DNA of 64,000 nucleotides, taken from NCBI RefSeq assembly GCF_009846885.1, contig NZ_WUWM01000007.1:124001-188000 (forward strand). The letters run 5' to 3'. Origin of the DNA: Paenibacillus puerhi. GTDB lineage: Bacteria > Bacillota > Bacilli > Paenibacillales > NBRC-103111. Of this stretch, positions 1 to 64,000 are shown in pieces. A program made the position numbers and the translations under genes. The first letter of the stretch is position 1. Each line of letters begins with the position of its first letter. Below the pieces are notes generated by a model that worked only from the letters and a program-made list of their open reading frames with translations, was not told the DNA's origin and searched no databases.

Positions 1-612
1 GCTAAGGGAAAACTCGACGCCGCCGGCTTCGCGAACACGGTCGGCGCCCAATTGGCCAGTTACCCTTGGCAGATCAATGAAACGACCTTCAACCTGCTGG
101 GCAGCCACGATACGCCCCGCCTGCTGACCATTTGCGGCGAAGACAAGCGGATGATGAAGCTGGCCACCGCGCTGCAATTCGTCTTCCCCGGCGCTCCCTG
201 CATCTATTACGGCGATGAAGTCGGGATGGCCGGGGACGGCGACCCGGATTGCCGCAGATGCATGATCTGGGATACGGGGGAGCAGGACCGCGAGCTGTTC
301 GCCTTCTTCCAGCGCATTATCCGGCTGCGTCTCAGCCACGAGGCGCTGCGCTCCGGCAGTCTCCGCTTCCTGTCGGCCCAGCCCGGCGGGCATCAGCTCG
401 TCATCGAGCGTGCTACGGCCCGCGAGAGGCTGCTCATCCTCTTCAACGCCGCCTCTAAGAACGCGGTTCTCAGCGTTCCGGCGGATACGGCTCAGTGGAA
501 TGACCTCTGGTCCAGCCGCATGCTGGCTGCCGAGGACGGCCTCCTGCACGTAGAGCTTCCGGCCTACGGCTTCGCTATACTTCAGGCGGCGGCCCCCGCA
601 GACGGAGTCTAA
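1..612 (+). CDS. Neopullulanase / cyclomaltodextrinase-type GH13 glycosidase, C-terminal part
   Basis: Open from base 1 in frame, so the 5' end lies outside the window; about 203 residues are visible. The segment NLLGSHDTPR is conserved region IV of GH13 with the transition-state-stabilising Asp. YYGDEVGMAGDGDPDCRR is the signature downstream of it in neopullulanase, maltogenic amylase and cyclomaltodextrinase, which cut cyclodextrins, pullulan or maltodextrins inside the cell. The last 80 residues are the beta-sandwich C domain. The catalytic Asp and Glu are upstream of the window. It probably degrades maltodextrins imported by a system like the one at 18-21.5 kb. The exact specificity within the subfamily cannot be told from this part. 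Confidence 0.88.
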   Translation, partial: AKGKLDAAGFANTVGAQLASYPWQINETTFNLLGSHDTPRLLTICGEDKRMMKLATALQFVFPGAPCIYYGDEVGMAGDGDPDCRRCMIWDTGEQDRELFAFFQRIIRLRLSHEALRSGSLRFLSAQPGGHQLVIERATARERLLILFNAASKNAVLSVPADTAQWNDLWSSRMLAAEDGLLHVELPAYGFAILQAAAPADGV

Positions 613-633
613 AACGCGGATAAGAGAAAGCGA

Positions 634-693
634 CGCAGAAGGAAACGCAATAAGAAATGCAATAAAAAATGCAATAAGAAACGCAAGAGAAGA
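634..693 (+). repeat. Five imperfect 12-bp tandem units
   Basis: Units at 634, 646, 658, 670 and 682 follow the pattern cgcaataagaaa with a few changes. The last unit is the left arm of the terminator that follows. This is visible directly; no function is assigned. Confidence 0.7.
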
Positions 694-727
694 TGAGGTC
701 TCGCCTCGTACTTCTCTTGCGTTTTTC
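679..727 (+). terminator. Rho-independent terminator of the GH13 gene
   Basis: A 14-bp stem (679-692 with 711-724) around an 18-base loop, ending in a run of T. It lies 67 bases after the stop of the glycosidase gene. Confidence 0.88.
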
Positions 728-830
728 TGCTTGTTCGTAGAAGATCCCCGCTCATGTGAATGCTTCAGGGCATCTTCCGTTATTCAATTGAAGCAGCGGG
801 ATTAGGCAGGTACGGGCTGCGTTATTGACG

Positions 831-2198
831 TTAAAACGGCACTGCCTTTCTTTCCTCCGCCGCTCCGACGATGCTCATCCGCTCCCAGGCGCGCGTTCTC
901 CACCTCCAGTAGAACAGCGCCCCCCTCACCCATTCGTCCACGACGAATGCGATGACGACGCCGAGCAGACCCAGCTTGCCGTACACGCCCAGCATATACG
1001 CGAGCGGAAGGCAGATAAGCCACATCGAGCCGACTCCGAGATACATCGGTACCTTGGCGTCCCCGGCTGCCCGCAGCGCATTGATCAGGACGAGATTAAC
1101 CGCACGGCCCGGTTCGAGCAGGATGCCGAGCAGCAGCACCTGAACGCCCAGTGACAGGATCGATGCGTTGTCCGTGAATAGGCCAAGCAGAGGACGCGAG
1201 CCGACAGCCATCACCGTAGCCGCACCGACCGTCACGATCACGGCAATGCGCACGCTGCGCATGCCCCGCGCGTACGCTTCATCGAACCGGCCCGCCCCCA
1301 CCATCCGGCCGAGCAGAATTTCCGTGCCGATCGCCAGGGATACCGTAAACAGCATATTGAACATGCCGATGCTTTGCGCATAGATTTTGGCGGTCAATGC
1401 GTCCGCTCCCGCGATTGCAATGAACGAGGTAATCGCCATCTGGGCCAGAGTGGTGAAGAAGCTTTCTCCGGCCGTCGGAACCCCGATCCGCAGCAGCTGC
1501 TTCACGTAGGTCTTCTGTGCCGACCACCAGCCCTCGGGGACGAACCGGTGCTTTACCTTGCGGTAGAGCAGAAGGAGCAATATGCCGATCCCGATCAGAC
1601 GGGAGACGTTAGTCGATAGCGCTATTCCTTCGATGCCGAGAACCGGCAGGCCGAAGGGGCCGTACAGAAACAAATAATTGCCGAGCAGGTGCAGCAGATT
1701 CATGCCGACGGCTACATACATCGTACTCGAGGTGTAGCCGTAGCTGCGCAGGATCGTGGCGAGCGTAAGCCGGACGGCTTCCAGGAAACAAAAGCCCCCT
1801 ACCAGCTTCAAATATGTCCAAGCGGAATCCATCAGCTCGGCCGGAATCCCCATTAAGCGAAACACCTGCGCTCCCGAAGCGAGCAGCAGCACGGCAAGCA
1901 GCAGGCCAAATGCAAGGTTGAGCGCGATAGCCGTCAGCCCGATCGCGCCCGCCTCTTGATTTCGCCCGGCCCCTAAATACTGGGAGATCACCACACTAGT
2001 CCCTGCGGCCACGACCCCGAACATCAGATTCACCAGAAACAGGACCTGATTGGCCACGCCCACCGCGGCAACCGCTCCATCTGAATAGTGACTCAACATC
2101 AGCGTATCCGCATTGCCCATCAGCATTGAGAGCAGCATCTCCACAAATATGGGCCATGTGAGCGCTGCTAAGGTTAACTTTTTGCCATCTTTCAACAT
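831..2198 (-). CDS. MATE family multidrug/cation antiporter
   Basis: About 455 residues with twelve hydrophobic segments in two MatE halves. The start of the first half, LTWPIFVEMLLSMLMGNAD, is typical of Bacillota MATE exporters, which expel drugs or metabolites against a Na+ or H+ gradient. I start it at the ATG at 2198 because TTAGGAGGT lies just upstream. The same frame stays open to 2324, and an ATG at 2297 has its own weaker site (GAAGGG), which would add 33 residues running through the leader hairpin. The gene is monocistronic and has its own promoter and attenuator-like leader. The substrate is unknown. Confidence 0.9.
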   Translation of the reverse strand: MLKDGKKLTLAALTWPIFVEMLLSMLMGNADTLMLSHYSDGAVAAVGVANQVLFLVNLMFGVVAAGTSVVISQYLGAGRNQEAGAIGLTAIALNLAFGLLLAVLLLASGAQVFRLMGIPAELMDSAWTYLKLVGGFCFLEAVRLTLATILRSYGYTSSTMYVAVGMNLLHLLGNYLFLYGPFGLPVLGIEGIALSTNVSRLIGIGILLLLLYRKVKHRFVPEGWWSAQKTYVKQLLRIGVPTAGESFFTTLAQMAITSFIAIAGADALTAKIYAQSIGMFNMLFTVSLAIGTEILLGRMVGAGRFDEAYARGMRSVRIAVIVTVGAATVMAVGSRPLLGLFTDNASILSLGVQVLLLGILLEPGRAVNLVLINALRAAGDAKVPMYLGVGSMWLICLPLAYMLGVYGKLGLLGVVIAFVVDEWVRGALFYWRWRTRAWERMSIVGAAEERKAVPF

Positions 2199-2227
2199 TA
2201 TACCTCCTAAAGCGCCGCGGTAATTGC

Positions 2228-2265
2228 AAAAACCCCGTATCTCCTGGACGGGAGAATACGGGGTT
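2228..2265 (-). promoter_or_regulatory. Terminator-like hairpin in the MATE 5' leader (putative attenuator)
   Basis: On the minus strand a 10-bp GC-rich stem (2256-2265 with 2231-2240) is extended by CTCC/GGAG and followed by five T. It lies between the promoter at 2366-2394 and the start codon at 2198, so it can only act on the MATE transcript. An upstream ATG at 2297 with GAAGGG nine bases before it opens a frame running through the hairpin. Translation could therefore control read-through. The hairpin is seen; the mechanism is inferred. Confidence 0.65.
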
Positions 2266-2365
2266 GTTACGGACGCGAGCATAGTGATGCGTCTCATAAA
2301 GCATAGCCCTTCACTTGTAAGCAAACCAAACGGACGAACCGCTTCACAATGAGCATGATAGCATC

Positions 2366-2394
2366 ATTATAGAGGAAAGCTTACATGTTGTGAA
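2366..2394 (-). promoter_or_regulatory. Sigma-A promoter of the MATE gene
   Basis: Minus strand: -35 TTCACA (2389-2394), 17-bp spacer, -10 TATAAT (2366-2371). The predicted start near 2359 leaves a leader of about 160 nt. Confidence 0.75.
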
Positions 2395-2400
2395 CAATTT

Positions 2401-3915
2401 TCAATTGTTTACCTTAATACTTGGCATCTCTGCCTCCTGCGCTTCCTCAGCTTCCTGCAGCAGAAGCGCCGAAGGGGAGCAAAGCCGGTTAACAAACGCT
2501 TCCAATCGGGCATTGTAGGCTTCGACGCCTGACCAATCCCTTGCTGCCGTTAATGTAAACAGGCGGCCGGCATAAGCCGTTGACGCCCCGTCCCCCTCAG
2601 CGACCGGTATGGACAGCGTGCCTGATGTATAGACCAAAACCCCTTTGCCCGTTTCCCGGTTATACAGCAATCCTTCACGCTCCATAGCCGTACACAGCCG
2701 GGCGTAGTCATGCGGCTGCCGCGTCAGCAGTTTGAAGTAACGTGCATAAAGCTTTACATCCCCCAGCACATCTCCTGCAAATGAAAGATACGTGGACAGC
2801 GTGAACCGGCCGTTGATCTCAATGACCGGAATGATCGTCCCGTCCTTCGTGATGATCGAATCAACGCCTGCCACTCCCGTATAGCCATACTCTTCATATA
2901 AATGCTTGCCGATGAGCACGCCGTATTCCCGGTAGGCGGACAAGGTGCGCTCATCCAGATCGGCGGGCATCGCCGAGCCGATATAGACCGTATCTCTCAG
3001 CACCTGCCGCTTGATGGAGAACACCTGGGCCTCCCCTTGCGGCGACACATAGAGCTGGAAGCTGATATCGGCCTGTGTCGGGTACCAGCCCTCGACCAGC
3101 CACTGCGCATCCTCTCTGCCCCTGGAGAAGCGGGCCAGGCGGCTCAGCAGAGGCGCCAGCTTCTCGGCGCTATCGACCCGGTACAAGCCTTTGCCGGACG
3201 CGCCATGCGGCTCCTTCACGATGACCATCCCGAACTGCTCCCGTTCGGTCAGCCGCTCGTACTCGTCGCGAATCTCTGCCGTGCTCAGGCATACCTTGCC
3301 CTGACTGACCGGCAGACCGAGCGCCTCTGCGATGCGGCGGTTGCCGATCTTATCGTTCACAGCGGCGTTCACGCCAGCCGGCGCACCGACAAGCGTGAGC
3401 CCGCATTCCTCGGCGATCCTCTCCTCCAGCCGGGTCACCGCGTAGGGGACGAAGTACACTCCCGCCGGACGGCGCCCGGCTTCCTCCACACCGCTGCCAT
3501 CCGCCTGGGCCGTTCTCCCTGCCCCTGCCGCCTCTGCCTCAGCTGCTGCCTCAGCCGCTGCAGCAGCCAGTTCCCGCTTCAGCCCTTCATCCTGCAGCAC
3601 CAGCTCGGAGATCGGCAGCAGCGCATCGGCGCCGCGAGGCACCAGGATGCGGCGCGGCACCTCGAAGCCCCACTCCCGCAGTTTGGCCAGATAGGCCTCA
3701 TCCGGCCGCTCGCGGACGATTAGAATATCCTGCTCCCGGCAGAGCAGGAGGTTCATCTCCTCGACTCTGGCGACGATGCGGTCTTCCGTTCGGTCGATGA
3801 CCCCGGCGTGTACCGGATGCCAATATTTCTCCGCTCCGATATTGAGCAGCCAGATCAGCACATGCTCGCGCTTGTGTGTCGTCAAGCATCGGATCAGGTC
3901 AAATTGTTCGTCCAT
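2401..3915 (-). CDS. ATP-grasp ligase, last gene of the ACP operon
   Basis: About 504 residues. The central and C-terminal part shows the ATP-grasp fold: VIVKEPHGASGKG (nucleotide-binding loop) and VIEINGRFTLST (metal-binding Glu/Asn near the end). An N-terminal region of about 150 residues resembles the pre-ATP-grasp domain, followed by an Ala/Glu-rich linker. ATP-grasp enzymes join a carboxylate to an amine or thiol through an acyl phosphate. In the butirosin pathway BtrJ of this superfamily loads an amino acid onto an acyl carrier protein, and an ACP gene is in this operon. I chose the ATG at 3915 because GGGGAGTGG precedes it; this overlaps the kinase gene by 17 bp. The substrate is unknown. 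Confidence 0.75.
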   Translation of the reverse strand: MDEQFDLIRCLTTHKREHVLIWLLNIGAEKYWHPVHAGVIDRTEDRIVARVEEMNLLLCREQDILIVRERPDEAYLAKLREWGFEVPRRILVPRGADALLPISELVLQDEGLKRELAAAAAEAAAEAEAAGAGRTAQADGSGVEEAGRRPAGVYFVPYAVTRLEERIAEECGLTLVGAPAGVNAAVNDKIGNRRIAEALGLPVSQGKVCLSTAEIRDEYERLTEREQFGMVIVKEPHGASGKGLYRVDSAEKLAPLLSRLARFSRGREDAQWLVEGWYPTQADISFQLYVSPQGEAQVFSIKRQVLRDTVYIGSAMPADLDERTLSAYREYGVLIGKHLYEEYGYTGVAGVDSIITKDGTIIPVIEINGRFTLSTYLSFAGDVLGDVKLYARYFKLLTRQPHDYARLCTAMEREGLLYNRETGKGVLVYTSGTLSIPVAEGDGASTAYAGRLFTLTAARDWSGVEAYNARLEAFVNRLCSPSALLLQEAEEAQEAEMPSIKVNN

Positions 3916-4642
3916 TTGCACTTCCACTCCCCTTATTTGCCTTCGCCGCAAGATGTCCAAACAGGGGGCTCTCCGCCCCCAGCCGTTCCTTCACATACCG
4001 TTCCACCCGGACTTCGGCGGGATCATCGCCGGAGATATCCGCTCCGGTTGTGACGACCTCGACCTCCACAAACGTGCCGCCGTTCGGGGTCAAGCCGCCG
4101 AACAGGCAAATATAGGCCTCCCGCATCCTTCGCAGGTAAGTCAGATCGTCGCCCTTCAGCCGTTTATTCGGGTGGAACAGCCGCTTGCCCCGGACTCTGA
4201 TCCGGTCGTAGCACAGCTCGGGCGGCGTGTCCAGGAAGATGACCCGGTCCGGAGGGCGGACGAGCCGCGCAAGCTTGCTTCCAAGCCGGGTGCCCGCACC
4301 GTTCGTCGCGTCGCGGGTGAGCGCCGTATGCACGTACCTGTCCGCGATGACGATACGCCCCTTTCTCAGCGAGGGTGCTATGATCAGGGCATAGTCGAGA
4401 AGGAAGCCGAGCCACTGCAGCAGGCTGTAGACGCGAGGGACAAGCAGTCCCGCGCGGTTCAGCCCCGCTGCCAGCATGCGGATTGCCCGGTTGGCATTCC
4501 ATTCGACCAGGACCGCTTCAAAGCCTGCGGCCTCCAGACGGGCCAGCAGCCGCTTCATGCTTTCGCTTTTGCCCGAGCCGCTGATTCCTTCATAAGCTAC
4601 CAGCACTCCCTTTACCCGGCTACCAGCCGCGCCGCTCTTCAT
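3899..4642 (-). CDS. dTMP-kinase-like P-loop kinase
   Basis: About 247 residues. The P-loop is EGISGSGKSE, and IVIADRYVHTAL matches the DR(Y/W) motif of the thymidylate kinase family. A lid-like basic stretch follows around residues 180-200. The operon context makes a housekeeping Tmk unlikely; such relatives in biosynthetic clusters probably phosphorylate a small molecule or act in self-protection. The start at 4642 has no clear ribosome site. It begins 15 bp after the nucleotidyltransferase stop and ends inside the ATP-grasp start, so translation is probably coupled. Confidence 0.72.
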   Translation of the reverse strand: MKSGAAGSRVKGVLVAYEGISGSGKSESMKRLLARLEAAGFEAVLVEWNANRAIRMLAAGLNRAGLLVPRVYSLLQWLGFLLDYALIIAPSLRKGRIVIADRYVHTALTRDATNGAGTRLGSKLARLVRPPDRVIFLDTPPELCYDRIRVRGKRLFHPNKRLKGDDLTYLRRMREAYICLFGGLTPNGGTFVEVEVVTTGADISGDDPAEVRVERYVKERLGAESPLFGHLAAKANKGSGSANGRTI

Positions 4643-4657
4643 GGCACAGCCGGGCGG

Positions 4658-5779
4658 TCAGATCGTTTCCAGGCTGGGCAGACGCTCCAGACTCCGGTAA
4701 CGCTTGAGATCAAAGAAGCGGGTGAGCAGGTCTTCCTTCCAGGTATAGACGATAGAGGAATCCGCACCGTCAATGACCTGTTCCAGATAGTCCGTATTCG
4801 CAGGGCGGATGCGCTCCAGCGCTGAGGCGAAGGCCTCGATATCGCCCAGTACCGGAAAGAACGTCCGGGCGTATTCCAGCGCGTAGTAGCATTCCTCCAC
4901 AATGTTGTTGGCGCGGATGATCTCTTCGAATCTTACCCAGTCGATCTCCAGCTGCGGGTCGGTAAGAAAGCCGTAAATATCGACGAACTTATACAGTCCG
5001 AGGTCGCGCTGCCACTCGACCCAAGTAATAACTCGGGCCTCCTTGTACAGATGAACGCACAAGTGGGCAAGGAAGTATTCCTTCGGCAGCGAGCTGACCC
5101 GCTGGCCCTCCGAAAACAAGTACGTCTCCGACTCCCGGATGAAATTATCGACCGCCTGCTCGGTGCCATGCGGCATCCAATCCAGCGAGAAGTTGATATC
5201 GATCTCGATCAGATTGATCCCGGGCTCATCGACAACCTTGCGGAACGGTACGACCTCGCCGTAGTTCATCCGGTAGTTTACCAGTTCGCGGCGTGTAGCC
5301 GGAACGACCACGTTCTCATTCTCGTCATGGAAGCCCTGGACAAAGCCAAGCTCCCGGAACACGTCTCCGCAAGCCGTCAGATCCCCGGCATTCAGCAAAA
5401 TATCGATGTCGCTGGAGATGCGGCAGCCAGCCGGATACGTCGAGTTGGCCAGGATGGAGCCTTTGAGAAACGCATGAGGGATTCCGCTGTCATTCATCGC
5501 TTCGGCGATGCGGGCAACCGCATGCTTGTGCGAATTGGTGCGCAAGGCCTGAATCTGATGAATCAGGTATAGCGCCATTTCGAATTCGCGGTTAAAGAAC
5601 GGGGCGCTGATCTTGCGCAGCACATGGTAGGCGATGCCCGCCGTCCGGTTATACGTCATATGCCCGAGCACTTCCGACAGATCCAGCTTCTGGCCGAGCA
5701 GCTCCAGAATCTTCTCCTTGTTCGGGGTTCTGTATTGGGCCAGCTCCAGGACCAGCTGCTGTTCCGGGGTAATCGTCAT
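4658..5779 (-). CDS. Uncharacterised nucleotidyltransferase (NTP_transf_5 type)
   Basis: About 373 residues. HAFLKGSILANSTYP and RISSDIDILLNAGDL (residues ~100-135) form the active-site pattern of the NTP_transf_5 family: a Lys-Gly, then Asp-x-Asp to bind metal. The C-terminal half is helical with aromatic residues, as in that family. Members often occur in peptide, polysaccharide or lantibiotic clusters. They are thought to transfer a nucleotide to a sugar, lipid or protein, but activities are mostly unproven. It follows the surface nucleotidase by 41 bp. Its target here is unknown. Confidence 0.72.
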   Translation of the reverse strand: MTITPEQQLVLELAQYRTPNKEKILELLGQKLDLSEVLGHMTYNRTAGIAYHVLRKISAPFFNREFEMALYLIHQIQALRTNSHKHAVARIAEAMNDSGIPHAFLKGSILANSTYPAGCRISSDIDILLNAGDLTACGDVFRELGFVQGFHDENENVVVPATRRELVNYRMNYGEVVPFRKVVDEPGINLIEIDINFSLDWMPHGTEQAVDNFIRESETYLFSEGQRVSSLPKEYFLAHLCVHLYKEARVITWVEWQRDLGLYKFVDIYGFLTDPQLEIDWVRFEEIIRANNIVEECYYALEYARTFFPVLGDIEAFASALERIRPANTDYLEQVIDGADSSIVYTWKEDLLTRFFDLKRYRSLERLPSLETI

Positions 5780-5820
5780 CTCGCATTCCTCCAGTTAATT
5801 GAAATGTAGACTAACAAGCA

Positions 5821-7407
5821 TTATTGATAACGCTGGTTGATGATCTTGATCCGCTCTTCCTCCAGCTCCTCGGGCAGCTTGCCTCCCTGGCTCTTCAGGT
5901 AAGCGGCGACCTCTTGACTAAGCAGGCCTCCCCGCTGCACGACCTTGGCGTCCTTGAACACGTCATGATCGTCGCCGCCAGCTATCAAGAAGTCGGTGAT
6001 CGCAACCTTGTACATGGCGTTCTTATCCAGCGGCTGCCCGTTTCGGGTGACACTGGAGAGCCGCTTGCCTGCGGGCTTTGAACCGTCGATCTCGTAGGTG
6101 ATGCCCGATACCTGCAGGAAGCCGCCGTTGCTCGCTCCGCTCGGCCAGTTGATCATCCCGTGCTCCAGCGCCTTGTAGATCGCTTCGCCCTTCAGCTCGA
6201 CCGTGACCAGATTGTTAACGAAGGGAAGCACGTTGTCGAGCTTATACAGCGTCACATCGCCGCCCGGAATGCTCTCTCGGATCCCCCCGCTGTTGTACAG
6301 CGTAAGGTCCGCATTTCCCCGCACCCTCATCGCATCGGCGACCAGATTGCCGAGGTTGGTCGATTTGGTCCGCACATGCGAGCGGATGCCGTCCAGGCCC
6401 GACTCCGAGGTGGCCACGACCTCCTTGCCGTTCTCCAGTGCCATCGCGTGATAACGCCCCACGATCTCGGCGATCTTCGGGTCCTCCTTCTTCCGGTCCA
6501 GCGTCTTCCGGACGCCCCAGGCGACCTTGGCCACCTTGCCCTGCCGGAAATACAGATCGGCGACTCCGACATGCGTAGAATAGCCGCCGGACTCCACGAC
6601 CGGGACGCCGCTGGCGATAAGCGGTTTCTCGTACAGAAAATGGCCGTGCGCGCTGAGGATCAGGTCGATGCCGCTAACATTCGCCGCGATCAGATGGCGG
6701 TCCAGATCGTCGCCCAGATGGGACAGCAGTATGATCGAGTCCACCTGCTGCTCCCGCAGCTCGGCTACAGCCTTCTGGGCCGCAGGCAGCGGGTCTTCGT
6801 AACGGACATCGCCGATGCCGTGCACCTGAAGATCCTGGAGGAACTGGGCCGTCGTCAGCCCGAATACGCCGATCCGCTTGCCGCCAACCTCGAAAATCCG
6901 GTAAGCCTCGAAGACCGGTTGGCCGCCCTTCGTAATATTGGCGCTCAGAATCGGGAAGTTGAGCTTGTCCTTAAGCTCCATCGTACGCTCCCAGCCCCAG
7001 TCGAACTCATGGTTGCCGGCCGTCAGCGCATCGTAGCCCATCAGATTGGCGATCTCAAGGATCCCTTCCCCCTCATTCACCGCCGCCTCCGGCGTACCAT
7101 GGAACATATCGCCGCCATCCAGCATCAGCGTATGGGGGTTGTCCTTGCGGATCTCATCGGCGATTCCCTTGATCAGAGCCATCCCCATTTCGGGATGCTG
7201 ATCCGTCCCCGGCAGAAGCCCGCCGGTATCATACTCCTTGAACGTAATATGACCGTGCAGATCCGCCGTATTGATGATCGTAATTCGCTTTTCGTAATAG
7301 CCCGCCGCCAGCAGCATGCGGTTGAAATCGACCTGGGTCGCCACCGCATAAACAGCCGCCCCCAGCAGCAGAACGCCCAGCACAAGTAACGTGGTGTACT
7401 TTTTCAA
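5821..7407 (-). CDS. Membrane-anchored 5'-nucleotidase / metallophosphatase
   Basis: About 528 residues. One N-terminal hydrophobic segment (residues 5-23, no lipobox) is a signal peptide or anchor that places the enzyme outside the cell. The calcineurin-like domain shows TADLHGH, GGDMFHGTP, GNHEFDWG, LSHLGDD and SAHGHF, the full two-metal set. From about residue 330 comes the 5'-nucleotidase C-terminal substrate domain (NLVADAMR, YNSGGIRESI). The family (UshA/YfkN type) removes phosphate from nucleotides or splits cyclic and sugar nucleotides. Inside the operon it could trim an exported phosphorylated or nucleotidylated product, which is inference; general phosphate scavenging is the alternative. 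Confidence 0.88.
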   Translation of the reverse strand: MKKYTTLLVLGVLLLGAAVYAVATQVDFNRMLLAAGYYEKRITIINTADLHGHITFKEYDTGGLLPGTDQHPEMGMALIKGIADEIRKDNPHTLMLDGGDMFHGTPEAAVNEGEGILEIANLMGYDALTAGNHEFDWGWERTMELKDKLNFPILSANITKGGQPVFEAYRIFEVGGKRIGVFGLTTAQFLQDLQVHGIGDVRYEDPLPAAQKAVAELREQQVDSIILLSHLGDDLDRHLIAANVSGIDLILSAHGHFLYEKPLIASGVPVVESGGYSTHVGVADLYFRQGKVAKVAWGVRKTLDRKKEDPKIAEIVGRYHAMALENGKEVVATSESGLDGIRSHVRTKSTNLGNLVADAMRVRGNADLTLYNSGGIRESIPGGDVTLYKLDNVLPFVNNLVTVELKGEAIYKALEHGMINWPSGASNGGFLQVSGITYEIDGSKPAGKRLSSVTRNGQPLDKNAMYKVAITDFLIAGGDDHDVFKDAKVVQRGGLLSQEVAAYLKSQGGKLPEELEEERIKIINQRYQ

Positions 7408-7434
7408 AGCAAGTTCCTCTCTCCTGATTCGGTA

Positions 7435-8265
7435 TTAATACATAGAGTTGCCTGAGCTCGTATAGCTCCGCACGCCCCGCTTCCACAGCCGGTACACCAG
7501 CAGAAACATCGCCAGCCCGACAAGCGGGGTCACATACAAGTATCCGCCCCCGTACAGCTGCAGATCATCCTTCCGTAGGAAAAACTGCGCCGGAAAATAA
7601 CTGACGAACGAAAAGGGCACGAGAAAGATCAGCATCTTCTGAATGAGCCCCGGATAAAAGCTGATCGGGTAACCGGCAATTCGTCGTGCATTGAAGAAAA
7701 TCAGATTGCGCAGATTTTCCGTCTTGATCGTCCAGAAGCTGAAGCAGGCCGACAGCATGAAGATCGAAGCTTGAATCATCGCTCCTCCGATTAGCGCTGT
7801 CACATAATAGAAAATGTTGACCGCATCCCAGACGATGCCCACCGAGAACGCCGTCTTCATGAACAGAATCACGCCTACGACGCCATGGCCAAGCGTGGCC
7901 GGCAGATCGATCTTCGAAGCGACTGTTTGGAACAAGAGACCCAGCGGACGGATCAGGAACCGGTCGAACTCCCCGGAATGCACCATCCCGTCAAAGTCGC
8001 GGACGCCGGCAAACAAAAACACGAAAAGACTGTAGGATAAAAACAGGAAGCTGTACAGGAAGAACAGCTCATTCATCTCCCAGCCTCGAATGTGCAGAAA
8101 CCGGGCCAAGATCAACAGCATCACGATGACGCTGATCATCTCCCGGCAGAAGATGGCGAAGGCGAGGAACGAGCGGTCCAGCTTATATTCCAGCGTCGTT
8201 TTCAGGTTCAGCTTCGCGTAGCGAAGGAACAGCCCGGCCAGCTCGGCCGTCGAATATCCTCCCAC
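7435..8265 (-). CDS. ABC-2 type exporter permease, second subunit
   Basis: About 276 residues with six membrane segments, of the ABC2_membrane_6 type that occurs in pairs beside one ATPase. I start it at the GTG at 8265, which has AGGAGG nine bases upstream; the longer open frame to 8355 has no such site. It begins 5 bp after its partner permease and lies directly ahead of the 5'-nucleotidase. It should form a heteromeric exporter with the genes at 8271 and 9034. The cargo is unknown but probably is the operon product. Confidence 0.82.
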   Translation of the reverse strand: MGGYSTAELAGLFLRYAKLNLKTTLEYKLDRSFLAFAIFCREMISVIVMLLILARFLHIRGWEMNELFFLYSFLFLSYSLFVFLFAGVRDFDGMVHSGEFDRFLIRPLGLLFQTVASKIDLPATLGHGVVGVILFMKTAFSVGIVWDAVNIFYYVTALIGGAMIQASIFMLSACFSFWTIKTENLRNLIFFNARRIAGYPISFYPGLIQKMLIFLVPFSFVSYFPAQFFLRKDDLQLYGGGYLYVTPLVGLAMFLLVYRLWKRGVRSYTSSGNSMY

Positions 8266-8270
8266 AATTG

Positions 8271-9059
8271 TCAGCCTCCTTGTACGACCAGTCTTTTTTG
8301 GGCCAGCGTCCACAGCAGCTGCCCCGCTCCGAACAGTACGGCCACCCATATGCATTGGCGCAGCATGCTCATGAGGATCTGATCCTCCGGCACCATGCCC
8401 AGATAGATGCGGATAGGGATATAGAAGATCGAATCGAAAGGCGTCATCTCGATAAATCGTACGAGCTGCGGGGGCATAAGCCAGATCGGCACCAGAGCGC
8501 CCGAGAAGATCATGACCGCCGCATCCTTAATCGTGACAAGACTGAAGGTCCAGTAAAACCAGAATGAACTGACCCAGACGATAAAGTTCAGATTGTACAG
8601 CACGAGAAAGCCAAGCGCCGCACTGAGCATAAAATAAGCCAGCATCATCCCGGAGAACGGGGGCAGCAGCTTGAATACGACAATCGAGACCACCAGCACA
8701 GGCGCAAATTGCATGACGACCCGGAACGCTACCGAGCCCAGATTGTAGAAAAACACATAGAGCCTGAAGTTGATCGGCTTTAGCAAGTCCGACGATATAA
8801 GCCCGCTGCGAATCTTCGCTTCGATGAAATATTCATCCATGACATAGACGAGCTGAAGGAGAAACGACAGCACCACGTACGTGACGAGAATTTTGAACTG
8901 AACGCCCTCCAGCATATCCCCTTCCTCGTAGATCGCCCGCCAGATTGCAATATTGACGAAGATCATCACGATCGCATTGAGCACGCCCGCGAGAAAATCA
9001 ACCCGGTACACGATGCTGTTCTGAAACGACTTCTTAGCAAACTCCAGGTAAACTCTCAT
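8271..9059 (-). CDS. ABC-2 type exporter permease, first subunit
   Basis: About 262 residues, six membrane segments, related in layout to the permease at 7435. The N-terminus YLEFAKKSFQNSIVYRVDF is the amphipathic stretch common in this family. The ATG at 9059 lies inside the 3' end of the ATPase gene (26-bp overlap), so production is probably coupled to it. It is one half of the membrane channel of the operon's exporter. Confidence 0.83.
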   Translation of the reverse strand: MRVYLEFAKKSFQNSIVYRVDFLAGVLNAIVMIFVNIAIWRAIYEEGDMLEGVQFKILVTYVVLSFLLQLVYVMDEYFIEAKIRSGLISSDLLKPINFRLYVFFYNLGSVAFRVVMQFAPVLVVSIVVFKLLPPFSGMMLAYFMLSAALGFLVLYNLNFIVWVSSFWFYWTFSLVTIKDAAVMIFSGALVPIWLMPPQLVRFIEMTPFDSIFYIPIRIYLGMVPEDQILMSMLRQCIWVAVLFGAGQLLWTLAQKRLVVQGG

Positions 9060-10044
9060 CGAGGCTGATACCCCCTTGGTAAATTTCCCGGATGATGCCG
9101 TCGATATCGGGCTCCTGTACCGTGAAGTCGAGTAGCGGATACTTCTGCATCAGAATTTGCAGGATAGCGGACGCCTGGATCTCGTCCCGGGAAAACCGGA
9201 ACCGCTTCTTCGTCCCCTTGTCCTCGATCAGCTCGACGCCGGGGATGAACACATGACCGACAGGCTCGGCAAATTCAACGGCTAGCGTCCGGTCCTTGCC
9301 ATATTGGTCCTTAATCTCCTCTACCGTACCGTCATAAATCTTATGTCCCTTGTCGATAATGATCATCCGCTCGCAGGTCTTCTCGATATCGACCATATCA
9401 TGCGTGGTGAACAGCATCGTCGTTCCCTTCTCCTTATTCATCTGCCGGATGAAGGCCCGGATGTTCTCCTTGGCGACCACATCCAGACCGATCGTCGGCT
9501 CATCGAAGAAAATGATCTCGGGGTCGTGCAGCATAGCGGCGGCAATATCCGCCCGCATCTTCTGCCCGAGGCTGAGCTGCCTGACCGGCTGCCGGATGAA
9601 CTCCTGAAGGCCTAGCAGCTCGCTGAACAGCTCCATATTGCGCTTATAGCGCTGCTCGGGTATCCGGTACACATACCGCAGCAGATCGAAGGTATCGGCC
9701 ACAGGCAAATCCCACCACAGCTGCGTCCGCTGGCCGAAGACGACGCCGATCCGCTGAGCGTTCAGCTTGCGGTCCTTATGCGGAGAGAGCCCCCCGATCG
9801 AGATCGAGCCCGACGTGGGCACGAGAATGCCCGTCAGCATCTTGACCGTCGTGGATTTGCCTGCCCCGTTCGGTCCGATGAATCCGACCGTCTCGCCCTG
9901 CGCGATCGAGAAGTCGATCGAATCGACGGCCCGCTTCTTGACGTACTCCGGCATCAGCAAACTGCTGATGGAGCCCAGCAAGCCTTTCTTTCTGACGCTG
10001 ATCTCATATTCCTTGACCAGTTCCTTGACTTCGATAAATGCCAC
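9034..10044 (-). CDS. ABC exporter ATPase
   Basis: About 336 residues. Walker A GPNGAGKST, Q-loop region VFGQRTQLWW, signature LSLGQKMR, Walker B IIFFDEPT and the switch His in TTHD are all present, so it should be active. The first 45 residues carry a family-specific insertion, and about 90 residues after the core form a regulatory tail, as in drug-type ABC-2 ATPases. It is followed with overlaps by two permease genes and lies 13 bp after the ACP gene, which ties the exporter to the ACP-dependent genes. Confidence 0.92.
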   Translation of the reverse strand: MAFIEVKELVKEYEISVRKKGLLGSISSLLMPEYVKKRAVDSIDFSIAQGETVGFIGPNGAGKSTTVKMLTGILVPTSGSISIGGLSPHKDRKLNAQRIGVVFGQRTQLWWDLPVADTFDLLRYVYRIPEQRYKRNMELFSELLGLQEFIRQPVRQLSLGQKMRADIAAAMLHDPEIIFFDEPTIGLDVVAKENIRAFIRQMNKEKGTTMLFTTHDMVDIEKTCERMIIIDKGHKIYDGTVEEIKDQYGKDRTLAVEFAEPVGHVFIPGVELIEDKGTKKRFRFSRDEIQASAILQILMQKYPLLDFTVQEPDIDGIIREIYQGGISLDESLPGVC

Positions 10045-10056
10045 TTCCAGCCCCTC

Positions 10057-10317
10057 CTAGATCGGCTGCTGCAGGCCGAGCTTCTGTCCGATGATCGAGC
10101 TTAATTTGCCAATCGTATTCAGGTTGTCCAGCAGCAGCTCCTCATCGCCAAATACGACGTCGAACTGTTCTTCCAGACTGAGTACAATATCGACGCAGTT
10201 GATCGAATCCATCCCCTCGGCAGTCAGCGAATGCTCATCAGACAAGCTCTCCTGGCGCTCATCCCCGAGCTTTAAGGTATCCGCTACGATTCTCTTTACT
10301 TGCAGGCAAATCTCCAT
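10057..10317 (-). CDS. Acyl carrier protein (dedicated, small)
   Basis: About 86 residues, an acidic helical protein. EGMDSINCVDIV carries the Asp-Ser pair that receives phosphopantetheine on Ser, before helix II. This is not the fatty-acid AcpP: the motif context differs and no fab genes are near. I choose the ATG at 10317 because GGGAGAG lies nine bases upstream. The other candidate, 10326, overlaps the CYTH stop and leaves almost no spacing. It should hold the intermediate made by the ATP-grasp ligase and flavoprotein. No phosphopantetheinyl transferase gene lies in the window. Confidence 0.85.
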   Translation of the reverse strand: MEICLQVKRIVADTLKLGDERQESLSDEHSLTAEGMDSINCVDIVLSLEEQFDVVFGDEELLLDNLNTIGKLSSIIGQKLGLQQPI

Positions 10318-10322
10318 CCTGA

Positions 10323-10913
10323 TCATCTCTCCCTCATAAGCTGCCGGTACTGCCGGAAGAATCTGGTGTTTTTGCCGTCTGACGTCGAGTCTCCCGCTTC
10401 GCTATCCGGCAGCAGCCGTTTGTACATGCGAAAGGCCTCCTCGGCCTCTCCCTCCTCGAACTCGATCTCAAGCTCATAATCCGTGATGCCTAAATAGCTG
10501 CTCCGGTCTAGCTCCACCCGGGTTCCCCCGGATATGCGGAAGCTCGACCGTTCCGTAATCAGAGGTAGGGTAAGATGCGCCTCCCCCCGGATGCCGAGCT
10601 CGGGGAATTCCCGCTCCAGCTCGAAGCGGAGCGGCAGCGCATCGACTGGCCGGCTCAGCTCTTGCTTGATCCGGTAACCGGCCGATTCCCCGGCGCCCCG
10701 GGCGGGATACTTCACCTCCAGCGTAAGCGCCGCTTCTTTCTGCCTGACCCGGACGGTAATCCCGTGCTCATGCAGCCCCTGATCATCCGTTTCGTAGTAA
10801 TAATTGATCTGAAGCTGATGACGGACGGGAAAAGGGAGCAGCTCCGGATGCGACAGCAGCCGGGCGTAATCCTCCTTGGTCAGCAATCGTTTGATCTCGC
10901 GTTCCAGCGTCAT
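10323..10913 (-). CDS. CYTH-domain protein (triphosphate tunnel type)
   Basis: About 196 residues. The N-terminus EREIK is the ExExK signature. Charged strands follow (VRVRQKEAALTLEVKYP, YELEIEFEEGE) that would line the eight-stranded tunnel. The family binds triphosphates with metal: inorganic triphosphatases, thiamine triphosphatase, class IV adenylate cyclase. It is embedded between the flavoprotein and ACP genes (4-bp gap and 6-bp gap to the preferred ACP start). A CYTH enzyme between these is unusual. It might remove the triphosphate side-product or supply a cyclic or phosphorylated ligand, but that is a guess. Confidence 0.82.
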   Translation of the reverse strand: MTLEREIKRLLTKEDYARLLSHPELLPFPVRHQLQINYYYETDDQGLHEHGITVRVRQKEAALTLEVKYPARGAGESAGYRIKQELSRPVDALPLRFELEREFPELGIRGEAHLTLPLITERSSFRISGGTRVELDRSSYLGITDYELEIEFEEGEAEEAFRMYKRLLPDSEAGDSTSDGKNTRFFRQYRQLMRER

Positions 10914-10917
10914 CGCT

Positions 10918-12114
10918 TCAACACCATCTATTCTTGACCGATACGACGCCGAGCGTTTTCTTGGCCAGCAGCTCTTTCAGCAGGTCATCTCCCGGCTGAT
11001 GATAGGTCGCCGCTCTCACGTCCCGGTAGAGCCGCTCCAGCAGCTCGCCTTCGTTCAAGGCGCTCATTCCATCGAGCTGCATCGCCTGCCAGACGATCTC
11101 ATTGGCCATATGGGTCACGTAATATTTCGTAATGAGCGACTGCTGAAACAAGTCATCCGTGAATCTGCCCTGCTCACGCTCCCGGTCGGCCCTTCTAGCG
11201 AACATCCGGAGCTGATTCGCAGCCGTTTCCAGCTTGATGCGCATCTCCGCCAGCGTGAATTGGGAGCCCGGCATGAAAGCGAGCGGCGTCTGCGAGTACA
11301 TATCCCGTTTCTTGCCGAGCACAGACACCACATGATCGAAGGCCGCTTGTGCGATGCCCTGGTAGACCGAGGAGATGGCCAGCCTCGACCAGTGGGACAG
11401 CTCGTTCGTATCCTCGATGGCATGTCCCTCCCGGCCGATCAGCCTATCCTCCGGAATGAAAACCTCATCCAGGGTGACATGATGACTCTTCGTTCCCTTC
11501 ATCGCCGTAGAACGCCATGCCTCGTCGATCGTAACGCCCGAATCGTCCCGCGTGACCATCAATGCCGTCATGCCGAGCCTCGTCCCCGTATCCTCCTGGT
11601 AGCCGTATATAGGGAGATACTTGAACCGTTCGCAGCCGGAGACGAACGCCTTCCGTCCGTTCACGATATAACCGCCGTTCGTTCGCCGGACCTCGATCTT
11701 GACCATGTCCTTCGGCGCTACCCGGGCCGTCAGAAGCATGACATTCGGCTGGTTGAACGACGACATGTACTCGCCATTGTGCTGGATATCCCGGAATACG
11801 CCGGCCAGCATGGCATTGTCTGTCATGGTCCCGAGTCCCGCCAGCGTATAATAGTGCATAGCTAGACATAGTGCCGTAGATCCGCAGCCCGCTGCCAGCT
11901 CCGAGATCAACTCGAACGTGTTCTCGAAGCCGATGCTATGGCCCCCGTAGGCTTCCCCCAGCGTAAGCGTATGGAGCCCCTTCTGAGCCAGCTCTGTAAA
12001 ATTTTCATGAGGAAACCGGGATGTCGCGTCGGCGTGAGCCGCACGGCCCGCCATAGCCAGTTTCATTTCACCCGCGATTTCCCGCCACTCTTGGACAGCC
12101 GTCAATCCGCTCAT
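10918..12114 (-). CDS. Acyl-CoA dehydrogenase-like flavoprotein
   Basis: About 398 residues with the usual layout: N-terminal helices (LGEAYGGH), the beta domain, then a C-terminal helical bundle with RDVRAATYHQPGDDL. At the position where most members carry the catalytic Glu (YEGT motif) this protein has HQP. The alternative Glu site of isovaleryl-CoA dehydrogenase also reads W-S-R. It may therefore be an FAD/FMN oxidase, hydroxylase or a dehydrogenase with another base. It likely acts on an ACP-bound thioester, given the ACP gene nearby. The gene starts in a 4-bp ATGA overlap with the upstream gene. Confidence 0.85.
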   Translation of the reverse strand: MSGLTAVQEWREIAGEMKLAMAGRAAHADATSRFPHENFTELAQKGLHTLTLGEAYGGHSIGFENTFELISELAAGCGSTALCLAMHYYTLAGLGTMTDNAMLAGVFRDIQHNGEYMSSFNQPNVMLLTARVAPKDMVKIEVRRTNGGYIVNGRKAFVSGCERFKYLPIYGYQEDTGTRLGMTALMVTRDDSGVTIDEAWRSTAMKGTKSHHVTLDEVFIPEDRLIGREGHAIEDTNELSHWSRLAISSVYQGIAQAAFDHVVSVLGKKRDMYSQTPLAFMPGSQFTLAEMRIKLETAANQLRMFARRADREREQGRFTDDLFQQSLITKYYVTHMANEIVWQAMQLDGMSALNEGELLERLYRDVRAATYHQPGDDLLKELLAKKTLGVVSVKNRWC

Positions 12115-13166
12115 CCGGCCACCCCTCTCTCCGCCGCCGTGTCACCGGACAGATTCGGCCGCAGCCGAATCGACCCCAGCAGCTCGTCATACAGCTGCCG
12201 CTCTTCTTCCCGCATCCGCTCTACCGTTCCAACGATCGAAGTCAGATGCTCGGGCTTGCGCGAGCGAGAGAACTTAATGAAGCTGTTGCGGGCCGCCTCC
12301 GCCGTCTTCTCAAGCTGCGCGAATCTGCCTTCCAGACCCCTAGAGGTATCGATAAATCCCCGCTCCGTCATGTATGCGACCCGTAAGGCCATCAGATGCT
12401 TATGCTCCCAAAGCATGTGCATATAGCGCATATCCACCCACGGGTTCTTATTGGCGCTCTGCGCTTCGATAAACTGCCGCAGGATCGAGTAGGAATCAAG
12501 CCCGAAGATCAGATCGTCTTCCGGCTCGGCGAGCAGCTGGTATTTCAGTGCCGTATTGCGCGAGTACAGATAGTCCTCCAGACTTTCCGCAACAAGATCG
12601 ATATTGAACGCATAGCTGGCCCGTTCATTGAGCCGGTACAGGAAAATCTGCCGGCACGGATTAGGAAACGTATCCAGACTGGCATAGGCCTGCTCAAATT
12701 CGGTGAAGCTGATCGTCGAGCTCCCGAACATCAGCCTTTCATTGTACCCGAGCAGGTCGAAGACGCCCTGTTCCTCGTCGAAGCCGTACACAAGCACGTC
12801 ATGCGAATAATTGCGCACGCCATAATGCATGCGGCTGGGGACATGATACTCATTCAGATTGAGGTATACCGAGTAGCCTTGGCCGATGCAGTCCTTGACG
12901 AAATCTACGATTCCTCTGCGGAAGAGGGGGAACAGGTCCCTGTCCATGCGCTGCACCGAGAGCAACGGATTGCAGGCATAATCGTACTCGTAGAAGCCGA
13001 AAGGGACGGGCGCCGTTGCGAAACGCTCATGAATACTGACCTGGATGTAATTGCTGAAGATCCAGCCCCAACTTCGCTCATCCGTCCCGATGACAGCGAG
13101 CGGATACGCCGAGAACTGCCAGCACTTCACAGGCGGTATGCTGATGGGCAATTGTATTTTCGTCAC
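12111..13166 (-). CDS. Papain-like (C39 / BtrH_N-type) protein, first gene of the ACP operon
   Basis: About 351 residues; GTG start at 13166 with a G-rich site (AAGGGGGG) upstream. The first 190 residues look like the papain-like module of natural-product clusters: Cys in PVKCWQFSA, then a Tyr-rich strand and NYSHDVLVYGFDEEQGVFDLL with the His and Asp of a Cys-His-Asp triad. BtrH, which has this fold, transfers an acyl group from an ACP to an aminoglycoside. The remaining 150 residues are charged helices without a clear family. It leads an eleven-gene run on the minus strand. Acyl transfer is the favoured idea; a protease role cannot be excluded. Confidence 0.6.
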   Translation of the reverse strand: MTKIQLPISIPPVKCWQFSAYPLAVIGTDERSWGWIFSNYIQVSIHERFATAPVPFGFYEYDYACNPLLSVQRMDRDLFPLFRRGIVDFVKDCIGQGYSVYLNLNEYHVPSRMHYGVRNYSHDVLVYGFDEEQGVFDLLGYNERLMFGSSTISFTEFEQAYASLDTFPNPCRQIFLYRLNERASYAFNIDLVAESLEDYLYSRNTALKYQLLAEPEDDLIFGLDSYSILRQFIEAQSANKNPWVDMRYMHMLWEHKHLMALRVAYMTERGFIDTSRGLEGRFAQLEKTAEAARNSFIKFSRSRKPEHLTSIVGTVERMREEERQLYDELLGSIRLRPNLSGDTAAERGVAG

Positions 13167-13291
13167 GCAGAACCCCCCTTGGAAAATTAACTTTTATCTA
13201 ACCTCATTTCACTTGCTACCGTAAGTATGCCTCACCCTGTTCGCACCGTGCCAGATGCCCTGCGTCATGAACCGGACAGCGATACAGCTAT

Positions 13292-13340
13292 AAAAAAAGG
13301 ACGTGCGGTTATAAAGAATTGTCCGCGCTTCCTTTTTTTC
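13292..13340. terminator. Imperfect hairpin flanked by A and T runs
   Basis: Roughly 17-bp imperfect stem (13292-13308 with 13323-13340), A-rich on one side and T-rich on the other, so it could act on either strand. It separates the ACP operon from the response regulator. The rest of 13167-13414 holds no gene. I found no convincing -35/-10 pair for the operon there. Confidence 0.45.
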
Positions 13341-13360
13341 ATGTGCATTCGTCGGACACA

Positions 13361-13400
13361 AAAAACCCATGATCGCAGGGCCTGCCTGTCATTCATGGGT
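13361..13400 (-). terminator. Rho-independent terminator of the response regulator gene
   Basis: Minus strand: CCCATGA (13393-13399 side) pairs with TCATGGG, followed by TTTTTT. It begins 15 bases after the regulator's stop. Confidence 0.75.
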
Positions 13401-13414
13401 GATGAGTCCTGTAT

Positions 13415-14062
13415 TCATGCCAGCCCGTTGCGAATGGCAAACACCACGAGTTGGATGCGGTCGCGAAGGTCAAGCTTTCTAAGAATGCCGGATACCGTAT
13501 TTTTAATCGTCCCCTCCGACATGAAAAGACTGCGCGCAATCTCGCGATTTTCCATGCCCTCCACAATATGCCTGATGATGCTGACCTCCCGATCGGTTAG
13601 CCCGGGATCAGGCGAGATCTGACGCTCATAGGCGGCAGCCAGGCTGATGCCCGCCTGCTCCGTGAAGCTGTGCATGGCCTGCTTATCCATAATGCTTAGC
13701 CCCGCCGCCACACTTTTGACCGTCAGCACCAGCTCTGGAGGATGGATGTCCTTCAGAATATATCCGCTCGCCCCGCTTTGGATCGCTTGCAGCATGCAGC
13801 CCGCATCCGTGCAACTGGTGAAGATGATGACTTTCGTGCTCGGATGCTTGCTGCGGACCTGCCTGACGACCTCTATGCCACCTTCCTTCAGGACGAACGC
13901 GTCTACCAGCGCAATGCAAGGCTGCAATCGGTCGCACAGCTCGATCAGCTCCTGCGAGGTCGCCGCGTACCCGGCTACCTCAATCTCCCCCTCCCGCTCC
14001 AGGATAAGCTTGATTCCCTCATTGACGATCCGGTGAGCATCTGCTACAACAACTTTGATCAT
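13415..14062 (-). CDS. NarL/LuxR-type response regulator
   Basis: About 215 residues: receiver domain (1-120), linker, LuxR helix-turn-helix near 150-210 (TDREVSIIRHIVEGMENREIA, SEGTIKNTVS). The phospho-acceptor Asp in ALVDAF and the Lys in ILKD are present. The N-terminal acidic pair is only half kept (ADAH instead of DDH), so metal binding and phosphorylation may be altered. GGAGGAGCT precedes the ATG. No partner histidine kinase gene lies beside it; a chemoreceptor gene is upstream. It is separated from the ACP operon by terminators and could control it, which is untested. Confidence 0.9.
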   Translation of the reverse strand: MIKVVVADAHRIVNEGIKLILEREGEIEVAGYAATSQELIELCDRLQPCIALVDAFVLKEGGIEVVRQVRSKHPSTKVIIFTSCTDAGCMLQAIQSGASGYILKDIHPPELVLTVKSVAAGLSIMDKQAMHSFTEQAGISLAAAYERQISPDPGLTDREVSIIRHIVEGMENREIARSLFMSEGTIKNTVSGILRKLDLRDRIQLVVFAIRNGLA

Positions 14063-14097
14063 AGCTCCTCCTTTGTTCGCAACCGAGTATTTCCGAT

Positions 14098-16158
14098 TCA
14101 GGTGCGAAATGTAACGAGTGAAAGCTTCAATTGCTCGGATAATTCCTCCAATCTTGACGACAGCCCCACAAGTCTTTCACTAACAGCCAACTGACTTGCC
14201 GATAAGGAGGCCACCTCCTCCGTCGAAGCCGTCGTTTCCTCGACGACCGAGCTTACGCAGCCCATCGCTTCGGACAGCTTGTGCTGGGATAATACCAATT
14301 GCTCGACAGAAGCGGAGGATGCCCTAAGCTGCTCCATATACCGGGTCGTTTCCTCCATAACCTGGCCGAAGATGGCCGCCGCTTCCTTTACCGCGTTCCG
14401 CTGATCCTCGAACATCGGGTTGGCCGTCAACAGGAATTGGACGGTTTCTTCCATCTCTTGCCGGATGGTCTCCGTGATGCCGGACACAACCTGTATGGAG
14501 TTCTTCGACTGGTCCGCCAGCTTGCGGATTTCTTCGGCGACGACCATGAACCCCTTGCCGGCAGCACCTGCGCGTGCAGCCTCAATGGTCGCGTTCAACG
14601 ATAATATATTGGTTTGCTTAGTCAGGTTGTTCAAGACATCGAGAATTTTCCGCATGGATGAAGCGCTCGCCTTAAGCCGGTCGACCTTGTCGACGATCGT
14701 ATGGGTCAGCCTGGCGTTCTCATCCGTTTTCTCGACCAATACGTTCATGCAAGCAGTCCCCTGAACGCTGACCTGCTGCACACGGCCGGAAGCTTCTCCC
14801 ATCCGGTCATTGGAGAGGGCGACCTCCGTCGTCGTCAGGCCGATCCGCTCGGTCAGCAGGGTGCCCTTCTCAGCTACCGCTGCCGTACTGCTGGCCCCAT
14901 GGGCGATCTCTCCTGTCGCCGCCGCAATCTCCCGCGCAGACAATGCGGTGTTCTTGGAAACCTCAGAGAGCTCGGCTGCCGTACGCAGCACCTCTTGAGC
15001 CGAACGATTCGTTTGCTCGACAAGCGTCCGGATTTGCTGCATCATGCGGTTGAAGCTCTGGCCGAGCCGTCCGATCTCGTCCTGTGAACGGAAGTCGGTG
15101 CGCACCGTCAGATTGCCGCGCTCCCCTTCTTCCATCAGCTTGCACAGCAACGTTAGCGGCCTGCCTACAAGCCTTACAACCAGATAGCCGAGGGCAGCGG
15201 CCAGTACGATCGCCAACAGCGTCATGGCCACTGTGATCGTTAGCAGCTTGTCCGTATCCTGAACGAACTCGCTTACAGGGGTACGGCCGGCCAGCTGCCA
15301 CTTGGCCGTCTGCAGCCGCTTGTGGACAACGAGCCGTTCTACGCCGTCCTCCTCTCGGGCATGGAAGGCCCCTTCCTCCTGTTCGCCTGCCTCGCCCAGA
15401 ATGTTCGATACCTGCTCCAGCGCTGCCGGCTCCGCCGTATATGCTACCTTCCCATCGTTCGTCACAAGCCATATTTCCCCCGTTTGCCCCAGTCTGACAT
15501 TCGATAAGATCTCGGTAAGCGCCTGGCTCTTGATCTCCAGGGTGAGGATGAATTCAGCCTCCGGACGTTGAGCATTTTTGAGCAGCCTCCCCATCGTCAG
15601 GGTAGGCTCGGTATTCAGCGTGTACAGCCCCTTCTTCTGAACTGGCAGCCAGCGAATATCCCCGTCCGCCTCCATGATCGCTTTCAGCGCTCCCGCGTTA
15701 GCTTCGTTGATCATAATCGAGCTGCTTCCGGACGTCCGGTACGTCTTCGCGATGTCCAGCGTCCTTGGAATGAGCATGACGCGCAGCAGCCTCTTGTCCG
15801 AGCTGACGATCGCATCCAGCTTCCGGCGGATCCGGTTCTCCGCCTGGTTTTTAAGACCATAGTCCGCATCCGGCTTGCTCACCAGCTGCAGGTCCTCCCT
15901 CAGCTCCTGATCGATAAGCAGCTGTCTGGACAACGATTCGTATTGGGCAAATAAAAAATCGAGCTTGTCTGCCGCCTGTACAATCGTTTGCGATGACGCA
16001 CCGGCCACCTGGTCAATGATCAGTCCTTTGGCCACTGTATATGAGACCCAGCCGAGCGCGGCCGTGAGACCGGCCGTTGTGACGAACAGCAGAAGAAACA
16101 GCTTTCCTCCTACGGATTGAAGCGGGCTTTGCAGCCGAGCTTTGAAGTTTGCGTTCAA
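14098..16158 (-). CDS. Methyl-accepting chemotaxis protein
   Basis: About 686 residues. A membrane segment near residues 15-40, an extracellular Cache-like sensor of about 270 residues, a second membrane segment, HAMP, and a long cytoplasmic four-helix region with the conserved hairpin ([20 protein letters not shown]). It senses an unknown small molecule and signals to CheA/CheW. I start it at the TTG at 16158, preceded eight bases upstream by AGGAGG; the open frame to 16233 runs through the terminator of the upstream amylase gene and is not credible. Confidence 0.92.
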
Positions 16159-16195
16159 CGAGATGGCCTCCTGTTTTGTAGTTTCTGTGTTGAAC

Positions 16196-16233
16196 AAAAA
16201 GCACAATCTCGGGCCGATGACTTGAGATTGCAC
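16196..16233 (-). terminator. Rho-independent terminator after the amylase gene
   Basis: 10-bp stem (16224-16233 with 16201-16210) that pairs fully only as minus-strand RNA (two G-U pairs), then five T. It ends the maltodextrin operon ahead of the chemoreceptor. Confidence 0.75.
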
Positions 16234-16290
16234 CTAGGCGGATCCAAGCTATGAGAGCGTGTATTCGCATTCCGTCCGGAAGCGGTACGC

Positions 16291-17943
16291 TTATTGCAAA
16301 ACGACCGAGCTGTAGGCCGGAATCGACAGTATTCCCGCTTCGATCCTTGTGGAACCCTCCGTAGACAGCAGAATCCGTCCGAACCTTTCGGGCTCTCGCT
16401 TGCGTACATCCAGCTCCAGCGGCTTGCTTGTCAGATTGTGTACGACGAGCACTTCCCGTTCGGCCGTTCTCCGAATGAAAGCAGACAGGCCCGGATCCTC
16501 AGCAGCGAAAGGGGCGATGTCTCCATCCCTCAGCGCCGGCTCGCGCTTGCGCCAGTCGATCAGCTGCTTATAGCGGTTTAGAAGGGAGTTCGGGTCTTTC
16601 AGCTGCGCCTCCACCGAAGGCGCGTCAGCCCCGCTATTGGAACGTGCCGGCTTCCAGGTCGTCTGCCCTTCACCCTTGCCGGCGGCATGCCACAGCATAG
16701 GCTCGCGCTTGTTTTCATCCGCTCCGCTGCCCTTCATGCCGATCTCATCCCCGTAATAGAGGAACGGATGACCGGGCAGTGTCAGCAGCAGCGCCGCAGC
16801 CATGCGGGCATGCTCCCCGCTGCCCCGCAGCACACTCATTAGACGGTCTGCATCGTGATTGCCGATAAAAGAAGCATCGACAAACCGACCGCCGGATTCC
16901 TTCCGGAATATCTCATACTGACGGCTAAGCATCGCTCCGAGATCGGGTGCTTTCTCAGCATGAACGGCGCTTCGCAGGGTGGTGTTCAGCGTAAAGTTAA
17001 AGGCCGACTGGAAAGCCTGATTCAGGTAAGGAGCGATCACGGCTTCACTATCCCATACCTCCCCGACGAGAAAGACATCGGGATCCGCTTCATTCAGTCC
17101 GCGCCGGAACTCCTGCCACCAGTTCTGGTTGCTTGCTGCCGTCTCCTTGCTGCCTTTGGACGACTGAAAGTCCTCGTAAACATGCTTTGCCGCATCAAGC
17201 CGGAACCCGTCCGCGCCCTGCTTCAGCCAGAAGTTTCCGACCCGGATCATCTCCTCGCGTACAGCCGGATTGTCGAAGTTCAAGTCCGGCATCCCCTCCC
17301 AGAACGTGCCCACATAACGAGCGCCCCCGCTCAGATGCCAGGCGTTACCGCTGCCTGTCGCGCTAAGCACATGCGCATTCCGGTTCGGGTCCTCCGACCA
17401 GTTGTACCAGCTGCGGTACTTGCTGTCCGGACCCGAGGACGAGTCGATAAACCAAGGATGGCTGGAGCTGGTGTGATTGACGACCAGATCAAGAATCAGC
17501 TGGATTCCCCGCTTGCGCGCCTCCGCCGATAAGTATCGGAAGTCCTCCAGCGTACCGAGCTCCGGGCTTACGTCATAGTAATCCGTAACGTCATACCCGT
17601 GATAGCTCGACGACGGGTGAATGGGGGTTAGCCATAGCCCCTCGATGCCGAGCTCCTGCAAGTAATCGAGTTTGGCTGCGACCCCCTGCAAGTCCCCGAT
17701 CCCGTCGCCATTGGAATCATAGAAGGAACGGACAAAAATTTCATAGAATACCCTCGAAGGCTGTTCGTAGACCGGGGGCTTTTCTTTCGTCTCTTGCAAA
17801 GAAGCGAAGGGCAGGTAGGTTTCTACAGCTGTCGAGGGCATATCCTGTACCTCGGAGGGCGCGGAATCGCTGCAGCCTGAGGATGAGGAGAGCACAAGCG
17901 CTGCAGCGAGCAGCAGCGCGGCTGGGCGACGAGATGCACTCAT
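16291..17943 (-). CDS. Exported alpha-amylase-family lipoprotein (GH13)
   Basis: About 550 residues. A signal peptide with lipobox (SSSGC, Cys at ~24) anchors it outside. GH13 regions are complete: LDLVVNH, GFRLDAAKH (nucleophile Asp), VGEVWD (acid Glu) and IGNHDADR (Asp). DGIGDLQGV and the C-terminal sandwich suit oligosaccharide-active alpha-amylases. Its start overlaps the MalG-type stop by 4 bp (ATGA), so it is the last gene of the uptake operon and supplies maltodextrins for it at the cell surface. Confidence 0.93.
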   Translation of the reverse strand: MSASRRPAALLLAAALVLSSSSGCSDSAPSEVQDMPSTAVETYLPFASLQETKEKPPVYEQPSRVFYEIFVRSFYDSNGDGIGDLQGVAAKLDYLQELGIEGLWLTPIHPSSSYHGYDVTDYYDVSPELGTLEDFRYLSAEARKRGIQLILDLVVNHTSSSHPWFIDSSSGPDSKYRSWYNWSEDPNRNAHVLSATGSGNAWHLSGGARYVGTFWEGMPDLNFDNPAVREEMIRVGNFWLKQGADGFRLDAAKHVYEDFQSSKGSKETAASNQNWWQEFRRGLNEADPDVFLVGEVWDSEAVIAPYLNQAFQSAFNFTLNTTLRSAVHAEKAPDLGAMLSRQYEIFRKESGGRFVDASFIGNHDADRLMSVLRGSGEHARMAAALLLTLPGHPFLYYGDEIGMKGSGADENKREPMLWHAAGKGEGQTTWKPARSNSGADAPSVEAQLKDPNSLLNRYKQLIDWRKREPALRDGDIAPFAAEDPGLSAFIRRTAEREVLVVHNLTSKPLELDVRKREPERFGRILLSTEGSTRIEAGILSIPAYSSVVLQ

Positions 17944-18788
17944 CCCTTGCTGGCTCCTGCTGTCAAGCCCTCGACGAGGAAGCGCTGCAGGAAAATAAAC
18001 AGAATCGTGATCGGCACCGCGATCAGCACCGAGGCTGCGGCGAACAAAGTGAAGTTCGTCGATTGGTTAGAGCGGGCAACCTGATCGAAGAGCCCGACCG
18101 CGAGCGTCCATTTATCCCGAGAGCGAAGCACGAGCGCGGCGAAAATATAATCGACCCAGGGTCCGACGAACGTCGTAAGTGCCACGTAAGTGACCAGCGG
18201 CTTGGATAGCGGCAGCATAATACGGGCGAATATCGTCAGATTGCTTGCCCCGTCGATCCGAGCGGCCTCATCCAGGCTTCGCGGTACGGCGTCGAAAAAA
18301 CCCTTGACCAGCAGAGTCGAAAACAGTGGTGCCCCAGCGGCGTAGACCAGAATAACGGCCATATGCGTATTCAACAGGTTCATTTCCTTCAGGAGGATGA
18401 AGACCGCGATCAGGCTCAGGAAGCCCGGGAACATATTGAGCACGAGAATCGTTGACAAGGCGGTTTTGCGCATCTTGAAGCGATATCGGGACACCGCATA
18501 TCCGCACAGCAGCGCCAGCAGCGTACCCAGGATCATCGAGATCACCGCAATTTTCAGCGTGTTGATGTACCAGGGGCCGAACAGAAAGCTTTTGGATGTA
18601 AACAAAGCTTTGTAGTTATCGAGCGTATAGCTCTCCGGGAACAACGTCTTGCTGTAGAGGGACCTCCCCGGGCGGAATGAGCCCAAAACAATCCAAAGTG
18701 CCGGGTACAGGCTGCACACCGATAACAAAATCAGTGTGATATAGCTCAAGGTTAGTCGTATTCTAGTACGCAAGCGTCGGCCTATCAT
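17940..18788 (-). CDS. Maltodextrin ABC transporter permease, MalG type
   Basis: About 282 residues with six membrane segments. The EAA loop EAARIDGASNLTIFARIMLP, which contacts the ATPase, is intact. It overlaps its neighbours by 4 bp on both sides. No ATPase gene lies in the operon, so a shared MsmX-like ATPase encoded elsewhere is probably used, as known for carbohydrate importers of Bacillus. Confidence 0.93.
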   Translation of the reverse strand: MIGRRLRTRIRLTLSYITLILLSVCSLYPALWIVLGSFRPGRSLYSKTLFPESYTLDNYKALFTSKSFLFGPWYINTLKIAVISMILGTLLALLCGYAVSRYRFKMRKTALSTILVLNMFPGFLSLIAVFILLKEMNLLNTHMAVILVYAAGAPLFSTLLVKGFFDAVPRSLDEAARIDGASNLTIFARIMLPLSKPLVTYVALTTFVGPWVDYIFAALVLRSRDKWTLAVGLFDQVARSNQSTNFTLFAAASVLIAVPITILFIFLQRFLVEGLTAGASKG

Positions 18789-20143
18789 TGGATCATATCC
18801 TCCTCTCGGAACGAACGGGATCGGCTGAAATTCCAGATCGAGAACGATGCAATGATAAAAAATACGATAATGCCGATGGCAGAAGCGATATTATATTTCA
18901 ATTGGCTCAGCGTAAGATTGAACAGCCAGGTTACCAGCAGATCCGTCGCTCCGGCAAATTGATAGCTGCCGACTGTCGGCCCGCCTCCCGTAAGCAGGAA
19001 GATCGCGTTAAAGTTATTAAAGTTGCCCGCGAACTGGCCGATCAGAACGGGAGCCGTCGTAAACAAGACAAGCGGCAGCGTCACAATCCGGAATTTTTGG
19101 AAGGCCGATGCGCCGTCCACCTCCGCAGCTTCGTACAGATCCTTCGATATGGTCGTCAATACGCCCATGATGAGAATCATCGAGACTGGGATACCGATCC
19201 ACATATTGACGATGACTACCGTAATCTTCGCCCAGGTCGGGTCTGTCAGCCATTGCGGCTGGTAGATCCCCAAGCTGCCCAGATACTGGTTGATCGGTCC
19301 GAACTGCGCATTGAACATATTCCTCATCATAAGCAGGGAAATCAATGCGGGGATTGCATAAGGAATAATCAGAATCGTCCTCCAGAACCCTTTGAACCGG
19401 ATCTCCTTCTGCTGAACGAGCAGCGCGACCAGGAAGCCCCCGAAGTACGTCGTAACCGTTGCCGATATCGCCCAGATTATCGTCCATTTCAAGACACCGA
19501 AGAAAGTCCCGCTCCATGTCTTGAGCAGCAGCAGATCCTTGAAGGTCTGAAAGCCGACCCAGTTGACCAGCTTGGCCGGGGGCACGTGATCGGGAGAAGA
19601 AAAATTCGTGAACGCCAGCAGCACCATGAACACGATCGGCAGCACCGTGAAGAACAAGATGCCTATGGCCGGAAGCAGCAGAAACAATTGTGCGAATTTT
19701 TTGTCCGATAAATACTTCAGAGTCGAGGCGAACCCGTTCGGCAGAACCCCCTCCTCACGCTGTTTGCCAATCTGATAAGCGTCCTTGACGTTCACGATAT
19801 AGGCTGCTAAAAAGAGCAGGAAGGCAAATACGGTTATCAAACCGTTAATCATCAGAAAAATCGAATGGTCTCCCGGTACGTTCTGGAAAACCTCCCCCAC
19901 CTTGATCTGCTTGGTTGGCGTTTCCCCCAGGGTAACCAGTCCCCAGACAGCTCTACCCAGATTGTTGATAAAGTAGATCAGACCGGCAGCCTCCAGCGCG
20001 AGCAGGAGCACCCCCTTTATGTACTGGCGGTTGTACAATTGCCCAAGGCCGCATGCCATAGCTGAAAGGACTGCTGCGATGATCCCGTGCTTGGGCGATT
20101 GTTTGCCACCCGCAATGTCAACGGTTGTGCGAAGTTGACCCAT
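18785..20143 (-). CDS. Maltodextrin ABC transporter permease, MalF type
   Basis: About 452 residues. Two or three extra membrane segments precede the six-segment core, as in Gram-positive MalF/MalC proteins. The EAA loop reads YEAAEVDGASAFQKFRIVTLP. I use the ATG at 20143, which follows GGGGGAGAGGAC; the TTG at 20170 lies before that site. It pairs with the MalG-type permease downstream. Confidence 0.92.
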   Translation of the reverse strand: MGQLRTTVDIAGGKQSPKHGIIAAVLSAMACGLGQLYNRQYIKGVLLLALEAAGLIYFINNLGRAVWGLVTLGETPTKQIKVGEVFQNVPGDHSIFLMINGLITVFAFLLFLAAYIVNVKDAYQIGKQREEGVLPNGFASTLKYLSDKKFAQLFLLLPAIGILFFTVLPIVFMVLLAFTNFSSPDHVPPAKLVNWVGFQTFKDLLLLKTWSGTFFGVLKWTIIWAISATVTTYFGGFLVALLVQQKEIRFKGFWRTILIIPYAIPALISLLMMRNMFNAQFGPINQYLGSLGIYQPQWLTDPTWAKITVVIVNMWIGIPVSMILIMGVLTTISKDLYEAAEVDGASAFQKFRIVTLPLVLFTTAPVLIGQFAGNFNNFNAIFLLTGGGPTVGSYQFAGATDLLVTWLFNLTLSQLKYNIASAIGIIVFFIIASFSIWNFSRSRSFREEDMIQ

Positions 20144-20176
20144 TTCCTGTCCTCTCCCCCTCTCCTGCAAATAATC

Positions 20177-20208
20177 GTCTCACCCGCCCGCCACGCGGAG
20201 GGTGAGAC
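20177..20208 (-). promoter_or_regulatory. Intercistronic hairpin between binding-protein and permease genes
   Basis: A perfect 9-bp stem (20177-20185 with 20200-20208), extended by GC pairs, without a T run. Such hairpins often protect the abundant binding-protein part of a transcript; that role is inferred. Confidence 0.6.
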
Positions 20209-20224
20209 GCACAAGCTGTTTTCG

Positions 20225-21541
20225 TTACTGCTTTCCGTTATTCGCATCCTTGATCTGCTTCACGGCATTGTCGAGCGCAGCCTTAGGATCCTTGCCCGAG
20301 TTCCAGATGTCGCCAAGCGCTGCGCCTACCGGATTCCATACATTTTCCATCTCCGGAATCGACGGCATCGGAACCGAGTGTACCGATTGCTCTACGAAAG
20401 CGGCGACGAGCGGGTCGCTTTTGATCTGCTGATCGTTCTGGGCTTCGTTGTTCGTCGGTACGGAGCCGATCATTTTGTGCAGCAGCAGTTGGGATTCTTT
20501 GCTGGTAGCAAAGCGTGCGAAAAGCTTCGCCGCGTTCGGGTACTTCGTATAGGCGTTGACCGCCAGCTCCTGGACCCCGGAGAAGGTAACGGCCGGCTTG
20601 CCGTTAATGGCCGGGATCGGCGCGATGCCCAGATTGTCGCCCAGCGCCTCCTTGTAGACGCCCAGCTCCCAAGGTCCGGTTATGCTGATCGCCGCATCGC
20701 CGCCTGTAAAGAGCGAGCGCTGGATATCCGGGTTCACGTCGCCGGTATTGATCGGCAGCACCGCGTTCTTCAGCTCCGCAAAAACCTTCATCCCGGCTAC
20801 GGCACCGTCGGTGTTCAAGCCGACATCGTTTTTGTCGGTGCCGTTTTTGCCGTATACATAACCTCCTGCAAAAAAGGGATAGGCGACATAGAAGTTGCCG
20901 CTCTCAAAGATGAGCCCATATTTATTTTTACTTTTGTCCGTAAGCGGCTTCCCGACTTTGATAACATCCTCGAATGTCTTGGGAGCCTCCTTGACCAGGC
21001 TCTTGTTGTAATACAGCGCGATCGTCTCCGAGGACCTCGGATAGGCGTACAGCATGTCACCGCTAGTCGCGGCAATAATCGAGCTCTCTGTGTTTTCTTT
21101 CTTGACCGCCTCTCCGAAGATATCGTTGGGCAGCAGCAGGCCGGCTGCCACCGCTCTTCCCAAGTGATTGTGCGGCATGACCACGACGTCCGCCCCGATG
21201 CCGGCCGGTCCGTCGTTGGTCAGTCTGCCGACCTGATCCGGGGGTCCTACCTCATCGATCGTCACTTCCACGTTGTAGACTTCCTTGAAGCGCTTCACGA
21301 TCTCCTCCGTATAGGGGCGCTCCTTGGCTCCTTCCCAAATCACCAGCTTGGCGCCCGGCTCAGGCTTGATTCCCTTGTCATCGGCTCCGGTTGGCAGCGC
21401 GTCACCAGACTTCGTCGCGGAAGGCGTCTCTACCGGCTGCGGATCGGATCCGGCCCCTGGCTGTGTTCCCTGCGAGCAGGCGGCGACAGAAAACGCCATC
21501 GATAATGCGGCAATCAACGAGAGTGCTTTGTTTCTTTTCAT
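20225..21541 (-). CDS. Maltodextrin-binding lipoprotein, MalE type
   Basis: About 438 residues. Signal peptide with lipobox FSVAAC, then a Gly/Pro/Thr-rich linker. The mature part is a family 1 solute-binding protein (KLVIWEGAKERPYTEEIVKRF, AAISITGPWEL), matching maltose/maltodextrin receptors. It is the first gene of the operon, with a promoter at 21719-21747 and palindromic operators upstream. It delivers sugars to the permeases encoded downstream. Confidence 0.94.
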   Translation of the reverse strand: MKRNKALSLIAALSMAFSVAACSQGTQPGAGSDPQPVETPSATKSGDALPTGADDKGIKPEPGAKLVIWEGAKERPYTEEIVKRFKEVYNVEVTIDEVGPPDQVGRLTNDGPAGIGADVVVMPHNHLGRAVAAGLLLPNDIFGEAVKKENTESSIIAATSGDMLYAYPRSSETIALYYNKSLVKEAPKTFEDVIKVGKPLTDKSKNKYGLIFESGNFYVAYPFFAGGYVYGKNGTDKNDVGLNTDGAVAGMKVFAELKNAVLPINTGDVNPDIQRSLFTGGDAAISITGPWELGVYKEALGDNLGIAPIPAINGKPAVTFSGVQELAVNAYTKYPNAAKLFARFATSKESQLLLHKMIGSVPTNNEAQNDQQIKSDPLVAAFVEQSVHSVPMPSIPEMENVWNPVGAALGDIWNSGKDPKAALDNAVKQIKDANNGKQ

Positions 21542-21609
21542 TTTTGGTACATACCCCTTTCGATGCTTGGTTTATTCAGCTTTCAGAGCGTCTGGAACAG
21601 GAGGACTGC

Positions 21610-21621
21610 GCAAACGTTTGC
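21610..21621. promoter_or_regulatory. Perfect LacI-type operator (O1)
   Basis: GCAAACGTTTGC, a 12-bp perfect palindrome with the central CG expected for LacI/GalR binding. It lies in the untranslated leader of the binding-protein gene, where a bound repressor would block elongation. Confidence 0.75.
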
Positions 21622-21695
21622 TCAACTTCAGAAAAAAAAGGGTGATCTCTTGATTTCATCCGTTATTTTCGCATAAGCTTTAACATTCCACCCAT

Positions 21696-21709
21696 TGGAA
21701 ACGCTTCAT
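21696..21709. promoter_or_regulatory. cre-like site (possible CcpA binding)
   Basis: Minus strand ATGAAGCGTTTCCA shares the AAnCGnTn-CA core of catabolite-responsive elements, with mismatches at the ends. It lies just downstream of the predicted transcription start, a usual place for CcpA repression. Confidence 0.4.
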
Positions 21710-21718
21710 TCCCAGATC

Positions 21719-21757
21719 ATCATACACGATGGGATCTATTTTGTAAAAACGTTTGCG
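21719..21757 (-). promoter_or_regulatory. Sigma-A promoter of the maltodextrin operon with overlapping operator (O2)
   Basis: Minus strand: -35 TTTACA (21742-21747), 17-bp spacer, -10 TATGAT (21719-21724). AAACGTTT (21747-21754) with a flanking GCGC overlaps the -35, so a LacI-type repressor bound there would exclude RNA polymerase. Predicted start near 21712, giving a leader of about 170 nt. Confidence 0.7.
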
Positions 21758-21957
21758 CATATCTTATTTGCATAATTTCCAATTATTTCTGCACTTTATC
21801 TCTGTTTTTCTCCATATTTCTAATTATTTCGCTTTTTTTACAAATCACGCTTCCCATCTTTCGGTTTTCTTATTTCCCTTGAAGCTGTTTACATTTGAGA
21901 GCAGGGTACGCTAATATAGATAACGATAAGCTATTTACATTTTGCTCTCCTGAAAAG

Positions 21958-21979
21958 AAAAGCGTTTGCACAAACCGCT
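21958..21979. promoter_or_regulatory. Third operator-like dyad (O3), upstream of the regulator
   Basis: AGCGTTTGCACAAACCGCT is an imperfect dyad resembling O1 and O2. It lies about 30-50 bases ahead of the regulator start, suggesting autoregulation. Confidence 0.5.
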
Positions 21980-22009
21980 ACCAGACTATAAATGCCGGAG
22001 GAATATCGC

Positions 22010-23035
22010 ATGAACGTTACAATCATTGATGTTGCTAAAAAGGCCGGCGTTTCTCCTTCTACCGTCTCCCGCGTGCTGTCCGGTCATTCCCGTATCAGCC
22101 CGGCTACTGTTCGGAAGGTGAAGGAAATCATGGAGGAGCTCGGCTACCATCCGAATGCCATGGCCAAAAGCCTGGTGTCCAAGACAACGCAAACACTCGG
22201 TCTGCTGCTTCCCCGCTCGGCGGAGGAATTGTTTCTGAACCAATTTTTCTCCGAGGTCGTCCGCGGAGTCATCTCCCAGGCTACCCGCTCCGGGTACGAT
22301 CTGATGATGACGACCGGCATTAGCGAGCGCGAAGAGGTCGAGGCCGTTACGAAGCTGGTCCGGGGTCGGCGAGTCGATGGAGTCATCCTGCTTTATTCGC
22401 GAAATTCCGACCCGGTCATTGATTTTCTTAAAGAACAGAATTTCCCTTTCGTCCTGATCGGACGAAGCGAAGATCATCCTGATATTCTGTCGGTCGATAA
22501 TGATAACGTGCAGGCTGCTTATGATGTCGCCAAGCATCTGATCGCACAGGGGCATAAGCGGATCGGCTTCGTAAGCGGTCCTCCCAACCTGATCGTGTCG
22601 AGAGACCGGCTGACCGGATATAAGAAGGCCATTGACGATGCCGGACTTGATTTTCATAACGAGTGGATTGTGGAAGGGGATTTTTTGCAAGAGAGCGGCT
22701 ATCGGGCGATGTCGTTCTTCATGGCTCTGCCCGAAAGACCTACGGCTCTGGTTGTCATGGACGATCTGGTCGCTTTCGGCGTGCTTCGCGGGCTAACGGA
22801 GCTTGGCTACAAAGTGCCGAGGGATCTTGCTGTTATCGGCTTTAACAATATTCCGATGTCCGAGCTCTCCTCCCCGCCGATCAGTTCGGTCGATATCGGG
22901 ATTTACCAGCTTGGATATACCGCGTCCCAAACGTTAATTCGTTCTGTCAAGGGAGAGGCGATTCATCACAACAGAACCCTTATTCCTCATCGACTGGTAT
23001 TGCGGGAGTCGTCCTTGTATACCGATCCCTCGTAA
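22010..23035 (+). CDS. LacI/GalR-family regulator of the maltodextrin operon
   Basis: About 341 residues. N-terminal helix-turn-helix TIIDVAKKAGVSPSTVSRVLSG plus hinge (YHPNAMAKSLVS), then a periplasmic-binding-protein-like sugar domain. ATG at 22010 is set by GGAGGA seven bases upstream; the open frame to 21992 would begin before that site. It is divergent from the binding-protein gene, and three CG-centred dyads lie between them. It is probably a maltodextrin-responsive repressor (MalR type). No transcription start for it could be placed confidently. Confidence 0.92.
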   Translation: MNVTIIDVAKKAGVSPSTVSRVLSGHSRISPATVRKVKEIMEELGYHPNAMAKSLVSKTTQTLGLLLPRSAEELFLNQFFSEVVRGVISQATRSGYDLMMTTGISEREEVEAVTKLVRGRRVDGVILLYSRNSDPVIDFLKEQNFPFVLIGRSEDHPDILSVDNDNVQAAYDVAKHLIAQGHKRIGFVSGPPNLIVSRDRLTGYKKAIDDAGLDFHNEWIVEGDFLQESGYRAMSFFMALPERPTALVVMDDLVAFGVLRGLTELGYKVPRDLAVIGFNNIPMSELSSPPISSVDIGIYQLGYTASQTLIRSVKGEAIHHNRTLIPHRLVLRESSLYTDPS

Positions 23036-23145
23036 AGATGTCTTGTCCCGGAACAAGAGACCCTTGTGATGAAGTCATCCAAGGATCGGCAGCCGCCGTC
23101 GTTTAGTTTCGACACGAGCATAGGACAGGACGGCTAGCGTCAGAA

Positions 23146-23180
23146 GGCTCTCGGCTCTCGGCTCTCAGCTCTCAGCTCTC
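23146..23180 (+). repeat. Five 7-bp tandem units
   Basis: Units GGCTCTC x3 then AGCTCTC x2, in the gap between the regulator and the small ORF at 23267. No coding role seen. Confidence 0.75.
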
Positions 23181-23266
23181 GGCCGCCCACGATCCCGACT
23201 GCTACGGGAACAGCTTCTTTGACGGCCCTCCGGCTTTGCTTACAGCTAATCACAGGAGACCCCTGT

Positions 23267-23368
23267 ATGAAAGCTATCCCTAGCCAAATAGGGACCGCTT
23301 CCTACTGGAAGCAGCCCCTGGGTCACAGTCGCATCGTCGACGTATATTATGAACACGCGGATGGGTAG
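23267..23368 (+). CDS. Candidate small protein (33 aa)
   Basis: ATG preceded by AGGAG with seven-to-eight-base spacing, and a clean stop at 23366-23368. The product is 33 residues, mixed polar and aromatic (begins MKAIPSQIG, later HSRIVDVYYEHADG), with no membrane segment. It lies alone in an otherwise geneless stretch of 363 bp. I do not recognise a family. Its reading frame has normal amino-acid composition, unlike shadow ORFs of this GC-rich genome. Confidence 0.45.
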   Translation: MKAIPSQIGTASYWKQPLGHSRIVDVYYEHADG

Positions 23369-23398
23369 ACAGAAGCTTTATGAAACGCTCCAGCCCCG

Positions 23399-24622
23399 CT
23401 ACATTTCCCCTGTCCCTTGAGCAGTGAGCGTGCTGTCCTTCACTTGGCTAATGGAGCGCATGAATTCACCCATTCGCAGAACTGCCTCCTTCAATCGAGC
23501 CTCTTCCTGAACCAGCGCAATTCTGACATATCCTTCGCCTTCTTGACCGAATGCGTCGCCCGGTATGACAACAACGCCGGCAGAGTACAGCATTTCCCGG
23601 GAAATTTGTCGAGATGTCCAGCCCTTCGGAATCGAGGCCCAAATGAACATCGAAGCCTTGGGCTTGCGGATTTCCCAGCCGAATTCCCGTAAGCCATCAA
23701 TGACAATATCCCGGCGGCGCTCGTAAAGCGCGGCTACGGATTGGCTGCCCGGCTCCATATCCTCTCTCATCGCCTCGATCCCCGCGCGTTGCACGGCAAG
23801 AAAGACGCCATAATCGATATTCGACTTGAGTGTGCGCAGTGCGCGCACTACATCCGGCTGGCCGACCATAAAAGCAATCCGGCACCCTGCCATATTAAAG
23901 CTTTTCGACAGCGAATGAAATTCGACAGCAACGTCCTTAGCTCCTTCGACTTCAAGCACGCTTGGAGGCCTGAAGCCGTCAAAGGCCATTTCCGAATAGG
24001 CGACATCATGTACGAGCAGAATCCCATAGCGACGGGCAAAATCGACCAGCCGTTCGAAGAAAGGAATCGTCGCCACCGCCGATAGCGGGTTGCTCGGATA
24101 GTTCAGCAGCATGAACTTGGCCTGCCTCAGCACAGACTCCGGAATCTGTTCCAGCTGGGGCAAAAAATCATGCTCTTCCCGGAGCGGTATCCGGTAAGGC
24201 TTCACCCCGGCCAGCACAAGACTGGCCGAATAAATCGGATAGCCCGGATCGGGCACGATCGCCACATCGCCCGGATCGGTAACCGCCATCGCCAGATGGG
24301 CCAGCCCGTCCTGGGAGCCCATCAGAGCAACAACCTCGGAATCCGGGTCCAGCGAGACGCCGAATCGGTAGCGATACCAATCCGCTACCGTTTGACGGAA
24401 TTCCGGTGTTCCTTCCGTACCCGGATACCCATACTGCATCGGATCGAGCGCCGTTTCGCTCAGCGCCTTCCGGACTCTGTCAGACGGCCCCCTGTCAGGA
24501 CTTCCGATTCCCAGGTCGATGACGTCGACTCCCCGGGCTATCACTTCCTGCTTCCACTGCGCCACCTCAGAAAAAATAGCCGAACCGAGCTCGGCCAAAC
24601 GTTTGGACTCCCAGCGCTTCAT
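23399..24622 (-). CDS. PLP-dependent class I/II aminotransferase
   Basis: About 407 residues. SLSKSFNMAGCRIAF holds the PLP Lys; LLNYPSNP holds the cofactor-binding Asn, and HDVAYSEMAF the Asp/Tyr pair. It resembles LL-diaminopimelate/aspartate-type aminotransferases of Bacillota. The GGAGAGGG site five bases before the ATG supports the start. No pathway genes lie beside it, so the substrate stays open. Confidence 0.88.
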   Translation of the reverse strand: MKRWESKRLAELGSAIFSEVAQWKQEVIARGVDVIDLGIGSPDRGPSDRVRKALSETALDPMQYGYPGTEGTPEFRQTVADWYRYRFGVSLDPDSEVVALMGSQDGLAHLAMAVTDPGDVAIVPDPGYPIYSASLVLAGVKPYRIPLREEHDFLPQLEQIPESVLRQAKFMLLNYPSNPLSAVATIPFFERLVDFARRYGILLVHDVAYSEMAFDGFRPPSVLEVEGAKDVAVEFHSLSKSFNMAGCRIAFMVGQPDVVRALRTLKSNIDYGVFLAVQRAGIEAMREDMEPGSQSVAALYERRRDIVIDGLREFGWEIRKPKASMFIWASIPKGWTSRQISREMLYSAGVVVIPGDAFGQEGEGYVRIALVQEEARLKEAVLRMGEFMRSISQVKDSTLTAQGTGEM

Positions 24623-24780
24623 CGCATCCCTCTCCCCTTACCTCTGCATCGCCCGGTTTACCGGACCCTCGGGTTTTGTCCCATCTTTCTCTGCAGTCAT
24701 CCCGGATGGATCCGGCCGGCCTAGAGGTTCCTTTGTTCTAATCCGAACGGCATGCCTTCATTCGTTAACTCCATACATGC

Positions 24781-25923
24781 TTAGCGGCCCATGAAGCTTA
24801 TGCCCGACAATTCATGAACCCCGAACATCAGAAGCAGCAGCGCCGCAGCCAGCGACATATAGCCGATCCCGAATTTCCACCTGGTGGCAGGCAGCACCTC
24901 GTAGTACTTATCGTTCACATAAGGCGAATAATCGACCTGACAATGAATGGCCAGCTGCAAGCCCTCATCTTTCTGAATCCTTTCGAGACCCGTAACGTGG
25001 GCCCGGTGGATCAAACCCTGCTGGGTCATGGGCACGGTCCCGTGAAAGTTGAGCCCTTCCCAGAATAAATCGACGCGCTGGGTTTCGTCCTTCAGGTCCG
25101 TATACGTAGTGAACGGCAGCTCCCGCTTATGCTCAGGCCCGGGCAGGATGTAGCCTTGCTCGATCAGAGGCTCCGCAGGCACCATGAAAGTCAGGGATAC
25201 CGAGCGGATATCCGTTGGTTTTCCCCCCTTCCGGTTCTTCACGTATTTCACATACAAGTCATAAGCAAACATGGCCCAGATAAGAAAGAACAGCCAGCTC
25301 TTCAAATACACGATCACTACAAGCCCGCCTATCAAGCCGACCAGCCACAGCCATCGGGTAACCGCCGTCGCAATCCGCCCCCCGTCCAGCGGATGAATGG
25401 GCAGCAGATTGATCAGATTAAGGAAAAAGCCGGTATAGGCCAAGCTGTACAGCAGCCCGCTGTCCCATATATAAGCGGCGGCCAAGACAAGGACCGCCCC
25501 CAGCGTGCCGACCAAGGGACCGCCCATCGCGACGTAAGCTTCTGTGGCGGCATCGCGCGGATGACGCTTCATATTGATCATCGCGCCCAGGAACGGTATG
25601 AATACCGGCGCGCTGACCGGAAGACCCTTGCGCTTGGAGGCCCACACATGGCCCATCTCATGAACGAAGATGAGCAGGACGAACCCCACCGCGAATTGCC
25701 ACGGAAATCGTAGAGCATAAGCCCAGATGGAGACAGCCATCGTGATGATCGCGCCCCCGGCTTTGCCCAGCTTAAGCAGAGGGAGCAGAACTTTCAGCTG
25801 CGACAGTATGAACATGGCCGCAGCTCCGATATACCAAAACGGATTTTGCTTTTTACGCTTTGTTTGCCCCAAGTTGGTTCCACGCCCCTTAGATTCTGAT
25901 TTACCGGCTCCAGGCCTCGTCAT
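24781..25923 (-). CDS. Site-2-type zinc metalloprotease (M50 family)
   Basis: About 380 residues. HEMGH in a membrane segment is the zinc motif, and LLPIHPLDGGRI supplies the third ligand Asp, both as in M50 intramembrane proteases. About six membrane segments, then a soluble tail of roughly 140 residues. The start is uncertain: the ATG at 25923 lies inside the 3' end of the Spx/ArsC-like gene without a clear site. A TTG at 25872 has AAGGGG twelve bases upstream. Substrates are unknown. Confidence 0.85.
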   Translation of the reverse strand: MTRPGAGKSESKGRGTNLGQTKRKKQNPFWYIGAAAMFILSQLKVLLPLLKLGKAGGAIITMAVSIWAYALRFPWQFAVGFVLLIFVHEMGHVWASKRKGLPVSAPVFIPFLGAMINMKRHPRDAATEAYVAMGGPLVGTLGAVLVLAAAYIWDSGLLYSLAYTGFFLNLINLLPIHPLDGGRIATAVTRWLWLVGLIGGLVVIVYLKSWLFFLIWAMFAYDLYVKYVKNRKGGKPTDIRSVSLTFMVPAEPLIEQGYILPGPEHKRELPFTTYTDLKDETQRVDLFWEGLNFHGTVPMTQQGLIHRAHVTGLERIQKDEGLQLAIHCQVDYSPYVNDKYYEVLPATRWKFGIGYMSLAAALLLLMFGVHELSGISFMGR

Positions 25924-26284
25924 AAGCTTCAGGCTTGAAGCCGATGGTCACACGCTTCCCATCCGTTGCGATCGGCCGTTTGATCAGCATGCCATGCGCG
26001 GAGAGCAGCTGCAGCTTTTCCTCCAGCGACATACCGGCCAGCTTGTCTTTGAGCTGCAGCTCCTTGTAGACTTCGCCTGACGTATTAAAAAATTTTTTGA
26101 TGTCCAGACCGCTTAACGCGATCAGCTCCTGCAGCACGGCGACGCTTGGCGGCGTCTCCTTGATGTGAATTCGCTCCAGGGACCAGCCCTCGTTCTGCAG
26201 CCATTTTACGGCACTGCGGCAAGTTCCGCAGGGAGGATACTCATAGATCGTTATGTGATCAGTCGATTCGTTCACGCACCTCAT
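25901..26284 (-). CDS. Spx/ArsC-family thioredoxin-fold protein
   Basis: About 127 residues. YPPCGTCRSAVKWL carries the CxxC near the N-terminus, and KRPIATDGKRVTIGF is the conserved C-terminal segment. Family members are either arsenate reductases or RNA-polymerase-binding redox regulators (Spx, MgsR). No ars genes are near. A GTG at about 26272 is an alternative start. The 3' end overlaps the M50 gene. Confidence 0.87.
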   Translation of the reverse strand: MRCVNESTDHITIYEYPPCGTCRSAVKWLQNEGWSLERIHIKETPPSVAVLQELIALSGLDIKKFFNTSGEVYKELQLKDKLAGMSLEEKLQLLSAHGMLIKRPIATDGKRVTIGFKPEAYDEAWSR

Positions 26285-26453
26285 CCTCTTCTATGAAAAT
26301 AATCGGTCATTGACGCCCTACTCATTATACCGATGAACGTCAGCAAGCTGCAAATGACGGCTCTAGTCCTTCCGGGGGGTTGAAAAACAACGGACTTGCC
26401 TCCATAATGGGTACGCATGGAAATCGCTAGACGGTAAAGGAGTCCGACCGGTC

Positions 26454-27197
26454 ATGATCTATTTCTTAAAGGCCCTGTACAGCTTCCTGCTGCCTCCCGG
26501 AATATTCATCCTCCTGCTGCTGCTAGCGGCGGCAGCCTTCCTCCGTTTCAACCGTAAGGCGGCCTTGTTCATCGGCGGCTCAGCGCTGCTTCTGTACGCC
26601 CTGTCGACTCCCGCCTGGGCCGATGCCGTTATGGGCGGGCTGGAGAGACGGTATGCCCCTCCCCCCTCCATCGAAGGAGATGCTTATGTCGTGCTTGGCG
26701 GCGGCTCCCTCTCAGGAGTACCGAGCCCGGCAGGCGAAGGCCAGCTGTCGGGGCCGACGCTGCAGCGGGTCGTAACCGCCGTCCAGCTATATGCGCGCAA
26801 GCCGCTGCCTATTGTATTCTCAGGCGGGCAGGTGTACGCCGCCTCCGGCAACGAGGGGCATCTTGCCAAGCGGATGCTGATCGAGCTGGGCATCCCCGAA
26901 GAGCAGATCCTGGTGGACGATACAAGCCGCAATACCCAGGAGAATGCCCGTAACACGCAAGCCATTTTGACGAAACAAAGGCTGAACGAGCCGGTGCTGA
27001 TTACCTCGGCCTTTCATATGGCGCGTGCGGTGAAGCATTTCGAAGCTCAGGGAGTTGACGTCATTCCATATCCCACAGATTTTCGCACAAGGCTCAGCGG
27101 GCCGCCCCGGGCCTTTACCCAGCTTTGGACGCCGCAGGCAGGCGCGCTGGAAAATCTGTCGGTTGCCATGAAGGAATATTTGGGCATGCTGCAATGA
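26454..27197 (+). CDS. YdcF/SanA-type DUF218 membrane protein
   Basis: About 247 residues. Two N-terminal membrane segments (5-27, 35-52), then the DUF218 domain: DAYVVLGGG, IVFSGGQ, DTSRNTQENA and ITSAFHMARA. The family (ElyC, SanA, YdcF) is tied to envelope integrity, with an uncertain activity. AAGGAG lies eleven bases before the ATG. It is convergent with the RluD-type gene across a shared terminator. Confidence 0.9.
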   Translation: MIYFLKALYSFLLPPGIFILLLLLAAAAFLRFNRKAALFIGGSALLLYALSTPAWADAVMGGLERRYAPPPSIEGDAYVVLGGGSLSGVPSPAGEGQLSGPTLQRVVTAVQLYARKPLPIVFSGGQVYAASGNEGHLAKRMLIELGIPEEQILVDDTSRNTQENARNTQAILTKQRLNEPVLITSAFHMARAVKHFEAQGVDVIPYPTDFRTRLSGPPRAFTQLWTPQAGALENLSVAMKEYLGMLQ

Positions 27198-27219
27198 CCG
27201 CTTAAGAAATGTACGTAAA

Positions 27220-27263
27220 AAAACGCAAGCCGTTCCGGCTAGACAGCGGAATGCTTGCGTTTT
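27220..27263. terminator. Bidirectional terminator between convergent genes
   Basis: 11-bp stem (27220-27230 with 27253-27263) with A run on the left and T run on the right; an inner CGTTCCG/CGGAAT pairing extends it. It serves the YdcF-like gene and the end of the cobalamin operon. Confidence 0.85.
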
Positions 27264-27318
27264 GACTTGCGGAAAGATACAGCGCCGCAAGACCTTCTAT
27301 AGCGTTATGCGTCCTCTT

Positions 27319-28281
27319 TTATCCGCCTCCGGCCAGTCCGGCTTGTCCGGCTTGTCCGGCTGTCCCGCCCTGCTCCAGTCTCCGCGCGCACTCCAGCATA
27401 TCCTCCGGAACCGGCGCCTCGAACTCCATCCACCGCTTCAGGATAGGGTGCGTCAGACCCAGCGTGGCCGCATGAAGCGCCTGTCTGCCGATCAGGCCGC
27501 CGTCTGCTTCAGGTAGACCGTACATGCTGTCGCCGACCAGCGGATGCCCCAGATGCTTCATGTGCACGCGAATCTGGTGAGTACGTCCGGTTTCCAGGCG
27601 CAGTCTGACCAAGGTAGCGGCCCCGTAGCGCCGCTCTACCCGGTAATGGGTCACAGCCCGGTATCCGGTCTCCGTCACGATGCGCACATGGGGAGAGTCG
27701 GGATCGCGGTCGATAGGGGCATCGATCGTACCCACCTGTGCCTGGACATCCCCATGCACGAGCGCCACATACTCCTTTTTCAGGCCATTCGCTTGCATTT
27801 GCTCCGAGATTTGTTGATGGACATACGGGTTTTTGGCGATCGCCAGAGCCCCCGACGTTTCCTGATCCAGCCGGTGAACCGGTCGAAAGCGGAAGCTTGC
27901 TCCCTGCTCTCTCCAATAATGAATGACGCCGTTGGCGATAGTCCCGGTATAGTGGCCGTGGGTCGGGTGAACGATCACGCCGGCCTGCTTGTTCAGCACG
28001 AGCAGCTCATCATCCTCATACAGAATGCTCAGAGGCATCGGCTGCGGCAGGATGTCCTCCGAATCCTCCTCGGCCATGCGGGCCGCTACCAGGTCGCCCG
28101 TTTTTACAGCCACATCGATATATTTGCGCTCGCCATTAACCGTGATCCCTTCCTCGGTCAGCTTCAGACGGGAGATCAGCTTGCGGGACAGGCCCATCCG
28201 CTTCTGCAGCACCGTCCGCAGCAGCAGACCTTCATCATCAGGCGGCACTTTATACTCCAAAGGTTTGTAGTAAGTTGTCAT
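27319..28281 (-). CDS. RluA/RluD-family 23S rRNA pseudouridine synthase
   Basis: About 320 residues. An S4-like N-terminus (GLSRKLISRLKLTEEGITVNG), then the catalytic HRLDQETSGALAIAK with the essential Asp, and RTHQIRVHMKHLGHPLVGD. It isomerises uridines in large-subunit rRNA. ATG at 28281 overlaps the adenosyltransferase stop (TGATG), so it is translated with the cobalamin operon although it has no B12 role. The last dozen residues come from 9-bp repeats (GQAGQAG..). Confidence 0.92.
   Translation of the reverse strand: MTTYYKPLEYKVPPDDEGLLLRTVLQKRMGLSRKLISRLKLTEEGITVNGERKYIDVAVKTGDLVAARMAEEDSEDILPQPMPLSILYEDDELLVLNKQAGVIVHPTHGHYTGTIANGVIHYWREQGASFRFRPVHRLDQETSGALAIAKNPYVHQQISEQMQANGLKKEYVALVHGDVQAQVGTIDAPIDRDPDSPHVRIVTETGYRAVTHYRVERRYGAATLVRLRLETGRTHQIRVHMKHLGHPLVGDSMYGLPEADGGLIGRQALHAATLGLTHPILKRWMEFEAPVPEDMLECARRLEQGGTAGQAGQAGLAGGG
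27329..27367 (-). repeat. 9-bp repeats at the 3' end of the pseudouridine synthase gene
   Basis: Three or four copies of a GTCCGGCTT-like unit, in frame, encoding a Gly-Gln-Ala tail. Probably strand-slippage length variation. Confidence 0.6.
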
Positions 28282-28847
28282 CACTTCCGGCGGAACACCT
28301 CGGCGCTCCGTACGTATTCCACGTCGGGCACGCCTGCCCGGTGATTGGCCGTTCTGGCGATCGTGAAGAACAGGTCCGACAGCCGGTTCAAATACCGCCG
28401 CACCTCCTCATTGATCGGTTGAGTACGGGCCAGCGTGACCACCCGGCGCTCCGCCCTCCGGCATACGGTACGGCACACATGCAGCGTTGAGGACGCCAGG
28501 CTGCCTCCCGGCAGGATGAAGCGCTTGATATCGGGCGTCTCCGCATCGTATTTATCGATCCAAGTCTCCAGACGCTCCACCATCTCCGCCTTCACCTTAT
28601 ACGGACGAAGCTCCTGCTTCAACAGCGCGAGATCCGATCCGCAGTCGAACAGCTCATGCTGAATCTCCAGCAGATCGGCCAGCAGATCCGAGTCACGCTC
28701 CGGGTCCAGGAAGCCCATAGCCTGGCCTACATAGCAATTGAGCTCGTCGGTCGTTCCGTAGGCTTCCACCCGGTCATCGTCCTTGTCCACACGTCCGCCG
28801 ATCACTCCCGTCTGACCGGCATCACCAGTTCGAGTATAAATTCGCAT
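28281..28847 (-). CDS. Cob(I)alamin adenosyltransferase, PduO type
   Basis: About 188 residues. The ATP-binding N-terminus YTRTGDAGQTG, YGTTDELN, and RTVCRRAERRVV near residue 130 define the PduO/YvqK family, which transfers adenosyl from ATP to cob(I)alamin. It is the coenzyme-forming step of this operon. It lies 36 bp after the CobD-CobQ gene and is coupled to the pseudouridine synthase. Confidence 0.94.
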   Translation of the reverse strand: MRIYTRTGDAGQTGVIGGRVDKDDDRVEAYGTTDELNCYVGQAMGFLDPERDSDLLADLLEIQHELFDCGSDLALLKQELRPYKVKAEMVERLETWIDKYDAETPDIKRFILPGGSLASSTLHVCRTVCRRAERRVVTLARTQPINEEVRRYLNRLSDLFFTIARTANHRAGVPDVEYVRSAEVFRRK

Positions 28848-28883
28848 ACCTAGCCCTCCTAGATTTGACTTAGCTCTTACCGC

Positions 28884-31733
28884 TTACCTGATCATCTCAT
28901 ATAAACGAGTCATATCCAAGCTGCTTCTCACGTGCTCGGCCAGCCGTTCGAATGCGGCCTCCCGCTGCTCCTGGAAACGCAGCTCGGCATCCAGCGGCTC
29001 CCAGCCCTTATCTGTCCGGATTCGGTTCAGGAAGGCGCGCCGAAAATCATCATTATGCAGCACGCCATGAAGGTAAGTCCCCCATATGCGTCCGTTCGCC
29101 GTCACGACACCATCTCGGATGCCCCCATCCCCTCGACTGGAGGATGGTCTGCCGCTCCGCGTTGGCCCGTCTTCCGTGCCAGCTGCGCCTGTATACGCGA
29201 TATTATCGGTTTTCAAAGTAAAAGCATGCTCGACCGGCTCGAGAAAGGACGTACGTCCCATGTGGATCTCGTACCCCGTTATCGGGTAATGTCCGTTTGG
29301 CTCGGCATAAAGCGTCGTGCTTCCTTCCACCCGGACGGTGCGCTTGTCCGCGACGAATACCGTTTCTGTAGGCAGTAAGCCCAGACCCGATAGTTCAGGA
29401 CGGTCGGATTCGACCAGTTCGGGATCGAGCAGCCGCATGCCCAGCATCTGGTAGCCGGCGCAAATACCGACTACATGCCCGCCCTCTGAAGCGAGCTGTA
29501 CGACCTTTCCGTCCAGTCCGGCTTCGCGCAGGTAGACCAGATCGTCCACCGTATTTTTGCTGCCTGGTACGATAACCGCATCCGGTCGCCCGAATTCGGC
29601 CGCCTTCGTCACGAATCGTACGCGGACATCCGGCTCCTGAAGCAGCGGATCGATATCGGTAAAGTTGGATAGCCGCGGATGGCGGATCACGACGATATCC
29701 AGCTTGCGACGCTCGGCCGCCTCATCAATGACCGCTTCCGGCGGGGCCCCCGCCTCTGTCAGCCTGCGCTCCAGCGAAGCCGAATCCTCATCCTCCAGAC
29801 CGAGATCGGGCAGATAGGGAATTACCCCCAGCACAGGCTTGCCCGTACGGGCCTCCAGCCAGTCCAGGCCCGGCTTCAGCAGCGTGACATCGCCGCGGAA
29901 CTTATTGATCACGAACCCTTTAACCCGGGCCCGTTCCTCTTCAGTCAATATTTCCAGCGTGCCGACTAGCGATGCAAATACGCCCCCGCGGTCAATATCC
30001 GCGATGAGCAGCACCGGAGCATCCGCCCAGCCGGCTAGCCGCATATTGACGATATCCCGGTTTTTCAGGTTCACCTCCGCCGGACTGCCCGCCCCCTCGA
30101 TCACCACGACATCAACCGAATGCCGCAGCCTGTGGAGCGCTTCCTTCACCACGGCCTCCGCCTCAGGCAAATACTTCTCCCTGTAGGTGCGGGCGTCCAG
30201 ATCGCGGTAAGGCTTGCCATGGACGACGACCTGCGACACCATGTCCTTCTTGGGCTTCAGCAGAATCGGGTTCATATCGGTCGTCGCCGCGATTCGGCAA
30301 GCATCGGCCTGCATCCCCTGCGCCCGGCCGATTTCTTTGCCGTCCGGGGTGACATAGGAGTTCAGCGACATGTTCTGTGACTTAAACGGAGCAACCCGAT
30401 AGCCGTCCTGGAGCAGGATACGGCACAACGCCGCCGTCAGCAGGCTTTTGCCTACATCCGAGGCGGTGCCCTGCAGCATAATCGTCTTCGCATAGCCGCT
30501 TGCCCGAGTTGCCGAAGCGCGGCTTTCTGTCCAGGAAGCTAAGCTTGTCCCGTTTGAACCCGGGCGAGCCTCCGCCGACAAGGGCAGCGTGTGCGAAGAT
30601 GGATCCAAGACACTCGCGCTGGTCTCCGACCGCTCGCTCGTCTTGCTCCCTTGCAGGGCATCCAAGGCTTCCCCCAGCACTTGCAGCAGGGCAAGGTTGC
30701 CTGCTTCGTCCTTCACGGCCAGCCGTCCGAAGGTATCGTCCAGTCCCGCGAAGGTGGACGCATCGCGCAGTAGCACGCCTCTGCGGCCCATCTCCCGCTG
30801 CAGCCCGGCGATCTTCAGGCCGAGCGGCTTGACCGAGAATAAAATAAAATTCACGTCGCTGTCGTACACCTTAAGCCCCAGCCTGCGCAGCCCGGCGATC
30901 AGCTTCTCCCGGGCCGGAGCCAGCCAGGCCAGCGTCCGGCGAGCATACTCGCGGTCGTCGAGCGCTGCCAGACCGATCCACTGGGCGAGCGCATTGACGC
31001 TCCACTGCACCTGAAGCCGTCTTAGCCGGGCTATGACGTCCGGATGCGCGATTGCGTAGCCCAGCCTGATCCCCGGCACGGCATAGAACTTCGTCATCGA
31101 CCGGATGACGATCAGATGAGGGCTCTTTGCCGCTTGTCGAGCAAGCGTCAACTCCTCCTCGTCCTCGGTAAAGTCGAGGAACGCCTCGTCTACAATCACA
31201 TCCGTGCCGTTCGCTCCATCGGCCAGCCAGCCCCGTACCGGCTTCGGCAGCACCTGGCCGGTCGGATTGTTCGGATGCCCCAGAATCAGGGCGTCGCAGC
31301 GGACCGCGGCTTCCCGGACGGCATCCAGCGTTAGCTGAAAGCCGTCCGGCTCGCTCGTCGGGATGCCATATACGCTGCCTCCCGCCCGCTCCACCGCCTC
31401 GCCATACTCGCCGAACGACGGGCAAACAAGCCCCGTCACCCGAGGGCTGAGTACGCGGACCGCCAGATCGATCAGCTCTGCCGCCCCATTGCCGACCAGC
31501 ACGCTGGCTGGAGGTACGCCATGCTTGGCAGCCAGTCTGGCGGTCAGCTCCCGCACTGCCGGATCGGGGTAGTGAATAAGCTCCCGCCAGCGCTCTGTCA
31601 TAATCGTCCTTACCGCATCCGGAGGACCCAGCGGATTCATATTGGAGCTGTAGTCGATAAACCCGTCCTTAGGTCTACCAAACAGCTCCGCAGCGGTCCA
31701 TAGATCGCCGCCATGTCCATAACGTTCCAGCAT
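28884..31733 (-). CDS. Fused threonine-phosphate decarboxylase (CobD) and cobyric acid synthase (CobQ)
   Basis: About 949 residues in one open frame. Residues 1-360 are a PLP-dependent CobD: YSSNMNPLG, LGHPNNPTG and SMTKFYAVPGIRLGY with the PLP Lys. It makes aminopropanol phosphate. A Ser/Ala-rich linker of about 60 residues follows. From about residue 450 comes CobQ: LQGTASDVGKSLLTAALC (P-loop), FKSQNMSLNSYVT, and a glutamine amidotransferase with Cys in GICAGYQM and His in GTYLHG. CobQ amidates adenosylcobyrinic diamide, and CbiB encoded upstream joins the two products. ATG at 31733 follows GAGGGGAG. Confidence 0.92.
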   Translation of the reverse strand: MLERYGHGGDLWTAAELFGRPKDGFIDYSSNMNPLGPPDAVRTIMTERWRELIHYPDPAVRELTARLAAKHGVPPASVLVGNGAAELIDLAVRVLSPRVTGLVCPSFGEYGEAVERAGGSVYGIPTSEPDGFQLTLDAVREAAVRCDALILGHPNNPTGQVLPKPVRGWLADGANGTDVIVDEAFLDFTEDEEELTLARQAAKSPHLIVIRSMTKFYAVPGIRLGYAIAHPDVIARLRRLQVQWSVNALAQWIGLAALDDREYARRTLAWLAPAREKLIAGLRRLGLKVYDSDVNFILFSVKPLGLKIAGLQREMGRRGVLLRDASTFAGLDDTFGRLAVKDEAGNLALLQVLGEALDALQGSKTSERSETSASVLDPSSHTLPLSAEARPGSNGTSLASWTESRASATRASGYAKTIMLQGTASDVGKSLLTAALCRILLQDGYRVAPFKSQNMSLNSYVTPDGKEIGRAQGMQADACRIAATTDMNPILLKPKKDMVSQVVVHGKPYRDLDARTYREKYLPEAEAVVKEALHRLRHSVDVVVIEGAGSPAEVNLKNRDIVNMRLAGWADAPVLLIADIDRGGVFASLVGTLEILTEEERARVKGFVINKFRGDVTLLKPGLDWLEARTGKPVLGVIPYLPDLGLEDEDSASLERRLTEAGAPPEAVIDEAAERRKLDIVVIRHPRLSNFTDIDPLLQEPDVRVRFVTKAAEFGRPDAVIVPGSKNTVDDLVYLREAGLDGKVVQLASEGGHVVGICAGYQMLGMRLLDPELVESDRPELSGLGLLPTETVFVADKRTVRVEGSTTLYAEPNGHYPITGYEIHMGRTSFLEPVEHAFTLKTDNIAYTGAAGTEDGPTRSGRPSSSRGDGGIRDGVVTANGRIWGTYLHGVLHNDDFRRAFLNRIRTDKGWEPLDAELRFQEQREAAFERLAEHVRSSLDMTRLYEMIR

Positions 31734-31749
31734 TGTTTTCCGCTCCCCT

Positions 31750-32646
31750 CTACCACTGAGCCGCCAGCACCAGCAATACCAGCAGAAGCACGGCCTCCAG
31801 CAGCTCATTTATCGCACCATACGTATCGCCCGTCAGTCCCCCCAGCTTGCCGTGCAAGTATGCCGCCATCGCTGTGCCGGCAACAACCGTCGTCGCGACC
31901 GTCGCCAAGGCCAGGAACAACCCTTGCCCCGCTGTGAGAGACAGCCAGCCCAGGCTCATAGGCAGACCCAGCCCGGCCGCTGTCAGCACAACCGCCAGCC
32001 CTGTCGAAGCTCCTACATGCGGAAGACCAACGCCGCGGAAAAACCCGCCTATCCCGCCACTGGCAGATGAACCTCCAGCCCCGGAAGAGGTCGAATCCGG
32101 CTGGACGCTGCCGGCTCGGGCATAGGGCCAGCCCCAGATCGCAACGACCATAAACCAGCGGCTCCACAGCGTAACGAGCGGCAGCAGCAGCCAAGGCGAT
32201 GCGCCTGCGCCGCCTGAATCTGGCGCTAGTTCCGTGAGCAGCGTCCATTTGGCCAGCAGCAGTAGAACGCACACGATCACCCCCATCGCGCCGACCCGGC
32301 TGTCTTTCATAATCTCCAGCATGCGCTTCCTGGAACGGTGGCTCAGCACGCCATCGGCCGTATCCATCAAGCCGTCGAGATGAAGCGCTCCGCTTAGCGC
32401 GACCCAGCAGCCAAGCGTAAGCGCAGCCGTTACGGTCGCCGGCAGCCCCAGCCCATCGGCAAGCAGTACGCCGAACGCTGCTGTCAGAGAACCGAGCAGC
32501 CAGCCCGCGAGCGGGTAAAAAATGACGCTCCGTCGAAACAAAGCGTCATCATAATGCAGCCGAACCGGTACCGGCAGCCGGGTCAAAAACTGCAGAGCCG
32601 CCGCACAAGCGGCGCCGGCCTCTCTTATAACACGAGCAGTCCCCAC
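31750..32646 (-). CDS. cobS: Cobalamin synthase (adenosylcobinamide-GDP ribazoletransferase)
   Basis: About 298 residues, hydrophobic. GALHLDGLMDTADG and IMKDSRVGAMG are the CobS signatures, with acidic residues for metal. It joins GDP-cobinamide to the lower-ligand riboside. GTG at 32646 follows a G-rich site; the gene overlaps cbiB by 22 bp. Residues ~205-220 contain a Gly/Ser-rich loop. Confidence 0.93.
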   Translation of the reverse strand: MGTARVIREAGAACAAALQFLTRLPVPVRLHYDDALFRRSVIFYPLAGWLLGSLTAAFGVLLADGLGLPATVTAALTLGCWVALSGALHLDGLMDTADGVLSHRSRKRMLEIMKDSRVGAMGVIVCVLLLLAKWTLLTELAPDSGGAGASPWLLLPLVTLWSRWFMVVAIWGWPYARAGSVQPDSTSSGAGGSSASGGIGGFFRGVGLPHVGASTGLAVVLTAAGLGLPMSLGWLSLTAGQGLFLALATVATTVVAGTAMAAYLHGKLGGLTGDTYGAINELLEAVLLLVLLVLAAQW

Positions 32647-33614
32647 ACGAGCAGCCCCCCCGCCATCATATAACTGACTCCGTATAAGATACGGACAGTA
32701 GCCTTGATATCGCTCCGCTGCCGTTCTCGCAGCGGCCAGCCCATCCTCGCCCGTTCGCTGGTGCGGCCATGGTACACATTGACCCCGCCAAGCTCAATCC
32801 CGAGCGCTCCGGCCACCGCCGATTCCGGAATACCGCTGTTCGGACTCGGATGCAGCTTCGCGAAGCGATGCACCGCACGAGCCGAGCGCGGGCCCGACAG
32901 TCCCGGCACCGCATATGCCCAGCCGATCAGCAGCAGTCCGGCGAGCCGCGCCGGGATATAATTGAGCACGTCGTCCCAGCGGGCCGACGCCCAGCCGAAG
33001 TCGGCGTACTTGTCATTCTTGTAGCCGACCATCGAATCAAGCGTATTCGCCGCGCGATACAGCATCGCGAGCGGCGCGGCTCCAAGCAGCGCGTAGCATA
33101 ACGGGGAAACGAAGGCGTCGACTATATTCTCCGCCACCGTCTCCACGGTCGCCCGCGTCAGCTCCGGCTCCTCCAGCTTCGTCGTATCCCGCCCGACGAT
33201 GTAACCGGTATATTGCCGGGCCTCATCGAGCCGTCCCTCGCTCAGCGGCGTATACACCGCCATCGCCGCCTCCTTCAGGCCCTTCACGGCCAATGCCGTA
33301 GACATGAACCAGACGTTGACGGCATAGCCGAGCCACGGGTGGATCCAGTCCGCCGCCAGTACGACAGCGGTCATCGCCAGAAAAACCGGCAGCAGGGTAA
33401 GCAGGACGAGCAGAATGCCGCGCAGGCGAAGCGACGCCGATGACAGCGGCTGATCTGCAGGTCGCAGGCGTCTCTCCAGCAGCCCGATCCATTGCCCGAT
33501 CCGCACAACCGGATGAGTCAGCCAGCGCCAGGCCGGATCGCCGATCACCCAATCTACGACGATCGCGGCAAGCGCCATCCAGAGCGCCTCCTCCAAGCTA
33601 TACATCCCTAACAA
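32625..33614 (-). CDS. cbiB: Adenosylcobinamide-phosphate synthase
   Basis: About 329 residues with several membrane segments. DWVIGDPAWRWLTHPVVRIG at the N-terminus, VSPLCYALLGAAPLAMLYRAANTLDSMVGYKND in the middle, and PNSGIPESAVAGAL near the end are CbiB motifs. It condenses cobyric acid with aminopropanol (phosphate), the products of the CobQ and CobD parts of the fusion. A TTG start at 33614 has GAGGG seven bases upstream; the ATG at 33605 is the alternative. Confidence 0.93.
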   Translation of the reverse strand: MLGMYSLEEALWMALAAIVVDWVIGDPAWRWLTHPVVRIGQWIGLLERRLRPADQPLSSASLRLRGILLVLLTLLPVFLAMTAVVLAADWIHPWLGYAVNVWFMSTALAVKGLKEAAMAVYTPLSEGRLDEARQYTGYIVGRDTTKLEEPELTRATVETVAENIVDAFVSPLCYALLGAAPLAMLYRAANTLDSMVGYKNDKYADFGWASARWDDVLNYIPARLAGLLLIGWAYAVPGLSGPRSARAVHRFAKLHPSPNSGIPESAVAGALGIELGGVNVYHGRTSERARMGWPLRERQRSDIKATVRILYGVSYMMAGGLLVWGLLVL

Positions 33615-33645
33615 ATCTTGTCCCTCGCCATCTGTTGTATAAGTT

Positions 33646-34221
33646 TCAGAACGAAAAGGCCCGGCTCTTCAGCTCTACCGGAACGCCGGCGGTTACAAGA
33701 AAAAGCTGATCCGCTTCCTGGGCCAGCCGCTGGTTCATCCGGCCCGACGCATCGCGAAAAAGCCGTCCCAGCTTATATTCCGGCACCAAGCCGCTGCCGA
33801 CCTCGTTGGTCACAAGCACGACGGGCTGCCTGGCCGCGCGGAAGGCCTCCACCAGCTCGTCTACCTGCTCTTCCAGCAGGCGAGCTGCCTCCTGCTCCGA
33901 TTCCAGCCGAAGCAGCCAGTTGGACAGCCACAGGGTCAGACAGTCCACCAGGACGACCGGAGCCTGCGCCTTGCGGATCGCCTCGGCGAGCCCGTACGGC
34001 GTCTCGGCCGTGCTCCAGAGATAACCGCGAAGCTCGCGGTCCCGCCGATGCAGCGCGATGCGCTCCTCCATCTCTTCGTCATAAGCCTGGGCCGTGGCGA
34101 TATACAAGCCATTCTCACCGAGCGTAGCCGCGTATCGCTCCGCGAAGGAGCTCTTGCCGCTGCGTGCGCCGCCCGTCACGAGCACCTTTCTGCCTGCCGT
34201 CCTATTCTCCTTAGCGTACAT
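33646..34221 (-). CDS. cobU: Adenosylcobinamide kinase / guanylyltransferase
   Basis: About 191 residues. VTGGARSGKSSFAE is the P-loop, and TNEVGSGLVPEYKLGRLFRD with NQ is the family signature. It phosphorylates adenosylcobinamide and adds GMP, giving the substrate of CobS. I use the ATG at 34221 behind AAGGCGGGTG; an upstream in-frame TTG at 34236 would overlap cobT. Confidence 0.93.
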   Translation of the reverse strand: MYAKENRTAGRKVLVTGGARSGKSSFAERYAATLGENGLYIATAQAYDEEMEERIALHRRDRELRGYLWSTAETPYGLAEAIRKAQAPVVLVDCLTLWLSNWLLRLESEQEAARLLEEQVDELVEAFRAARQPVVLVTNEVGSGLVPEYKLGRLFRDASGRMNQRLAQEADQLFLVTAGVPVELKSRAFSF

Positions 34222-34232
34222 CTCACCCGCCT

Positions 34233-35306
34233 TCAAGCTTGGCGTGCCTCCCCGCTTTGCGACACACCGGCATCGGCGAAAGTCGCCATTTCCTTCATAA
34301 TCAGCACCGACGCCTCAATAATAGGAAAGGCCAGCACAGCCCCCGTTCCTTCTCCAAGCCGCATGTCCATGCGCAGCATCGGCTGGAGGCCGATCCGTTC
34401 CAACAGACGGGCGTGGCCCAGCTCTTGCGACAGATGCGACGCAATCATATACGACGCGCTGAGCGGAGCGATCCGGGCTGCCAATAAAGCCGCAGCCGAC
34501 GAGATAAAGCCGTCGATAACGACCGGGCAGCGGTGACGGGCGGCTCCCAGAATAACGCCGACTAGGCCAGCGATTTCTAGTCCTCCGACCTTGGCCAGCA
34601 CATCGATAGGGTCCTGTGCATCCGGTCGATTGACGGCGATAGCCCGGGCGATTACGTCCCGCTTATGCTTCAGACGCTCATCGTCGATCCCGGTTCCCCG
34701 CCCGGTAGCATCCACCGGATCGGTATCCCCAAGTACCGTAAGGATCGCCGAGCTCGCCGTCGTATTGCCGATCCCCATCTCTCCGGTAGCGAACATCCGA
34801 TAGCCTTGGCCGACCATCTCCCCGACCAGCTCGATGCCCACGGCTATCGCGTCCTCCGCTTCGGATCTTGTCATCGCAGGACCTACCGCCATATTAGCGG
34901 TTCCCATCCGTATCTTGCGCGACACAAGAGCCGGATGGCTCAGGTCCGCATTCACGCCTATATCCACGCAGACGACGTCCGCCCCGGTCTGACGGGAAAG
35001 CACATTGACCGCCGCCCCGCCGCTCAGGAAATTCAGCACCATCTGGGGTGTCACAGCGGCCGGGAAGGCACTCACGCCTTCCTCGCATACTCCGTGATCG
35101 CCCGCCATCACGATGACTGCCTTACGCGACAAGTCCGGCGTCAGCTGCCCCGTCATTCCAGCTAGCTGCCTTGCGGTTTCCTCCAGACGGCCAAGGCTGC
35201 CCGGGGGCTTGGTCAGACTGTCCAGCCGTTCGGACGCTTTGGACACCCAGGCTTCATCCAGCGGTGCAATCTCCGATACAGCCTCCTGCCAAACACGCTT
35301 ACTCAT
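34233..35306 (-). CDS. cobT: Nicotinate-nucleotide:dimethylbenzimidazole phosphoribosyltransferase
   Basis: About 357 residues. LTKPPGSLGRLE at the N-terminus, MAGDHGVCEEGVSAFP, GEMGIGNTT and the C-terminal RLGEGTGAVLA with the catalytic Glu identify CobT, which activates the lower ligand of B12. GGAGGAGATCAGG precedes the ATG at 35306. The frame continues upstream, but those residues are Arg/Cys-rich and overlap btuD. The overlap with btuD is 8 bp. Confidence 0.94.
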   Translation of the reverse strand: MSKRVWQEAVSEIAPLDEAWVSKASERLDSLTKPPGSLGRLEETARQLAGMTGQLTPDLSRKAVIVMAGDHGVCEEGVSAFPAAVTPQMVLNFLSGGAAVNVLSRQTGADVVCVDIGVNADLSHPALVSRKIRMGTANMAVGPAMTRSEAEDAIAVGIELVGEMVGQGYRMFATGEMGIGNTTASSAILTVLGDTDPVDATGRGTGIDDERLKHKRDVIARAIAVNRPDAQDPIDVLAKVGGLEIAGLVGVILGAARHRCPVVIDGFISSAAALLAARIAPLSASYMIASHLSQELGHARLLERIGLQPMLRMDMRLGEGTGAVLAFPIIEASVLIMKEMATFADAGVSQSGEARQA

Positions 35307-36090
35307 CCTGATCTCCTCCTGCCAATAATATTTGCGGTACGCCATTCGCCGGGTGGGCCAGCACATGGGGCCGGGTTCCGTATACTTCCTCCAGCAGCCC
35401 GGCCTGCAGCACCTCCTGCGGGGTTCCGCTAGCCGCCACAACTCCTTGATGAAGCAGCAGCAGCCGGTCGCAATACTGGGCGGCCAGATTCAAATCATGC
35501 AAGACGGAAATGACCGTCATGCCGCATTCCTTCTGCCAGCGGCGAACTCGATCCATCATCTCCACTTGATAGCCGATATCGAGAAACGTCGTCGGCTCGT
35601 CCAGCAGCAGCAGCCGGGGCTCCTGCGCCATCGCCTTGCCTAGCGCCACGCGCTGCCGTTCCCCCCCGCTCAGCTGCTCCACGGAACGGTCCCGGAGCGG
35701 CTCCAGCTTCAGCCATTGGATCACCCGTTCGACGAGAGCGCCCGTATCCCCCGCTTCATCCCCCAGCCAGTTCTGATACGGGTATCGCCCCATCTCGATC
35801 ACTTCCTGTACGGTGAAGCCGATCGGCGGAAGCGCATCCTGCTGCAGGACCGCAACCTGACGGGCCAATGCCTTTCGAGGGTAGCTTTCGACGGGCTGCC
35901 CCCCCAGCCTGATACTTCCGGCATCAACCGGCTCGACGCCCGACAAAGCCTGCAGCAGCGTCGTTTTGCCGCTGCCGTTGGGACCGAGGATGCAGAACCA
36001 TTCCCCGGGCTGCACCTGAAATTGCACCGAGTCCAGCACGACCCGCGTTCCATATCGCTTATGCAGTCCCTCTACCGCAACCTCGATCAT
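35299..36090 (-). CDS. btuD: Cobalamin/iron-chelate-type ABC importer ATPase
   Basis: About 263 residues. Walker A GPNGSGKTT, signature LSGGERQR, Walker B LLLLDEPTTFLD and HD switch are intact. It resembles FecE/BtuD/FhuC. Its place behind a B12 riboswitch and before cobT makes corrinoid import by far the likeliest job. Confidence 0.9.
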   Translation of the reverse strand: MIEVAVEGLHKRYGTRVVLDSVQFQVQPGEWFCILGPNGSGKTTLLQALSGVEPVDAGSIRLGGQPVESYPRKALARQVAVLQQDALPPIGFTVQEVIEMGRYPYQNWLGDEAGDTGALVERVIQWLKLEPLRDRSVEQLSGGERQRVALGKAMAQEPRLLLLDEPTTFLDIGYQVEMMDRVRRWQKECGMTVISVLHDLNLAAQYCDRLLLLHQGVVAASGTPQEVLQAGLLEEVYGTRPHVLAHPANGVPQILLAGGDQDE

Positions 36091-36141
36091 GTTGTTGTCT
36101 CCTCCTTCGATATCCGGCGAATCGAACCGCTGCCGGGCCCG

Positions 36142-37185
36142 TCAAGCTCCTTGTCCGCCGGCGAGCCGCTTGCGCCGCTTTAACAAGTAGGCGAAGAACG
36201 GCGCCCCCATGAAGGCCGTCACGACGCCTAGCGGTATTTCGGTCGGCGCTAGCAGCGTACGGGCCAGCGTATCGGCCATGAGCACATAGATCGCGCCTCC
36301 TATGACGGATAAAGGGAGCAGCAGCCGGTAATCGGGACCCACAAGCAGTCGAATCAGATGGGGAACCAGCAAGCCTACAAAGCCGACGACCCCCGTCACC
36401 GAGACCGCCGCCGCCGTGATCAAGGTGGCGGCGACCAGAACGACGAGCTTGGTGCGCTCGACATGCACGCCCAGGTGCGCCGCCTGCCGCTCGCCGAGAG
36501 CGAACAGGTTCATCGCCCGGCCATAGCCGAGCAAAATAATCGCTCCTACCGCCAGATAAGGCAGCATGACCAGGGAGTAAGACCAGCCTCGAAGCGCCAG
36601 ACTGCCCATCAGCCAGAAAATGATTTCATTGATCACCTGCTTCGACATGGAGACCATCAGCGATACCATCGCCGACAGAAAGGCCTGCAGCACGACACCG
36701 GACAAAATGACCGTTTCGATTCGCAGCTTCCCGTCCGTTCGGGCCAGCAGCAGCACCAGCAGCAGCGAAACCGCACCCGTACAGAACGCTATGGCGGGCA
36801 CGCTCCATTCGCCGAACATGTATTGCAGTCCGAATAAAATAAGAAAGGAAGCGCCTACCGACGCTCCCGATGACACACCGAGCGTATAAGGATCGGCCAG
36901 CGGATTGCGCAGCACGCCCTGGAAGGCAGCCCCTGCCAGACCAAGTGCGGCGCCTACGAGCATGCCGAGGACAATCCTCGGCAGACGTACCTTCCATACG
37001 ATCTGCTCCGAAGAGGTTGGCCAATTCACGTCGATCCGCCCCTCCATCCCCGGCAGGTGATGAAACAGGATGCTCCAGACATGGATAAACGGCACCCGCA
37101 CCGAACCGACCGAGAGCGCTACGGTCACGGCCAGCAAGAGCAGCCCGAGAGCCGCTCCGCCCCATACCATGAGCTTACGCTTCAT
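36142..37185 (-). CDS. btuC: Cobalamin-type ABC importer permease
   Basis: About 347 residues, about ten membrane segments, of the FecCD/BtuC family: GAALGLAGAAFQGVLRNPLADPYTLGVSSGA and VGFVGLLVPHLIRLLVGPDYR. It starts directly after the stop of the binding-protein gene, in the riboswitch-controlled operon. Confidence 0.92.
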   Translation of the reverse strand: MKRKLMVWGGAALGLLLLAVTVALSVGSVRVPFIHVWSILFHHLPGMEGRIDVNWPTSSEQIVWKVRLPRIVLGMLVGAALGLAGAAFQGVLRNPLADPYTLGVSSGASVGASFLILFGLQYMFGEWSVPAIAFCTGAVSLLLVLLLARTDGKLRIETVILSGVVLQAFLSAMVSLMVSMSKQVINEIIFWLMGSLALRGWSYSLVMLPYLAVGAIILLGYGRAMNLFALGERQAAHLGVHVERTKLVVLVAATLITAAAVSVTGVVGFVGLLVPHLIRLLVGPDYRLLLPLSVIGGAIYVLMADTLARTLLAPTEIPLGVVTAFMGAPFFAYLLKRRKRLAGGQGA

Positions 37186-38205
37186 TTATTGCACCAGTTC
37201 GGGATAGATCCCCTTGGCGATTTCCTTCATGCCCTCTACGATCCGTGGCCCCGGACGACTCGTCGTATCTTTATCGATCCCGGCCAGCTTGCCTTCCTTC
37301 ACCGCATCGATCTGATCCCAGCCGCTGCGCTCGCGGATGATCTGATCCAATGTTTTTTTCGATTTATCGTCAATCAGATTATTCGGATACAGGATAACCT
37401 TCGGATTCTCCGCAATTACCTTTTCTTCACTCAGCTTGACATAGCCCTTCTCGGACGCGTAGACATTGATGCCGCCTGCGGTTTCGATCAGCTCGCTCAG
37501 AAACTCGCCGGAGCCGACGGTCCAGCCCGGATTGAATTCGATGAATACCTTCTTCTTCTCTTCCGGCTTCAATCCTTTCACCGCATCGACAATCTTCTGA
37601 CGGTCCGCCTTCATATGCTCGACCAGCTTCTCGGCCTCGGCCTGACGGTCGAAGATCTCGCCCATCATCAACAGATTGGCCAGCACGTCGTCCACCGTCT
37701 TCGGCTGAACCTGGAACAGATTGACCTTCAGCTCGCGAAGCTTCTCCACCGTCGGCGTCTTCATCGATACGCCCGTTAGCGCCAAGTCGGCGCCCGCTGC
37801 AATGATCGCTTCTTCGTTTGGCTTAGTAATGCTGCCGAGCTTTGGCTTCGACTTTGCCTCAGCCGGATAATCGCAGTAGTCCGACACACCTACTACCTTA
37901 TCGCCTAGTCCCAGGGCGAACAGCATTTCCGTTTCGCTCGGGGACGTGGAGGCGATCCGTTCCGGGGCTTTCTCGAAGACGAACTCTTTGCCGGTTCCGT
38001 CCTTCACCTTAAGCGGGTACGTCGTGCGCTTCGCCTGCGACTCGCCTGGCTTCGAGCCGCTCTCCGCCTTCGGCGGGTCCACAAGCTGTCCCTGGTTGGG
38101 CGTCTTAGCCGTTTCGCCGCAAGCCGCGAGCGTTCCCGCCAGCGCCAGACTCAAAATAACCGTCAATAGTTTCCTCGCCGTTCTCTTCCTCATCTTGTTT
38201 CTCAT
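37186..38205 (-). CDS. btuF: Cobalamin-binding lipoprotein, BtuF type
   Basis: About 339 residues. Lipobox LAGTLAAC, then a class III binding protein: ERIASTSPSETEMLFALGLGDKVVGVSDYC, long central helix, and RPGPRIVEGM near the end, as in BtuF and ferri-siderophore receptors. First gene of the operon. ATG at 38205 is eight bases after GGAGAG; the one at 38211 is too close. A terminator and cobalamin riboswitch lie directly upstream, which favours corrinoid as ligand. Confidence 0.9.
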   Translation of the reverse strand: MRNKMRKRTARKLLTVILSLALAGTLAACGETAKTPNQGQLVDPPKAESGSKPGESQAKRTTYPLKVKDGTGKEFVFEKAPERIASTSPSETEMLFALGLGDKVVGVSDYCDYPAEAKSKPKLGSITKPNEEAIIAAGADLALTGVSMKTPTVEKLRELKVNLFQVQPKTVDDVLANLLMMGEIFDRQAEAEKLVEHMKADRQKIVDAVKGLKPEEKKKVFIEFNPGWTVGSGEFLSELIETAGGINVYASEKGYVKLSEEKVIAENPKVILYPNNLIDDKSKKTLDQIIRERSGWDQIDAVKEGKLAGIDKDTTSRPGPRIVEGMKEIAKGIYPELVQ

Positions 38206-38243
38206 GATCATTTCTCTCCCCTATTCTATATTTGTCTCCAAAC

Positions 38244-38282
38244 GAAAAAAACTCTGCCTACGGACACCGGTCCGGAGCAGAG
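38244..38282 (-). terminator. Riboswitch-controlled terminator before btuF
   Basis: Minus strand: CTCTGC and GGAC pair with GTCC and GCAGAG, followed by seven T. It lies between the riboswitch and btuF, so it is the expression platform rather than the end of a gene. Confidence 0.85.
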
Positions 38283-38385
38283 GACAGACTTAGGCCGACC
38301 GATAGGCGCATCCTTCCCGCCGCTTCGCCGGTCGTCGTCTTGCCGCTGCCGCTCCTTTATCCTCGAAAGGAATCAGCTGTGACGG

Positions 38386-38590
38386 TTGCAGGCAGGTTTC
38401 CTGGCTTCCGGGCTCCTTACGGCGCACTCCGACCTTCCCATTGCTCGCGCAGCGAATCAACAGTGGCCATGCTCGGAGGCTTATCGCCCGGTTACAGTGG
38501 CGGGACCGCGCCGGAGTTCCACCGGCTTCCCTTTTAACCCGAGGGGCGTAGATAACGCCGAATCGTCGGGCACCTGAACCGTTTTCACCC
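38386..38590 (-). ncRNA. Cobalamin riboswitch
   Basis: Minus strand, in order: GGTGCC near 38570, AAAAGGGAAGCCGGTG, TCCGGCGCGGTCCCGCCACTG, and the B12 box AGCCAGGAAACCTGCC at 38389-38404. This is the conserved AdoCbl-class core. It precedes a terminator and the B12 uptake and salvage operon, so bound coenzyme should end transcription early. Confidence 0.96.
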
Positions 38591-38704
38591 CGGATGGTCC
38601 GGGGCCGCTTGCTCATAACTTCTTCTTCTACCAACTGGCTTACAGTTTCTCACGCTTTCAGCTAAATGGTCAAGCGCGCAGGCTTCCCTATCGCCGCCTT
38701 ATCG

Positions 38705-39262
38705 TTACTTCTGTGCGATATGCTTCATGACCTGCTTCGCCTTCTCGATATCCTTTGCATTCTGAGGGATAAATGCATACAAGTCTTTCCCGTTGAGCTT
38801 CAGCTCTGTGAACCACTTGGTTTGCTCCAAGGGAATGCCGTAAAGATGCTTCTCCAGCTTGGGATTCGCCTTGTCCGCAGCCTTGCCGTTCTCCTCCTCA
38901 ACAGGCAGCTCAAGCACACCTTCAGGGAAATCAGCCGGGCTTGCCACATCATCCAGCGGAACGAAGCCTCCTTGCCTGCTCATACCCTCAAATTGCTCGC
39001 CGGGGACGACCAAAATACCATTGCCGCCTGCGGCTATCTCGACAATCAACTTTTCCATAGAGAACATCGGCGATGACGATATGGAAACCGTTGGAGCCTC
39101 TCCCACCTTCTCGATGAGCGCCGCCTCCAGCTTCTGGGCAACTTCGCCAGGAACACCGGTTTTAGACATCATGAAGATCGGCACATCCGCCTTCGGGCCG
39201 CCCCCGCATCCCGCCAGAATCAGCACTAAAAAGGTACAGATGAGCCAGCTACCTTTCCTCAA
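38705..39262 (-). CDS. Small lipoprotein of unknown function
   Basis: About 185 residues. Signal peptide LICTFLVLILAGCGG with lipobox. The mature part reads like a short periplasmic-binding-type fold (PIFMMSKTGVPGEVAQKLEAAL, IAAGGNGILVVPGEQFEG), with no assigned family. A TTG start at 39262 is preferred: GGAGGG lies seven bases upstream. The ATG at 39277 falls inside that site. Own promoter at 39330-39358. Directly upstream of the B12 riboswitch, but with no evidence of a B12 role. Confidence 0.7.
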   Translation of the reverse strand: MRKGSWLICTFLVLILAGCGGGPKADVPIFMMSKTGVPGEVAQKLEAALIEKVGEAPTVSISSSPMFSMEKLIVEIAAGGNGILVVPGEQFEGMSRQGGFVPLDDVASPADFPEGVLELPVEEENGKAADKANPKLEKHLYGIPLEQTKWFTELKLNGKDLYAFIPQNAKDIEKAKQVMKHIAQK

Positions 39263-39329
39263 AACCTTTCCCTCCATCCGATAAGTTCATCAGCTAAATA
39301 GGCAATCTGTTTAACCTTCTCATCGTCAT

Positions 39330-39358
39330 ATCTTACCATACCGGAAACTTTGTATCAA
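39330..39358 (-). promoter_or_regulatory. Promoter of the small lipoprotein gene
   Basis: Minus strand: TTGATA (39353-39358), 17-bp spacer, TAAGAT (39330-39335) with TG one base ahead (extended -10). The remainder of 39263-39453 holds no gene. Confidence 0.55.
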
Positions 39359-39453
39359 AAACTATTTACTTCATTAAATGGTTCGCCTTTTGTTTTACAT
39401 GATTAACCAGCCACGCTGCCTTAAGAAGATATCAGATGCCCTGGATTTTGGGG

Positions 39454-40008
39454 TCATGGATCAACGGCTAAGAATCGCCAAAGCAGATCAGTACCCTTGG
39501 AAATCCCGATCCGCTTCGTTTTTACAGTGGTCAGGTTCCGTTCCTTTTGCAGCCATGTCATGCAATTGTTTGGATCGGCAAGAAGGTCATACCCATTCAT
39601 GTCCTTCGTGATATTCAGTCCTTGGGTAAGCTTCGCCGGACCGTTTAATAGCGTCTTGTCCGATTGGTTAGGCCGGTTAGCGCGAATCAGATCCATACCT
39701 TCTACAGGTCTGGCGCCACGTATTAGCACCGCACCTACCATTCCAGGCTCATGGGCTACAACATTCATGCAGAAGTACTTCCCGTAAATAAAATAAATAT
39801 ACAACCGCCCCACCTCTCCAAACATCAATCGGGACCGTGGAGTCATTCCTCGATAGGCGTGGCTTGCAGGATCTTCAGCGCCCTTATAGGCTTCCGTTTC
39901 GGTGATTTGTACGCGAATTATGCCTTCGTCTGTTTGCCTGACAAGGTAGCAGCCGATCAACTGCTCCGCCACCCAAACCGTATCTTGTTCGAAAAAATGT
40001 CTGTTCAT
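39454..40008 (-). CDS. 3-methyladenine DNA glycosylase (AAG/MPG family)
   Basis: About 184 residues. VQITETEAYKGAEDPASHAYRGMTPRS holds the catalytic Glu and Tyr/His residues of alkyladenine glycosylase; YIYFIYGKYFCMNVV and LIRGARPVEG follow. It removes alkylated purines in base excision repair. The ATG at 40008 puts the family's usual N-terminus (HFFEQDT) at the front; an in-frame ATG at 40038 is possible. It is divergent from a second DNA glycosylase gene across 118 bp. Confidence 0.92.
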   Translation of the reverse strand: MNRHFFEQDTVWVAEQLIGCYLVRQTDEGIIRVQITETEAYKGAEDPASHAYRGMTPRSRLMFGEVGRLYIYFIYGKYFCMNVVAHEPGMVGAVLIRGARPVEGMDLIRANRPNQSDKTLLNGPAKLTQGLNITKDMNGYDLLADPNNCMTWLQKERNLTTVKTKRIGISKGTDLLWRFLAVDP

Positions 40009-40126
40009 AGGCTTGCTTTTCTCCCTCGCATTGGGCATTCTATATGGCTCTTAAATTTTTCTTATAGTAAAGGTTTACGGCGGGCACAATGGATACATCA
40101 TGACGTGCAAGAGGAGGAAGTCCGCG

Positions 40127-40720
40127 ATGACACCTAATAGGAATGAATCACTCGTGATCCTGCCTGAAGAATCGGCGCCACAAGCTGTTAAAGATTGTAC
40201 ACGCTGCGAACTTGCTAACCAGCGGACTCGAGTGATCTGGGGCGAAGGAAACCCCGCCGCTCCGATCCTGCTGATTCTGGATAATCCGGGAGCAAGGGAA
40301 GACCGGCATGGCAGCTCGTTTCTGTGCGGCACTCGAGAGACGCTCCAACGCGGCATAAAGGAAGCAGGCTTAGAAACTGATTCGATTTATATCACGTATC
40401 TGCTCAAATGCAGACCGATCCGCGCCTACGATAAACCAGCCGCCCGAGAAGCTTGTTCGCCCCATCTGCGGCTGCAGCTTCAGGAGAAGCGGCCGTTACT
40501 GCTGTTCGGATTCGGTAATGTTGTGGCCGAAGCTTTGCTCCCTTGGATGGAGAATGCCAGCGTAAAGGATCTAAGAGGGACCTGGCATGAATTTCAAGGG
40601 ATCCCTATCGGGTTTACCTACCACCCTCTTGCAGTAAGAAGGCGTCCCAATTTACTCAAGTTTTTCGTAAATGACCTGGTTGCTCTGAAGGAGAGATGGA
40701 GAAGCACTGATTCCCAGTAA
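40127..40720 (+). CDS. Iron-sulfur uracil-DNA glycosylase-like protein (family 4/5 type)
   Basis: About 197 residues. CTRCELA and later KCRP...ACSPH supply four Cys as for a 4Fe-4S cluster. GEGNPAAPILLILDNPGAREDRHG is a divergent motif 1 (Asp-Asn where typical members have Glu-Ala). YHPLAVRRRPN is motif 2 with the catalytic-loop His. Probable repair of uracil or deaminated bases. GAGGAGG lies nine bases before the ATG at 40127. Confidence 0.85.
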   Translation: MTPNRNESLVILPEESAPQAVKDCTRCELANQRTRVIWGEGNPAAPILLILDNPGAREDRHGSSFLCGTRETLQRGIKEAGLETDSIYITYLLKCRPIRAYDKPAAREACSPHLRLQLQEKRPLLLFGFGNVVAEALLPWMENASVKDLRGTWHEFQGIPIGFTYHPLAVRRRPNLLKFFVNDLVALKERWRSTDSQ

Positions 40721-40802
40721 CCAAGCCATACAAGCATGCAAGCCATGCCTAACGAGTCCCCGGACCTTCCCCTTGACCCCGCGCGCAAACACTTCCAGAT
40801 GA

Positions 40803-40828
40803 GAAAAGAAGCCGCTTCTCAGCGGCCT
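40803..40828 (-). terminator. Terminator of the Spo0E-like gene
   Basis: Minus strand GGCCGC-TGAGAA-GCGGCT then TTCTTTTC; the stop codon lies in the loop. Confidence 0.65.
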
Positions 40829-41085
40829 CTCGGGTTACGATTCATGTATTCATTAATTTTGATATCCAATTCCATACTGATCTCAACAACGCGAGGGGAG
40901 GTCAAGCTGCTACCGCTTTGGACCAGCGCCTCCAGCTCCTGACGCAAGCCGTAGATTTCATCTTCTAAAGACGCAGATGACGAGATTGCTCTTCGTTTCC
41001 CAAAAATCCACTTGGCCTTATCGTCGTTTTCATGAATCCATCCGACTTGAAGGTTTTGCCGAAGCCGATATTCCGGAAAAGCCAT
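40819..41085 (-). CDS. Spo0E-like aspartyl-phosphate phosphatase
   Basis: About 88 residues. Two helices with SMELDIKINEYMN, the SxxLD signature of Spo0E/YisI/YnzD proteins, near the C-terminus. They remove phosphate from Spo0A~P and delay sporulation. The N-terminal 35 residues are longer than usual and basic. Monocistronic, with its own terminator. Confidence 0.87.
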   Translation of the reverse strand: MAFPEYRLRQNLQVGWIHENDDKAKWIFGKRRAISSSASLEDEIYGLRQELEALVQSGSSLTSPRVVEISMELDIKINEYMNRNPRGR

Positions 41086-41217
41086 TGTTCATCCCTCCCT
41101 GTTCCCGATCTTTAGACCCACAGATGAAAAGCTTCATAAAAGGTTAAAACTGTGAAACTTCCATGTATCTAACATACCAGTTTTAGGAGAACTTGAAAAT
41201 GGCTTTTTTTGTCGAAA

Positions 41218-42417
41218 TTACAACTTTTTCATGAAATTCCCTATCCGATCGAACGCTTCGGTCAATTGGCTCACGGAATAAGCGTAAGAACACCGCAAAA
41301 AGCCCTCTCCGCCTAGCCCGAATACATTGCCGGGGACCGCCGCGACCTTCCCTTCGAATAACAGCCGGGTGGCAAACTCATCGGAACTAAGACCTGTTGC
41401 CTGTATGGACGGGAAAGCGTAGAACGCTCCCTGAGGCTCATGACATGGAAGACCGACTTCCCGGAAGCCCTGAACAACGAGACGCCTGCGCTGATTGTAG
41501 GATTCCACCATCCGGTCCTTCTCTTCCATCCCGTTGCGCAGCGCTTCGATAGCGGCTATTTGACCCATTGACGGAGCGCACATGATGGTGTACTGATGAA
41601 TTTTGAGCATGCCCGCGATCAGTTCGCGGTGCGCGCACACATAACCCATCCGCCAGCCCGTCATTGCGAATGACTTGGAGAACCCGCTCACCAGGATGGT
41701 TCGATCGCGCATACCCGGGATCGAGGCGAAGCTGACATGCTTCTGCTCGTAAGTCAGCTCGGCATAGATCTCATCGGAAATGACGATCAAATCGTTCTCT
41801 TCGACGATCCTGGCGATAGGGAGCCAGTCGTCATAGGTCATGATGCCCCCCGTCGGATTGCTCGGATAGCATAGAATCAGGACTTTGGAGCGCGGCGTAA
41901 TGGCAGCCTGCAGCGCTTCCGGGGTCAGCTTGAACTTATCCTTCGCGAAGGTCTCGATGCCGACAGGCTTGCCGCCGCTCAGCTTGGCTATAGGACCGTA
42001 CGTAACATAGGTGGGCTCGGGAACAAGAATCTCATCGCCAGGCGAGACGAGCGCGCGCAAGGCCAGATCGATCGCTTCACTGCCGCCGACCGTCACCAGC
42101 ACTTCATCGGACGGCTCGTAGGGAACCTGGAAGGAATCATACAAATATTCCGCTATCGCCTCGCGAAGCTCCGGCAGCCCGGAGTTCGGCGTATATTTCG
42201 TATTGCCGCGCTCTAGCGCATACACACAGGCTTCTCTGACATGCCAGGGCGTACTGAAGTCAGGCTCGCCCACGCCGAGTGAGATGATATCCTTGCTGCC
42301 GACGGCAAGGTCAAAAAACTTGCGAATGCCCGAAGGGGGAATATCCCTTACGACCGGTGTCAGATAGCTGCCCATGGATCTGGGCGTCTGTCCGGTGCTT
42401 TGTTGCTGCTCAATCAT
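41218..42417 (-). CDS. yugH: Class I aminotransferase, YugH/PatA-like
   Basis: About 399 residues. VSGFSKSFAMTGWRMGY holds the PLP Lys; YPSNPTGG, SDEIYAEL and the C-terminal RCSYA Arg complete the class I set. It lies 16 bp after an Lrp-type regulator gene, the same pair as yugG-yugH in Bacillus subtilis. Substrate probably an aromatic or aspartate-like amino acid. Confidence 0.9.
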   Translation of the reverse strand: MIEQQQSTGQTPRSMGSYLTPVVRDIPPSGIRKFFDLAVGSKDIISLGVGEPDFSTPWHVREACVYALERGNTKYTPNSGLPELREAIAEYLYDSFQVPYEPSDEVLVTVGGSEAIDLALRALVSPGDEILVPEPTYVTYGPIAKLSGGKPVGIETFAKDKFKLTPEALQAAITPRSKVLILCYPSNPTGGIMTYDDWLPIARIVEENDLIVISDEIYAELTYEQKHVSFASIPGMRDRTILVSGFSKSFAMTGWRMGYVCAHRELIAGMLKIHQYTIMCAPSMGQIAAIEALRNGMEEKDRMVESYNQRRRLVVQGFREVGLPCHEPQGAFYAFPSIQATGLSSDEFATRLLFEGKVAAVPGNVFGLGGEGFLRCSYAYSVSQLTEAFDRIGNFMKKL

Positions 42418-42432
42418 CGTCCTCAGCGTCCT

Positions 42433-42924
42433 TTACGGTGAGATTAAGAGACGGCGATCATCCTCGTGATCCTCGAAGCTTATTCCGTCCTGCTTATATT
42501 TTTTTAGAATAAAATGCGTTTTGGTCGACAGCACGCGATCGATCGGAGACAGCCGGTTCGATACGAACGAGGCCACTTCCTTCAGCGTCTTGCCTTCGAT
42601 TTCGACGAGAAGATCGTACGCTCCCGACATCAGGTACACGGATTTAACCTCCGGATATAAATAGATCCGTTCCGCGATGGCGTCGAAGCCGCGTCCGCGT
42701 TCCGGAGTGATTTGTACTTCAATCAAGGCGGTTACCTTCTCGCTGTCCACTTTGGCCCAATTCACGACCGTCGCATATTTCACGATAACGTTCGCTTCCT
42801 CAAGCTCCTTGATCGCCCCCGCCACCTCCGCCTCGGACGCCCCCAGCAAGGTTGCGATCAGCGCAGGGCTACGGCGCGCGTCTTCTTTCAGCAGATCAAT
42901 GATCTTCATTTTGAATTGTTCCAT
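42433..42924 (-). CDS. yugG: Lrp/AsnC-family regulator, YugG-like
   Basis: About 163 residues. An N-terminal winged helix (KMKIIDLLKEDARRSPALIATLLGASEAEV) is followed by an AsnC ligand domain (ALIEVQITPERG, VKSVYLMSGAYDLLVEIEG). The ATG at 42924 is eight bases after AGGAGG; the longer frame is rejected. It likely controls the aminotransferase gene downstream and its own expression in response to an amino acid. Confidence 0.9.
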   Translation of the reverse strand: MEQFKMKIIDLLKEDARRSPALIATLLGASEAEVAGAIKELEEANVIVKYATVVNWAKVDSEKVTALIEVQITPERGRGFDAIAERIYLYPEVKSVYLMSGAYDLLVEIEGKTLKEVASFVSNRLSPIDRVLSTKTHFILKKYKQDGISFEDHEDDRRLLISP

Positions 42925-43021
42925 GATTTCATCCTCCTGATCAAGGTCATGCATGCCAGCATAAAGCTATCGAGCTTTTGCTTATCTCTCCATATTACAC
43001 CTATCGATCTTGCTTGGCAAA

Positions 43022-43046
43022 GAAAAAAAAGCCCTTGCGGGCGTAG
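43022..43046 (-). terminator. Terminator of the short GNAT-like gene
   Basis: Minus strand GCCC-GCAA-GGGC with a GNRA-type loop, followed by eight T. Confidence 0.75.
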
Positions 43047-43069
43047 GCTGTAACGGGCATGTCTGCCGT

Positions 43070-43372
43070 TCATCCGCAAACCGTTGCGGCCGTCTTGCGG
43101 GGAGCTGCGTTCAGCAGCTTGCTCATGTACGTTTCGATTTCGCGATTGCGGTAAGCGGGAAGTATAGCGAACTCCGGCTCTGAACAGCCTTCGTCCCACT
43201 TGCCCAGACCGATCAGCCGATCCCGGTCATAGGCTGCAAGGATGCGGCTTGAGCTGCCGCGTAGCGTTTCATATTCAAAGGCCTGCAAAGCTGAAGCCGG
43301 GCCTGTCAATGCATCAATGAGCTGCCGAACGTGCGCCTCGCACGGTAATTCGTTATGCAAAGCAATTTTCAT
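43070..43372 (-). CDS. Short GNAT-like acetyltransferase
   Basis: About 100 residues. RILAAYDRDRLIGLGKWD and EFAILPAYRNREIETYMSKLL match strands 2-4 and the acetyl-CoA loop of the GNAT fold, but the canonical QxxGxG/A is degenerate and the C-terminal strands are missing. It may be a minimal member or a decayed gene. GGGAGGG lies ten bases before the ATG at 43372. Confidence 0.6.
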   Translation of the reverse strand: MKIALHNELPCEAHVRQLIDALTGPASALQAFEYETLRGSSSRILAAYDRDRLIGLGKWDEGCSEPEFAILPAYRNREIETYMSKLLNAAPRKTAATVCG

Positions 43373-43804
43373 GATCACATGTCCCTCCCAGTATACTGCT
43401 TATAGTCGCTGTAACGACTCGTTACTTATTATTATACATTATAATGAATAAATATTCAAACTATATGTTGACCGGCTTGTACACAATCTCCTGCACTCTT
43501 CGAGACCGATCCGCCACCCCTAACAAGAACGGGCAAGCCCCGTTATTTTACGCTTTTCCATCCCTTTTCATCTTATGCTGGAGCACTGGCAAAAGGAATC
43601 GTACCGTTCTGGCAGAGGTTACAACTTTCGAAGCTGCTACCGGCAAAGTTACAGCTTTCCACGCTACTTTCTTTCGCATTAGCACCAATTCCTACAAAAC
43701 CCTCCGCCTACTAGCGGACTTCGTTGATCCGCATAACAACCTTACCTGACCTTCCGCGAAAAAGAGAAATACCCGGGTTCCGTGGGCGGAAGCCGGGTTT
43801 CGCT
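43373..43804. other. Geneless stretch with an imperfect repeat
   Basis: 432 bp without a credible gene. A 101-codon open frame at 43444-43749 has no ribosome site and an unlikely composition. At 43611-43668 two copies of a GGCARAGTTACARCTTTC-like unit stand about 30 bp apart. No promoter or RNA structure was recognised. Confidence 0.5.
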
Positions 43805-44731
43805 TCAAAAAATATTCATGCTCAAATACCGCTCTCCGGTATCCGGCGCTATGCACAGCACCCGCTTGCCGGGTCCCAGCTTGCGCGCAACCTGCAGTCC
43901 GGTCCATACCGATGCGCCTGCCGAGGGGCCCACCAGGATCCCCTCCTGCTTGGCGAGCTCACGCATCGTATGCAGAGCATCGTCATCGGCTACCTGAACA
44001 ATCTCATCGTAGATGTCTGTGTTTAGAATCGCAGGGACAAATCCTGGGCTCGTGCCCACAAGCTTATGGGGCCCCGGCTCGCCACCGGACAGCACCGGCG
44101 ATCCCTTAGGCTCTACCACATAGACTCTAAGGTCCGGGAGGGTCTTGCGCAGCTCCTCGCCTGTACCCGTAATCGTCCCCCCTGTCCCGGAGGTGGCCAC
44201 GAAAGCGTCAAGTCTGCCTTCCATCTGCTCGAGAATTTCAGGCGCTGTCGTCATCCGGTGTATGTCGGGATTAGCCTTATTCTCGAACTGCTGCGGGATG
44301 AAGCTGTCGGGAATCCCGTCGCGTAGCTCCTCAGCCTTCTTGATCGCTCCCGGCATCCGCTCGGCCGCCGGCGTAAGAACGACCTCAGCGCCGTAAGCTT
44401 TCAGCAGGTTAATGCGTTCCTTGCTCATATTATCAGGCATGACAAGAATCGCCTTATATCCCTTGGCCGCGGCATTCATCGCCAAGCCGATCCCCGTATT
44501 GCCGCTAGTCGGCTCGATGATGGTCGCCCCGGGCTTCAGCTTGCCCTCAAGCTCGGCCTGAGCGATCAAATTATACGCGGCCCGATCCTTCACGCTGCCG
44601 CTTGGATTAAAATATTCCAGCTTTACATACAGCTCTGCATCCTGTTCGCCGGTCAACCGGCGAATTTTTACCGCCGGCGTTCCGCCAATAAGCTCCGTCA
44701 CGCTGTTAACCATCAAAGTTCGTCTGTCCAT
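43805..44731 (-). CDS. cysK: Cysteine synthase (O-acetylserine sulfhydrylase)
   Basis: About 308 residues. NPSGSVKDRAAYN holds the PLP Lys, TSGNTGIGLAM binds the substrate carboxylate, and SGTGGTITG the phosphate. It makes cysteine from O-acetylserine and sulfide. The ATG at 44731 is the best family match; AAGGAG is twelve bases upstream, and 44755 and 44713 are other options. A TTGACA promoter lies upstream. It is monocistronic. Confidence 0.92.
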   Translation of the reverse strand: MDRRTLMVNSVTELIGGTPAVKIRRLTGEQDAELYVKLEYFNPSGSVKDRAAYNLIAQAELEGKLKPGATIIEPTSGNTGIGLAMNAAAKGYKAILVMPDNMSKERINLLKAYGAEVVLTPAAERMPGAIKKAEELRDGIPDSFIPQQFENKANPDIHRMTTAPEILEQMEGRLDAFVATSGTGGTITGTGEELRKTLPDLRVYVVEPKGSPVLSGGEPGPHKLVGTSPGFVPAILNTDIYDEIVQVADDDALHTMRELAKQEGILVGPSAGASVWTGLQVARKLGPGKRVLCIAPDTGERYLSMNIF

Positions 44732-44794
44732 TCTTAAAGGCAGCTCCTTCCGCATCCTGACCCTTGGCTATTTACGACTAATGCTATGGCCTTA

Positions 44795-44823
44795 ATTGTT
44801 ATAGACCCGAGGGAACTTGTCAA
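44795..44823 (-). promoter_or_regulatory. Promoter of the cysteine synthase gene
   Basis: Minus strand: perfect -35 TTGACA (44818-44823), 17-bp spacer, weak -10 AACAAT (44795-44800). Confidence 0.5.
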
Positions 44824-44861
44824 GGGAAAATGGGGACCCCCCACAGGCGCGGGGAACCGAT

Positions 44862-46181
44862 TCAAGCCGCATGCGCCTTGCGCATAAAGTAATAAGCGAT
44901 CAAGGGAGAGCTGCCTAACCCGAGCAGAAGCACGTTCATCGCGGCCGGGGAGCTGGTTAAGGAAACGACAAGAATGAAGATGGCCGTGCCAAGCAGCCGC
45001 CCTGCGTTAAGGGCCAGCTCGCGCATAACGATGTATTCTTCCCGCCGTTTGACGCTTTCCTCGTCCTGGCCGATCAGATCGAAGACGATCGTCGTCATTG
45101 GGATTCCGTATAGCGGGTAAAATATCGCCGCCCCAATACCGAATATAAGCAGAGTGACGAAGGTAACCTTCCAGAAAAACGGCAAAATAATGGCGACCAG
45201 CATGACAACGCCGATCAGCATCGCCTTCGGGCGGTACCTCGGCTTCAGGAATCTTCCTGCCAGCATAAAGCACACAAGGGCCACTGCCGAGGAAATCAGG
45301 GCGAAATTACCCAGCTTCATCTCGCTGCCCGTATGTACGTAAACGAGCAGACCGATCATAAATCCGAACACCCCTTCCCGTACCCCTTGAGCCATCAAGG
45401 CCAAGCCGACCTTGCGCCAGGCCGTATCCTCTTGCCGCAGGCACGTCCAGGTCAGCATCCATTCGTAGGAACCGGAGGTCTTCCTTTTCTTCAGGAAAAA
45501 GCTGACGGCCGCTCCGATCAAAAAAACAATCAGCGAAATCGTAAAGATCAGCCGATAGCCGGTCTGCGCCTCCATCCGAACGATCAGAAATCCCGAAATC
45601 CATGGGGCGACCATACCCGCCCCGGAGCCCAGCAGCCCGGCCCATCCGTTGAAGCGATCACGATTACCGGGGCCTGTTACTTCGAAGTAAACAACGTTGA
45701 AGGCCAGCCAAAAGAAACCGGCCGCCATCCCCTGCACGACTGCAAGCAGCACAAAAAAATCCGCGGTCCGTACGCCGAACCAGAGCACAAGGATGTAGAA
45801 TAGCGCGGATACCGCTACACCCGCGCGCAGGCAGTTCATTTTGTTATGCTCTTTCACCCATTTGCCCGCCACCCAAAATGTCAGGGCCATCGCTACGTAA
45901 TGAACCAGCGTGAACCACCCAATGAGCGTAAAGTCATGCTTGGCTTTCCAAAGGTATACGTTGACGAAGGTACCCGAGAGAGCATTTCCTGCCGCGAACA
46001 GCCCATTGACCGCCAACAGCAGACGGGATTGTCCATCTAGCGGCTCTCCCTTCTTCCGGTCCTTCCCCGCGCCGGCTTGGCCACTCCGGCTTTCCATGGC
46101 TATCCCTTGCTGCTGTTTGCTTTCGGCCTCGTGCCGGGTGCGTACGCCATGATGCGGAAACTGCTTCGATCCGGTATGCAT
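44862..46181 (-). CDS. Major facilitator superfamily transporter
   Basis: Up to 439 residues with twelve membrane segments, beginning near LLLAVNGLFAAGNALSG. The loop motif between segments 2 and 3 is weak (GKWVKEHNKMNCLRAG). MFS permeases of this kind in Bacillota are mostly uncharacterised. The start is uncertain: ATG 46181 (GAGGGC close by) or ATG 46097 (AAGGGAT six bases upstream), the latter nearer to family length. Substrate unknown. Confidence 0.85.
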   Translation of the reverse strand: MHTGSKQFPHHGVRTRHEAESKQQQGIAMESRSGQAGAGKDRKKGEPLDGQSRLLLAVNGLFAAGNALSGTFVNVYLWKAKHDFTLIGWFTLVHYVAMALTFWVAGKWVKEHNKMNCLRAGVAVSALFYILVLWFGVRTADFFVLLAVVQGMAAGFFWLAFNVVYFEVTGPGNRDRFNGWAGLLGSGAGMVAPWISGFLIVRMEAQTGYRLIFTISLIVFLIGAAVSFFLKKRKTSGSYEWMLTWTCLRQEDTAWRKVGLALMAQGVREGVFGFMIGLLVYVHTGSEMKLGNFALISSAVALVCFMLAGRFLKPRYRPKAMLIGVVMLVAIILPFFWKVTFVTLLIFGIGAAIFYPLYGIPMTTIVFDLIGQDEESVKRREEYIVMRELALNAGRLLGTAIFILVVSLTSSPAAMNVLLLGLGSSPLIAYYFMRKAHAA

Positions 46182-46251
46182 GCCCTCAATCCTATCCTTG
46201 GAATGTGTTAGTTAACGTTCCCCATTCTCCAGGAAAGCATGACTGTATAGC

Positions 46252-46291
46252 AAAAAAAAGAAACCGTCTGCCGCAAGCGGCTTTTAGTTTC
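46252..46291 (-). terminator. Terminator of the zinc-ribbon gene
   Basis: Minus strand: outer GAAAC/GTTTC and inner GCCGC-TT-GCGGC stems, then eight T. It separates the yshE group from the MFS gene. The rest of 46182-46394 holds nothing recognisable. Confidence 0.75.
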
Positions 46292-46394
46292 TTGCCCTTT
46301 CCTTCATCGGCGTCGCATCCACAGCGTAGCAGCGTCCTCGGCCGTACGCTCTACCCTTCACGTTATCCGGCCTTCCGACTTCGGGCCTTCCGCT

Positions 46395-46910
46395 TTACTG
46401 GCTTCCTACCTGTTTGAGCAGCTGCGCAAGCTTCAGGCGGTCCTTCTCTGCCAAAATATGCTCCACCCTCAAGCAGGACGGGCAAACGAATACCTCCGTG
46501 GAATAGCCCTCCGACAGTATAGGTGCCCCAGCGGTTTTCTGTACGACAGGGATGAACGCGCTCCCTGCGGTCTGTGTCCCGGCCAACAGCATGAAGCTTT
46601 GGCAGGATGAACATTCAGGAGCTGTCTCCTGGTGGTCCAGCACCCGCTGAGCACCCTCCTCGTATTCATCCATCGCTTGCAGCTCGTTCTCGTCAAACTC
46701 GTCGTACGACTCGTAGTCCTCATCTTCATCGTCCGTGTCATCGAACTCAATCGGCTGTCCGGTCTGCTTGACCGTTAGCTGAATGCTGCGGTACCCTCCC
46801 AGTTCATTAAAGCAATGAGGGCATTCTGGTTCCGGACCAATCTCCGGATCCCACACGATTTCAGTTTGACACCACGGACAAATCTGTTCCTCCGAATGCG
46901 ACAACTTCAT
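46395..46910 (-). CDS. Zinc-ribbon-type protein of unknown function
   Basis: About 171 residues. Four CxxC pairs: CPWC and CPHC near the N-terminus, CSSC in the middle, CPSC near the end, enough for two zinc sites. A very acidic stretch lies between (DDTDDEDEDYESYDEFDE). No enzyme motif. It is the last of the minus-strand group pspA-yshE-small membrane protein, 53 bp after the latter. Family not recognised. Confidence 0.7.
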   Translation of the reverse strand: MKLSHSEEQICPWCQTEIVWDPEIGPEPECPHCFNELGGYRSIQLTVKQTGQPIEFDDTDDEDEDYESYDEFDENELQAMDEYEEGAQRVLDHQETAPECSSCQSFMLLAGTQTAGSAFIPVVQKTAGAPILSEGYSTEVFVCPSCLRVEHILAEKDRLKLAQLLKQVGSQ

Positions 46911-46963
46911 TCCTCCTCGAGACCCGTCCGCTCCACTACTTGGGAAGGCCGGAACTGGAATCC

Positions 46964-47059
46964 TTACGCATAATTAATAAAATAGTAAACGCCCGCGCCC
47001 AAAAAAACAAGCGCAAGCGCAAGCAAAATTCCCCATAAATATTTCAATGGCTGTGGCAC
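46964..47059 (-). CDS. Single-pass small membrane protein (31 aa)
   Basis: GTG start at 47059 with AGGTGAG directly upstream (short spacing), TAA at 46964. After PQPLKY it is one membrane helix (LWGILLALALVFLGAGVYYF) and a short tail. It lies 41 bp after yshE and 53 bp before the zinc-ribbon gene, same strand. The helix-like hydrophobicity argues for a real gene; no family known to me. Confidence 0.6.
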   Translation of the reverse strand: MPQPLKYLWGILLALALVFLGAGVYYFINYA

Positions 47060-47100
47060 CTCACCTGTGATATAAGGAATGCGGAAAGACCCTGAACAAT

Positions 47101-47496
47101 TTAGGTTACGCTAGCGCCGATGACATAGGATAGCGACACGGATATCATCATGGAGAGCAGCCCTACGGCCCGGTTGTCCTGTTGAATTTGCTCGTCGATC
47201 TTGAAGTAAGGCGTCAGGAACTCGAATATGAAATACGCGGCCAAAAGCAGGACGAACCCGTATGCCGCCCAGGTTAAGGAGAGCAGCAGCGAATCGTTGT
47301 TCAAAATGGCAAACCGGAATATATTGCATATCCCGAAAATTTTCCCGCTGGTTGCCATGCCCACCGCTAAGTTGCCCTTCTTGATTTCATCCCAATCCTT
47401 GTATTTGGTTACCAGCTCAAATACCGCCAAGAACACGACAAGCGCCAGCACTGCCACCGAGAAAAATGCCAATGTCTCCACGAATGGATTGCCCAT
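47101..47496 (-). CDS. yshE: DUF350 / UPF0719 membrane protein, YshE-like
   Basis: About 131 residues, four membrane segments. KKGNLAVGMATSGKIFGI in the first loop and IQQDNRAVGLLSMMISVSLSYVIG at the end are the two repeats of DUF350. YshE follows mutS2 in Bacillus subtilis; here a pspA gene lies between. DUF350 proteins are often neighbours of PspA (for example E. coli yjfJ-yjfL), so a membrane-stress role is plausible. ATG at 47496 has GAGGTGG eight bases upstream. Confidence 0.85.
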   Translation of the reverse strand: MGNPFVETLAFFSVAVLALVVFLAVFELVTKYKDWDEIKKGNLAVGMATSGKIFGICNIFRFAILNNDSLLLSLTWAAYGFVLLLAAYFIFEFLTPYFKIDEQIQQDNRAVGLLSMMISVSLSYVIGASVT

Positions 47497-47570
47497 TATC
47501 AGGTCCACCTCTTCATTCCACATATTCAAACTTCACCATGCCCTTCTGGTAGTCTTCGGAAACAATCGAA

Positions 47571-47600
47571 GAGACTGAAGGCTCTGGAACCTTCAGTCTC
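47571..47600 (-). promoter_or_regulatory. Intercistronic hairpin between pspA and yshE
   Basis: A perfect 11-bp stem (47571-47581 with 47590-47600), 8-base loop. The sequence after it on the minus strand has only a poor T run, so it is probably a partial terminator or a stabilising structure. Confidence 0.6.
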
Positions 47601-47627
47601 CTGGAATCCTTTTGTCTCCTGCAAGAA

Positions 47628-48311
47628 CTAGGCTTCGGGTTGTTTCTTAGCGGCTAATCTGGCCCTCAAGGCTGCCAGCTCATCATCGACTCCATCGTTT
47701 TTGGCAAGAGCGTTCAGCTCATCGTCCAGACTCTTGTCCTTCGAACGAAGCTCATTGCTTGCTTCCGCTTCCGCTTCGAGCTGCAGAACCTTCTCGCTCA
47801 TCCGATCGAAGCCCTTAGCCGCGTTGTCTGTGCCGAAGCCGGACATCGCCTGGTTGATCTGCTTCTGCGCTTTGGCCGCTTCAGCGCGGGCGATCAGCAG
47901 ATCCTTTTTGTTTTTCATCTTGCCGAACTCATCCTTCATCTCGGAGAGCTGGTTGCGCAGACGATCCGCATTGGTCTTGGCCGTCTCGTATTGGACCTTC
48001 ATCTCATCATGGCGGGCTTGATGCTCTTTCTTATCCTGAAGAGCGCGTCTGGCCAGATCCTCGTTGCCGGCCTCAAGCGCCTTAAGTGCTTGCTCCTCGC
48101 GCTTCTGGACCATTTCCAGCGCTTCTTCATATTGCTGCTTGAACTTTTTCTCGATGGCAATCTGCTTTGCGACGGCGATCTCAGCTTCCTGAATATCCGC
48201 CTCCATGTCGCGAAGGAATTGGTTCAGCATTTTGACAGGGTCTTCCGCTTTATCCAGCAAGTCATTGATCGAAGCCATCGTCAAGTCGCGAAAACGTTTA
48301 AAAATTCCCAT
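47628..48311 (-). CDS. pspA: PspA/IM30 membrane-stress protein
   Basis: About 227 residues, almost entirely coiled coil after the amphipathic N-terminal helix (GIFKRFRDLTMASINDLLDKAEDPVKML). This matches PspA/LiaH/Vipp1, which form ESCRT-III-like oligomers on damaged membrane. ATG at 48311 is seven bases after GGAGG. An ECF-type promoter lies about 70 bases upstream. In Bacillus subtilis pspA belongs to the SigW regulon. Confidence 0.94.
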   Translation of the reverse strand: MGIFKRFRDLTMASINDLLDKAEDPVKMLNQFLRDMEADIQEAEIAVAKQIAIEKKFKQQYEEALEMVQKREEQALKALEAGNEDLARRALQDKKEHQARHDEMKVQYETAKTNADRLRNQLSEMKDEFGKMKNKKDLLIARAEAAKAQKQINQAMSGFGTDNAAKGFDRMSEKVLQLEAEAEASNELRSKDKSLDDELNALAKNDGVDDELAALRARLAAKKQPEA

Positions 48312-48387
48312 TGTCCATCCTCCCAAATTAGGAAATATCGTACACGCAGCCTGCAGAGCCAGTGACCTTCGTGTTTATATCTATTCA

Positions 48388-48413
48388 TACGGAGCCGGAG
48401 CCGAGACGTTTCA
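48388..48413 (-). promoter_or_regulatory. ECF sigma factor (SigW-type) promoter of pspA
   Basis: Minus strand TGAAAC (48408-48413), 16-bp spacer, CGTA (48388-48391), the SigW-type consensus of Bacillus. It directs into pspA and probably yshE and the two genes beyond. Confidence 0.75.
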
Positions 48414-48451
48414 ACCAATCCGAGAAAATTTCAAAATGACTTGCATCAGCA

Positions 48452-50839
48452 TCACTTCAGTTCCGCTACCGTGACACCGGCCCCGCCTTCGTTATAATTA
48501 CCCAGCCGCTGGCTTTTCACATGCTTATGCCTGCGCAAATACTCCTGTACGCCTGTGCGAAGGACGCCAGTCCCCTTGCCGTGAATGATATAGACATGAG
48601 CAAAATTCGCCAGATACGATTCGTCTAGAAAACGATCGATTTCCAGGATCGCTTCCTCGACATTGGCTCCCCGCAGATCCAGCTCCATCTTGGCATTCTC
48701 ATCGCGGGTCCGCTTCAGGCTGGAGGTTGCCTTGGGCGGCTGCTGTACCTTCGGCTGGGAAGCCGCTGCCTTGAACAGCTGCACATCCGCTTTGTTCACC
48801 TTCATCTTGAGGATGCCGAGCTGTACGGTTACTTCATGCTCGCCCGCCAACTCAACGATATGCCCCCGCTGACCTACCGTCGTCACGAGCACCTCATCGC
48901 CCGGCTCAAGCCGATCGGGCTTACGCTTGACCGTCGAGGTCTGCTTCGCTTTAAGCTCGGGCACCGCATCGTTCAGCTTGCGCTTGAGCTCGCTGATCTT
49001 GTGATCCTTAACGCCTCCGCCTTCTTCACGCTGCAGGCGGCGCAGCTCGGTGACAACCTCCTCGGCCTCGCGCCGAGCCTTCGCGACCGCCTCGCGGGCT
49101 TCGCGCTCGGCCCGCTCCATCAGCTTGCCGCGCTGCTCTTCGAAGCGTTCGCGCTCGCGGCGCAGCTCTTCTCGCAGCCGCTCCACTTCTTCGCGCAGCT
49201 GAGCCGCGGTCGTCCGCTCCGCTTCCGCCTGGATCGTGTTCTCCTCCAGCGTCGCGATCATCGACTCCACGCGCTGTTCTTCTTCATCGACCTGGCCGCG
49301 GGCGTGATCAATGATCGGCTTTGGCAGACCGAGACGCGAAGCGATGGCAAATGCATTGCTTCGGCCCGGAACGCCCACGAGCAGCCGGTAAGTAGGCCGG
49401 AGCGTCTGTACATCGAATTCCATGCTTGCATTGATAACGCCAGGGCGGTCGTAGGCATACGCCTTAAGCTCGGAATAATGCGTAGTCGCCAGAATCCGGC
49501 AGCCCATCCGATGAATATAATCGAGAATAGAGATGGCCAAAGCCGAGCCTTCGGCCGGATCCGTACCCGCTCCCAGCTCATCGAGCAGGACGAGGCTTTT
49601 CGGCGTCATTTCCTTTAGGATGCGGATAATATTCGTCATGTGGCTGGAGAATGTACTCAGGTTCTGCTCGATGCTCTGCTCGTCTCCGATATCTGCGTAT
49701 ATCGCGTCAAACACACAGAGCTGGCTGCCATCCTCGGCCGGCACGAACAAGCCCGACATAGCCATGAGCGACAGCAGTCCGACCGTCTTGAGCGATACCG
49801 TCTTGCCCCCTGTATTGGGGCCGGTGACGATGATGGATGAAAATTTGTTGCCCAGCTCCACATCGAGCGGTACAACCTGTTCCGGGGCGATCAACGGATG
49901 TCTGCCTCGCTTGAGCTTGATGAACCCTCGGTCGTTCAAGATCGGCAGCGTCGCCTTCATTTCCCGGGCCATACCGGCCTTCGCGAATATAAAGTCCAGC
50001 TCGGCCAGCGCCTCTACATTCGCCAGAAGCGTATCCGCCGATTCGGCGACCAGCGAGGAAAGCAGCCGAAGAATCTTCTCTACCTCAACCTCTTCCTTCA
50101 GCTTCAGCTCTCGGACCCGGTTATTCATCTGAACTACCGCTTCAGGCTCGATAAACAGCGTCGCGCCCGATGCCGACTGGTCATGGATCATCCCGCCGAA
50201 GTGGCCGCGGTACTCCTGCTTAACCGGAATCACATAACGGTCATTGCGAAGGGTCACCAGATTATCTTGGAGCATCTTCTGGATGGAGGGAGTGCGCACC
50301 ATCTGCTCGAGCCGCTCGCGGGCTTTCGACTCGCTGCCCCGCAGCTCCTGTCGGACGCGCGCCAGCTCCGGACTTGCGGAATCGACCACGGTCGCGTTCT
50401 CATCGATGCATTGGCGGATCTTATCCTCCATCGACTTATGATCGGTCATGCGGGCGGTTAACTCCAGGAGCAGAGGGATCGGATAGTCTCCGTTCACATC
50501 ATCCAAGAACTTGCCGAGCCTGCGTCCCCCCTGGCTGGTCATGGATACGTCCAGCAGCTCGGTCGTATTCAGCATGCCGCCGATCCGGGCGCGATGAACC
50601 GCGCTGCGGATGTTGCGAATGCCGCCGAAAGGAGCGCCCCCCTTGAGGCGGTCTACATTCACGGCCTCTTCGGTCGCCTGGAGACGGATCTTGACCGCCT
50701 GGAATTCGCCGCTCGGCTGCAGCTCCATCACCCGTTCCTGCCCCAGCGAGGTTGAGGCGTGATGGGCGCATTTCTCCAGTACCGCGTGGAAATCAAGCGT
50801 ATTCAATATTTTCTGATTGTAAATTGTCGTTGTTTTCAT
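48452..50839 (-). CDS. mutS2: MutS2 endonuclease / ribosome-collision factor
   Basis: About 795 residues. MutS core and clamp helices, then ATPase with VTGPNTGGKTVSLKTVGL (Walker A) and SLVLLDELGAGTDPAEG (Walker B). A charged coiled coil and KOW-like region follow. A C-terminal Smr domain shows LDLRG and HGKGTG. It acts on branched DNA or on stalled ribosomes, not in mismatch repair. Confidence 0.96.
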   Translation of the reverse strand: MKTTTIYNQKILNTLDFHAVLEKCAHHASTSLGQERVMELQPSGEFQAVKIRLQATEEAVNVDRLKGGAPFGGIRNIRSAVHRARIGGMLNTTELLDVSMTSQGGRRLGKFLDDVNGDYPIPLLLELTARMTDHKSMEDKIRQCIDENATVVDSASPELARVRQELRGSESKARERLEQMVRTPSIQKMLQDNLVTLRNDRYVIPVKQEYRGHFGGMIHDQSASGATLFIEPEAVVQMNNRVRELKLKEEVEVEKILRLLSSLVAESADTLLANVEALAELDFIFAKAGMAREMKATLPILNDRGFIKLKRGRHPLIAPEQVVPLDVELGNKFSSIIVTGPNTGGKTVSLKTVGLLSLMAMSGLFVPAEDGSQLCVFDAIYADIGDEQSIEQNLSTFSSHMTNIIRILKEMTPKSLVLLDELGAGTDPAEGSALAISILDYIHRMGCRILATTHYSELKAYAYDRPGVINASMEFDVQTLRPTYRLLVGVPGRSNAFAIASRLGLPKPIIDHARGQVDEEEQRVESMIATLEENTIQAEAERTTAAQLREEVERLREELRRERERFEEQRGKLMERAEREAREAVAKARREAEEVVTELRRLQREEGGGVKDHKISELKRKLNDAVPELKAKQTSTVKRKPDRLEPGDEVLVTTVGQRGHIVELAGEHEVTVQLGILKMKVNKADVQLFKAAASQPKVQQPPKATSSLKRTRDENAKMELDLRGANVEEAILEIDRFLDESYLANFAHVYIIHGKGTGVLRTGVQEYLRRHKHVKSQRLGNYNEGGAGVTVAELK

Positions 50840-50891
50840 CGGTTTCTATAAGGAACCTGCCTTTCGTAGCCTTAACCCGTTTACACCTGCT

Positions 50892-50920
50892 ATTATATCC
50901 AACTTGTCGTTCCAAAGCGA
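50892..50920 (-). promoter_or_regulatory. Promoter of mutS2
   Basis: Minus strand: perfect -10 TATAAT (50892-50897); 17 bp upstream a weak -35 (TCGCTT). Start about 45 bases before the ATG. A separate mutS2 promoter fits with the loss of the usual operon link to cvpA. Confidence 0.45.
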
Positions 50921-51028
50921 ATGATTTTGCCTGTACCTCCCACTTATATCGGCTCGCGCGGCGGGCAAACCTATTGAGTGTACCGGTGTGCAAACTGCCA
51001 TCCAAGAAAGCGAAGGAGGAATCGTCTG

Positions 51029-51397
51029 ATGCACATTCTAGGACATATTGTCCGATTTATCGTGTCCGCCTTAATCCTGCTGGTCGTTAGCTGGATCGTT
51101 CCCGGTTTTTCCGTTGGCGGGTTCTGGAGCGCATTTTTCCTGGCCTTGGTCATCGCAGTGGCCGCATGGATCATCGAGGGCGTCTTCGGCAGGCGAATTA
51201 CCCCGTTCGGTCGGGGGATTGTCGGATTTCTGGTCAGTGCGCTGGTCATCTGGGCGGCTCAGTTTATCGTCAGCGGCGTATCGACCAGTATTATCGGTGC
51301 TATCCTGGCCGCTCTCGTCATCGGGATCATCGACTTGTTCATCCCGGTGAAAACTCCATTCGAGCAAGGAAACAACAAGCGAGAACGCGCAAAGTAA
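51029..51397 (+). CDS. Phage-holin-family (4-TM) membrane protein
   Basis: About 122 residues with four membrane segments and a basic tail (GNNKRERAK). LLVVSWIVPGFSVGGFWSAFFLALVIA is typical of the Phage_holin_4_2 family, which is usually chromosomal with unknown role rather than phage lysis. AAGGAGGA lies eight bases before the ATG at 51029. Divergent from mutS2. Confidence 0.88.
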   Translation: MHILGHIVRFIVSALILLVVSWIVPGFSVGGFWSAFFLALVIAVAAWIIEGVFGRRITPFGRGIVGFLVSALVIWAAQFIVSGVSTSIIGAILAALVIGIIDLFIPVKTPFEQGNNKRERAK

Positions 51398-51409
51398 TCC
51401 CATCCGGCC

Positions 51410-51455
51410 AATCAGCCAGGTCAGCCAGCTATTCTGGCAGATCTGGCTGATTTTG
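51410..51455 (+). terminator. Terminator of the holin-family gene
   Basis: AATCAGCCAG pairs with CTGGCTGATT (51443-51452), then TTTTG. The following 51456-51698 holds no gene; a TTGACA at about 51595 has no matching -10. Confidence 0.8.
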
Positions 51456-51698
51456 TCATGCCTCGATCCTATTAATATACGTCAGCGCATGCGGCTTTTG
51501 TAAGGGAGACTTTATTTATAAGCATTTACGACAGGCGGGTCCCCTACCTGGGGAGTAGGAAAATTTCACCGCTTATTCATAGGGTTGTCACCCATTTGAC
51601 ACAGCAATAGAGGCAGAAATGGGTTATGCTGAGAGTACTGGGCTTGATGAGGGGCCTTATCATGCACGGAAATATATATATACGGAGGGGATTTTGTA

Positions 51699-52082
51699 AT
51701 GAAAAAATGGATCGTATCACTATCGGCGATTGCTCTGATCGCTGTCATGACAGGTTGCGGCGCCAAGTCGGAGCCAGCAGCGACTCCCGCTTCCGGGGGC
51801 CAAGCAAGCAGCGGCGCAGGCCAGGAGGTTAAGCTGATCGCCTCGAACTTTGAATTCGATCAGAAGGAATATAAAGTGAAGAAAGGTGAAGAAGTCACCT
51901 TTACCCTGGAGAACAAAGCAGGATTGCATGGCGTAGCCATCACCGGCTTGAAGGTAGATTTGAAAGGCGACAAGCTATCTGCCACGGTCACGCCTGATAA
52001 AGCGGGCACTTATGACATCATCTGCAATATCCCTTGCGGCTCTGGTCATGTCAGCATGAAATCCAAGCTGATTGTCGAATAA
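51699..52082 (+). CDS. Cupredoxin lipoprotein with a CuA-type site
   Basis: About 127 residues. Lipobox VMTGCG, then a cupredoxin fold. His in GLHGVAI and CNIPCGSGHVSM (C-x3-C-x3-H-x2-M) give the ligand set of the CuA centre of cytochrome oxidase subunit II. It lacks the membrane helices and length of CtaC, so it is a free-standing surface copper or electron-transfer protein. GGAGGGG precedes the ATG by eight bases. Confidence 0.88.
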   Translation: MKKWIVSLSAIALIAVMTGCGAKSEPAATPASGGQASSGAGQEVKLIASNFEFDQKEYKVKKGEEVTFTLENKAGLHGVAITGLKVDLKGDKLSATVTPDKAGTYDIICNIPCGSGHVSMKSKLIVE

Positions 52083-52104
52083 TCGGTAGCCCTTCACATA
52101 CAGG

Positions 52105-52131
52105 ACGTCCTCGGAAGAGGACGTTTTTTTA
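52105..52131 (+). terminator. Terminator of the cupredoxin gene
   Basis: ACGTCCTC-GGAA-GAGGACGT then seven T. Confidence 0.9.
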
Positions 52132-52545
52132 TTTGCCCTCGTCCATATAGACGCTCACTTCCGCTCTTTTCCCCGGCTTTGCCTTGGCCGACAGCGTAAG
52201 ATAAGTTCCCATCCTTAGCAGTCTTTCTACCGGCCCGGTTCTAAAATGAAGCAGGTACCAGGAGCTGGCCGCGACCTGAAGGGAATAAAGAGCAAGCCCG
52301 ATCGCACAGCCGGCCAAAACGCCCAGTTGACCGAACCATCCGAGGCCATAACCGTAAAACAAGGTTGTACAGACTGCCGTTTGCAGCAAATAATTCGTTA
52401 GCGACAGCCGGCCCACCGCCTCCAAGCGGACAAGCCAGACGGATGTACGCTTCATCGAAGCATAGAGGAGGGCAAAGGCGAAAAGATAACCGAGCGCAAG
52501 CAAATTCGGCCCTAGTATCGTCCCGGCGTCCCCCCATGCCATACA
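52129..52545 (-). pseudogene. DUF418 membrane protein, C-terminal remnant
   Basis: About 135 recognisable residues: LEAVGRLSLTNYLLQTAVCTTLFYGYGLG, then FRTGPVERLLRMGTYLTL, the C-terminal half of DUF418 proteins, normally about 350-400 residues. The match fades upstream of ~52545, where a sensor-kinase remnant on the other strand begins. The frame continues to 52611 but is not DUF418-like there. No ribosome site. It is a 5'-truncated gene, probably dead. Confidence 0.75.
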
Positions 52546-52722
52546 GAAGGTGATACATTCGGAACCGGACTTGGTATGAATATTGCCCGATCGATTGTTC
52601 TGGCCCACCACGGCAGCATTGAGGTTGAATCCAGGCTAGGCGAAGGTACGACGATCCTGCTGCAATTCCCTCTAGCCGACCGCGCTCATCATACTACCCT
52701 TCCGAGGCAGCGGGCGACATAA
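52543..52722 (+). pseudogene. Sensor histidine kinase, C-terminal ATPase remnant
   Basis: In frame on the plus strand: FGTGLGMNIARSIVLAHHGSI then EVESRLGEGT and TILLQFPL. This is the G2 box and last strands of a HATPase_c domain, ending with its own stop at 52720. Only about 55 residues remain; the H box, N box and sensor are gone. Its truncated 5' end meets the DUF418 remnant back to back. Confidence 0.8.
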
Positions 52723-52733
52723 ACGCAAAAACG

Positions 52734-53366
52734 TCACACTTCGGTCTGAACCGGACGTGTGACGTTTTGGGCGTTTTGGACTTCCTGGCCGTAGTCCTTG
52801 CGACTTTTAGCAGCTTCGTTACTTTCTTTCCGATTTTCCCATAATTGCTTGAGCTTATCCGCCCATACCGGCGTATGCTCTACGACATAAGGGGCGGAAG
52901 TCGAGGTGGACAGCAGCCTTTGAGCCGTGTCGCTTGGCCACACCGTCATCACGTGAACCACGAGCAGCGCAAGCAGTGCCGCTTCAAGCAGTCCGAGCAG
53001 AGCGCCGCCCCATTTGTTGAAGGTCTTGATGCCTGGGGCGGCCGCAAGCCAGTTGAGCACTCTCCCCGCTATCGCGAAAGCCAGCTTTGTCCCGAGCAGT
53101 AACAAGCCGAAGGCCAATACATTATACACGTAGGTGTCCACGCGCAGCTCCTGGGCCAGCAGCTCGTAGCGGCTGAACGTTTCGTGACCGGACAGATTCA
53201 TCACGCTCTTGATCCAGGGCGCAACTTGGGAATAGCCAAGAATGGCGACGATACAGGCTACGAAAAAACCGGTAAATGAAACCAACTGTCCGATGAAGCC
53301 CCGGGCGTAGCCTAGCGCCAGACCCAGCGCGAGAATAACAAGCAAGCCGTAATCCAACCCATTCAT
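52734..53366 (-). CDS. CvpA-family membrane protein
   Basis: About 210 residues: four membrane segments, starting NGLDYGLLVILALGLALGYARGFIGQ, then a soluble charged tail. CvpA (YshB) lies after zapA in Bacillus, as here (2-bp gap). AAGGA lies six bases before the ATG at 53366. In Bacillus polX and mutS2 would follow; here the gene ends next to a deletion scar. Confidence 0.88.
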   Translation of the reverse strand: MNGLDYGLLVILALGLALGYARGFIGQLVSFTGFFVACIVAILGYSQVAPWIKSVMNLSGHETFSRYELLAQELRVDTYVYNVLAFGLLLLGTKLAFAIAGRVLNWLAAAPGIKTFNKWGGALLGLLEAALLALLVVHVMTVWPSDTAQRLLSTSTSAPYVVEHTPVWADKLKQLWENRKESNEAAKSRKDYGQEVQNAQNVTRPVQTEV

Positions 53367-53368
53367 GG

Positions 53369-56300
53369 CTAATCCTTCTCGACCAGCTCGATCCATTCGT
53401 TATACTCAACCTGCAGCTTCTCATACTCCGTTTGCAGCAGCCCCAGCTCCCGGAATATCCGTTCGGCCTTCTCCTGCTGCTCATCGTATTCGGCCTGCAA
53501 GGCTTTGTGCAGCTGGACCTGCTGCTTCAGCTCAAGCTGCAGCTCCTGGTACAATTCATGCTGCAAGCCCAGCTCTTCCCTATTGGCTTCCAGCTCCTTC
53601 TGCATGCGGCTTGATTCGATAGCTACCGCCTCCAGCTCTTGCAGCCGGGCGGCTTGAGAAGCAAGGCGCGCTGTCAGCACGTTATGCTCATCCAGCGAAT
53701 GCTTCTGCTTATGCTCCCATGCTGCGCATTGCTCCTGAAGAGCGCGGCCGAGCTCGCGAGCTTGTCGCAGCTCCGTTTGCAAGGAAGCCAGTTGACGCTC
53801 CTTCTCTTCCAAGGCGCCTGACAGCTCGTCCTGCCTGCCCCTCAGCTGCTCGCCTTCAAGCTTACTCCGGGCTTCCAGCTCGGCAAATCGAGCCGCCAAT
53901 TCGTCATGCTGCTTCTGAAGCTCTTCATACAGCTCCTGCTGGAGATGCAGCTCTTCCTGCCGCGCCAGCAGTCCCACCCGCAGCTCGTCGGCTTGGGCCG
54001 CCTGGCTCTCGCTGCGCTGCTGCCACTGACTGCTGCTTTCCTGAAGCTGCAGGTTATAGGCCTGCTGCTGAGCGAGCTGGCGCTCAAGCTGCTGGGATCG
54101 CTGCTCGCGCTCGTTCAGCTCGGCTTGGAGCTCGGCACTGCGCGCGCTGAGCGATTCCGTTTCTTGGCGGGCGCGTGCCTGCGCTTGCGCCAGCTCCTCC
54201 TGATTACGCTGCTCGGCTTGAGCCAGCTCGGCTCGCAGAGTCGACTCGATCTGCTCCAGCTCGGCCTGGCGACGCGATTCGGCTTGCTCCAGCTCGGCCC
54301 GCAGGCCCGCCTCCAATTCGGCCAATTCTGTCAAGCGACGCGCTTCCGTTTGGTCTTGCTCCGCCTGCAGTCGTGCTTCGGCTTGCTCGAGTTCCGCTGT
54401 TCGTCTTGCTTCGGCCTGTTCCAGATCGGCTCGACTCCGCGCCTCCGCCTGTTCCAGATCGGCCTGCCTCCGCGCTTCCGCCTGCTCCAGCTCGCGCGCA
54501 TGCCTCTCCCGAAGCTCCGCCTCGGCTTGCTTCCAGGCCTCCATCTCGGCATGTCCGGTATCCACATGCTGCTGCAGCTCCGCCTCGCGCGCCGCGCTGG
54601 CCTGCTTCAGTTCCGCAAGCTCTCTCTCCAGCTCCCGGTACAGCTCCAGCTGCATCTCAAGCTCTTCCGACTGCTCCTGCCGCTTCTGACGTTCCGCCTC
54701 GAGCTCTTCCCGCGCCATCTCCGCCTGGAGCAGCAGGTCGCGGCCCTGCTCCAGTTGCTCGCCGAGCTGAATCTGCAGTCTGCGCTGCTTCTCTTGATGC
54801 TCGGCAAGCTCGGCCTGCCTTCTCTGCTCCGCCTCTTCGACTTGTCGGGTATAGTAGGCCTCGCGTTCGTCCGAGCGCTCCGCCGCCGCGGCTGCGCTGT
54901 CTTCCGCTTCCTGGAGCAAACGCGCTATCCGCTGCTCCAAGGCTGCCTGGCGCTCCGCTTCCGCTTCGAGTGCGATACGTGAACGCTCGGCCGCCACTTC
55001 AAGCTCCGCTTGAAGCTCGGTTTCCCTTACGCCGCTTTGCTCCAACAGTTCATTATACAGTGCGATCTGCAGCTCTACCTCTTGCTGCTGTGCCGTAAGT
55101 TCTTCCTGGAGCTGGTCATGCTGCTCGCTCAGCTCCGCTATTCGACGCTCCCGATCGGCAAGCTGTCTCGCGTATTCTTCACTCTCGGCCGTCAGCCTGC
55201 TTTCGAGCTCAGCGCGCCGACGCTCCTGCTCGGCACGCTCTGCCGTCAGCTTGCTGTCGAACTCGGCACGCAGCTGCTCCTGTACCTCCAGCTCAGCGGT
55301 CAGCATCTCCTCCAGCTCGGCGAGCTGACGCTCATGCTCCGCTCGCTCGGCAGCCAGCTTGCCTTCCAGCTCCGCACGCTCGCGCTCCTGCTCCTCAAGC
55401 CCTGCCGCCAGGCGGCTCTCCAGCTCGGCGCGCTGTCGCTCCTGCTCCGCTCGCTCGGCGGCCAGCTTGCCTTCCAGCTCCGCACGCTCGCGCTCATGCT
55501 CCTCATGCCCTGCCGCCAGACGGCTCTCCAGCTCGGCGCGCTGACGCTCATGCTCCGCTCGCTCGGCGGCCAGCTTGCCTTCCAGCTCCGCACGCTCGCG
55601 CTCATGCTCCTCAAGACCCGCCGCCAGACGGCTCTCCAGCTCGGCGCGCTGACGCTCCTGCTCCGCTCGCTCGGCGGCCAGCTTGCCTTCCAGCTCCGCA
55701 CGCTCGCGCTCATGCTCCTCATGCCCTGCCGCCAGGCGGCTCTCCAGCTCAGCGCGCTGACGCTCCTGCTCCGCTCGCTCGGCGGCCAGCTTGCCTTCCA
55801 GCTCCGCACGCTCGCGCTCATGCTCCTCATGCCCTGCCGCCAGGCGGCTCTCCAGCTCAGCGCGCTGACGCTCCTGCTCCGCTCGCTCGGCGGCCAGCTT
55901 GCCTTCCAGCTCATCCCGCTGGCGTTCCCCCTCGAGCAGCAGCTGGCCCAGTCGCTCAGCTTCGCGGGACAGCTCCGCACTTCGCCCTTCATACTCGCGG
56001 GCACGCTCCAGCGCAGCGGCCAGCTTCCCCTCTAGTTCCTCCTGGAGCGCAAGCTGACGGTCCAGACGCTCGGCCGTTTCAGCAAACTCCGATTCAATCG
56101 CCTGCTTGTGCTCGGCTAGCGCTTCCATTTCCTTGACAAGCGCCGCTTCTCTTTCCTCCAGCGCATCCTTACGCGTTTGCAGCCCGTTCCGCTCCGCAGT
56201 AACCTCCGCCAACTGCTCCCTTTCCTTGATCAACTCCTGCTGCAGCTGCTCCAGCAGCTCTGCGGCTGCCGTCACATCTGCCAGTGCCTTATCCAGCTCT

Positions 56301-56545
56301 CGCTTCTGCTGCTGCGAATCTTCGATTTGTTCCTGCATCCTCGTCCACTCATCGGCCATATTCACCGCTGCCAATACAGCAATCTTGGGAAGATCCAGCC
56401 GAGGACTTCCCGAAGCTATGCGATGCATCTGATCATTGACCAAGGCGACGACTCGCTTTATATAGGAAGGACTGGACCTTGAAACCAATTTATATTGGGT
56501 GCCGTAGATGTCGACGGTCAAACGCACTTTCTCTTCACCGTTCAC
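53369..56545 (-). CDS. ZapA-like domain fused to a giant coiled coil
   Basis: About 1058 residues. Residues 1-80 are a ZapA domain: VRLTVDIYGTQYKLVSRSSP, IKRVVALVNDQM, LDLPKIAVLAAVNMADEW. ZapA bundles FtsZ and is normally 85-200 residues long. The rest is uninterrupted, highly charged heptad/hendecad coiled coil (Glu, Arg, Ala, Leu, Gln). It includes an exact 36-residue repeat at 55330-55925 and an 11-residue series of the type LEQAEARRQAD. The GTG at 56545 is nine bases after AAGGGG. A terminator-like hairpin lies just upstream. The gene is followed by cvpA. Confidence 0.85.
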   Translation of the reverse strand: MNGEEKVRLTVDIYGTQYKLVSRSSPSYIKRVVALVNDQMHRIASGSPRLDLPKIAVLAAVNMADEWTRMQEQIEDSQQQKRELDKALADVTAAAELLEQLQQELIKEREQLAEVTAERNGLQTRKDALEEREAALVKEMEALAEHKQAIESEFAETAERLDRQLALQEELEGKLAAALERAREYEGRSAELSREAERLGQLLLEGERQRDELEGKLAAERAEQERQRAELESRLAAGHEEHERERAELEGKLAAERAEQERQRAELESRLAAGHEEHERERAELEGKLAAERAEQERQRAELESRLAAGLEEHERERAELEGKLAAERAEHERQRAELESRLAAGHEEHERERAELEGKLAAERAEQERQRAELESRLAAGLEEQERERAELEGKLAAERAEHERQLAELEEMLTAELEVQEQLRAEFDSKLTAERAEQERRRAELESRLTAESEEYARQLADRERRIAELSEQHDQLQEELTAQQQEVELQIALYNELLEQSGVRETELQAELEVAAERSRIALEAEAERQAALEQRIARLLQEAEDSAAAAAERSDEREAYYTRQVEEAEQRRQAELAEHQEKQRRLQIQLGEQLEQGRDLLLQAEMAREELEAERQKRQEQSEELEMQLELYRELERELAELKQASAAREAELQQHVDTGHAEMEAWKQAEAELRERHARELEQAEARRQADLEQAEARSRADLEQAEARRTAELEQAEARLQAEQDQTEARRLTELAELEAGLRAELEQAESRRQAELEQIESTLRAELAQAEQRNQEELAQAQARARQETESLSARSAELQAELNEREQRSQQLERQLAQQQAYNLQLQESSSQWQQRSESQAAQADELRVGLLARQEELHLQQELYEELQKQHDELAARFAELEARSKLEGEQLRGRQDELSGALEEKERQLASLQTELRQARELGRALQEQCAAWEHKQKHSLDEHNVLTARLASQAARLQELEAVAIESSRMQKELEANREELGLQHELYQELQLELKQQVQLHKALQAEYDEQQEKAERIFRELGLLQTEYEKLQVEYNEWIELVEKD
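55330..55925 (-). repeat. 108-bp in-frame tandem repeat inside the ZapA fusion gene
   Basis: The element cagcttgcc recurs at 55355, 55463, 55571, 55679, 55787 and 55895, exactly 108 bp apart. Each unit encodes 36 residues (RAELEGKLAAERAE.., RAELESRLAAG..). Copies differ by few bases, so the array is recent or kept uniform. Confidence 0.95.
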
Positions 56546-56569
56546 GCAGGTTGTCCCCTTTCCATAAAA

Positions 56570-56611
56570 CAAAAAAATTCTCCGTATCCTCAACTATTCG
56601 ATACGGAGAAT
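56570..56611 (-). promoter_or_regulatory. Terminator-like hairpin directly before the ZapA fusion gene
   Basis: A perfect 12-bp stem (56600-56611 with 56577-56588), 11-base loop, then seven T on the minus strand. It ends 25 bases before the GTG start. The upstream gene already has its own terminator at 56713-56752, so this one probably attenuates the zapA transcript. A weak promoter (TTGGTA-17-TATATC) is visible at about 56640-56670. Confidence 0.65.
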
Positions 56612-56712
56612 CGCTTTTCCTGCTGCCTCTGGCCATGAATTGTCAAGGGAAGCGATATACAAATGACGGAAATTATTACCAAGCCCTCAGTGTCTGAATT
56701 GAACGAATTAAA

Positions 56713-56752
56713 GGCCGTCGCTCAAGTCACATCGATGACTTGAGCGACGGCC
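56713..56752 (-). terminator. Terminator of the macrolide phosphotransferase gene
   Basis: A perfect 17-bp stem (56713-56729 with 56736-56752), 6-base loop, followed on the minus strand by TTTAATT. It starts 46 bases after the stop. Confidence 0.8.
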
Positions 56753-56798
56753 CCGTCTTCTTCCGTTATCGCACCTTTTATGGCGAAACGTTGTTAGG

Positions 56799-57740
56799 TT
56801 ATGATGTCGGGAGCTCTTCCCCCTGCTCATCGACGCCAAGAGCGTTTCTGGCCATAACCATATACTCCTCCAACCCGGACTTCAAGGCAAAGGCCGCGAT
56901 AAGCAAAGGATAGGCCGCCGTCATCTCGACGATATGCTCCTGCATTCTCGGCCAGACCTGTCCGCCGGCTTCTTTATACTTGTCAATTAAGTCGGCCAGC
57001 CCGGAATCTCCGAATAAGGTGTATTGGATGGTAAAGTCGATTGCCGGATCGGCTACCTCTGCCTCCGTCCAATCCAGCAGGCCGGTTACCTCCCCGGCTG
57101 AGTTTACTACGATATGGCCCGGATGAAGGTCGCCGTGTACGAGCGACGAATGCTGCGGCCAATACGTTTCATCCGCAAGCCATCGCTGCCAGCGGTCCCA
57201 TAACGCTGCCGAAACCCCCACGCTTCGTTTTATTTCATTCATCCTGTCCGATAGCGATCTTCGCACCTGATCCGGCTGCTTAACGCGCACCCCGGCTCTA
57301 GAAGCTTCCTTATGGTCAACAGCGTGCAGCGCGGCCATAGCTTCAGCTAAGGTTTGGAAGAAACGTTCAGGCAGAGCTTTGGGGTCAATATACCAATCGT
57401 AATTGCTCTTCTCTGCATTTATAGTAGCAACCGGAGAGCCTTCCAGTCTCCGATAAGCGATCAATTCAGGCGTATGCACCTGCCAGTTCGGCACGGCTAC
57501 AGGCAATTTGCCAGCAATCAGGTCCAGTACCTTTTTCTCATAAGCAGCCGATTCCACTACATCATCGCGGCGTGGAGCCCGCAGCACCCATGGGATCCCA
57601 TCCTTGGCTCGAGCGAATACGGCGTAAAAATCCAAACCCGATTCGTTGATCTTTACGTCGGCCGGGTCCGCCTCGATCCCATGGTCACTTGCAAGCGAGA
57701 GCAAGCTGTCTACTTTATTCGTTATACTCTTATCCACCAT
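56799..57740 (-). CDS. Macrolide 2'-phosphotransferase (Mph family)
   Basis: About 313 residues. KINESGLDFYAVFARAKDGIPWVLR matches the N-lobe of Mph enzymes; SLVHGDLHPGHIVV is the catalytic loop (Asp, His) and LLDWTEAEVADPAIDF the metal-binding Asp. The C-terminal HIVEMTAAYPLLIAAFALKSG is typical. It should inactivate macrolides by phosphorylating the desosamine 2'-OH with GTP. GAGGTGGAAGG precedes the ATG. A nine-residue leader with the MRLR stalling motif and a strong promoter lie upstream. Inserted between pheT and zapA. Confidence 0.93.
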   Translation of the reverse strand: MVDKSITNKVDSLLSLASDHGIEADPADVKINESGLDFYAVFARAKDGIPWVLRAPRRDDVVESAAYEKKVLDLIAGKLPVAVPNWQVHTPELIAYRRLEGSPVATINAEKSNYDWYIDPKALPERFFQTLAEAMAALHAVDHKEASRAGVRVKQPDQVRRSLSDRMNEIKRSVGVSAALWDRWQRWLADETYWPQHSSLVHGDLHPGHIVVNSAGEVTGLLDWTEAEVADPAIDFTIQYTLFGDSGLADLIDKYKEAGGQVWPRMQEHIVEMTAAYPLLIAAFALKSGLEEYMVMARNALGVDEQGEELPTS

Positions 57741-57843
57741 GAACCTTCCACCTCATTCATCGTATTCGTTAATACAAGCAGCACAAATAAACTTGAATCA
57801 TCCTGAATTTTCGAACAGACTGAAAAAAAAGGACTCGCTTGAA

Positions 57844-57873
57844 TTAACGTAAACGCATGAAATGGATGCCCAT
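57844..57873 (-). CDS. Leader peptide MGIHFMRLR, probable macrolide sensor
   Basis: GGGAGGG eight bases before the ATG, nine codons, TAA. The end MRLR equals that of ErmDL (MTHSMRLR), where Arg-x-Arg makes the ribosome stall with macrolide bound. It lies 103 bases before the mph start. A U-rich stretch after the leader (CCUUUUUUUUCA) can pair with the mph ribosome site (UGAGGUGGAAGG) through Watson-Crick and G-U pairs, which suggests translational attenuation. The pairing model is inference. Confidence 0.78.
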   Translation of the reverse strand: MGIHFMRLR

Positions 57874-57906
57874 AACGAAAACCCTCCCAGCAAGAAAACA
57901 TACCCT

Positions 57907-57936
57907 AGTATAACACTGACTATTTTGAATAATCAA
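57907..57936 (-). promoter_or_regulatory. Promoter of the leader peptide and mph
   Basis: Minus strand: -35 TTGATT (57931-57936), 18-bp spacer, -10 TATACT (57907-57912) with TG one base upstream (extended -10). Start about 25 bases before the leader ribosome site. Confidence 0.7.
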
Positions 57937-57973
57937 TGGATACAACCTTCCGTCAATAGGCCATGGGCGTACA

Positions 57974-58019
57974 AAAAAAGCGAAGGATAAGTTCTAATCT
58001 TGAACCTATCTTCCGCTTT
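57974..58019 (-). terminator. Terminator of pheS-pheT
   Basis: An imperfect 18-bp stem (58002-58019 with 57977-57994), then seven T. It begins 25 bases after the pheT stop. Confidence 0.85.
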
Positions 58020-58043
58020 CTATAAGGGTCTAGGAGGGCCTTC

Positions 58044-60494
58044 CTACTTGCGCAGCTCCGCCCCGTAGGTGGCCTCGAGCGCCGCTACAACCCGGCCATG
58101 CAGCTCGCTTACTTCCTCGTCGGTCAACGTGCGGTCGGCCGTCCGGTACACCAGGGCGATCGCCACGCTCTTCTTGGCTTCGCCGACCCGCTCTCCCGTG
58201 TAAATATCGAATACCTGGATCGACTCCAGCAGCTCGCCGGCCGTCTCCTGGGCCTTGGCGATCAGATCGCCGACCGCGATCCCGCGATCAACTACCAAAG
58301 CCATATCGCGTGAGATCGCAGGGAACCGGGGCAGCGGGCTGTAAGTGAAGCGGGCGGCGGCCAGCTTCGTCAGCGCATCCATCTCGACCTCCAGCACATA
58401 CGTATCGTCCAGATCCTTGGATTGCTGCAGGGCAGGATGCAGTTGGCCGATCGTGCCGATCACACGGCGCGCACCGTCCAGCTCGACCTCGATCGCAGCC
58501 GTCCGGCCCGGGTGAAAGCCTTCTACCTGCGCCTGCACATAACGAAGGCCCTCAATGCCGAGATAAGAGATGACGCTCTCGAATAGGCCCTTCAGATCGT
58601 AGAAGTCCACATTCCCCGGCTTGCCCGTCCAGTGCAGCTCGCTTCGCTTCCCGGTCAACAGAGCGGAGAGCAGCAGCTTTTCCTCCGGCTGCCGGGTCAA
58701 TCTCGATTCGTCCGTTAAAAATACAGGAGCAATTTCAAACAAGGCTACATCGTCGTTATTCCGATTGCGGTTATACACCGCCGCATCGATCAGATGCGGA
58801 ACGAGGCTGGTCCGCAGCACGCTGCGCTCCTCGCTCATCGGCATAGCAAGCGCCACCGGCTTGGCATCGCGGTAGATGCCGGGAAACGCTGCGATGTGGT
58901 CGGGATGCGTGTAGGAGTAGGTAATCGCCTCATGCAGCCCGCTGCCGTTCAGCAGACGGCGCACCGTCCGGCGGATCGCTTGCTCCCGCGTCAGCGAGCC
59001 CGGCGTCGTCTCCGTGTTCATGAGCGTCGTCGGGATGTTGTCGTAGCCGTACAGACGGGCCACTTCCTCGATCAGATCGACAGCGAGCGTAATATCGCCG
59101 CGGCGGCTCGGCACATGAGCGAGCAATCCATCATGCTCCAGCGGCTCTACCGTAAAGTTCAGGCGTCCGAGGATGGAGGTGATCTCTTCCACCGACAGGC
59201 TCGTACCCAGATACGTGTTGATCCGGCTGGCTGTGATTTCAATTTGCACAGGGCGATGCTCGCTTGCGACTGCCTCGACCAAGCCGGAAGCGACCTGTCC
59301 GCCGCCCAGCTCCGCGATCAGAGCAGCAGCACGATCCAGCGCCGGGATAACGGCTTCGGGATTCACTTCCTTCTCGAAGCGAAGCGAGGCTTCGGAGCGC
59401 AGACCAAGCTGACGGCTTGTTTTGCGGACCGTCACTCCGTCAAACTTCGCAGATTCCAGCAAAATGCGGGACGTCCCGTCCGTAACCTCGGAGTTCGCGC
59501 CGCCCATCACTCCGGCCAGTGCGACCGGCTTCGTGCCATCCGTGATCAGCAGCATATGTGGCTCCAGCTTGCGCTCGATATGATCCAGCGTCTCAAGCGT
59601 CTCGCCTTCCCGCGCATAGCGAACGTCGATGTGGCCGTTCTCCAGCCGGTCCGCGTCAAATGCGTGCAGCGGCTGTCCATACTCCAGCATGACGTAATTC
59701 GTAATATCGACGATATTGCTGATCGGGCGAATTCCGGCCGCCATCAGCCGGTTTTGCAGCCAGAGCGGAGACGGACCTACCTTCACGCCTTCGATCAAGC
59801 GGGCAGCGTAGTGAGAGCAAGCATCCTTGGCGGTAATCTCTACCGAAATCCGGTCTGCCGCCTTCACCGAAGCCTCTGCGTCACGAAGTCCCGACTCGCT
59901 GTCCGGCAAACGAACCTCCCGGCCCAAGATGGCCGCTATCTCATAAGCGGTCCCCAGCATGCTGAGACAGTCGGAGCGGTTGGGCGTCAGGTCGAGATCC
60001 ATCACTTCATCGTTGATCGCGAGCACATCCAGAATGCTCTCGCCTACCTGCGTATCGGCCGGCAGCACGAGAATCCCCTCCTGAATTTCCTTCGGCAGCA
60101 GCTTGTCGTTCAGGCCCAGCTCCTTGGCGGAGCAGATCATGCCCTGGGATTCCACGCCGCGCAGCTTTGCGCGTTTGATCACAAGCCCGTCCGGAAGCTT
60201 CGCTCCGACCGTCGCCACAGGCACCTTCTGACCTGCGTCCACATTTTTCGCCCCGCACACGATCTGCAGCTCTTCGCCTGTGCCTACATCCACCTTGCAC
60301 ACGCTCAGCTTATCCGCATCCGGATGCTTTTCTCTGGAAGTGACGTAGCCGACGACAACGCCGGTCACGCCTTTGTTGCGGCTTTCCACGATATCGACCT
60401 CGATGCCGCTGCGTGTCAGCTTCTCCGCCAGTTCCCCAGCCGTATAATCCGCTATGTCCACATACTGAGCCAACCATTGATAAGATACATTCAT
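58044..60494 (-). CDS. pheT: Phenylalanyl-tRNA synthetase beta subunit
   Basis: About 816 residues: N-terminal domain, tRNA-binding EMAP-like domain (VVGYVTSREKHPDADKLSVCKVD), B3/B4 editing domain, B5, catalytic-like core and the C-terminal FDX-ACB anticodon domain (FPAISRDMALVVD). Full length for the bacterial family. It starts 21 bp after pheS and shares its T-box. Confidence 0.97.
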   Translation of the reverse strand: MNVSYQWLAQYVDIADYTAGELAEKLTRSGIEVDIVESRNKGVTGVVVGYVTSREKHPDADKLSVCKVDVGTGEELQIVCGAKNVDAGQKVPVATVGAKLPDGLVIKRAKLRGVESQGMICSAKELGLNDKLLPKEIQEGILVLPADTQVGESILDVLAINDEVMDLDLTPNRSDCLSMLGTAYEIAAILGREVRLPDSESGLRDAEASVKAADRISVEITAKDACSHYAARLIEGVKVGPSPLWLQNRLMAAGIRPISNIVDITNYVMLEYGQPLHAFDADRLENGHIDVRYAREGETLETLDHIERKLEPHMLLITDGTKPVALAGVMGGANSEVTDGTSRILLESAKFDGVTVRKTSRQLGLRSEASLRFEKEVNPEAVIPALDRAAALIAELGGGQVASGLVEAVASEHRPVQIEITASRINTYLGTSLSVEEITSILGRLNFTVEPLEHDGLLAHVPSRRGDITLAVDLIEEVARLYGYDNIPTTLMNTETTPGSLTREQAIRRTVRRLLNGSGLHEAITYSYTHPDHIAAFPGIYRDAKPVALAMPMSEERSVLRTSLVPHLIDAAVYNRNRNNDDVALFEIAPVFLTDESRLTRQPEEKLLLSALLTGKRSELHWTGKPGNVDFYDLKGLFESVISYLGIEGLRYVQAQVEGFHPGRTAAIEVELDGARRVIGTIGQLHPALQQSKDLDDTYVLEVEMDALTKLAAARFTYSPLPRFPAISRDMALVVDRGIAVGDLIAKAQETAGELLESIQVFDIYTGERVGEAKKSVAIALVYRTADRTLTDEEVSELHGRVVAALEATYGAELRK

Positions 60495-60515
60495 CGCTTG
60501 TTCTCGCCCCTTCCC

Positions 60516-61550
60516 TTACAAGTGAACGAACTGCTTCAGGAAGCGCAGATCGTTCGTATAGAAATGCCGAATATCTTCGATATCGTATTTGAGCATCGCA
60601 ATCCGCTCGACTCCAAGACCGAATGCGAAGCCGTTATATTCCTCCGGATCGTACCCGGCCATCTCCAGCACGCGCGGATGCACCATCCCGGAGCCGAGAA
60701 TCTCCAGCCAGCCCGTATGCTTGCACACCCGGCAGCCGCTGCCGCCGCACATGGCACAAGTCACATCGACCTCCGCGCTAGGCTCGGTGAAGGGGAAGAA
60801 GCTCGGACGCATCCGAATTTTCGTCTGCTCGCCGAACAGCTCCTGCATAAAGCGAAGCAACGTCCCCTTGAGATCGCTCATGCGGATGTTGCGGTCGATG
60901 ACCAAGCCTTCGATCTGAGTGAACATGTGGGAATGCGTAGCGTCGTCGTCATCGCGGCGATATACGCGGCCCGGGCAAATAATTTTAATCGGCACGCGGC
61001 CCTTGCTCTTCTCAAGCGTCCGTACCTGCACGGGCGAGGTTTGCGTGCGCATCAGGATATCCTCCGTGATGTAGAACGAATCCTGCATATCCCGCGCCGG
61101 GTGATTTTTGGGCAAATTCAACGCTTCAAAGTTGTAGTAATCCTGCTCCACCTCGGGTCCTTCGGCGACCGTATAGCCCATCCCGATGAAAATATCCTCG
61201 ATCTCCTGGATCACCTTGTTGATCGGGTGCTGCGCCCCCTGTGCCGCCGGGCGGCCTGGCAACGTGACATCGATCGTCTCGGAGGCTAGTCTGGCTTCCG
61301 TCTCAGCCTGGTTGTAGGCAGCCTGCTTAGCCTCGATCACTTCCTCGATCGCCCCGCGCACCTCATTGACCACCAGGCCGATAGCCGGGCGCTCCTCCGC
61401 GCTCAAAGCCCCCATGCCGCGTAAAATCTCGGTAAGCGGGCCCTTCTTGCCCAAATATTTAATCCGCAGCTCACTCAGCTGCTGCTGGCTTTGAACACCC
61501 GCCAGCTCGCCGAGGGCTTCTTCCTTCAACTGCAACAAACGTTCCTTCAT
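60516..61550 (-). CDS. pheS: Phenylalanyl-tRNA synthetase alpha subunit
   Basis: About 344 residues. N-terminal coiled coil for tRNA, then class II catalytic core: motif 2 ([22 protein letters not shown]), and motif 3 near [14 protein letters not shown]. The ATG at 61550 follows AAGGGAGCAGG; the frame open to 61739 runs through the T-box terminator and is not used. Forms a heterotetramer with PheT. Confidence 0.97.
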
Positions 61551-61656
61551 GTTCCTGCTCCCTTCATAAAGTCGTAAGTAGACAGCGGCAAGCCCCATTC
61601 CCGAAGCCCGCCCCGTCCCTGATGCGAAACAAGGCCGCCTCTTCAGCCTGGACAAC

Positions 61657-61955
61657 GCAAAAAAGGCTCCTTCCTCCCGGATAAGGGACGAAAAAGCCGT
61701 GGTACCACCCTTGTTAGAAAGCCTTATAGACACGCACAATCGCTGTCCGCTTTCTTACTTCATTGAACATAACGGTTCGAAAACCGGGACCCTCTACTTG
61801 CCGCAGCGCGCAACCTGACAAGATCGCCCGCGGTTTCAAGGGACTGCTCGGGAGCGAACTTCGGCAGCCTGATTCCATCGGTCCCGCTCTCAGTCTCCGG
61901 CGGTTCCTCCCTGTGAAGAAGCACTGCTTACTTTTCTCCGTCCATGCATTTGGTC
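61657..61955 (-). ncRNA. T-box leader (phenylalanine) with terminator, for pheS-pheT
   Basis: The T-box sequence AACAAGGGTGGTACCACGG is at 61697-61715. It overlaps the left arm of a terminator (61684-61697 with 61663-61676, then TTTTTT). Upstream lies stem I with AGTA and GAGGA-type elements. UUC at 61858-61856, followed by a purine, is the likely specifier for Phe. Uncharged tRNA-Phe should stabilise the antiterminator. Confidence 0.95.
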
Positions 61956-61973
61956 GGTATGGATTTATCAAGT

Positions 61974-62002
61974 ATTATATGCAATCCCCGCCAAGGATGC
62001 AA
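61974..62002 (-). promoter_or_regulatory. Promoter of the pheS-pheT T-box transcript
   Basis: Minus strand: TTGCAT (61997-62002), 17-bp spacer, perfect TATAAT (61974-61979). Predicted start near 61967, right before stem I of the T-box. Confidence 0.65.
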
Positions 62003-62014
62003 GAGGCGGCAAGC

Positions 62015-62578
62015 TCAGGTGACGAGCAGGCTCGCGCGCACGGCTTCCAGCACCTTGGCCGCAGTGGCCTCCAGCTCCAGGTTCTCCACCACAATTTCAC
62101 AGGACTTTCGGTAAGAGACCTCGTCGGGGTATTGGGCCATGTAACGCTCCAGCACTTCGAAAGGAGTACCTCTCGCTGTCAGCCTCTCCAGAATCGACTG
62201 CTTGCTTACATAAATGAAAATCCGCACGGCCTGGGCTCCGAACATGCGTTTGAACAGTTCCGTTCCTTCCTTGTTCAACACAAGATAAGCGCCGTACTCG
62301 GAGGAGAGGGCAGCCTCCAGATCGGCCCGCTTGATCCCATAGCGATACCGGTTGATCTTGGCCGTTTGGATAAACTCGCCGTCCTGCTCCGCCTTCTCGA
62401 AATCGCTTTCATGGATAAACCGGTAAAAATCCGTGTTAGTCTCTTTCTTCCTCGGCTCGCGGGTCGTATAGGAAGCAACCGCCGTCAGCTGCAAGGCTTC
62501 CCCGACACGACGGGCCACCGATTTGCGTCCTGAGCCGCCGGTGCCGGTAAAAAGAAGTAGAATGGGCCGTCCGTTCAT
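62015..62578 (-). CDS. Guanylate-kinase-like protein with altered P-loop
   Basis: About 187 residues. SYTTREPRKKETNTDFYRF is the GMP-binding segment of guanylate kinase, and YGIKRADLEAAL follows as in the family. The P-loop reads GTGGSGRKS instead of GPSGVGKST, with Arg at the usual Lys place and Lys one later. It is probably not the essential Gmk but a paralogue. Monocistronic, upstream of the pheS-pheT transcript. Confidence 0.75.
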   Translation of the reverse strand: MNGRPILLLFTGTGGSGRKSVARRVGEALQLTAVASYTTREPRKKETNTDFYRFIHESDFEKAEQDGEFIQTAKINRYRYGIKRADLEAALSSEYGAYLVLNKEGTELFKRMFGAQAVRIFIYVSKQSILERLTARGTPFEVLERYMAQYPDEVSYRKSCEIVVENLELEATAAKVLEAVRASLLVT

Positions 62579-62762
62579 ATGCCATCACTCCCTTTATAGA
62601 AAGCTACTGGATAATTCTATTATAGTACGAATATTCAGACAATTAAAGCGGTTACCGTAAATTTTCTTGCGGCCCGCTTCTTGCCCGACCATTTTTGAGA
62701 ACCCGAGTCTCTATGGTATAATCAACCAAACCCTAATTGTCTACGAAAAGCGAGGTTCTTCC

Positions 62763-63236
62763 ATGTTAAGCTACGAACAGAAAAAAGCGGTGATCGAATC
62801 CTTCTCCGAGCTGACGCGCAAAGAGGTATCGCTCGGTCGCGCCAATTATCATTATGAAAACAGCGGTTACGATAAGAAAATCGTCGTTTATCATCTTCAT
62901 CCCAACGGAAATGGTTTCGTCTATGCCGGCCACTTGGCCGAAGCGGAGACCGACGACCGGGGGCTTGTCAATATTCGCGATTATGGCGAAGACGAGCTGC
63001 GCGCCCTGATCAAAGCTTCTATCTTATCGCTCGCCCCGAAGTCGGCTGCAGAGCTGGCCGTCAGTGGCACGGCGGACGACGAAGAACGCTGGCACGGCCC
63101 GGATAACCAAACCCTGCTGCTCGTTCATGAGGATGAGCTGTGGTACGTGTATGCCGGCCTTAATCTCGAGTCGGCTTTCGAAACTTATGAAGAAGCCGTG
63201 CACTATTTGCAGGAGGAAGGGTTTCGCCGTCCTTAG
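62763..63236 (+). CDS. Conserved-looking protein of unknown function
   Basis: About 157 residues, soluble and acidic. The start at 62763 has GCGAGG seven bases upstream. KEVSLGRANYHYENSGYDKKIVVYHLHPNGNGFVYAG suggests a small beta-sheet domain, and FETYEEAVHYLQEEGF ends it. No known motif. Followed by ywbE on the same strand (59 bp). Confidence 0.7.
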   Translation: MLSYEQKKAVIESFSELTRKEVSLGRANYHYENSGYDKKIVVYHLHPNGNGFVYAGHLAEAETDDRGLVNIRDYGEDELRALIKASILSLAPKSAAELAVSGTADDEERWHGPDNQTLLLVHEDELWYVYAGLNLESAFETYEEAVHYLQEEGFRRP

Positions 63237-63295
63237 AATGGCCGTAGGATTTCGTCATTCGGCACAAGAAGATACAGCAGGAAGGAGTGCAGAGG

Positions 63296-63532
63296 ATGAA
63301 TAAAGCCGGACAGCAGCGCAGCCAGATTCGCCCCGGACTCGAGGTGGATATTGTGCTGAAGCAGGACCAGCGAACCGGGAAAACGACACGGGGAATCGTC
63401 AAGGATATTTTGACCAATTCTCCTACACACCCGCATGGTATAAAGGTAAGGCTGCAGAACGGACAGGTTGGTCGAGTCCAGTCCGTAATTAGCACAGATA
63501 CAAGCACAGGCGCAGGCGGCAGCTCAAGCTGA
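63296..63532 (+). CDS. ywbE: YwbE family protein
   Basis: About 78 residues. IRPGLEVDIVLKQDQRT then GIVKDILTNSPTHPHGIKV matches YwbE almost throughout; the function is unknown, and the fold is a small beta barrel with positive charge. GAAGGAG lies eight bases before the ATG at 63296. Ends in a Ser/Gly-rich tail. Confidence 0.9.
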   Translation: MNKAGQQRSQIRPGLEVDIVLKQDQRTGKTTRGIVKDILTNSPTHPHGIKVRLQNGQVGRVQSVISTDTSTGAGGSSS

Positions 63533-63643
63533 TCTGCGTCTTTTCTGTACTTCCGCTCTTGCTATATGCCTTCCGCACGCCTTATAATGGGAACATACAT
63601 TCTTATTTCAACTTAGAATCCATTGCGACGACAGGTGATACCC

Positions 63644-63817
63644 ATGGAATCCAACAATTTGTTCGAAGATTTACGTGTAAAGTTCAAGGACGAGGACCGC
63701 GCCAAGCTGGTCATGCAGCAGCTGCGGACTTACCAGGAAAGCAAGCAAAGACGCAAGTGGTGGCAGAAGCTCACGCCGTCCCGCAGGCCCAGAACCAAGC
63801 CAAAGCCCTGGGAGTGA
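63644..63817 (+). CDS. Small basic protein of unknown function (57 aa)
   Basis: AGGTGA lies five bases before the ATG. An acidic-to-basic helix (LFEDLRVKFKDEDRAKLVMQQL) is followed by a strongly basic tail (RRKWW, RRPRTKPKPWE). No family recognised; the tail suggests nucleic-acid or ribosome contact. Confidence 0.55.
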   Translation: MESNNLFEDLRVKFKDEDRAKLVMQQLRTYQESKQRRKWWQKLTPSRRPRTKPKPWE

Positions 63818-63882
63818 GCCTCTCCGTTGCAGGTTCATTGCCAAAGCGAGGACGTTCCCTGCAGCTGCCGGTTTTCTATGCG

Positions 63883-64000
63883 CTATCTCCGCTCCAGCGG
63901 TATCCCATGCCGATCGGCCCATCTCTGCATGGCCGTCATGACGACGGGAGTTTGGGAACGGGCAAACGCCATTTCGCTCCAGCCCCAACCATGCCTGCTC
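63883..64000 (-). CDS. C-terminal end of an unidentified gene, cut by the window edge
   Basis: Minus-strand frame open to the window edge and closed by TAG at 63883. The last 38 residues include WSEMAFARSQTPVVMTAM and end in HGIPLERR. Composition is protein-like, whereas the competing minus-strand frame (63671-63988) is not. Too short for a family call. Confidence 0.45.
   Translation of the reverse strand, partial: SRHGWGWSEMAFARSQTPVVMTAMQRWADRHGIPLERR

Follow-up and report, generated by a model that had tools for sequence, protein, structure and literature searches.

A conserved carrier-protein operon family with exporter and nucleotide-handling genes, and its apparently slimmed member in Paenibacillus puerhi

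The window analysed here is a 64,000-nucleotide stretch of Paenibacillus puerhi (contig NZ_WUWM01000007.1, positions 124,001 to 188,000). Near its start lie eleven minus-strand open reading frames, running from 13166 down to 2401 (Table 1). All are open, and with the longest possible starts the intergenic distances range from −85 to +41 bp, so the close packing described in an earlier note on this DNA holds. The larger overlaps disappear when the starts of permease 2 and the ATP-grasp gene are moved to 8265 and 3915, where better ribosome-binding sites are found. Pfam agrees with the domains named in that note, giving matches to ACAD, CYTH, PP-binding, ABC_tran, two ABC2_membrane_6, Metallophos with 5_nucleotid_C, NTP_transf_5, PreAtp-grasp/ATP-grasp/PGM1_C, and Thymidylate_kin. 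The operon probably ends at 2401, since a gap of 202 bp (taking 2198 as the MATE start) and a promoter-like match of 11/12 at 2394-2366 precede the MATE gene. Upstream, genes for a LuxR-type response regulator and a chemotaxis receptor lie on the same strand. The regulator probably belongs to the unit, beyond the span of 2401-13166 that had been proposed.

Table 1. Genes of the operon and of the adjoining block, with the evidence for each assignment.
Feature	Coordinates	Strand	Evidence
Methyl-accepting chemotaxis protein, interposed block member	14098..16233	-	MCPsignal, HAMP
LuxR/NarL-type response regulator, probable cluster regulator	13415..14062	-	Response_reg + GerE
BtrH-type papain-like protein (BtrH1), predicted carrier-protein-dependent amide transferase	12111..13166	-	Cys15, His122; predicted fold
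Acyl-CoA-dehydrogenase-fold flavoprotein, possibly flavin monooxygenase-like	10918..12114	-	Pfam ACAD domains
CYTH-domain protein, possible triphosphate-handling enzyme, optional component	10323..10913	-	PF01928
Acyl carrier protein (ACP1 type)	10057..10326	-	PP-binding 37.1 bits; GMDS motif
ABC exporter ATPase	9034..10044	-	ABC_tran, DrrA1-3_C
ABC-2 permease 1	8271..9059	-	ABC2_membrane_6
ABC-2 permease 2 (start 8355 moved to 8265)	7435..8265	-	ABC2_membrane_6; ribosome-binding site before 8265
5'-nucleotidase/UshA-type phosphohydrolase, probably membrane-anchored, outside	5821..7407	-	Metallophos + 5_nucleotid_C; hydrophobic N-terminus
NTP_transf_5 nucleotidyltransferase-fold enzyme	4658..5779	-	GS and DxD motif
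dTMP-kinase-like P-loop kinase	3899..4642	-	Thymidylate_kin
PGM1-type ATP-grasp ligase, proposed ACP loader (start 3960 moved to 3915)	2401..3915	-	PreAtp-grasp, ATP-grasp, PGM1_C
MATE exporter, interposed block member, probably separate transcript	831..2198	-	MatE

The operon encodes a stand-alone ACP with its phosphopantetheine serine (in the GMDS motif), an ATP-grasp ligase and three nucleotide-handling enzymes. The kinase scores 57.9 bits against a dTMP kinase equivalog cut-off of 83.25 bits, and a housekeeping dTMP kinase was rejected on this ground. In the NTP_transf_5 protein both the GS...DxD motif and a nucleotidyltransferase fold were found; the fold matches are middling and the model is weak in places. 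The NCBIfam models closest to the nucleotidase describe nucleotidases, including UshA, and every one of them scores below cut-off. The sequence suggests a protein that is probably membrane-anchored and extracellular. UshA-type enzymes act on nucleotides and UDP-sugars.

The BtrH-type label on the first gene could not be drawn from Pfam, where BtrH_N falls below the cut-off (19.2 vs 29.7 bits), but structure prediction of the 12111 protein supports membership of that family. The predicted fold is that of CcbD and CtaG, with CcbD as the best structural match at about 14% sequence identity, and Cys15 and His122 are retained. BtrH1 is thus predicted, on its modelled structure, to be a carrier-protein-dependent amide transferase. 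Both residues are kept in the window and in the sister species (G081). Elsewhere in the family the cysteine is lost in three of six cluster copies, all from f4 genomes and one lacking the histidine too, and in four of 11 database homologues, a further one being without that part of the protein. Catalysis is therefore not universal in the BtrH1 family.

The neighbouring flavoprotein has the ACAD fold and domains that had led to its description as acyl-CoA dehydrogenase-like, but it lacks the dehydrogenase glutamate. At the two catalytic glutamate positions, which we take to be the known sites of acyl-CoA dehydrogenases, all 41 family members carry other residues: Gln, Pro or Ser at the YEG position and Ser, Phe or Tyr at the other. 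This speaks against a true acyl-CoA dehydrogenase. The neighbouring His372 is invariant. Because neither position holds a glutamate, the protein may be a flavin monooxygenase-like enzyme. The features in agreement with group D flavin monooxygenases of the ACAD fold are just the missing glutamate and the invariant neighbouring histidine, and the eleven operon genes include no reductase gene.

To place the operon among its relatives, two of its eleven products, the enzymes of the NTP_transf_5 and ATP-grasp types, served as queries against 392 genomes of the order. The former was matched in 44 genomes at E up to 1e-10. Close matches come from 11 genomes, namely the window's own (G000) and ten others at 67-97% identity (G081, G106, G114, G051, G036, G014, G019, G124, G037, G050). 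The ATP-grasp protein is more widely distributed, with matches in 153 of 392 genomes at the same threshold, many of low identity and with no more than three candidates scored per genome. A core of eight genes, comprising the ACP, ABC ATPase, two permeases, 5'-nucleotidase, NTP_transf_5 enzyme, dTMP-kinase-like enzyme and ATP-grasp ligase, occurs in 11/392 genomes, the window's included. Each of the seven non-ACP members, and likewise a window-type ACP, is present in 11/11, and the exporter ATPase is 71-95% identical among the ten relatives. In G036 and G050 the nucleotidase gene is fragmented, which may mean that it is dispensable or that the sequences contain errors; the ATP-grasp gene of G050 is also broken. 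A scan of named genomes gave 8 loci, all among the 11, from Paenibacillus species, Chengkuizengella axinellae, an uncultured Paenibacillaceae bacterium and a Bacilli MAG.

Between the window's genome and its sister species, the ten operon genes common to both have dN/dS values of 0.02-0.32, the least constrained being the kinase (0.32) and the ATP-grasp gene (0.205). Since eight genes recur jointly in 11/392 genomes and evolve at these rates, their grouping goes beyond chance. The earlier note had proposed a search for co-occurrence in relatives, and the dedicated ACP, ATP-grasp ligase and BtrH-type protein are indeed co-inherited with the exporter and three nucleotide-handling enzymes. Scattering without co-inheritance, named there as counting against the proposal, was not found overall, but in two genomes the set is divided between two loci: kinase and ATP-grasp genes share the NTP_transf_5 cluster in 9/11 and lie at a second locus in G106 and G114. 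The operon belongs to a real, conserved biosynthetic family and represents a slimmed version of it. No description of this cluster was recognised in the open part of the literature, to which the search extended, and within it the family is apparently undescribed.

Other components vary. A CYTH gene lies in the cluster of five of the 11 genomes (G000, G019, G014, G106, G114); it is absent from the operon of the sister species, and in G051 it is found away from the cluster, adjoining a broken ACAD gene. The ACAD-fold gene is present in 4/11 (G000, G081, G106, G114). The LuxR gene, or a relative scoring at least 140 bits, stands beside 8/11 clusters including the window's, in G124 near the far end and on the other strand; none was seen beside the clusters of G051, G037 and G050. 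A protein of ~900 residues with sub-threshold esterase matches only is encoded in 5/11 main clusters.

In nine of the 11 genomes, that is all except G000 and G081, the cluster is fuller and has a PLP decarboxylase, a second BtrH-type protein and a second ACP. This ACP seems to come with its own loader, as the adjoining gene encodes an AMP-binding enzyme in 7/9 (in pieces in G050) and an aaRS-like enzyme in 2/9. For the decarboxylase of G036, the one copy searched against the PDB, BtrK is the closest match (348 bits), whereas diaminopimelate decarboxylases score no more than 170 bits. A luciferase-type (BtrO-like) monooxygenase occurs in two of the 11 clusters (G014 and, by Pfam, G036). Among the 11 genomes, the window's form is shared with the sister species only. 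When a tree was built from seven core proteins joined end to end, with the clusters of G205 and G003 as outgroups, these two grouped with G106 and G114 with support of 100, some other nodes having 64-68. As both outgroups and the other nine genomes have the decarboxylase and the second BtrH-type protein, the window's form is most simply read as a reduction, and its operon as a slimmed derivative of a larger cluster. Reduction could also mean decay: having lost the decarboxylase, second ACP, its loader and the second transferase, the operon might be a remnant whose pathway has no product. Its place in the tree, among clusters that otherwise all carry the decarboxylase and a second protein of the BtrH type, is compatible with this, as is a broken second copy of the cluster in G036 (locus L113). 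We nevertheless hold decay to be improbable, given that neither species has a broken frame in any of the ten common genes, whose dN/dS values are those given above, and that Cys and His of BtrH1 are intact in both.

Carrier proteins served by stand-alone enzymes are familiar from butirosin, whose side chain is made by BtrI, BtrJ (ATP-grasp loader), BtrK (decarboxylase), BtrO (luciferase-type monooxygenase), BtrH (acyltransferase) and BtrG (gamma-glutamyl cyclotransferase). Like that pathway, the operon has a stand-alone ACP together with a ligase of the ATP-grasp type and a protein of the BtrH type. The fuller relatives add the decarboxylase, of which the one copy tested is closest to BtrK, and two of them the luciferase-type monooxygenase. 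The earlier statement that the same set appears here was nonetheless too strong. Among the eleven proteins there is no BtrK-type decarboxylase, no Bac_luciferase match of the BtrO type, and no match to the BtrG cyclotransferase or aminoglycoside core families; nor were aminoglycoside genes noticed in the vicinity. Outside the operon, the sister species has just one decarboxylase match, of 30%, and the window's genome has one of 56% in another cluster (contig 14) and two of 30-31%. The operon also differs in adding an exporter, a kinase, a nucleotidyltransferase, a nucleotidase and an ACAD-fold enzyme. Because several defining features fail, it was not filed as a butirosin pathway. The absence of an NRPS core was borne out: the genome is NRPS-rich, with 58 condensation matches, none of which lies on the window's contig (contig 67). 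By gene content, with a carrier protein, a stand-alone candidate loader and a papain-like transferase, the operon fits the looser non-canonical thiotemplated (NRPS-independent) kind.

Closthioamide offers a second comparison. Its pathway (PMC6772006) is an NRPS-independent carrier-protein assembly with an ATP-grasp loader and a papain-like transferase, and the two carrier proteins, two loaders and decarboxylase of the fuller relatives resemble its CtaD, CtaE, CtaF, CtaG, CtaH and CtaI. In contrast, no CtaC-type sulfur enzyme or CtaJ-type transglutaminase is present among the eleven genes, and the nucleotide enzymes and ABC-2 exporter are extra. By analogy, the genes of the fuller relatives support a butirosin/closthioamide-type carrier-protein logic. 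The position of the ATP-grasp gene bears on its proposed role as ACP loader. It adjoins the PLP decarboxylase gene in eight of the nine relatives that have one and is one gene apart in the ninth, and many loci place ATP-grasp relatives next to PLP decarboxylases and ACPs. No precursor-peptide gene was noticed, and these surroundings, with the tested decarboxylase closest to BtrK, argue against a peptide ligase of the pheganomycin (PGM1) kind, which would couple a nonproteinogenic starter with a ribosomal peptide and leave the ACP a minor part. Such a ligase would account for the PGM1_C and PreAtp-grasp domains and for the annotation of some relatives as 'peptide ligase PGM1-related', yet we consider it very unlikely here.

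Two further systems bear on individual enzymes. The lincosamide proteins CcbD/LmbD resemble BtrH1, CcbD as its best structural match, in carrier-dependent amide formation via a catalytic Cys; they differ in the low identity given above and in that the loader proposed here is an ATP-grasp enzyme. CcbD and CtaG form amides from carrier-bound acyl groups. The comparison also drew on PMC10318531 (papain-like proteins), PMC2922099 and PMC11405602. In the pseudomycoidin pathway (lasso peptides, PMC9266682), the kinase PsmK is followed by PsmN, a nucleotidyltransferase-like enzyme acting on the phosphate. That product is a ribosomal lasso peptide, and the likeness to the kinase and the PF14907 enzyme drawn here is one of roles.

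What was observed is the content of the operon, its conservation and co-inheritance, and the motifs and predicted folds of its proteins; from these we infer a scheme of reactions, substrate, acceptor and masking. The ATP-grasp enzyme would load an amino acid on the ACP, perhaps beta-alanine, GABA or another omega-amino acid, a substrate suggested because the operon has no decarboxylase. The ACAD-fold flavoprotein would oxidise the carrier-bound amino acid, and the BtrH-type protein would take the acyl group onto its cysteine and pass it to the amine of an acceptor, as CcbD does. The product, or else its acceptor, would be phosphorylated by the kinase and capped by the nucleotidyltransferase, the ABC-2 exporter would carry the capped product out, and the membrane-anchored 5'-nucleotidase would strip the cap outside. 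That the operon builds, exports and unmasks a small secreted compound in this manner, by carrier-protein chemistry without NRPS modules, has in our judgement an even chance of being right as a whole.

No acceptor-making genes were recognised beside the operon, and what the kinase and nucleotidyltransferase form may be an activated acceptor rather than a mask. The two enzymes would then produce a nucleotide-activated sugar or alcohol, comparable to the GDP-octose of lincosamides, for acylation by the BtrH-type protein, and the 5'-nucleotidase would serve in salvage or producer protection. UshA-type enzymes, with their nucleotide and UDP-sugar activity, are among the nearest models of the nucleotidase. 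CcbD, the closest structural match, acylates an amino sugar made via a GDP-sugar (PMC12945683). Against this, the eleven genes include no glycosyltransferase, epimerase or sugar-modifying enzyme, and a nucleotidase gene in 11/11 genomes (in pieces in two) is seemingly more than salvage requires; we regard an activated acceptor as rather doubtful. A further-reaching interpretation, possible rather than probable, is a carrier-built secreted metabolite of a new class in Paenibacillales-type bacteria, masked in the cytosol by the kinase and nucleotidyltransferase and unmasked outside by the surface nucleotidase. The window's lineage would have lost the decarboxylase and second carrier module, an ACAD-fold monooxygenase carrying out the oxidation that falls to BtrO in butirosin. 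Useful antibiotics come from carrier-protein pathways that dispense with classical NRPS condensation, those of butirosin, closthioamide and the lincosamides, and this operon family may reveal a masked-export strategy for a new compound class. With built-in nucleotide-handling enzymes and natural fuller and reduced forms, it would allow stepwise tests of combinations of ACP, ATP-grasp, BtrH-type and tailoring enzymes.

The surroundings of the operon were compared with those in relatives. Of the 25 genomes in the genus, 15 others have the flanking amylase gene (E up to 1e-100), and four of these were picked for inspection. In three (G082, G077, G085), which are of the same genus and have no NTP_transf_5 match at E up to 1e-10, the amylase-family gene (neopullulanase-like, as named by eye) adjoins the gene of a sugar ABC permease (of maltose type, judging by its neighbours); in the fourth (G079) the permeases are absent as well. 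In the window's genome and the sister species, a block of MATE gene, operon, LuxR gene and receptor gene is interposed between these two genes, with a further amylase in the interposed stretch of the former. The block breaks up a sugar-transport/amylase locus whose continuity is preserved in the three relatives named. The MATE, LuxR, receptor and two sugar-locus genes have dN/dS values of 0.04-0.14 between the two species. The cluster of G036 also lies near a relative of the amylase gene.

Clusters related to the operon form a family of eight loci (f10), whose ATP-grasp proteins show about 44–56% identity. A second ATP-grasp is present as well, along with a PLP decarboxylase and genes for an ABC-2 exporter. 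The Pfam scan, which within this family covered locus L088, identified a radical SAM/SPASM enzyme and, below threshold, a BtrH_N protein.

The genome of the window itself carries a further carrier-protein cluster (L105) with two ACP-like genes. Its ATP-grasp protein shares 49% identity with that of the window, and its decarboxylase is 56% identical to the decarboxylase of genome G036, one of the genomes with a main cluster. By eye, L105 also appears to hold BtrH-like, radical-SAM-like and sugar-nucleotide genes, and a relative of the motif-bearing L088 protein described below. A second, broken cluster copy (L113) was observed in G036, the genome that also holds locus L023; the NTP_transf_5, AMP-binding, permease 2 and ATP-grasp genes of this copy are fragmented.

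Two groups of proteins were also noted. The first, of about 380 residues, has a C/S-SGFGLG motif close to the N-terminal start; its members include an L088 protein, which gave no Pfam match when scanned, and relatives of that protein in L085 and L090. The second, which comprises an L086 protein of about 900 residues and its relatives, lies between the kinase and decarboxylase genes in 5 of the 11 main clusters; its only matches, to esterases/hydrolases, are sub-threshold.

In the f4 genomes (L094, L095, L123), BtrH1 copies have lost the Cys, while all three of Cys, His and Asp are retained in the second BtrH-type proteins of these genomes. The database homologues P0130 (of BtrH1) and P0169 (of the ACAD-fold protein) each belong to a Bacillus cereus contig that is 488,841 bases long and may be the same one in both cases.

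Positions of loci, genes and elements
Feature	Location	Strand	Remark
Family f10	L088, L089, L091, L098, L099, L106, L109, L111		related clusters
L105	G000 contig 14, 79000-98999
L113	G036 contig 1, 3498000-3517999
About 380-residue protein	L088:3181-4329
About 900-residue protein	L086:8185-10878
Further alpha-amylase gene	window 16291-17943		in G000, located between the receptor and sugar permease genes
Cobalamin riboswitch	window 38374-38592	minus

Elsewhere in the window, the further alpha-amylase gene is absent at the matching place in the sister species (G081). The genes adjoining the riboswitch look, by eye, ABC transporter-like and cobalamin synthesis-like.
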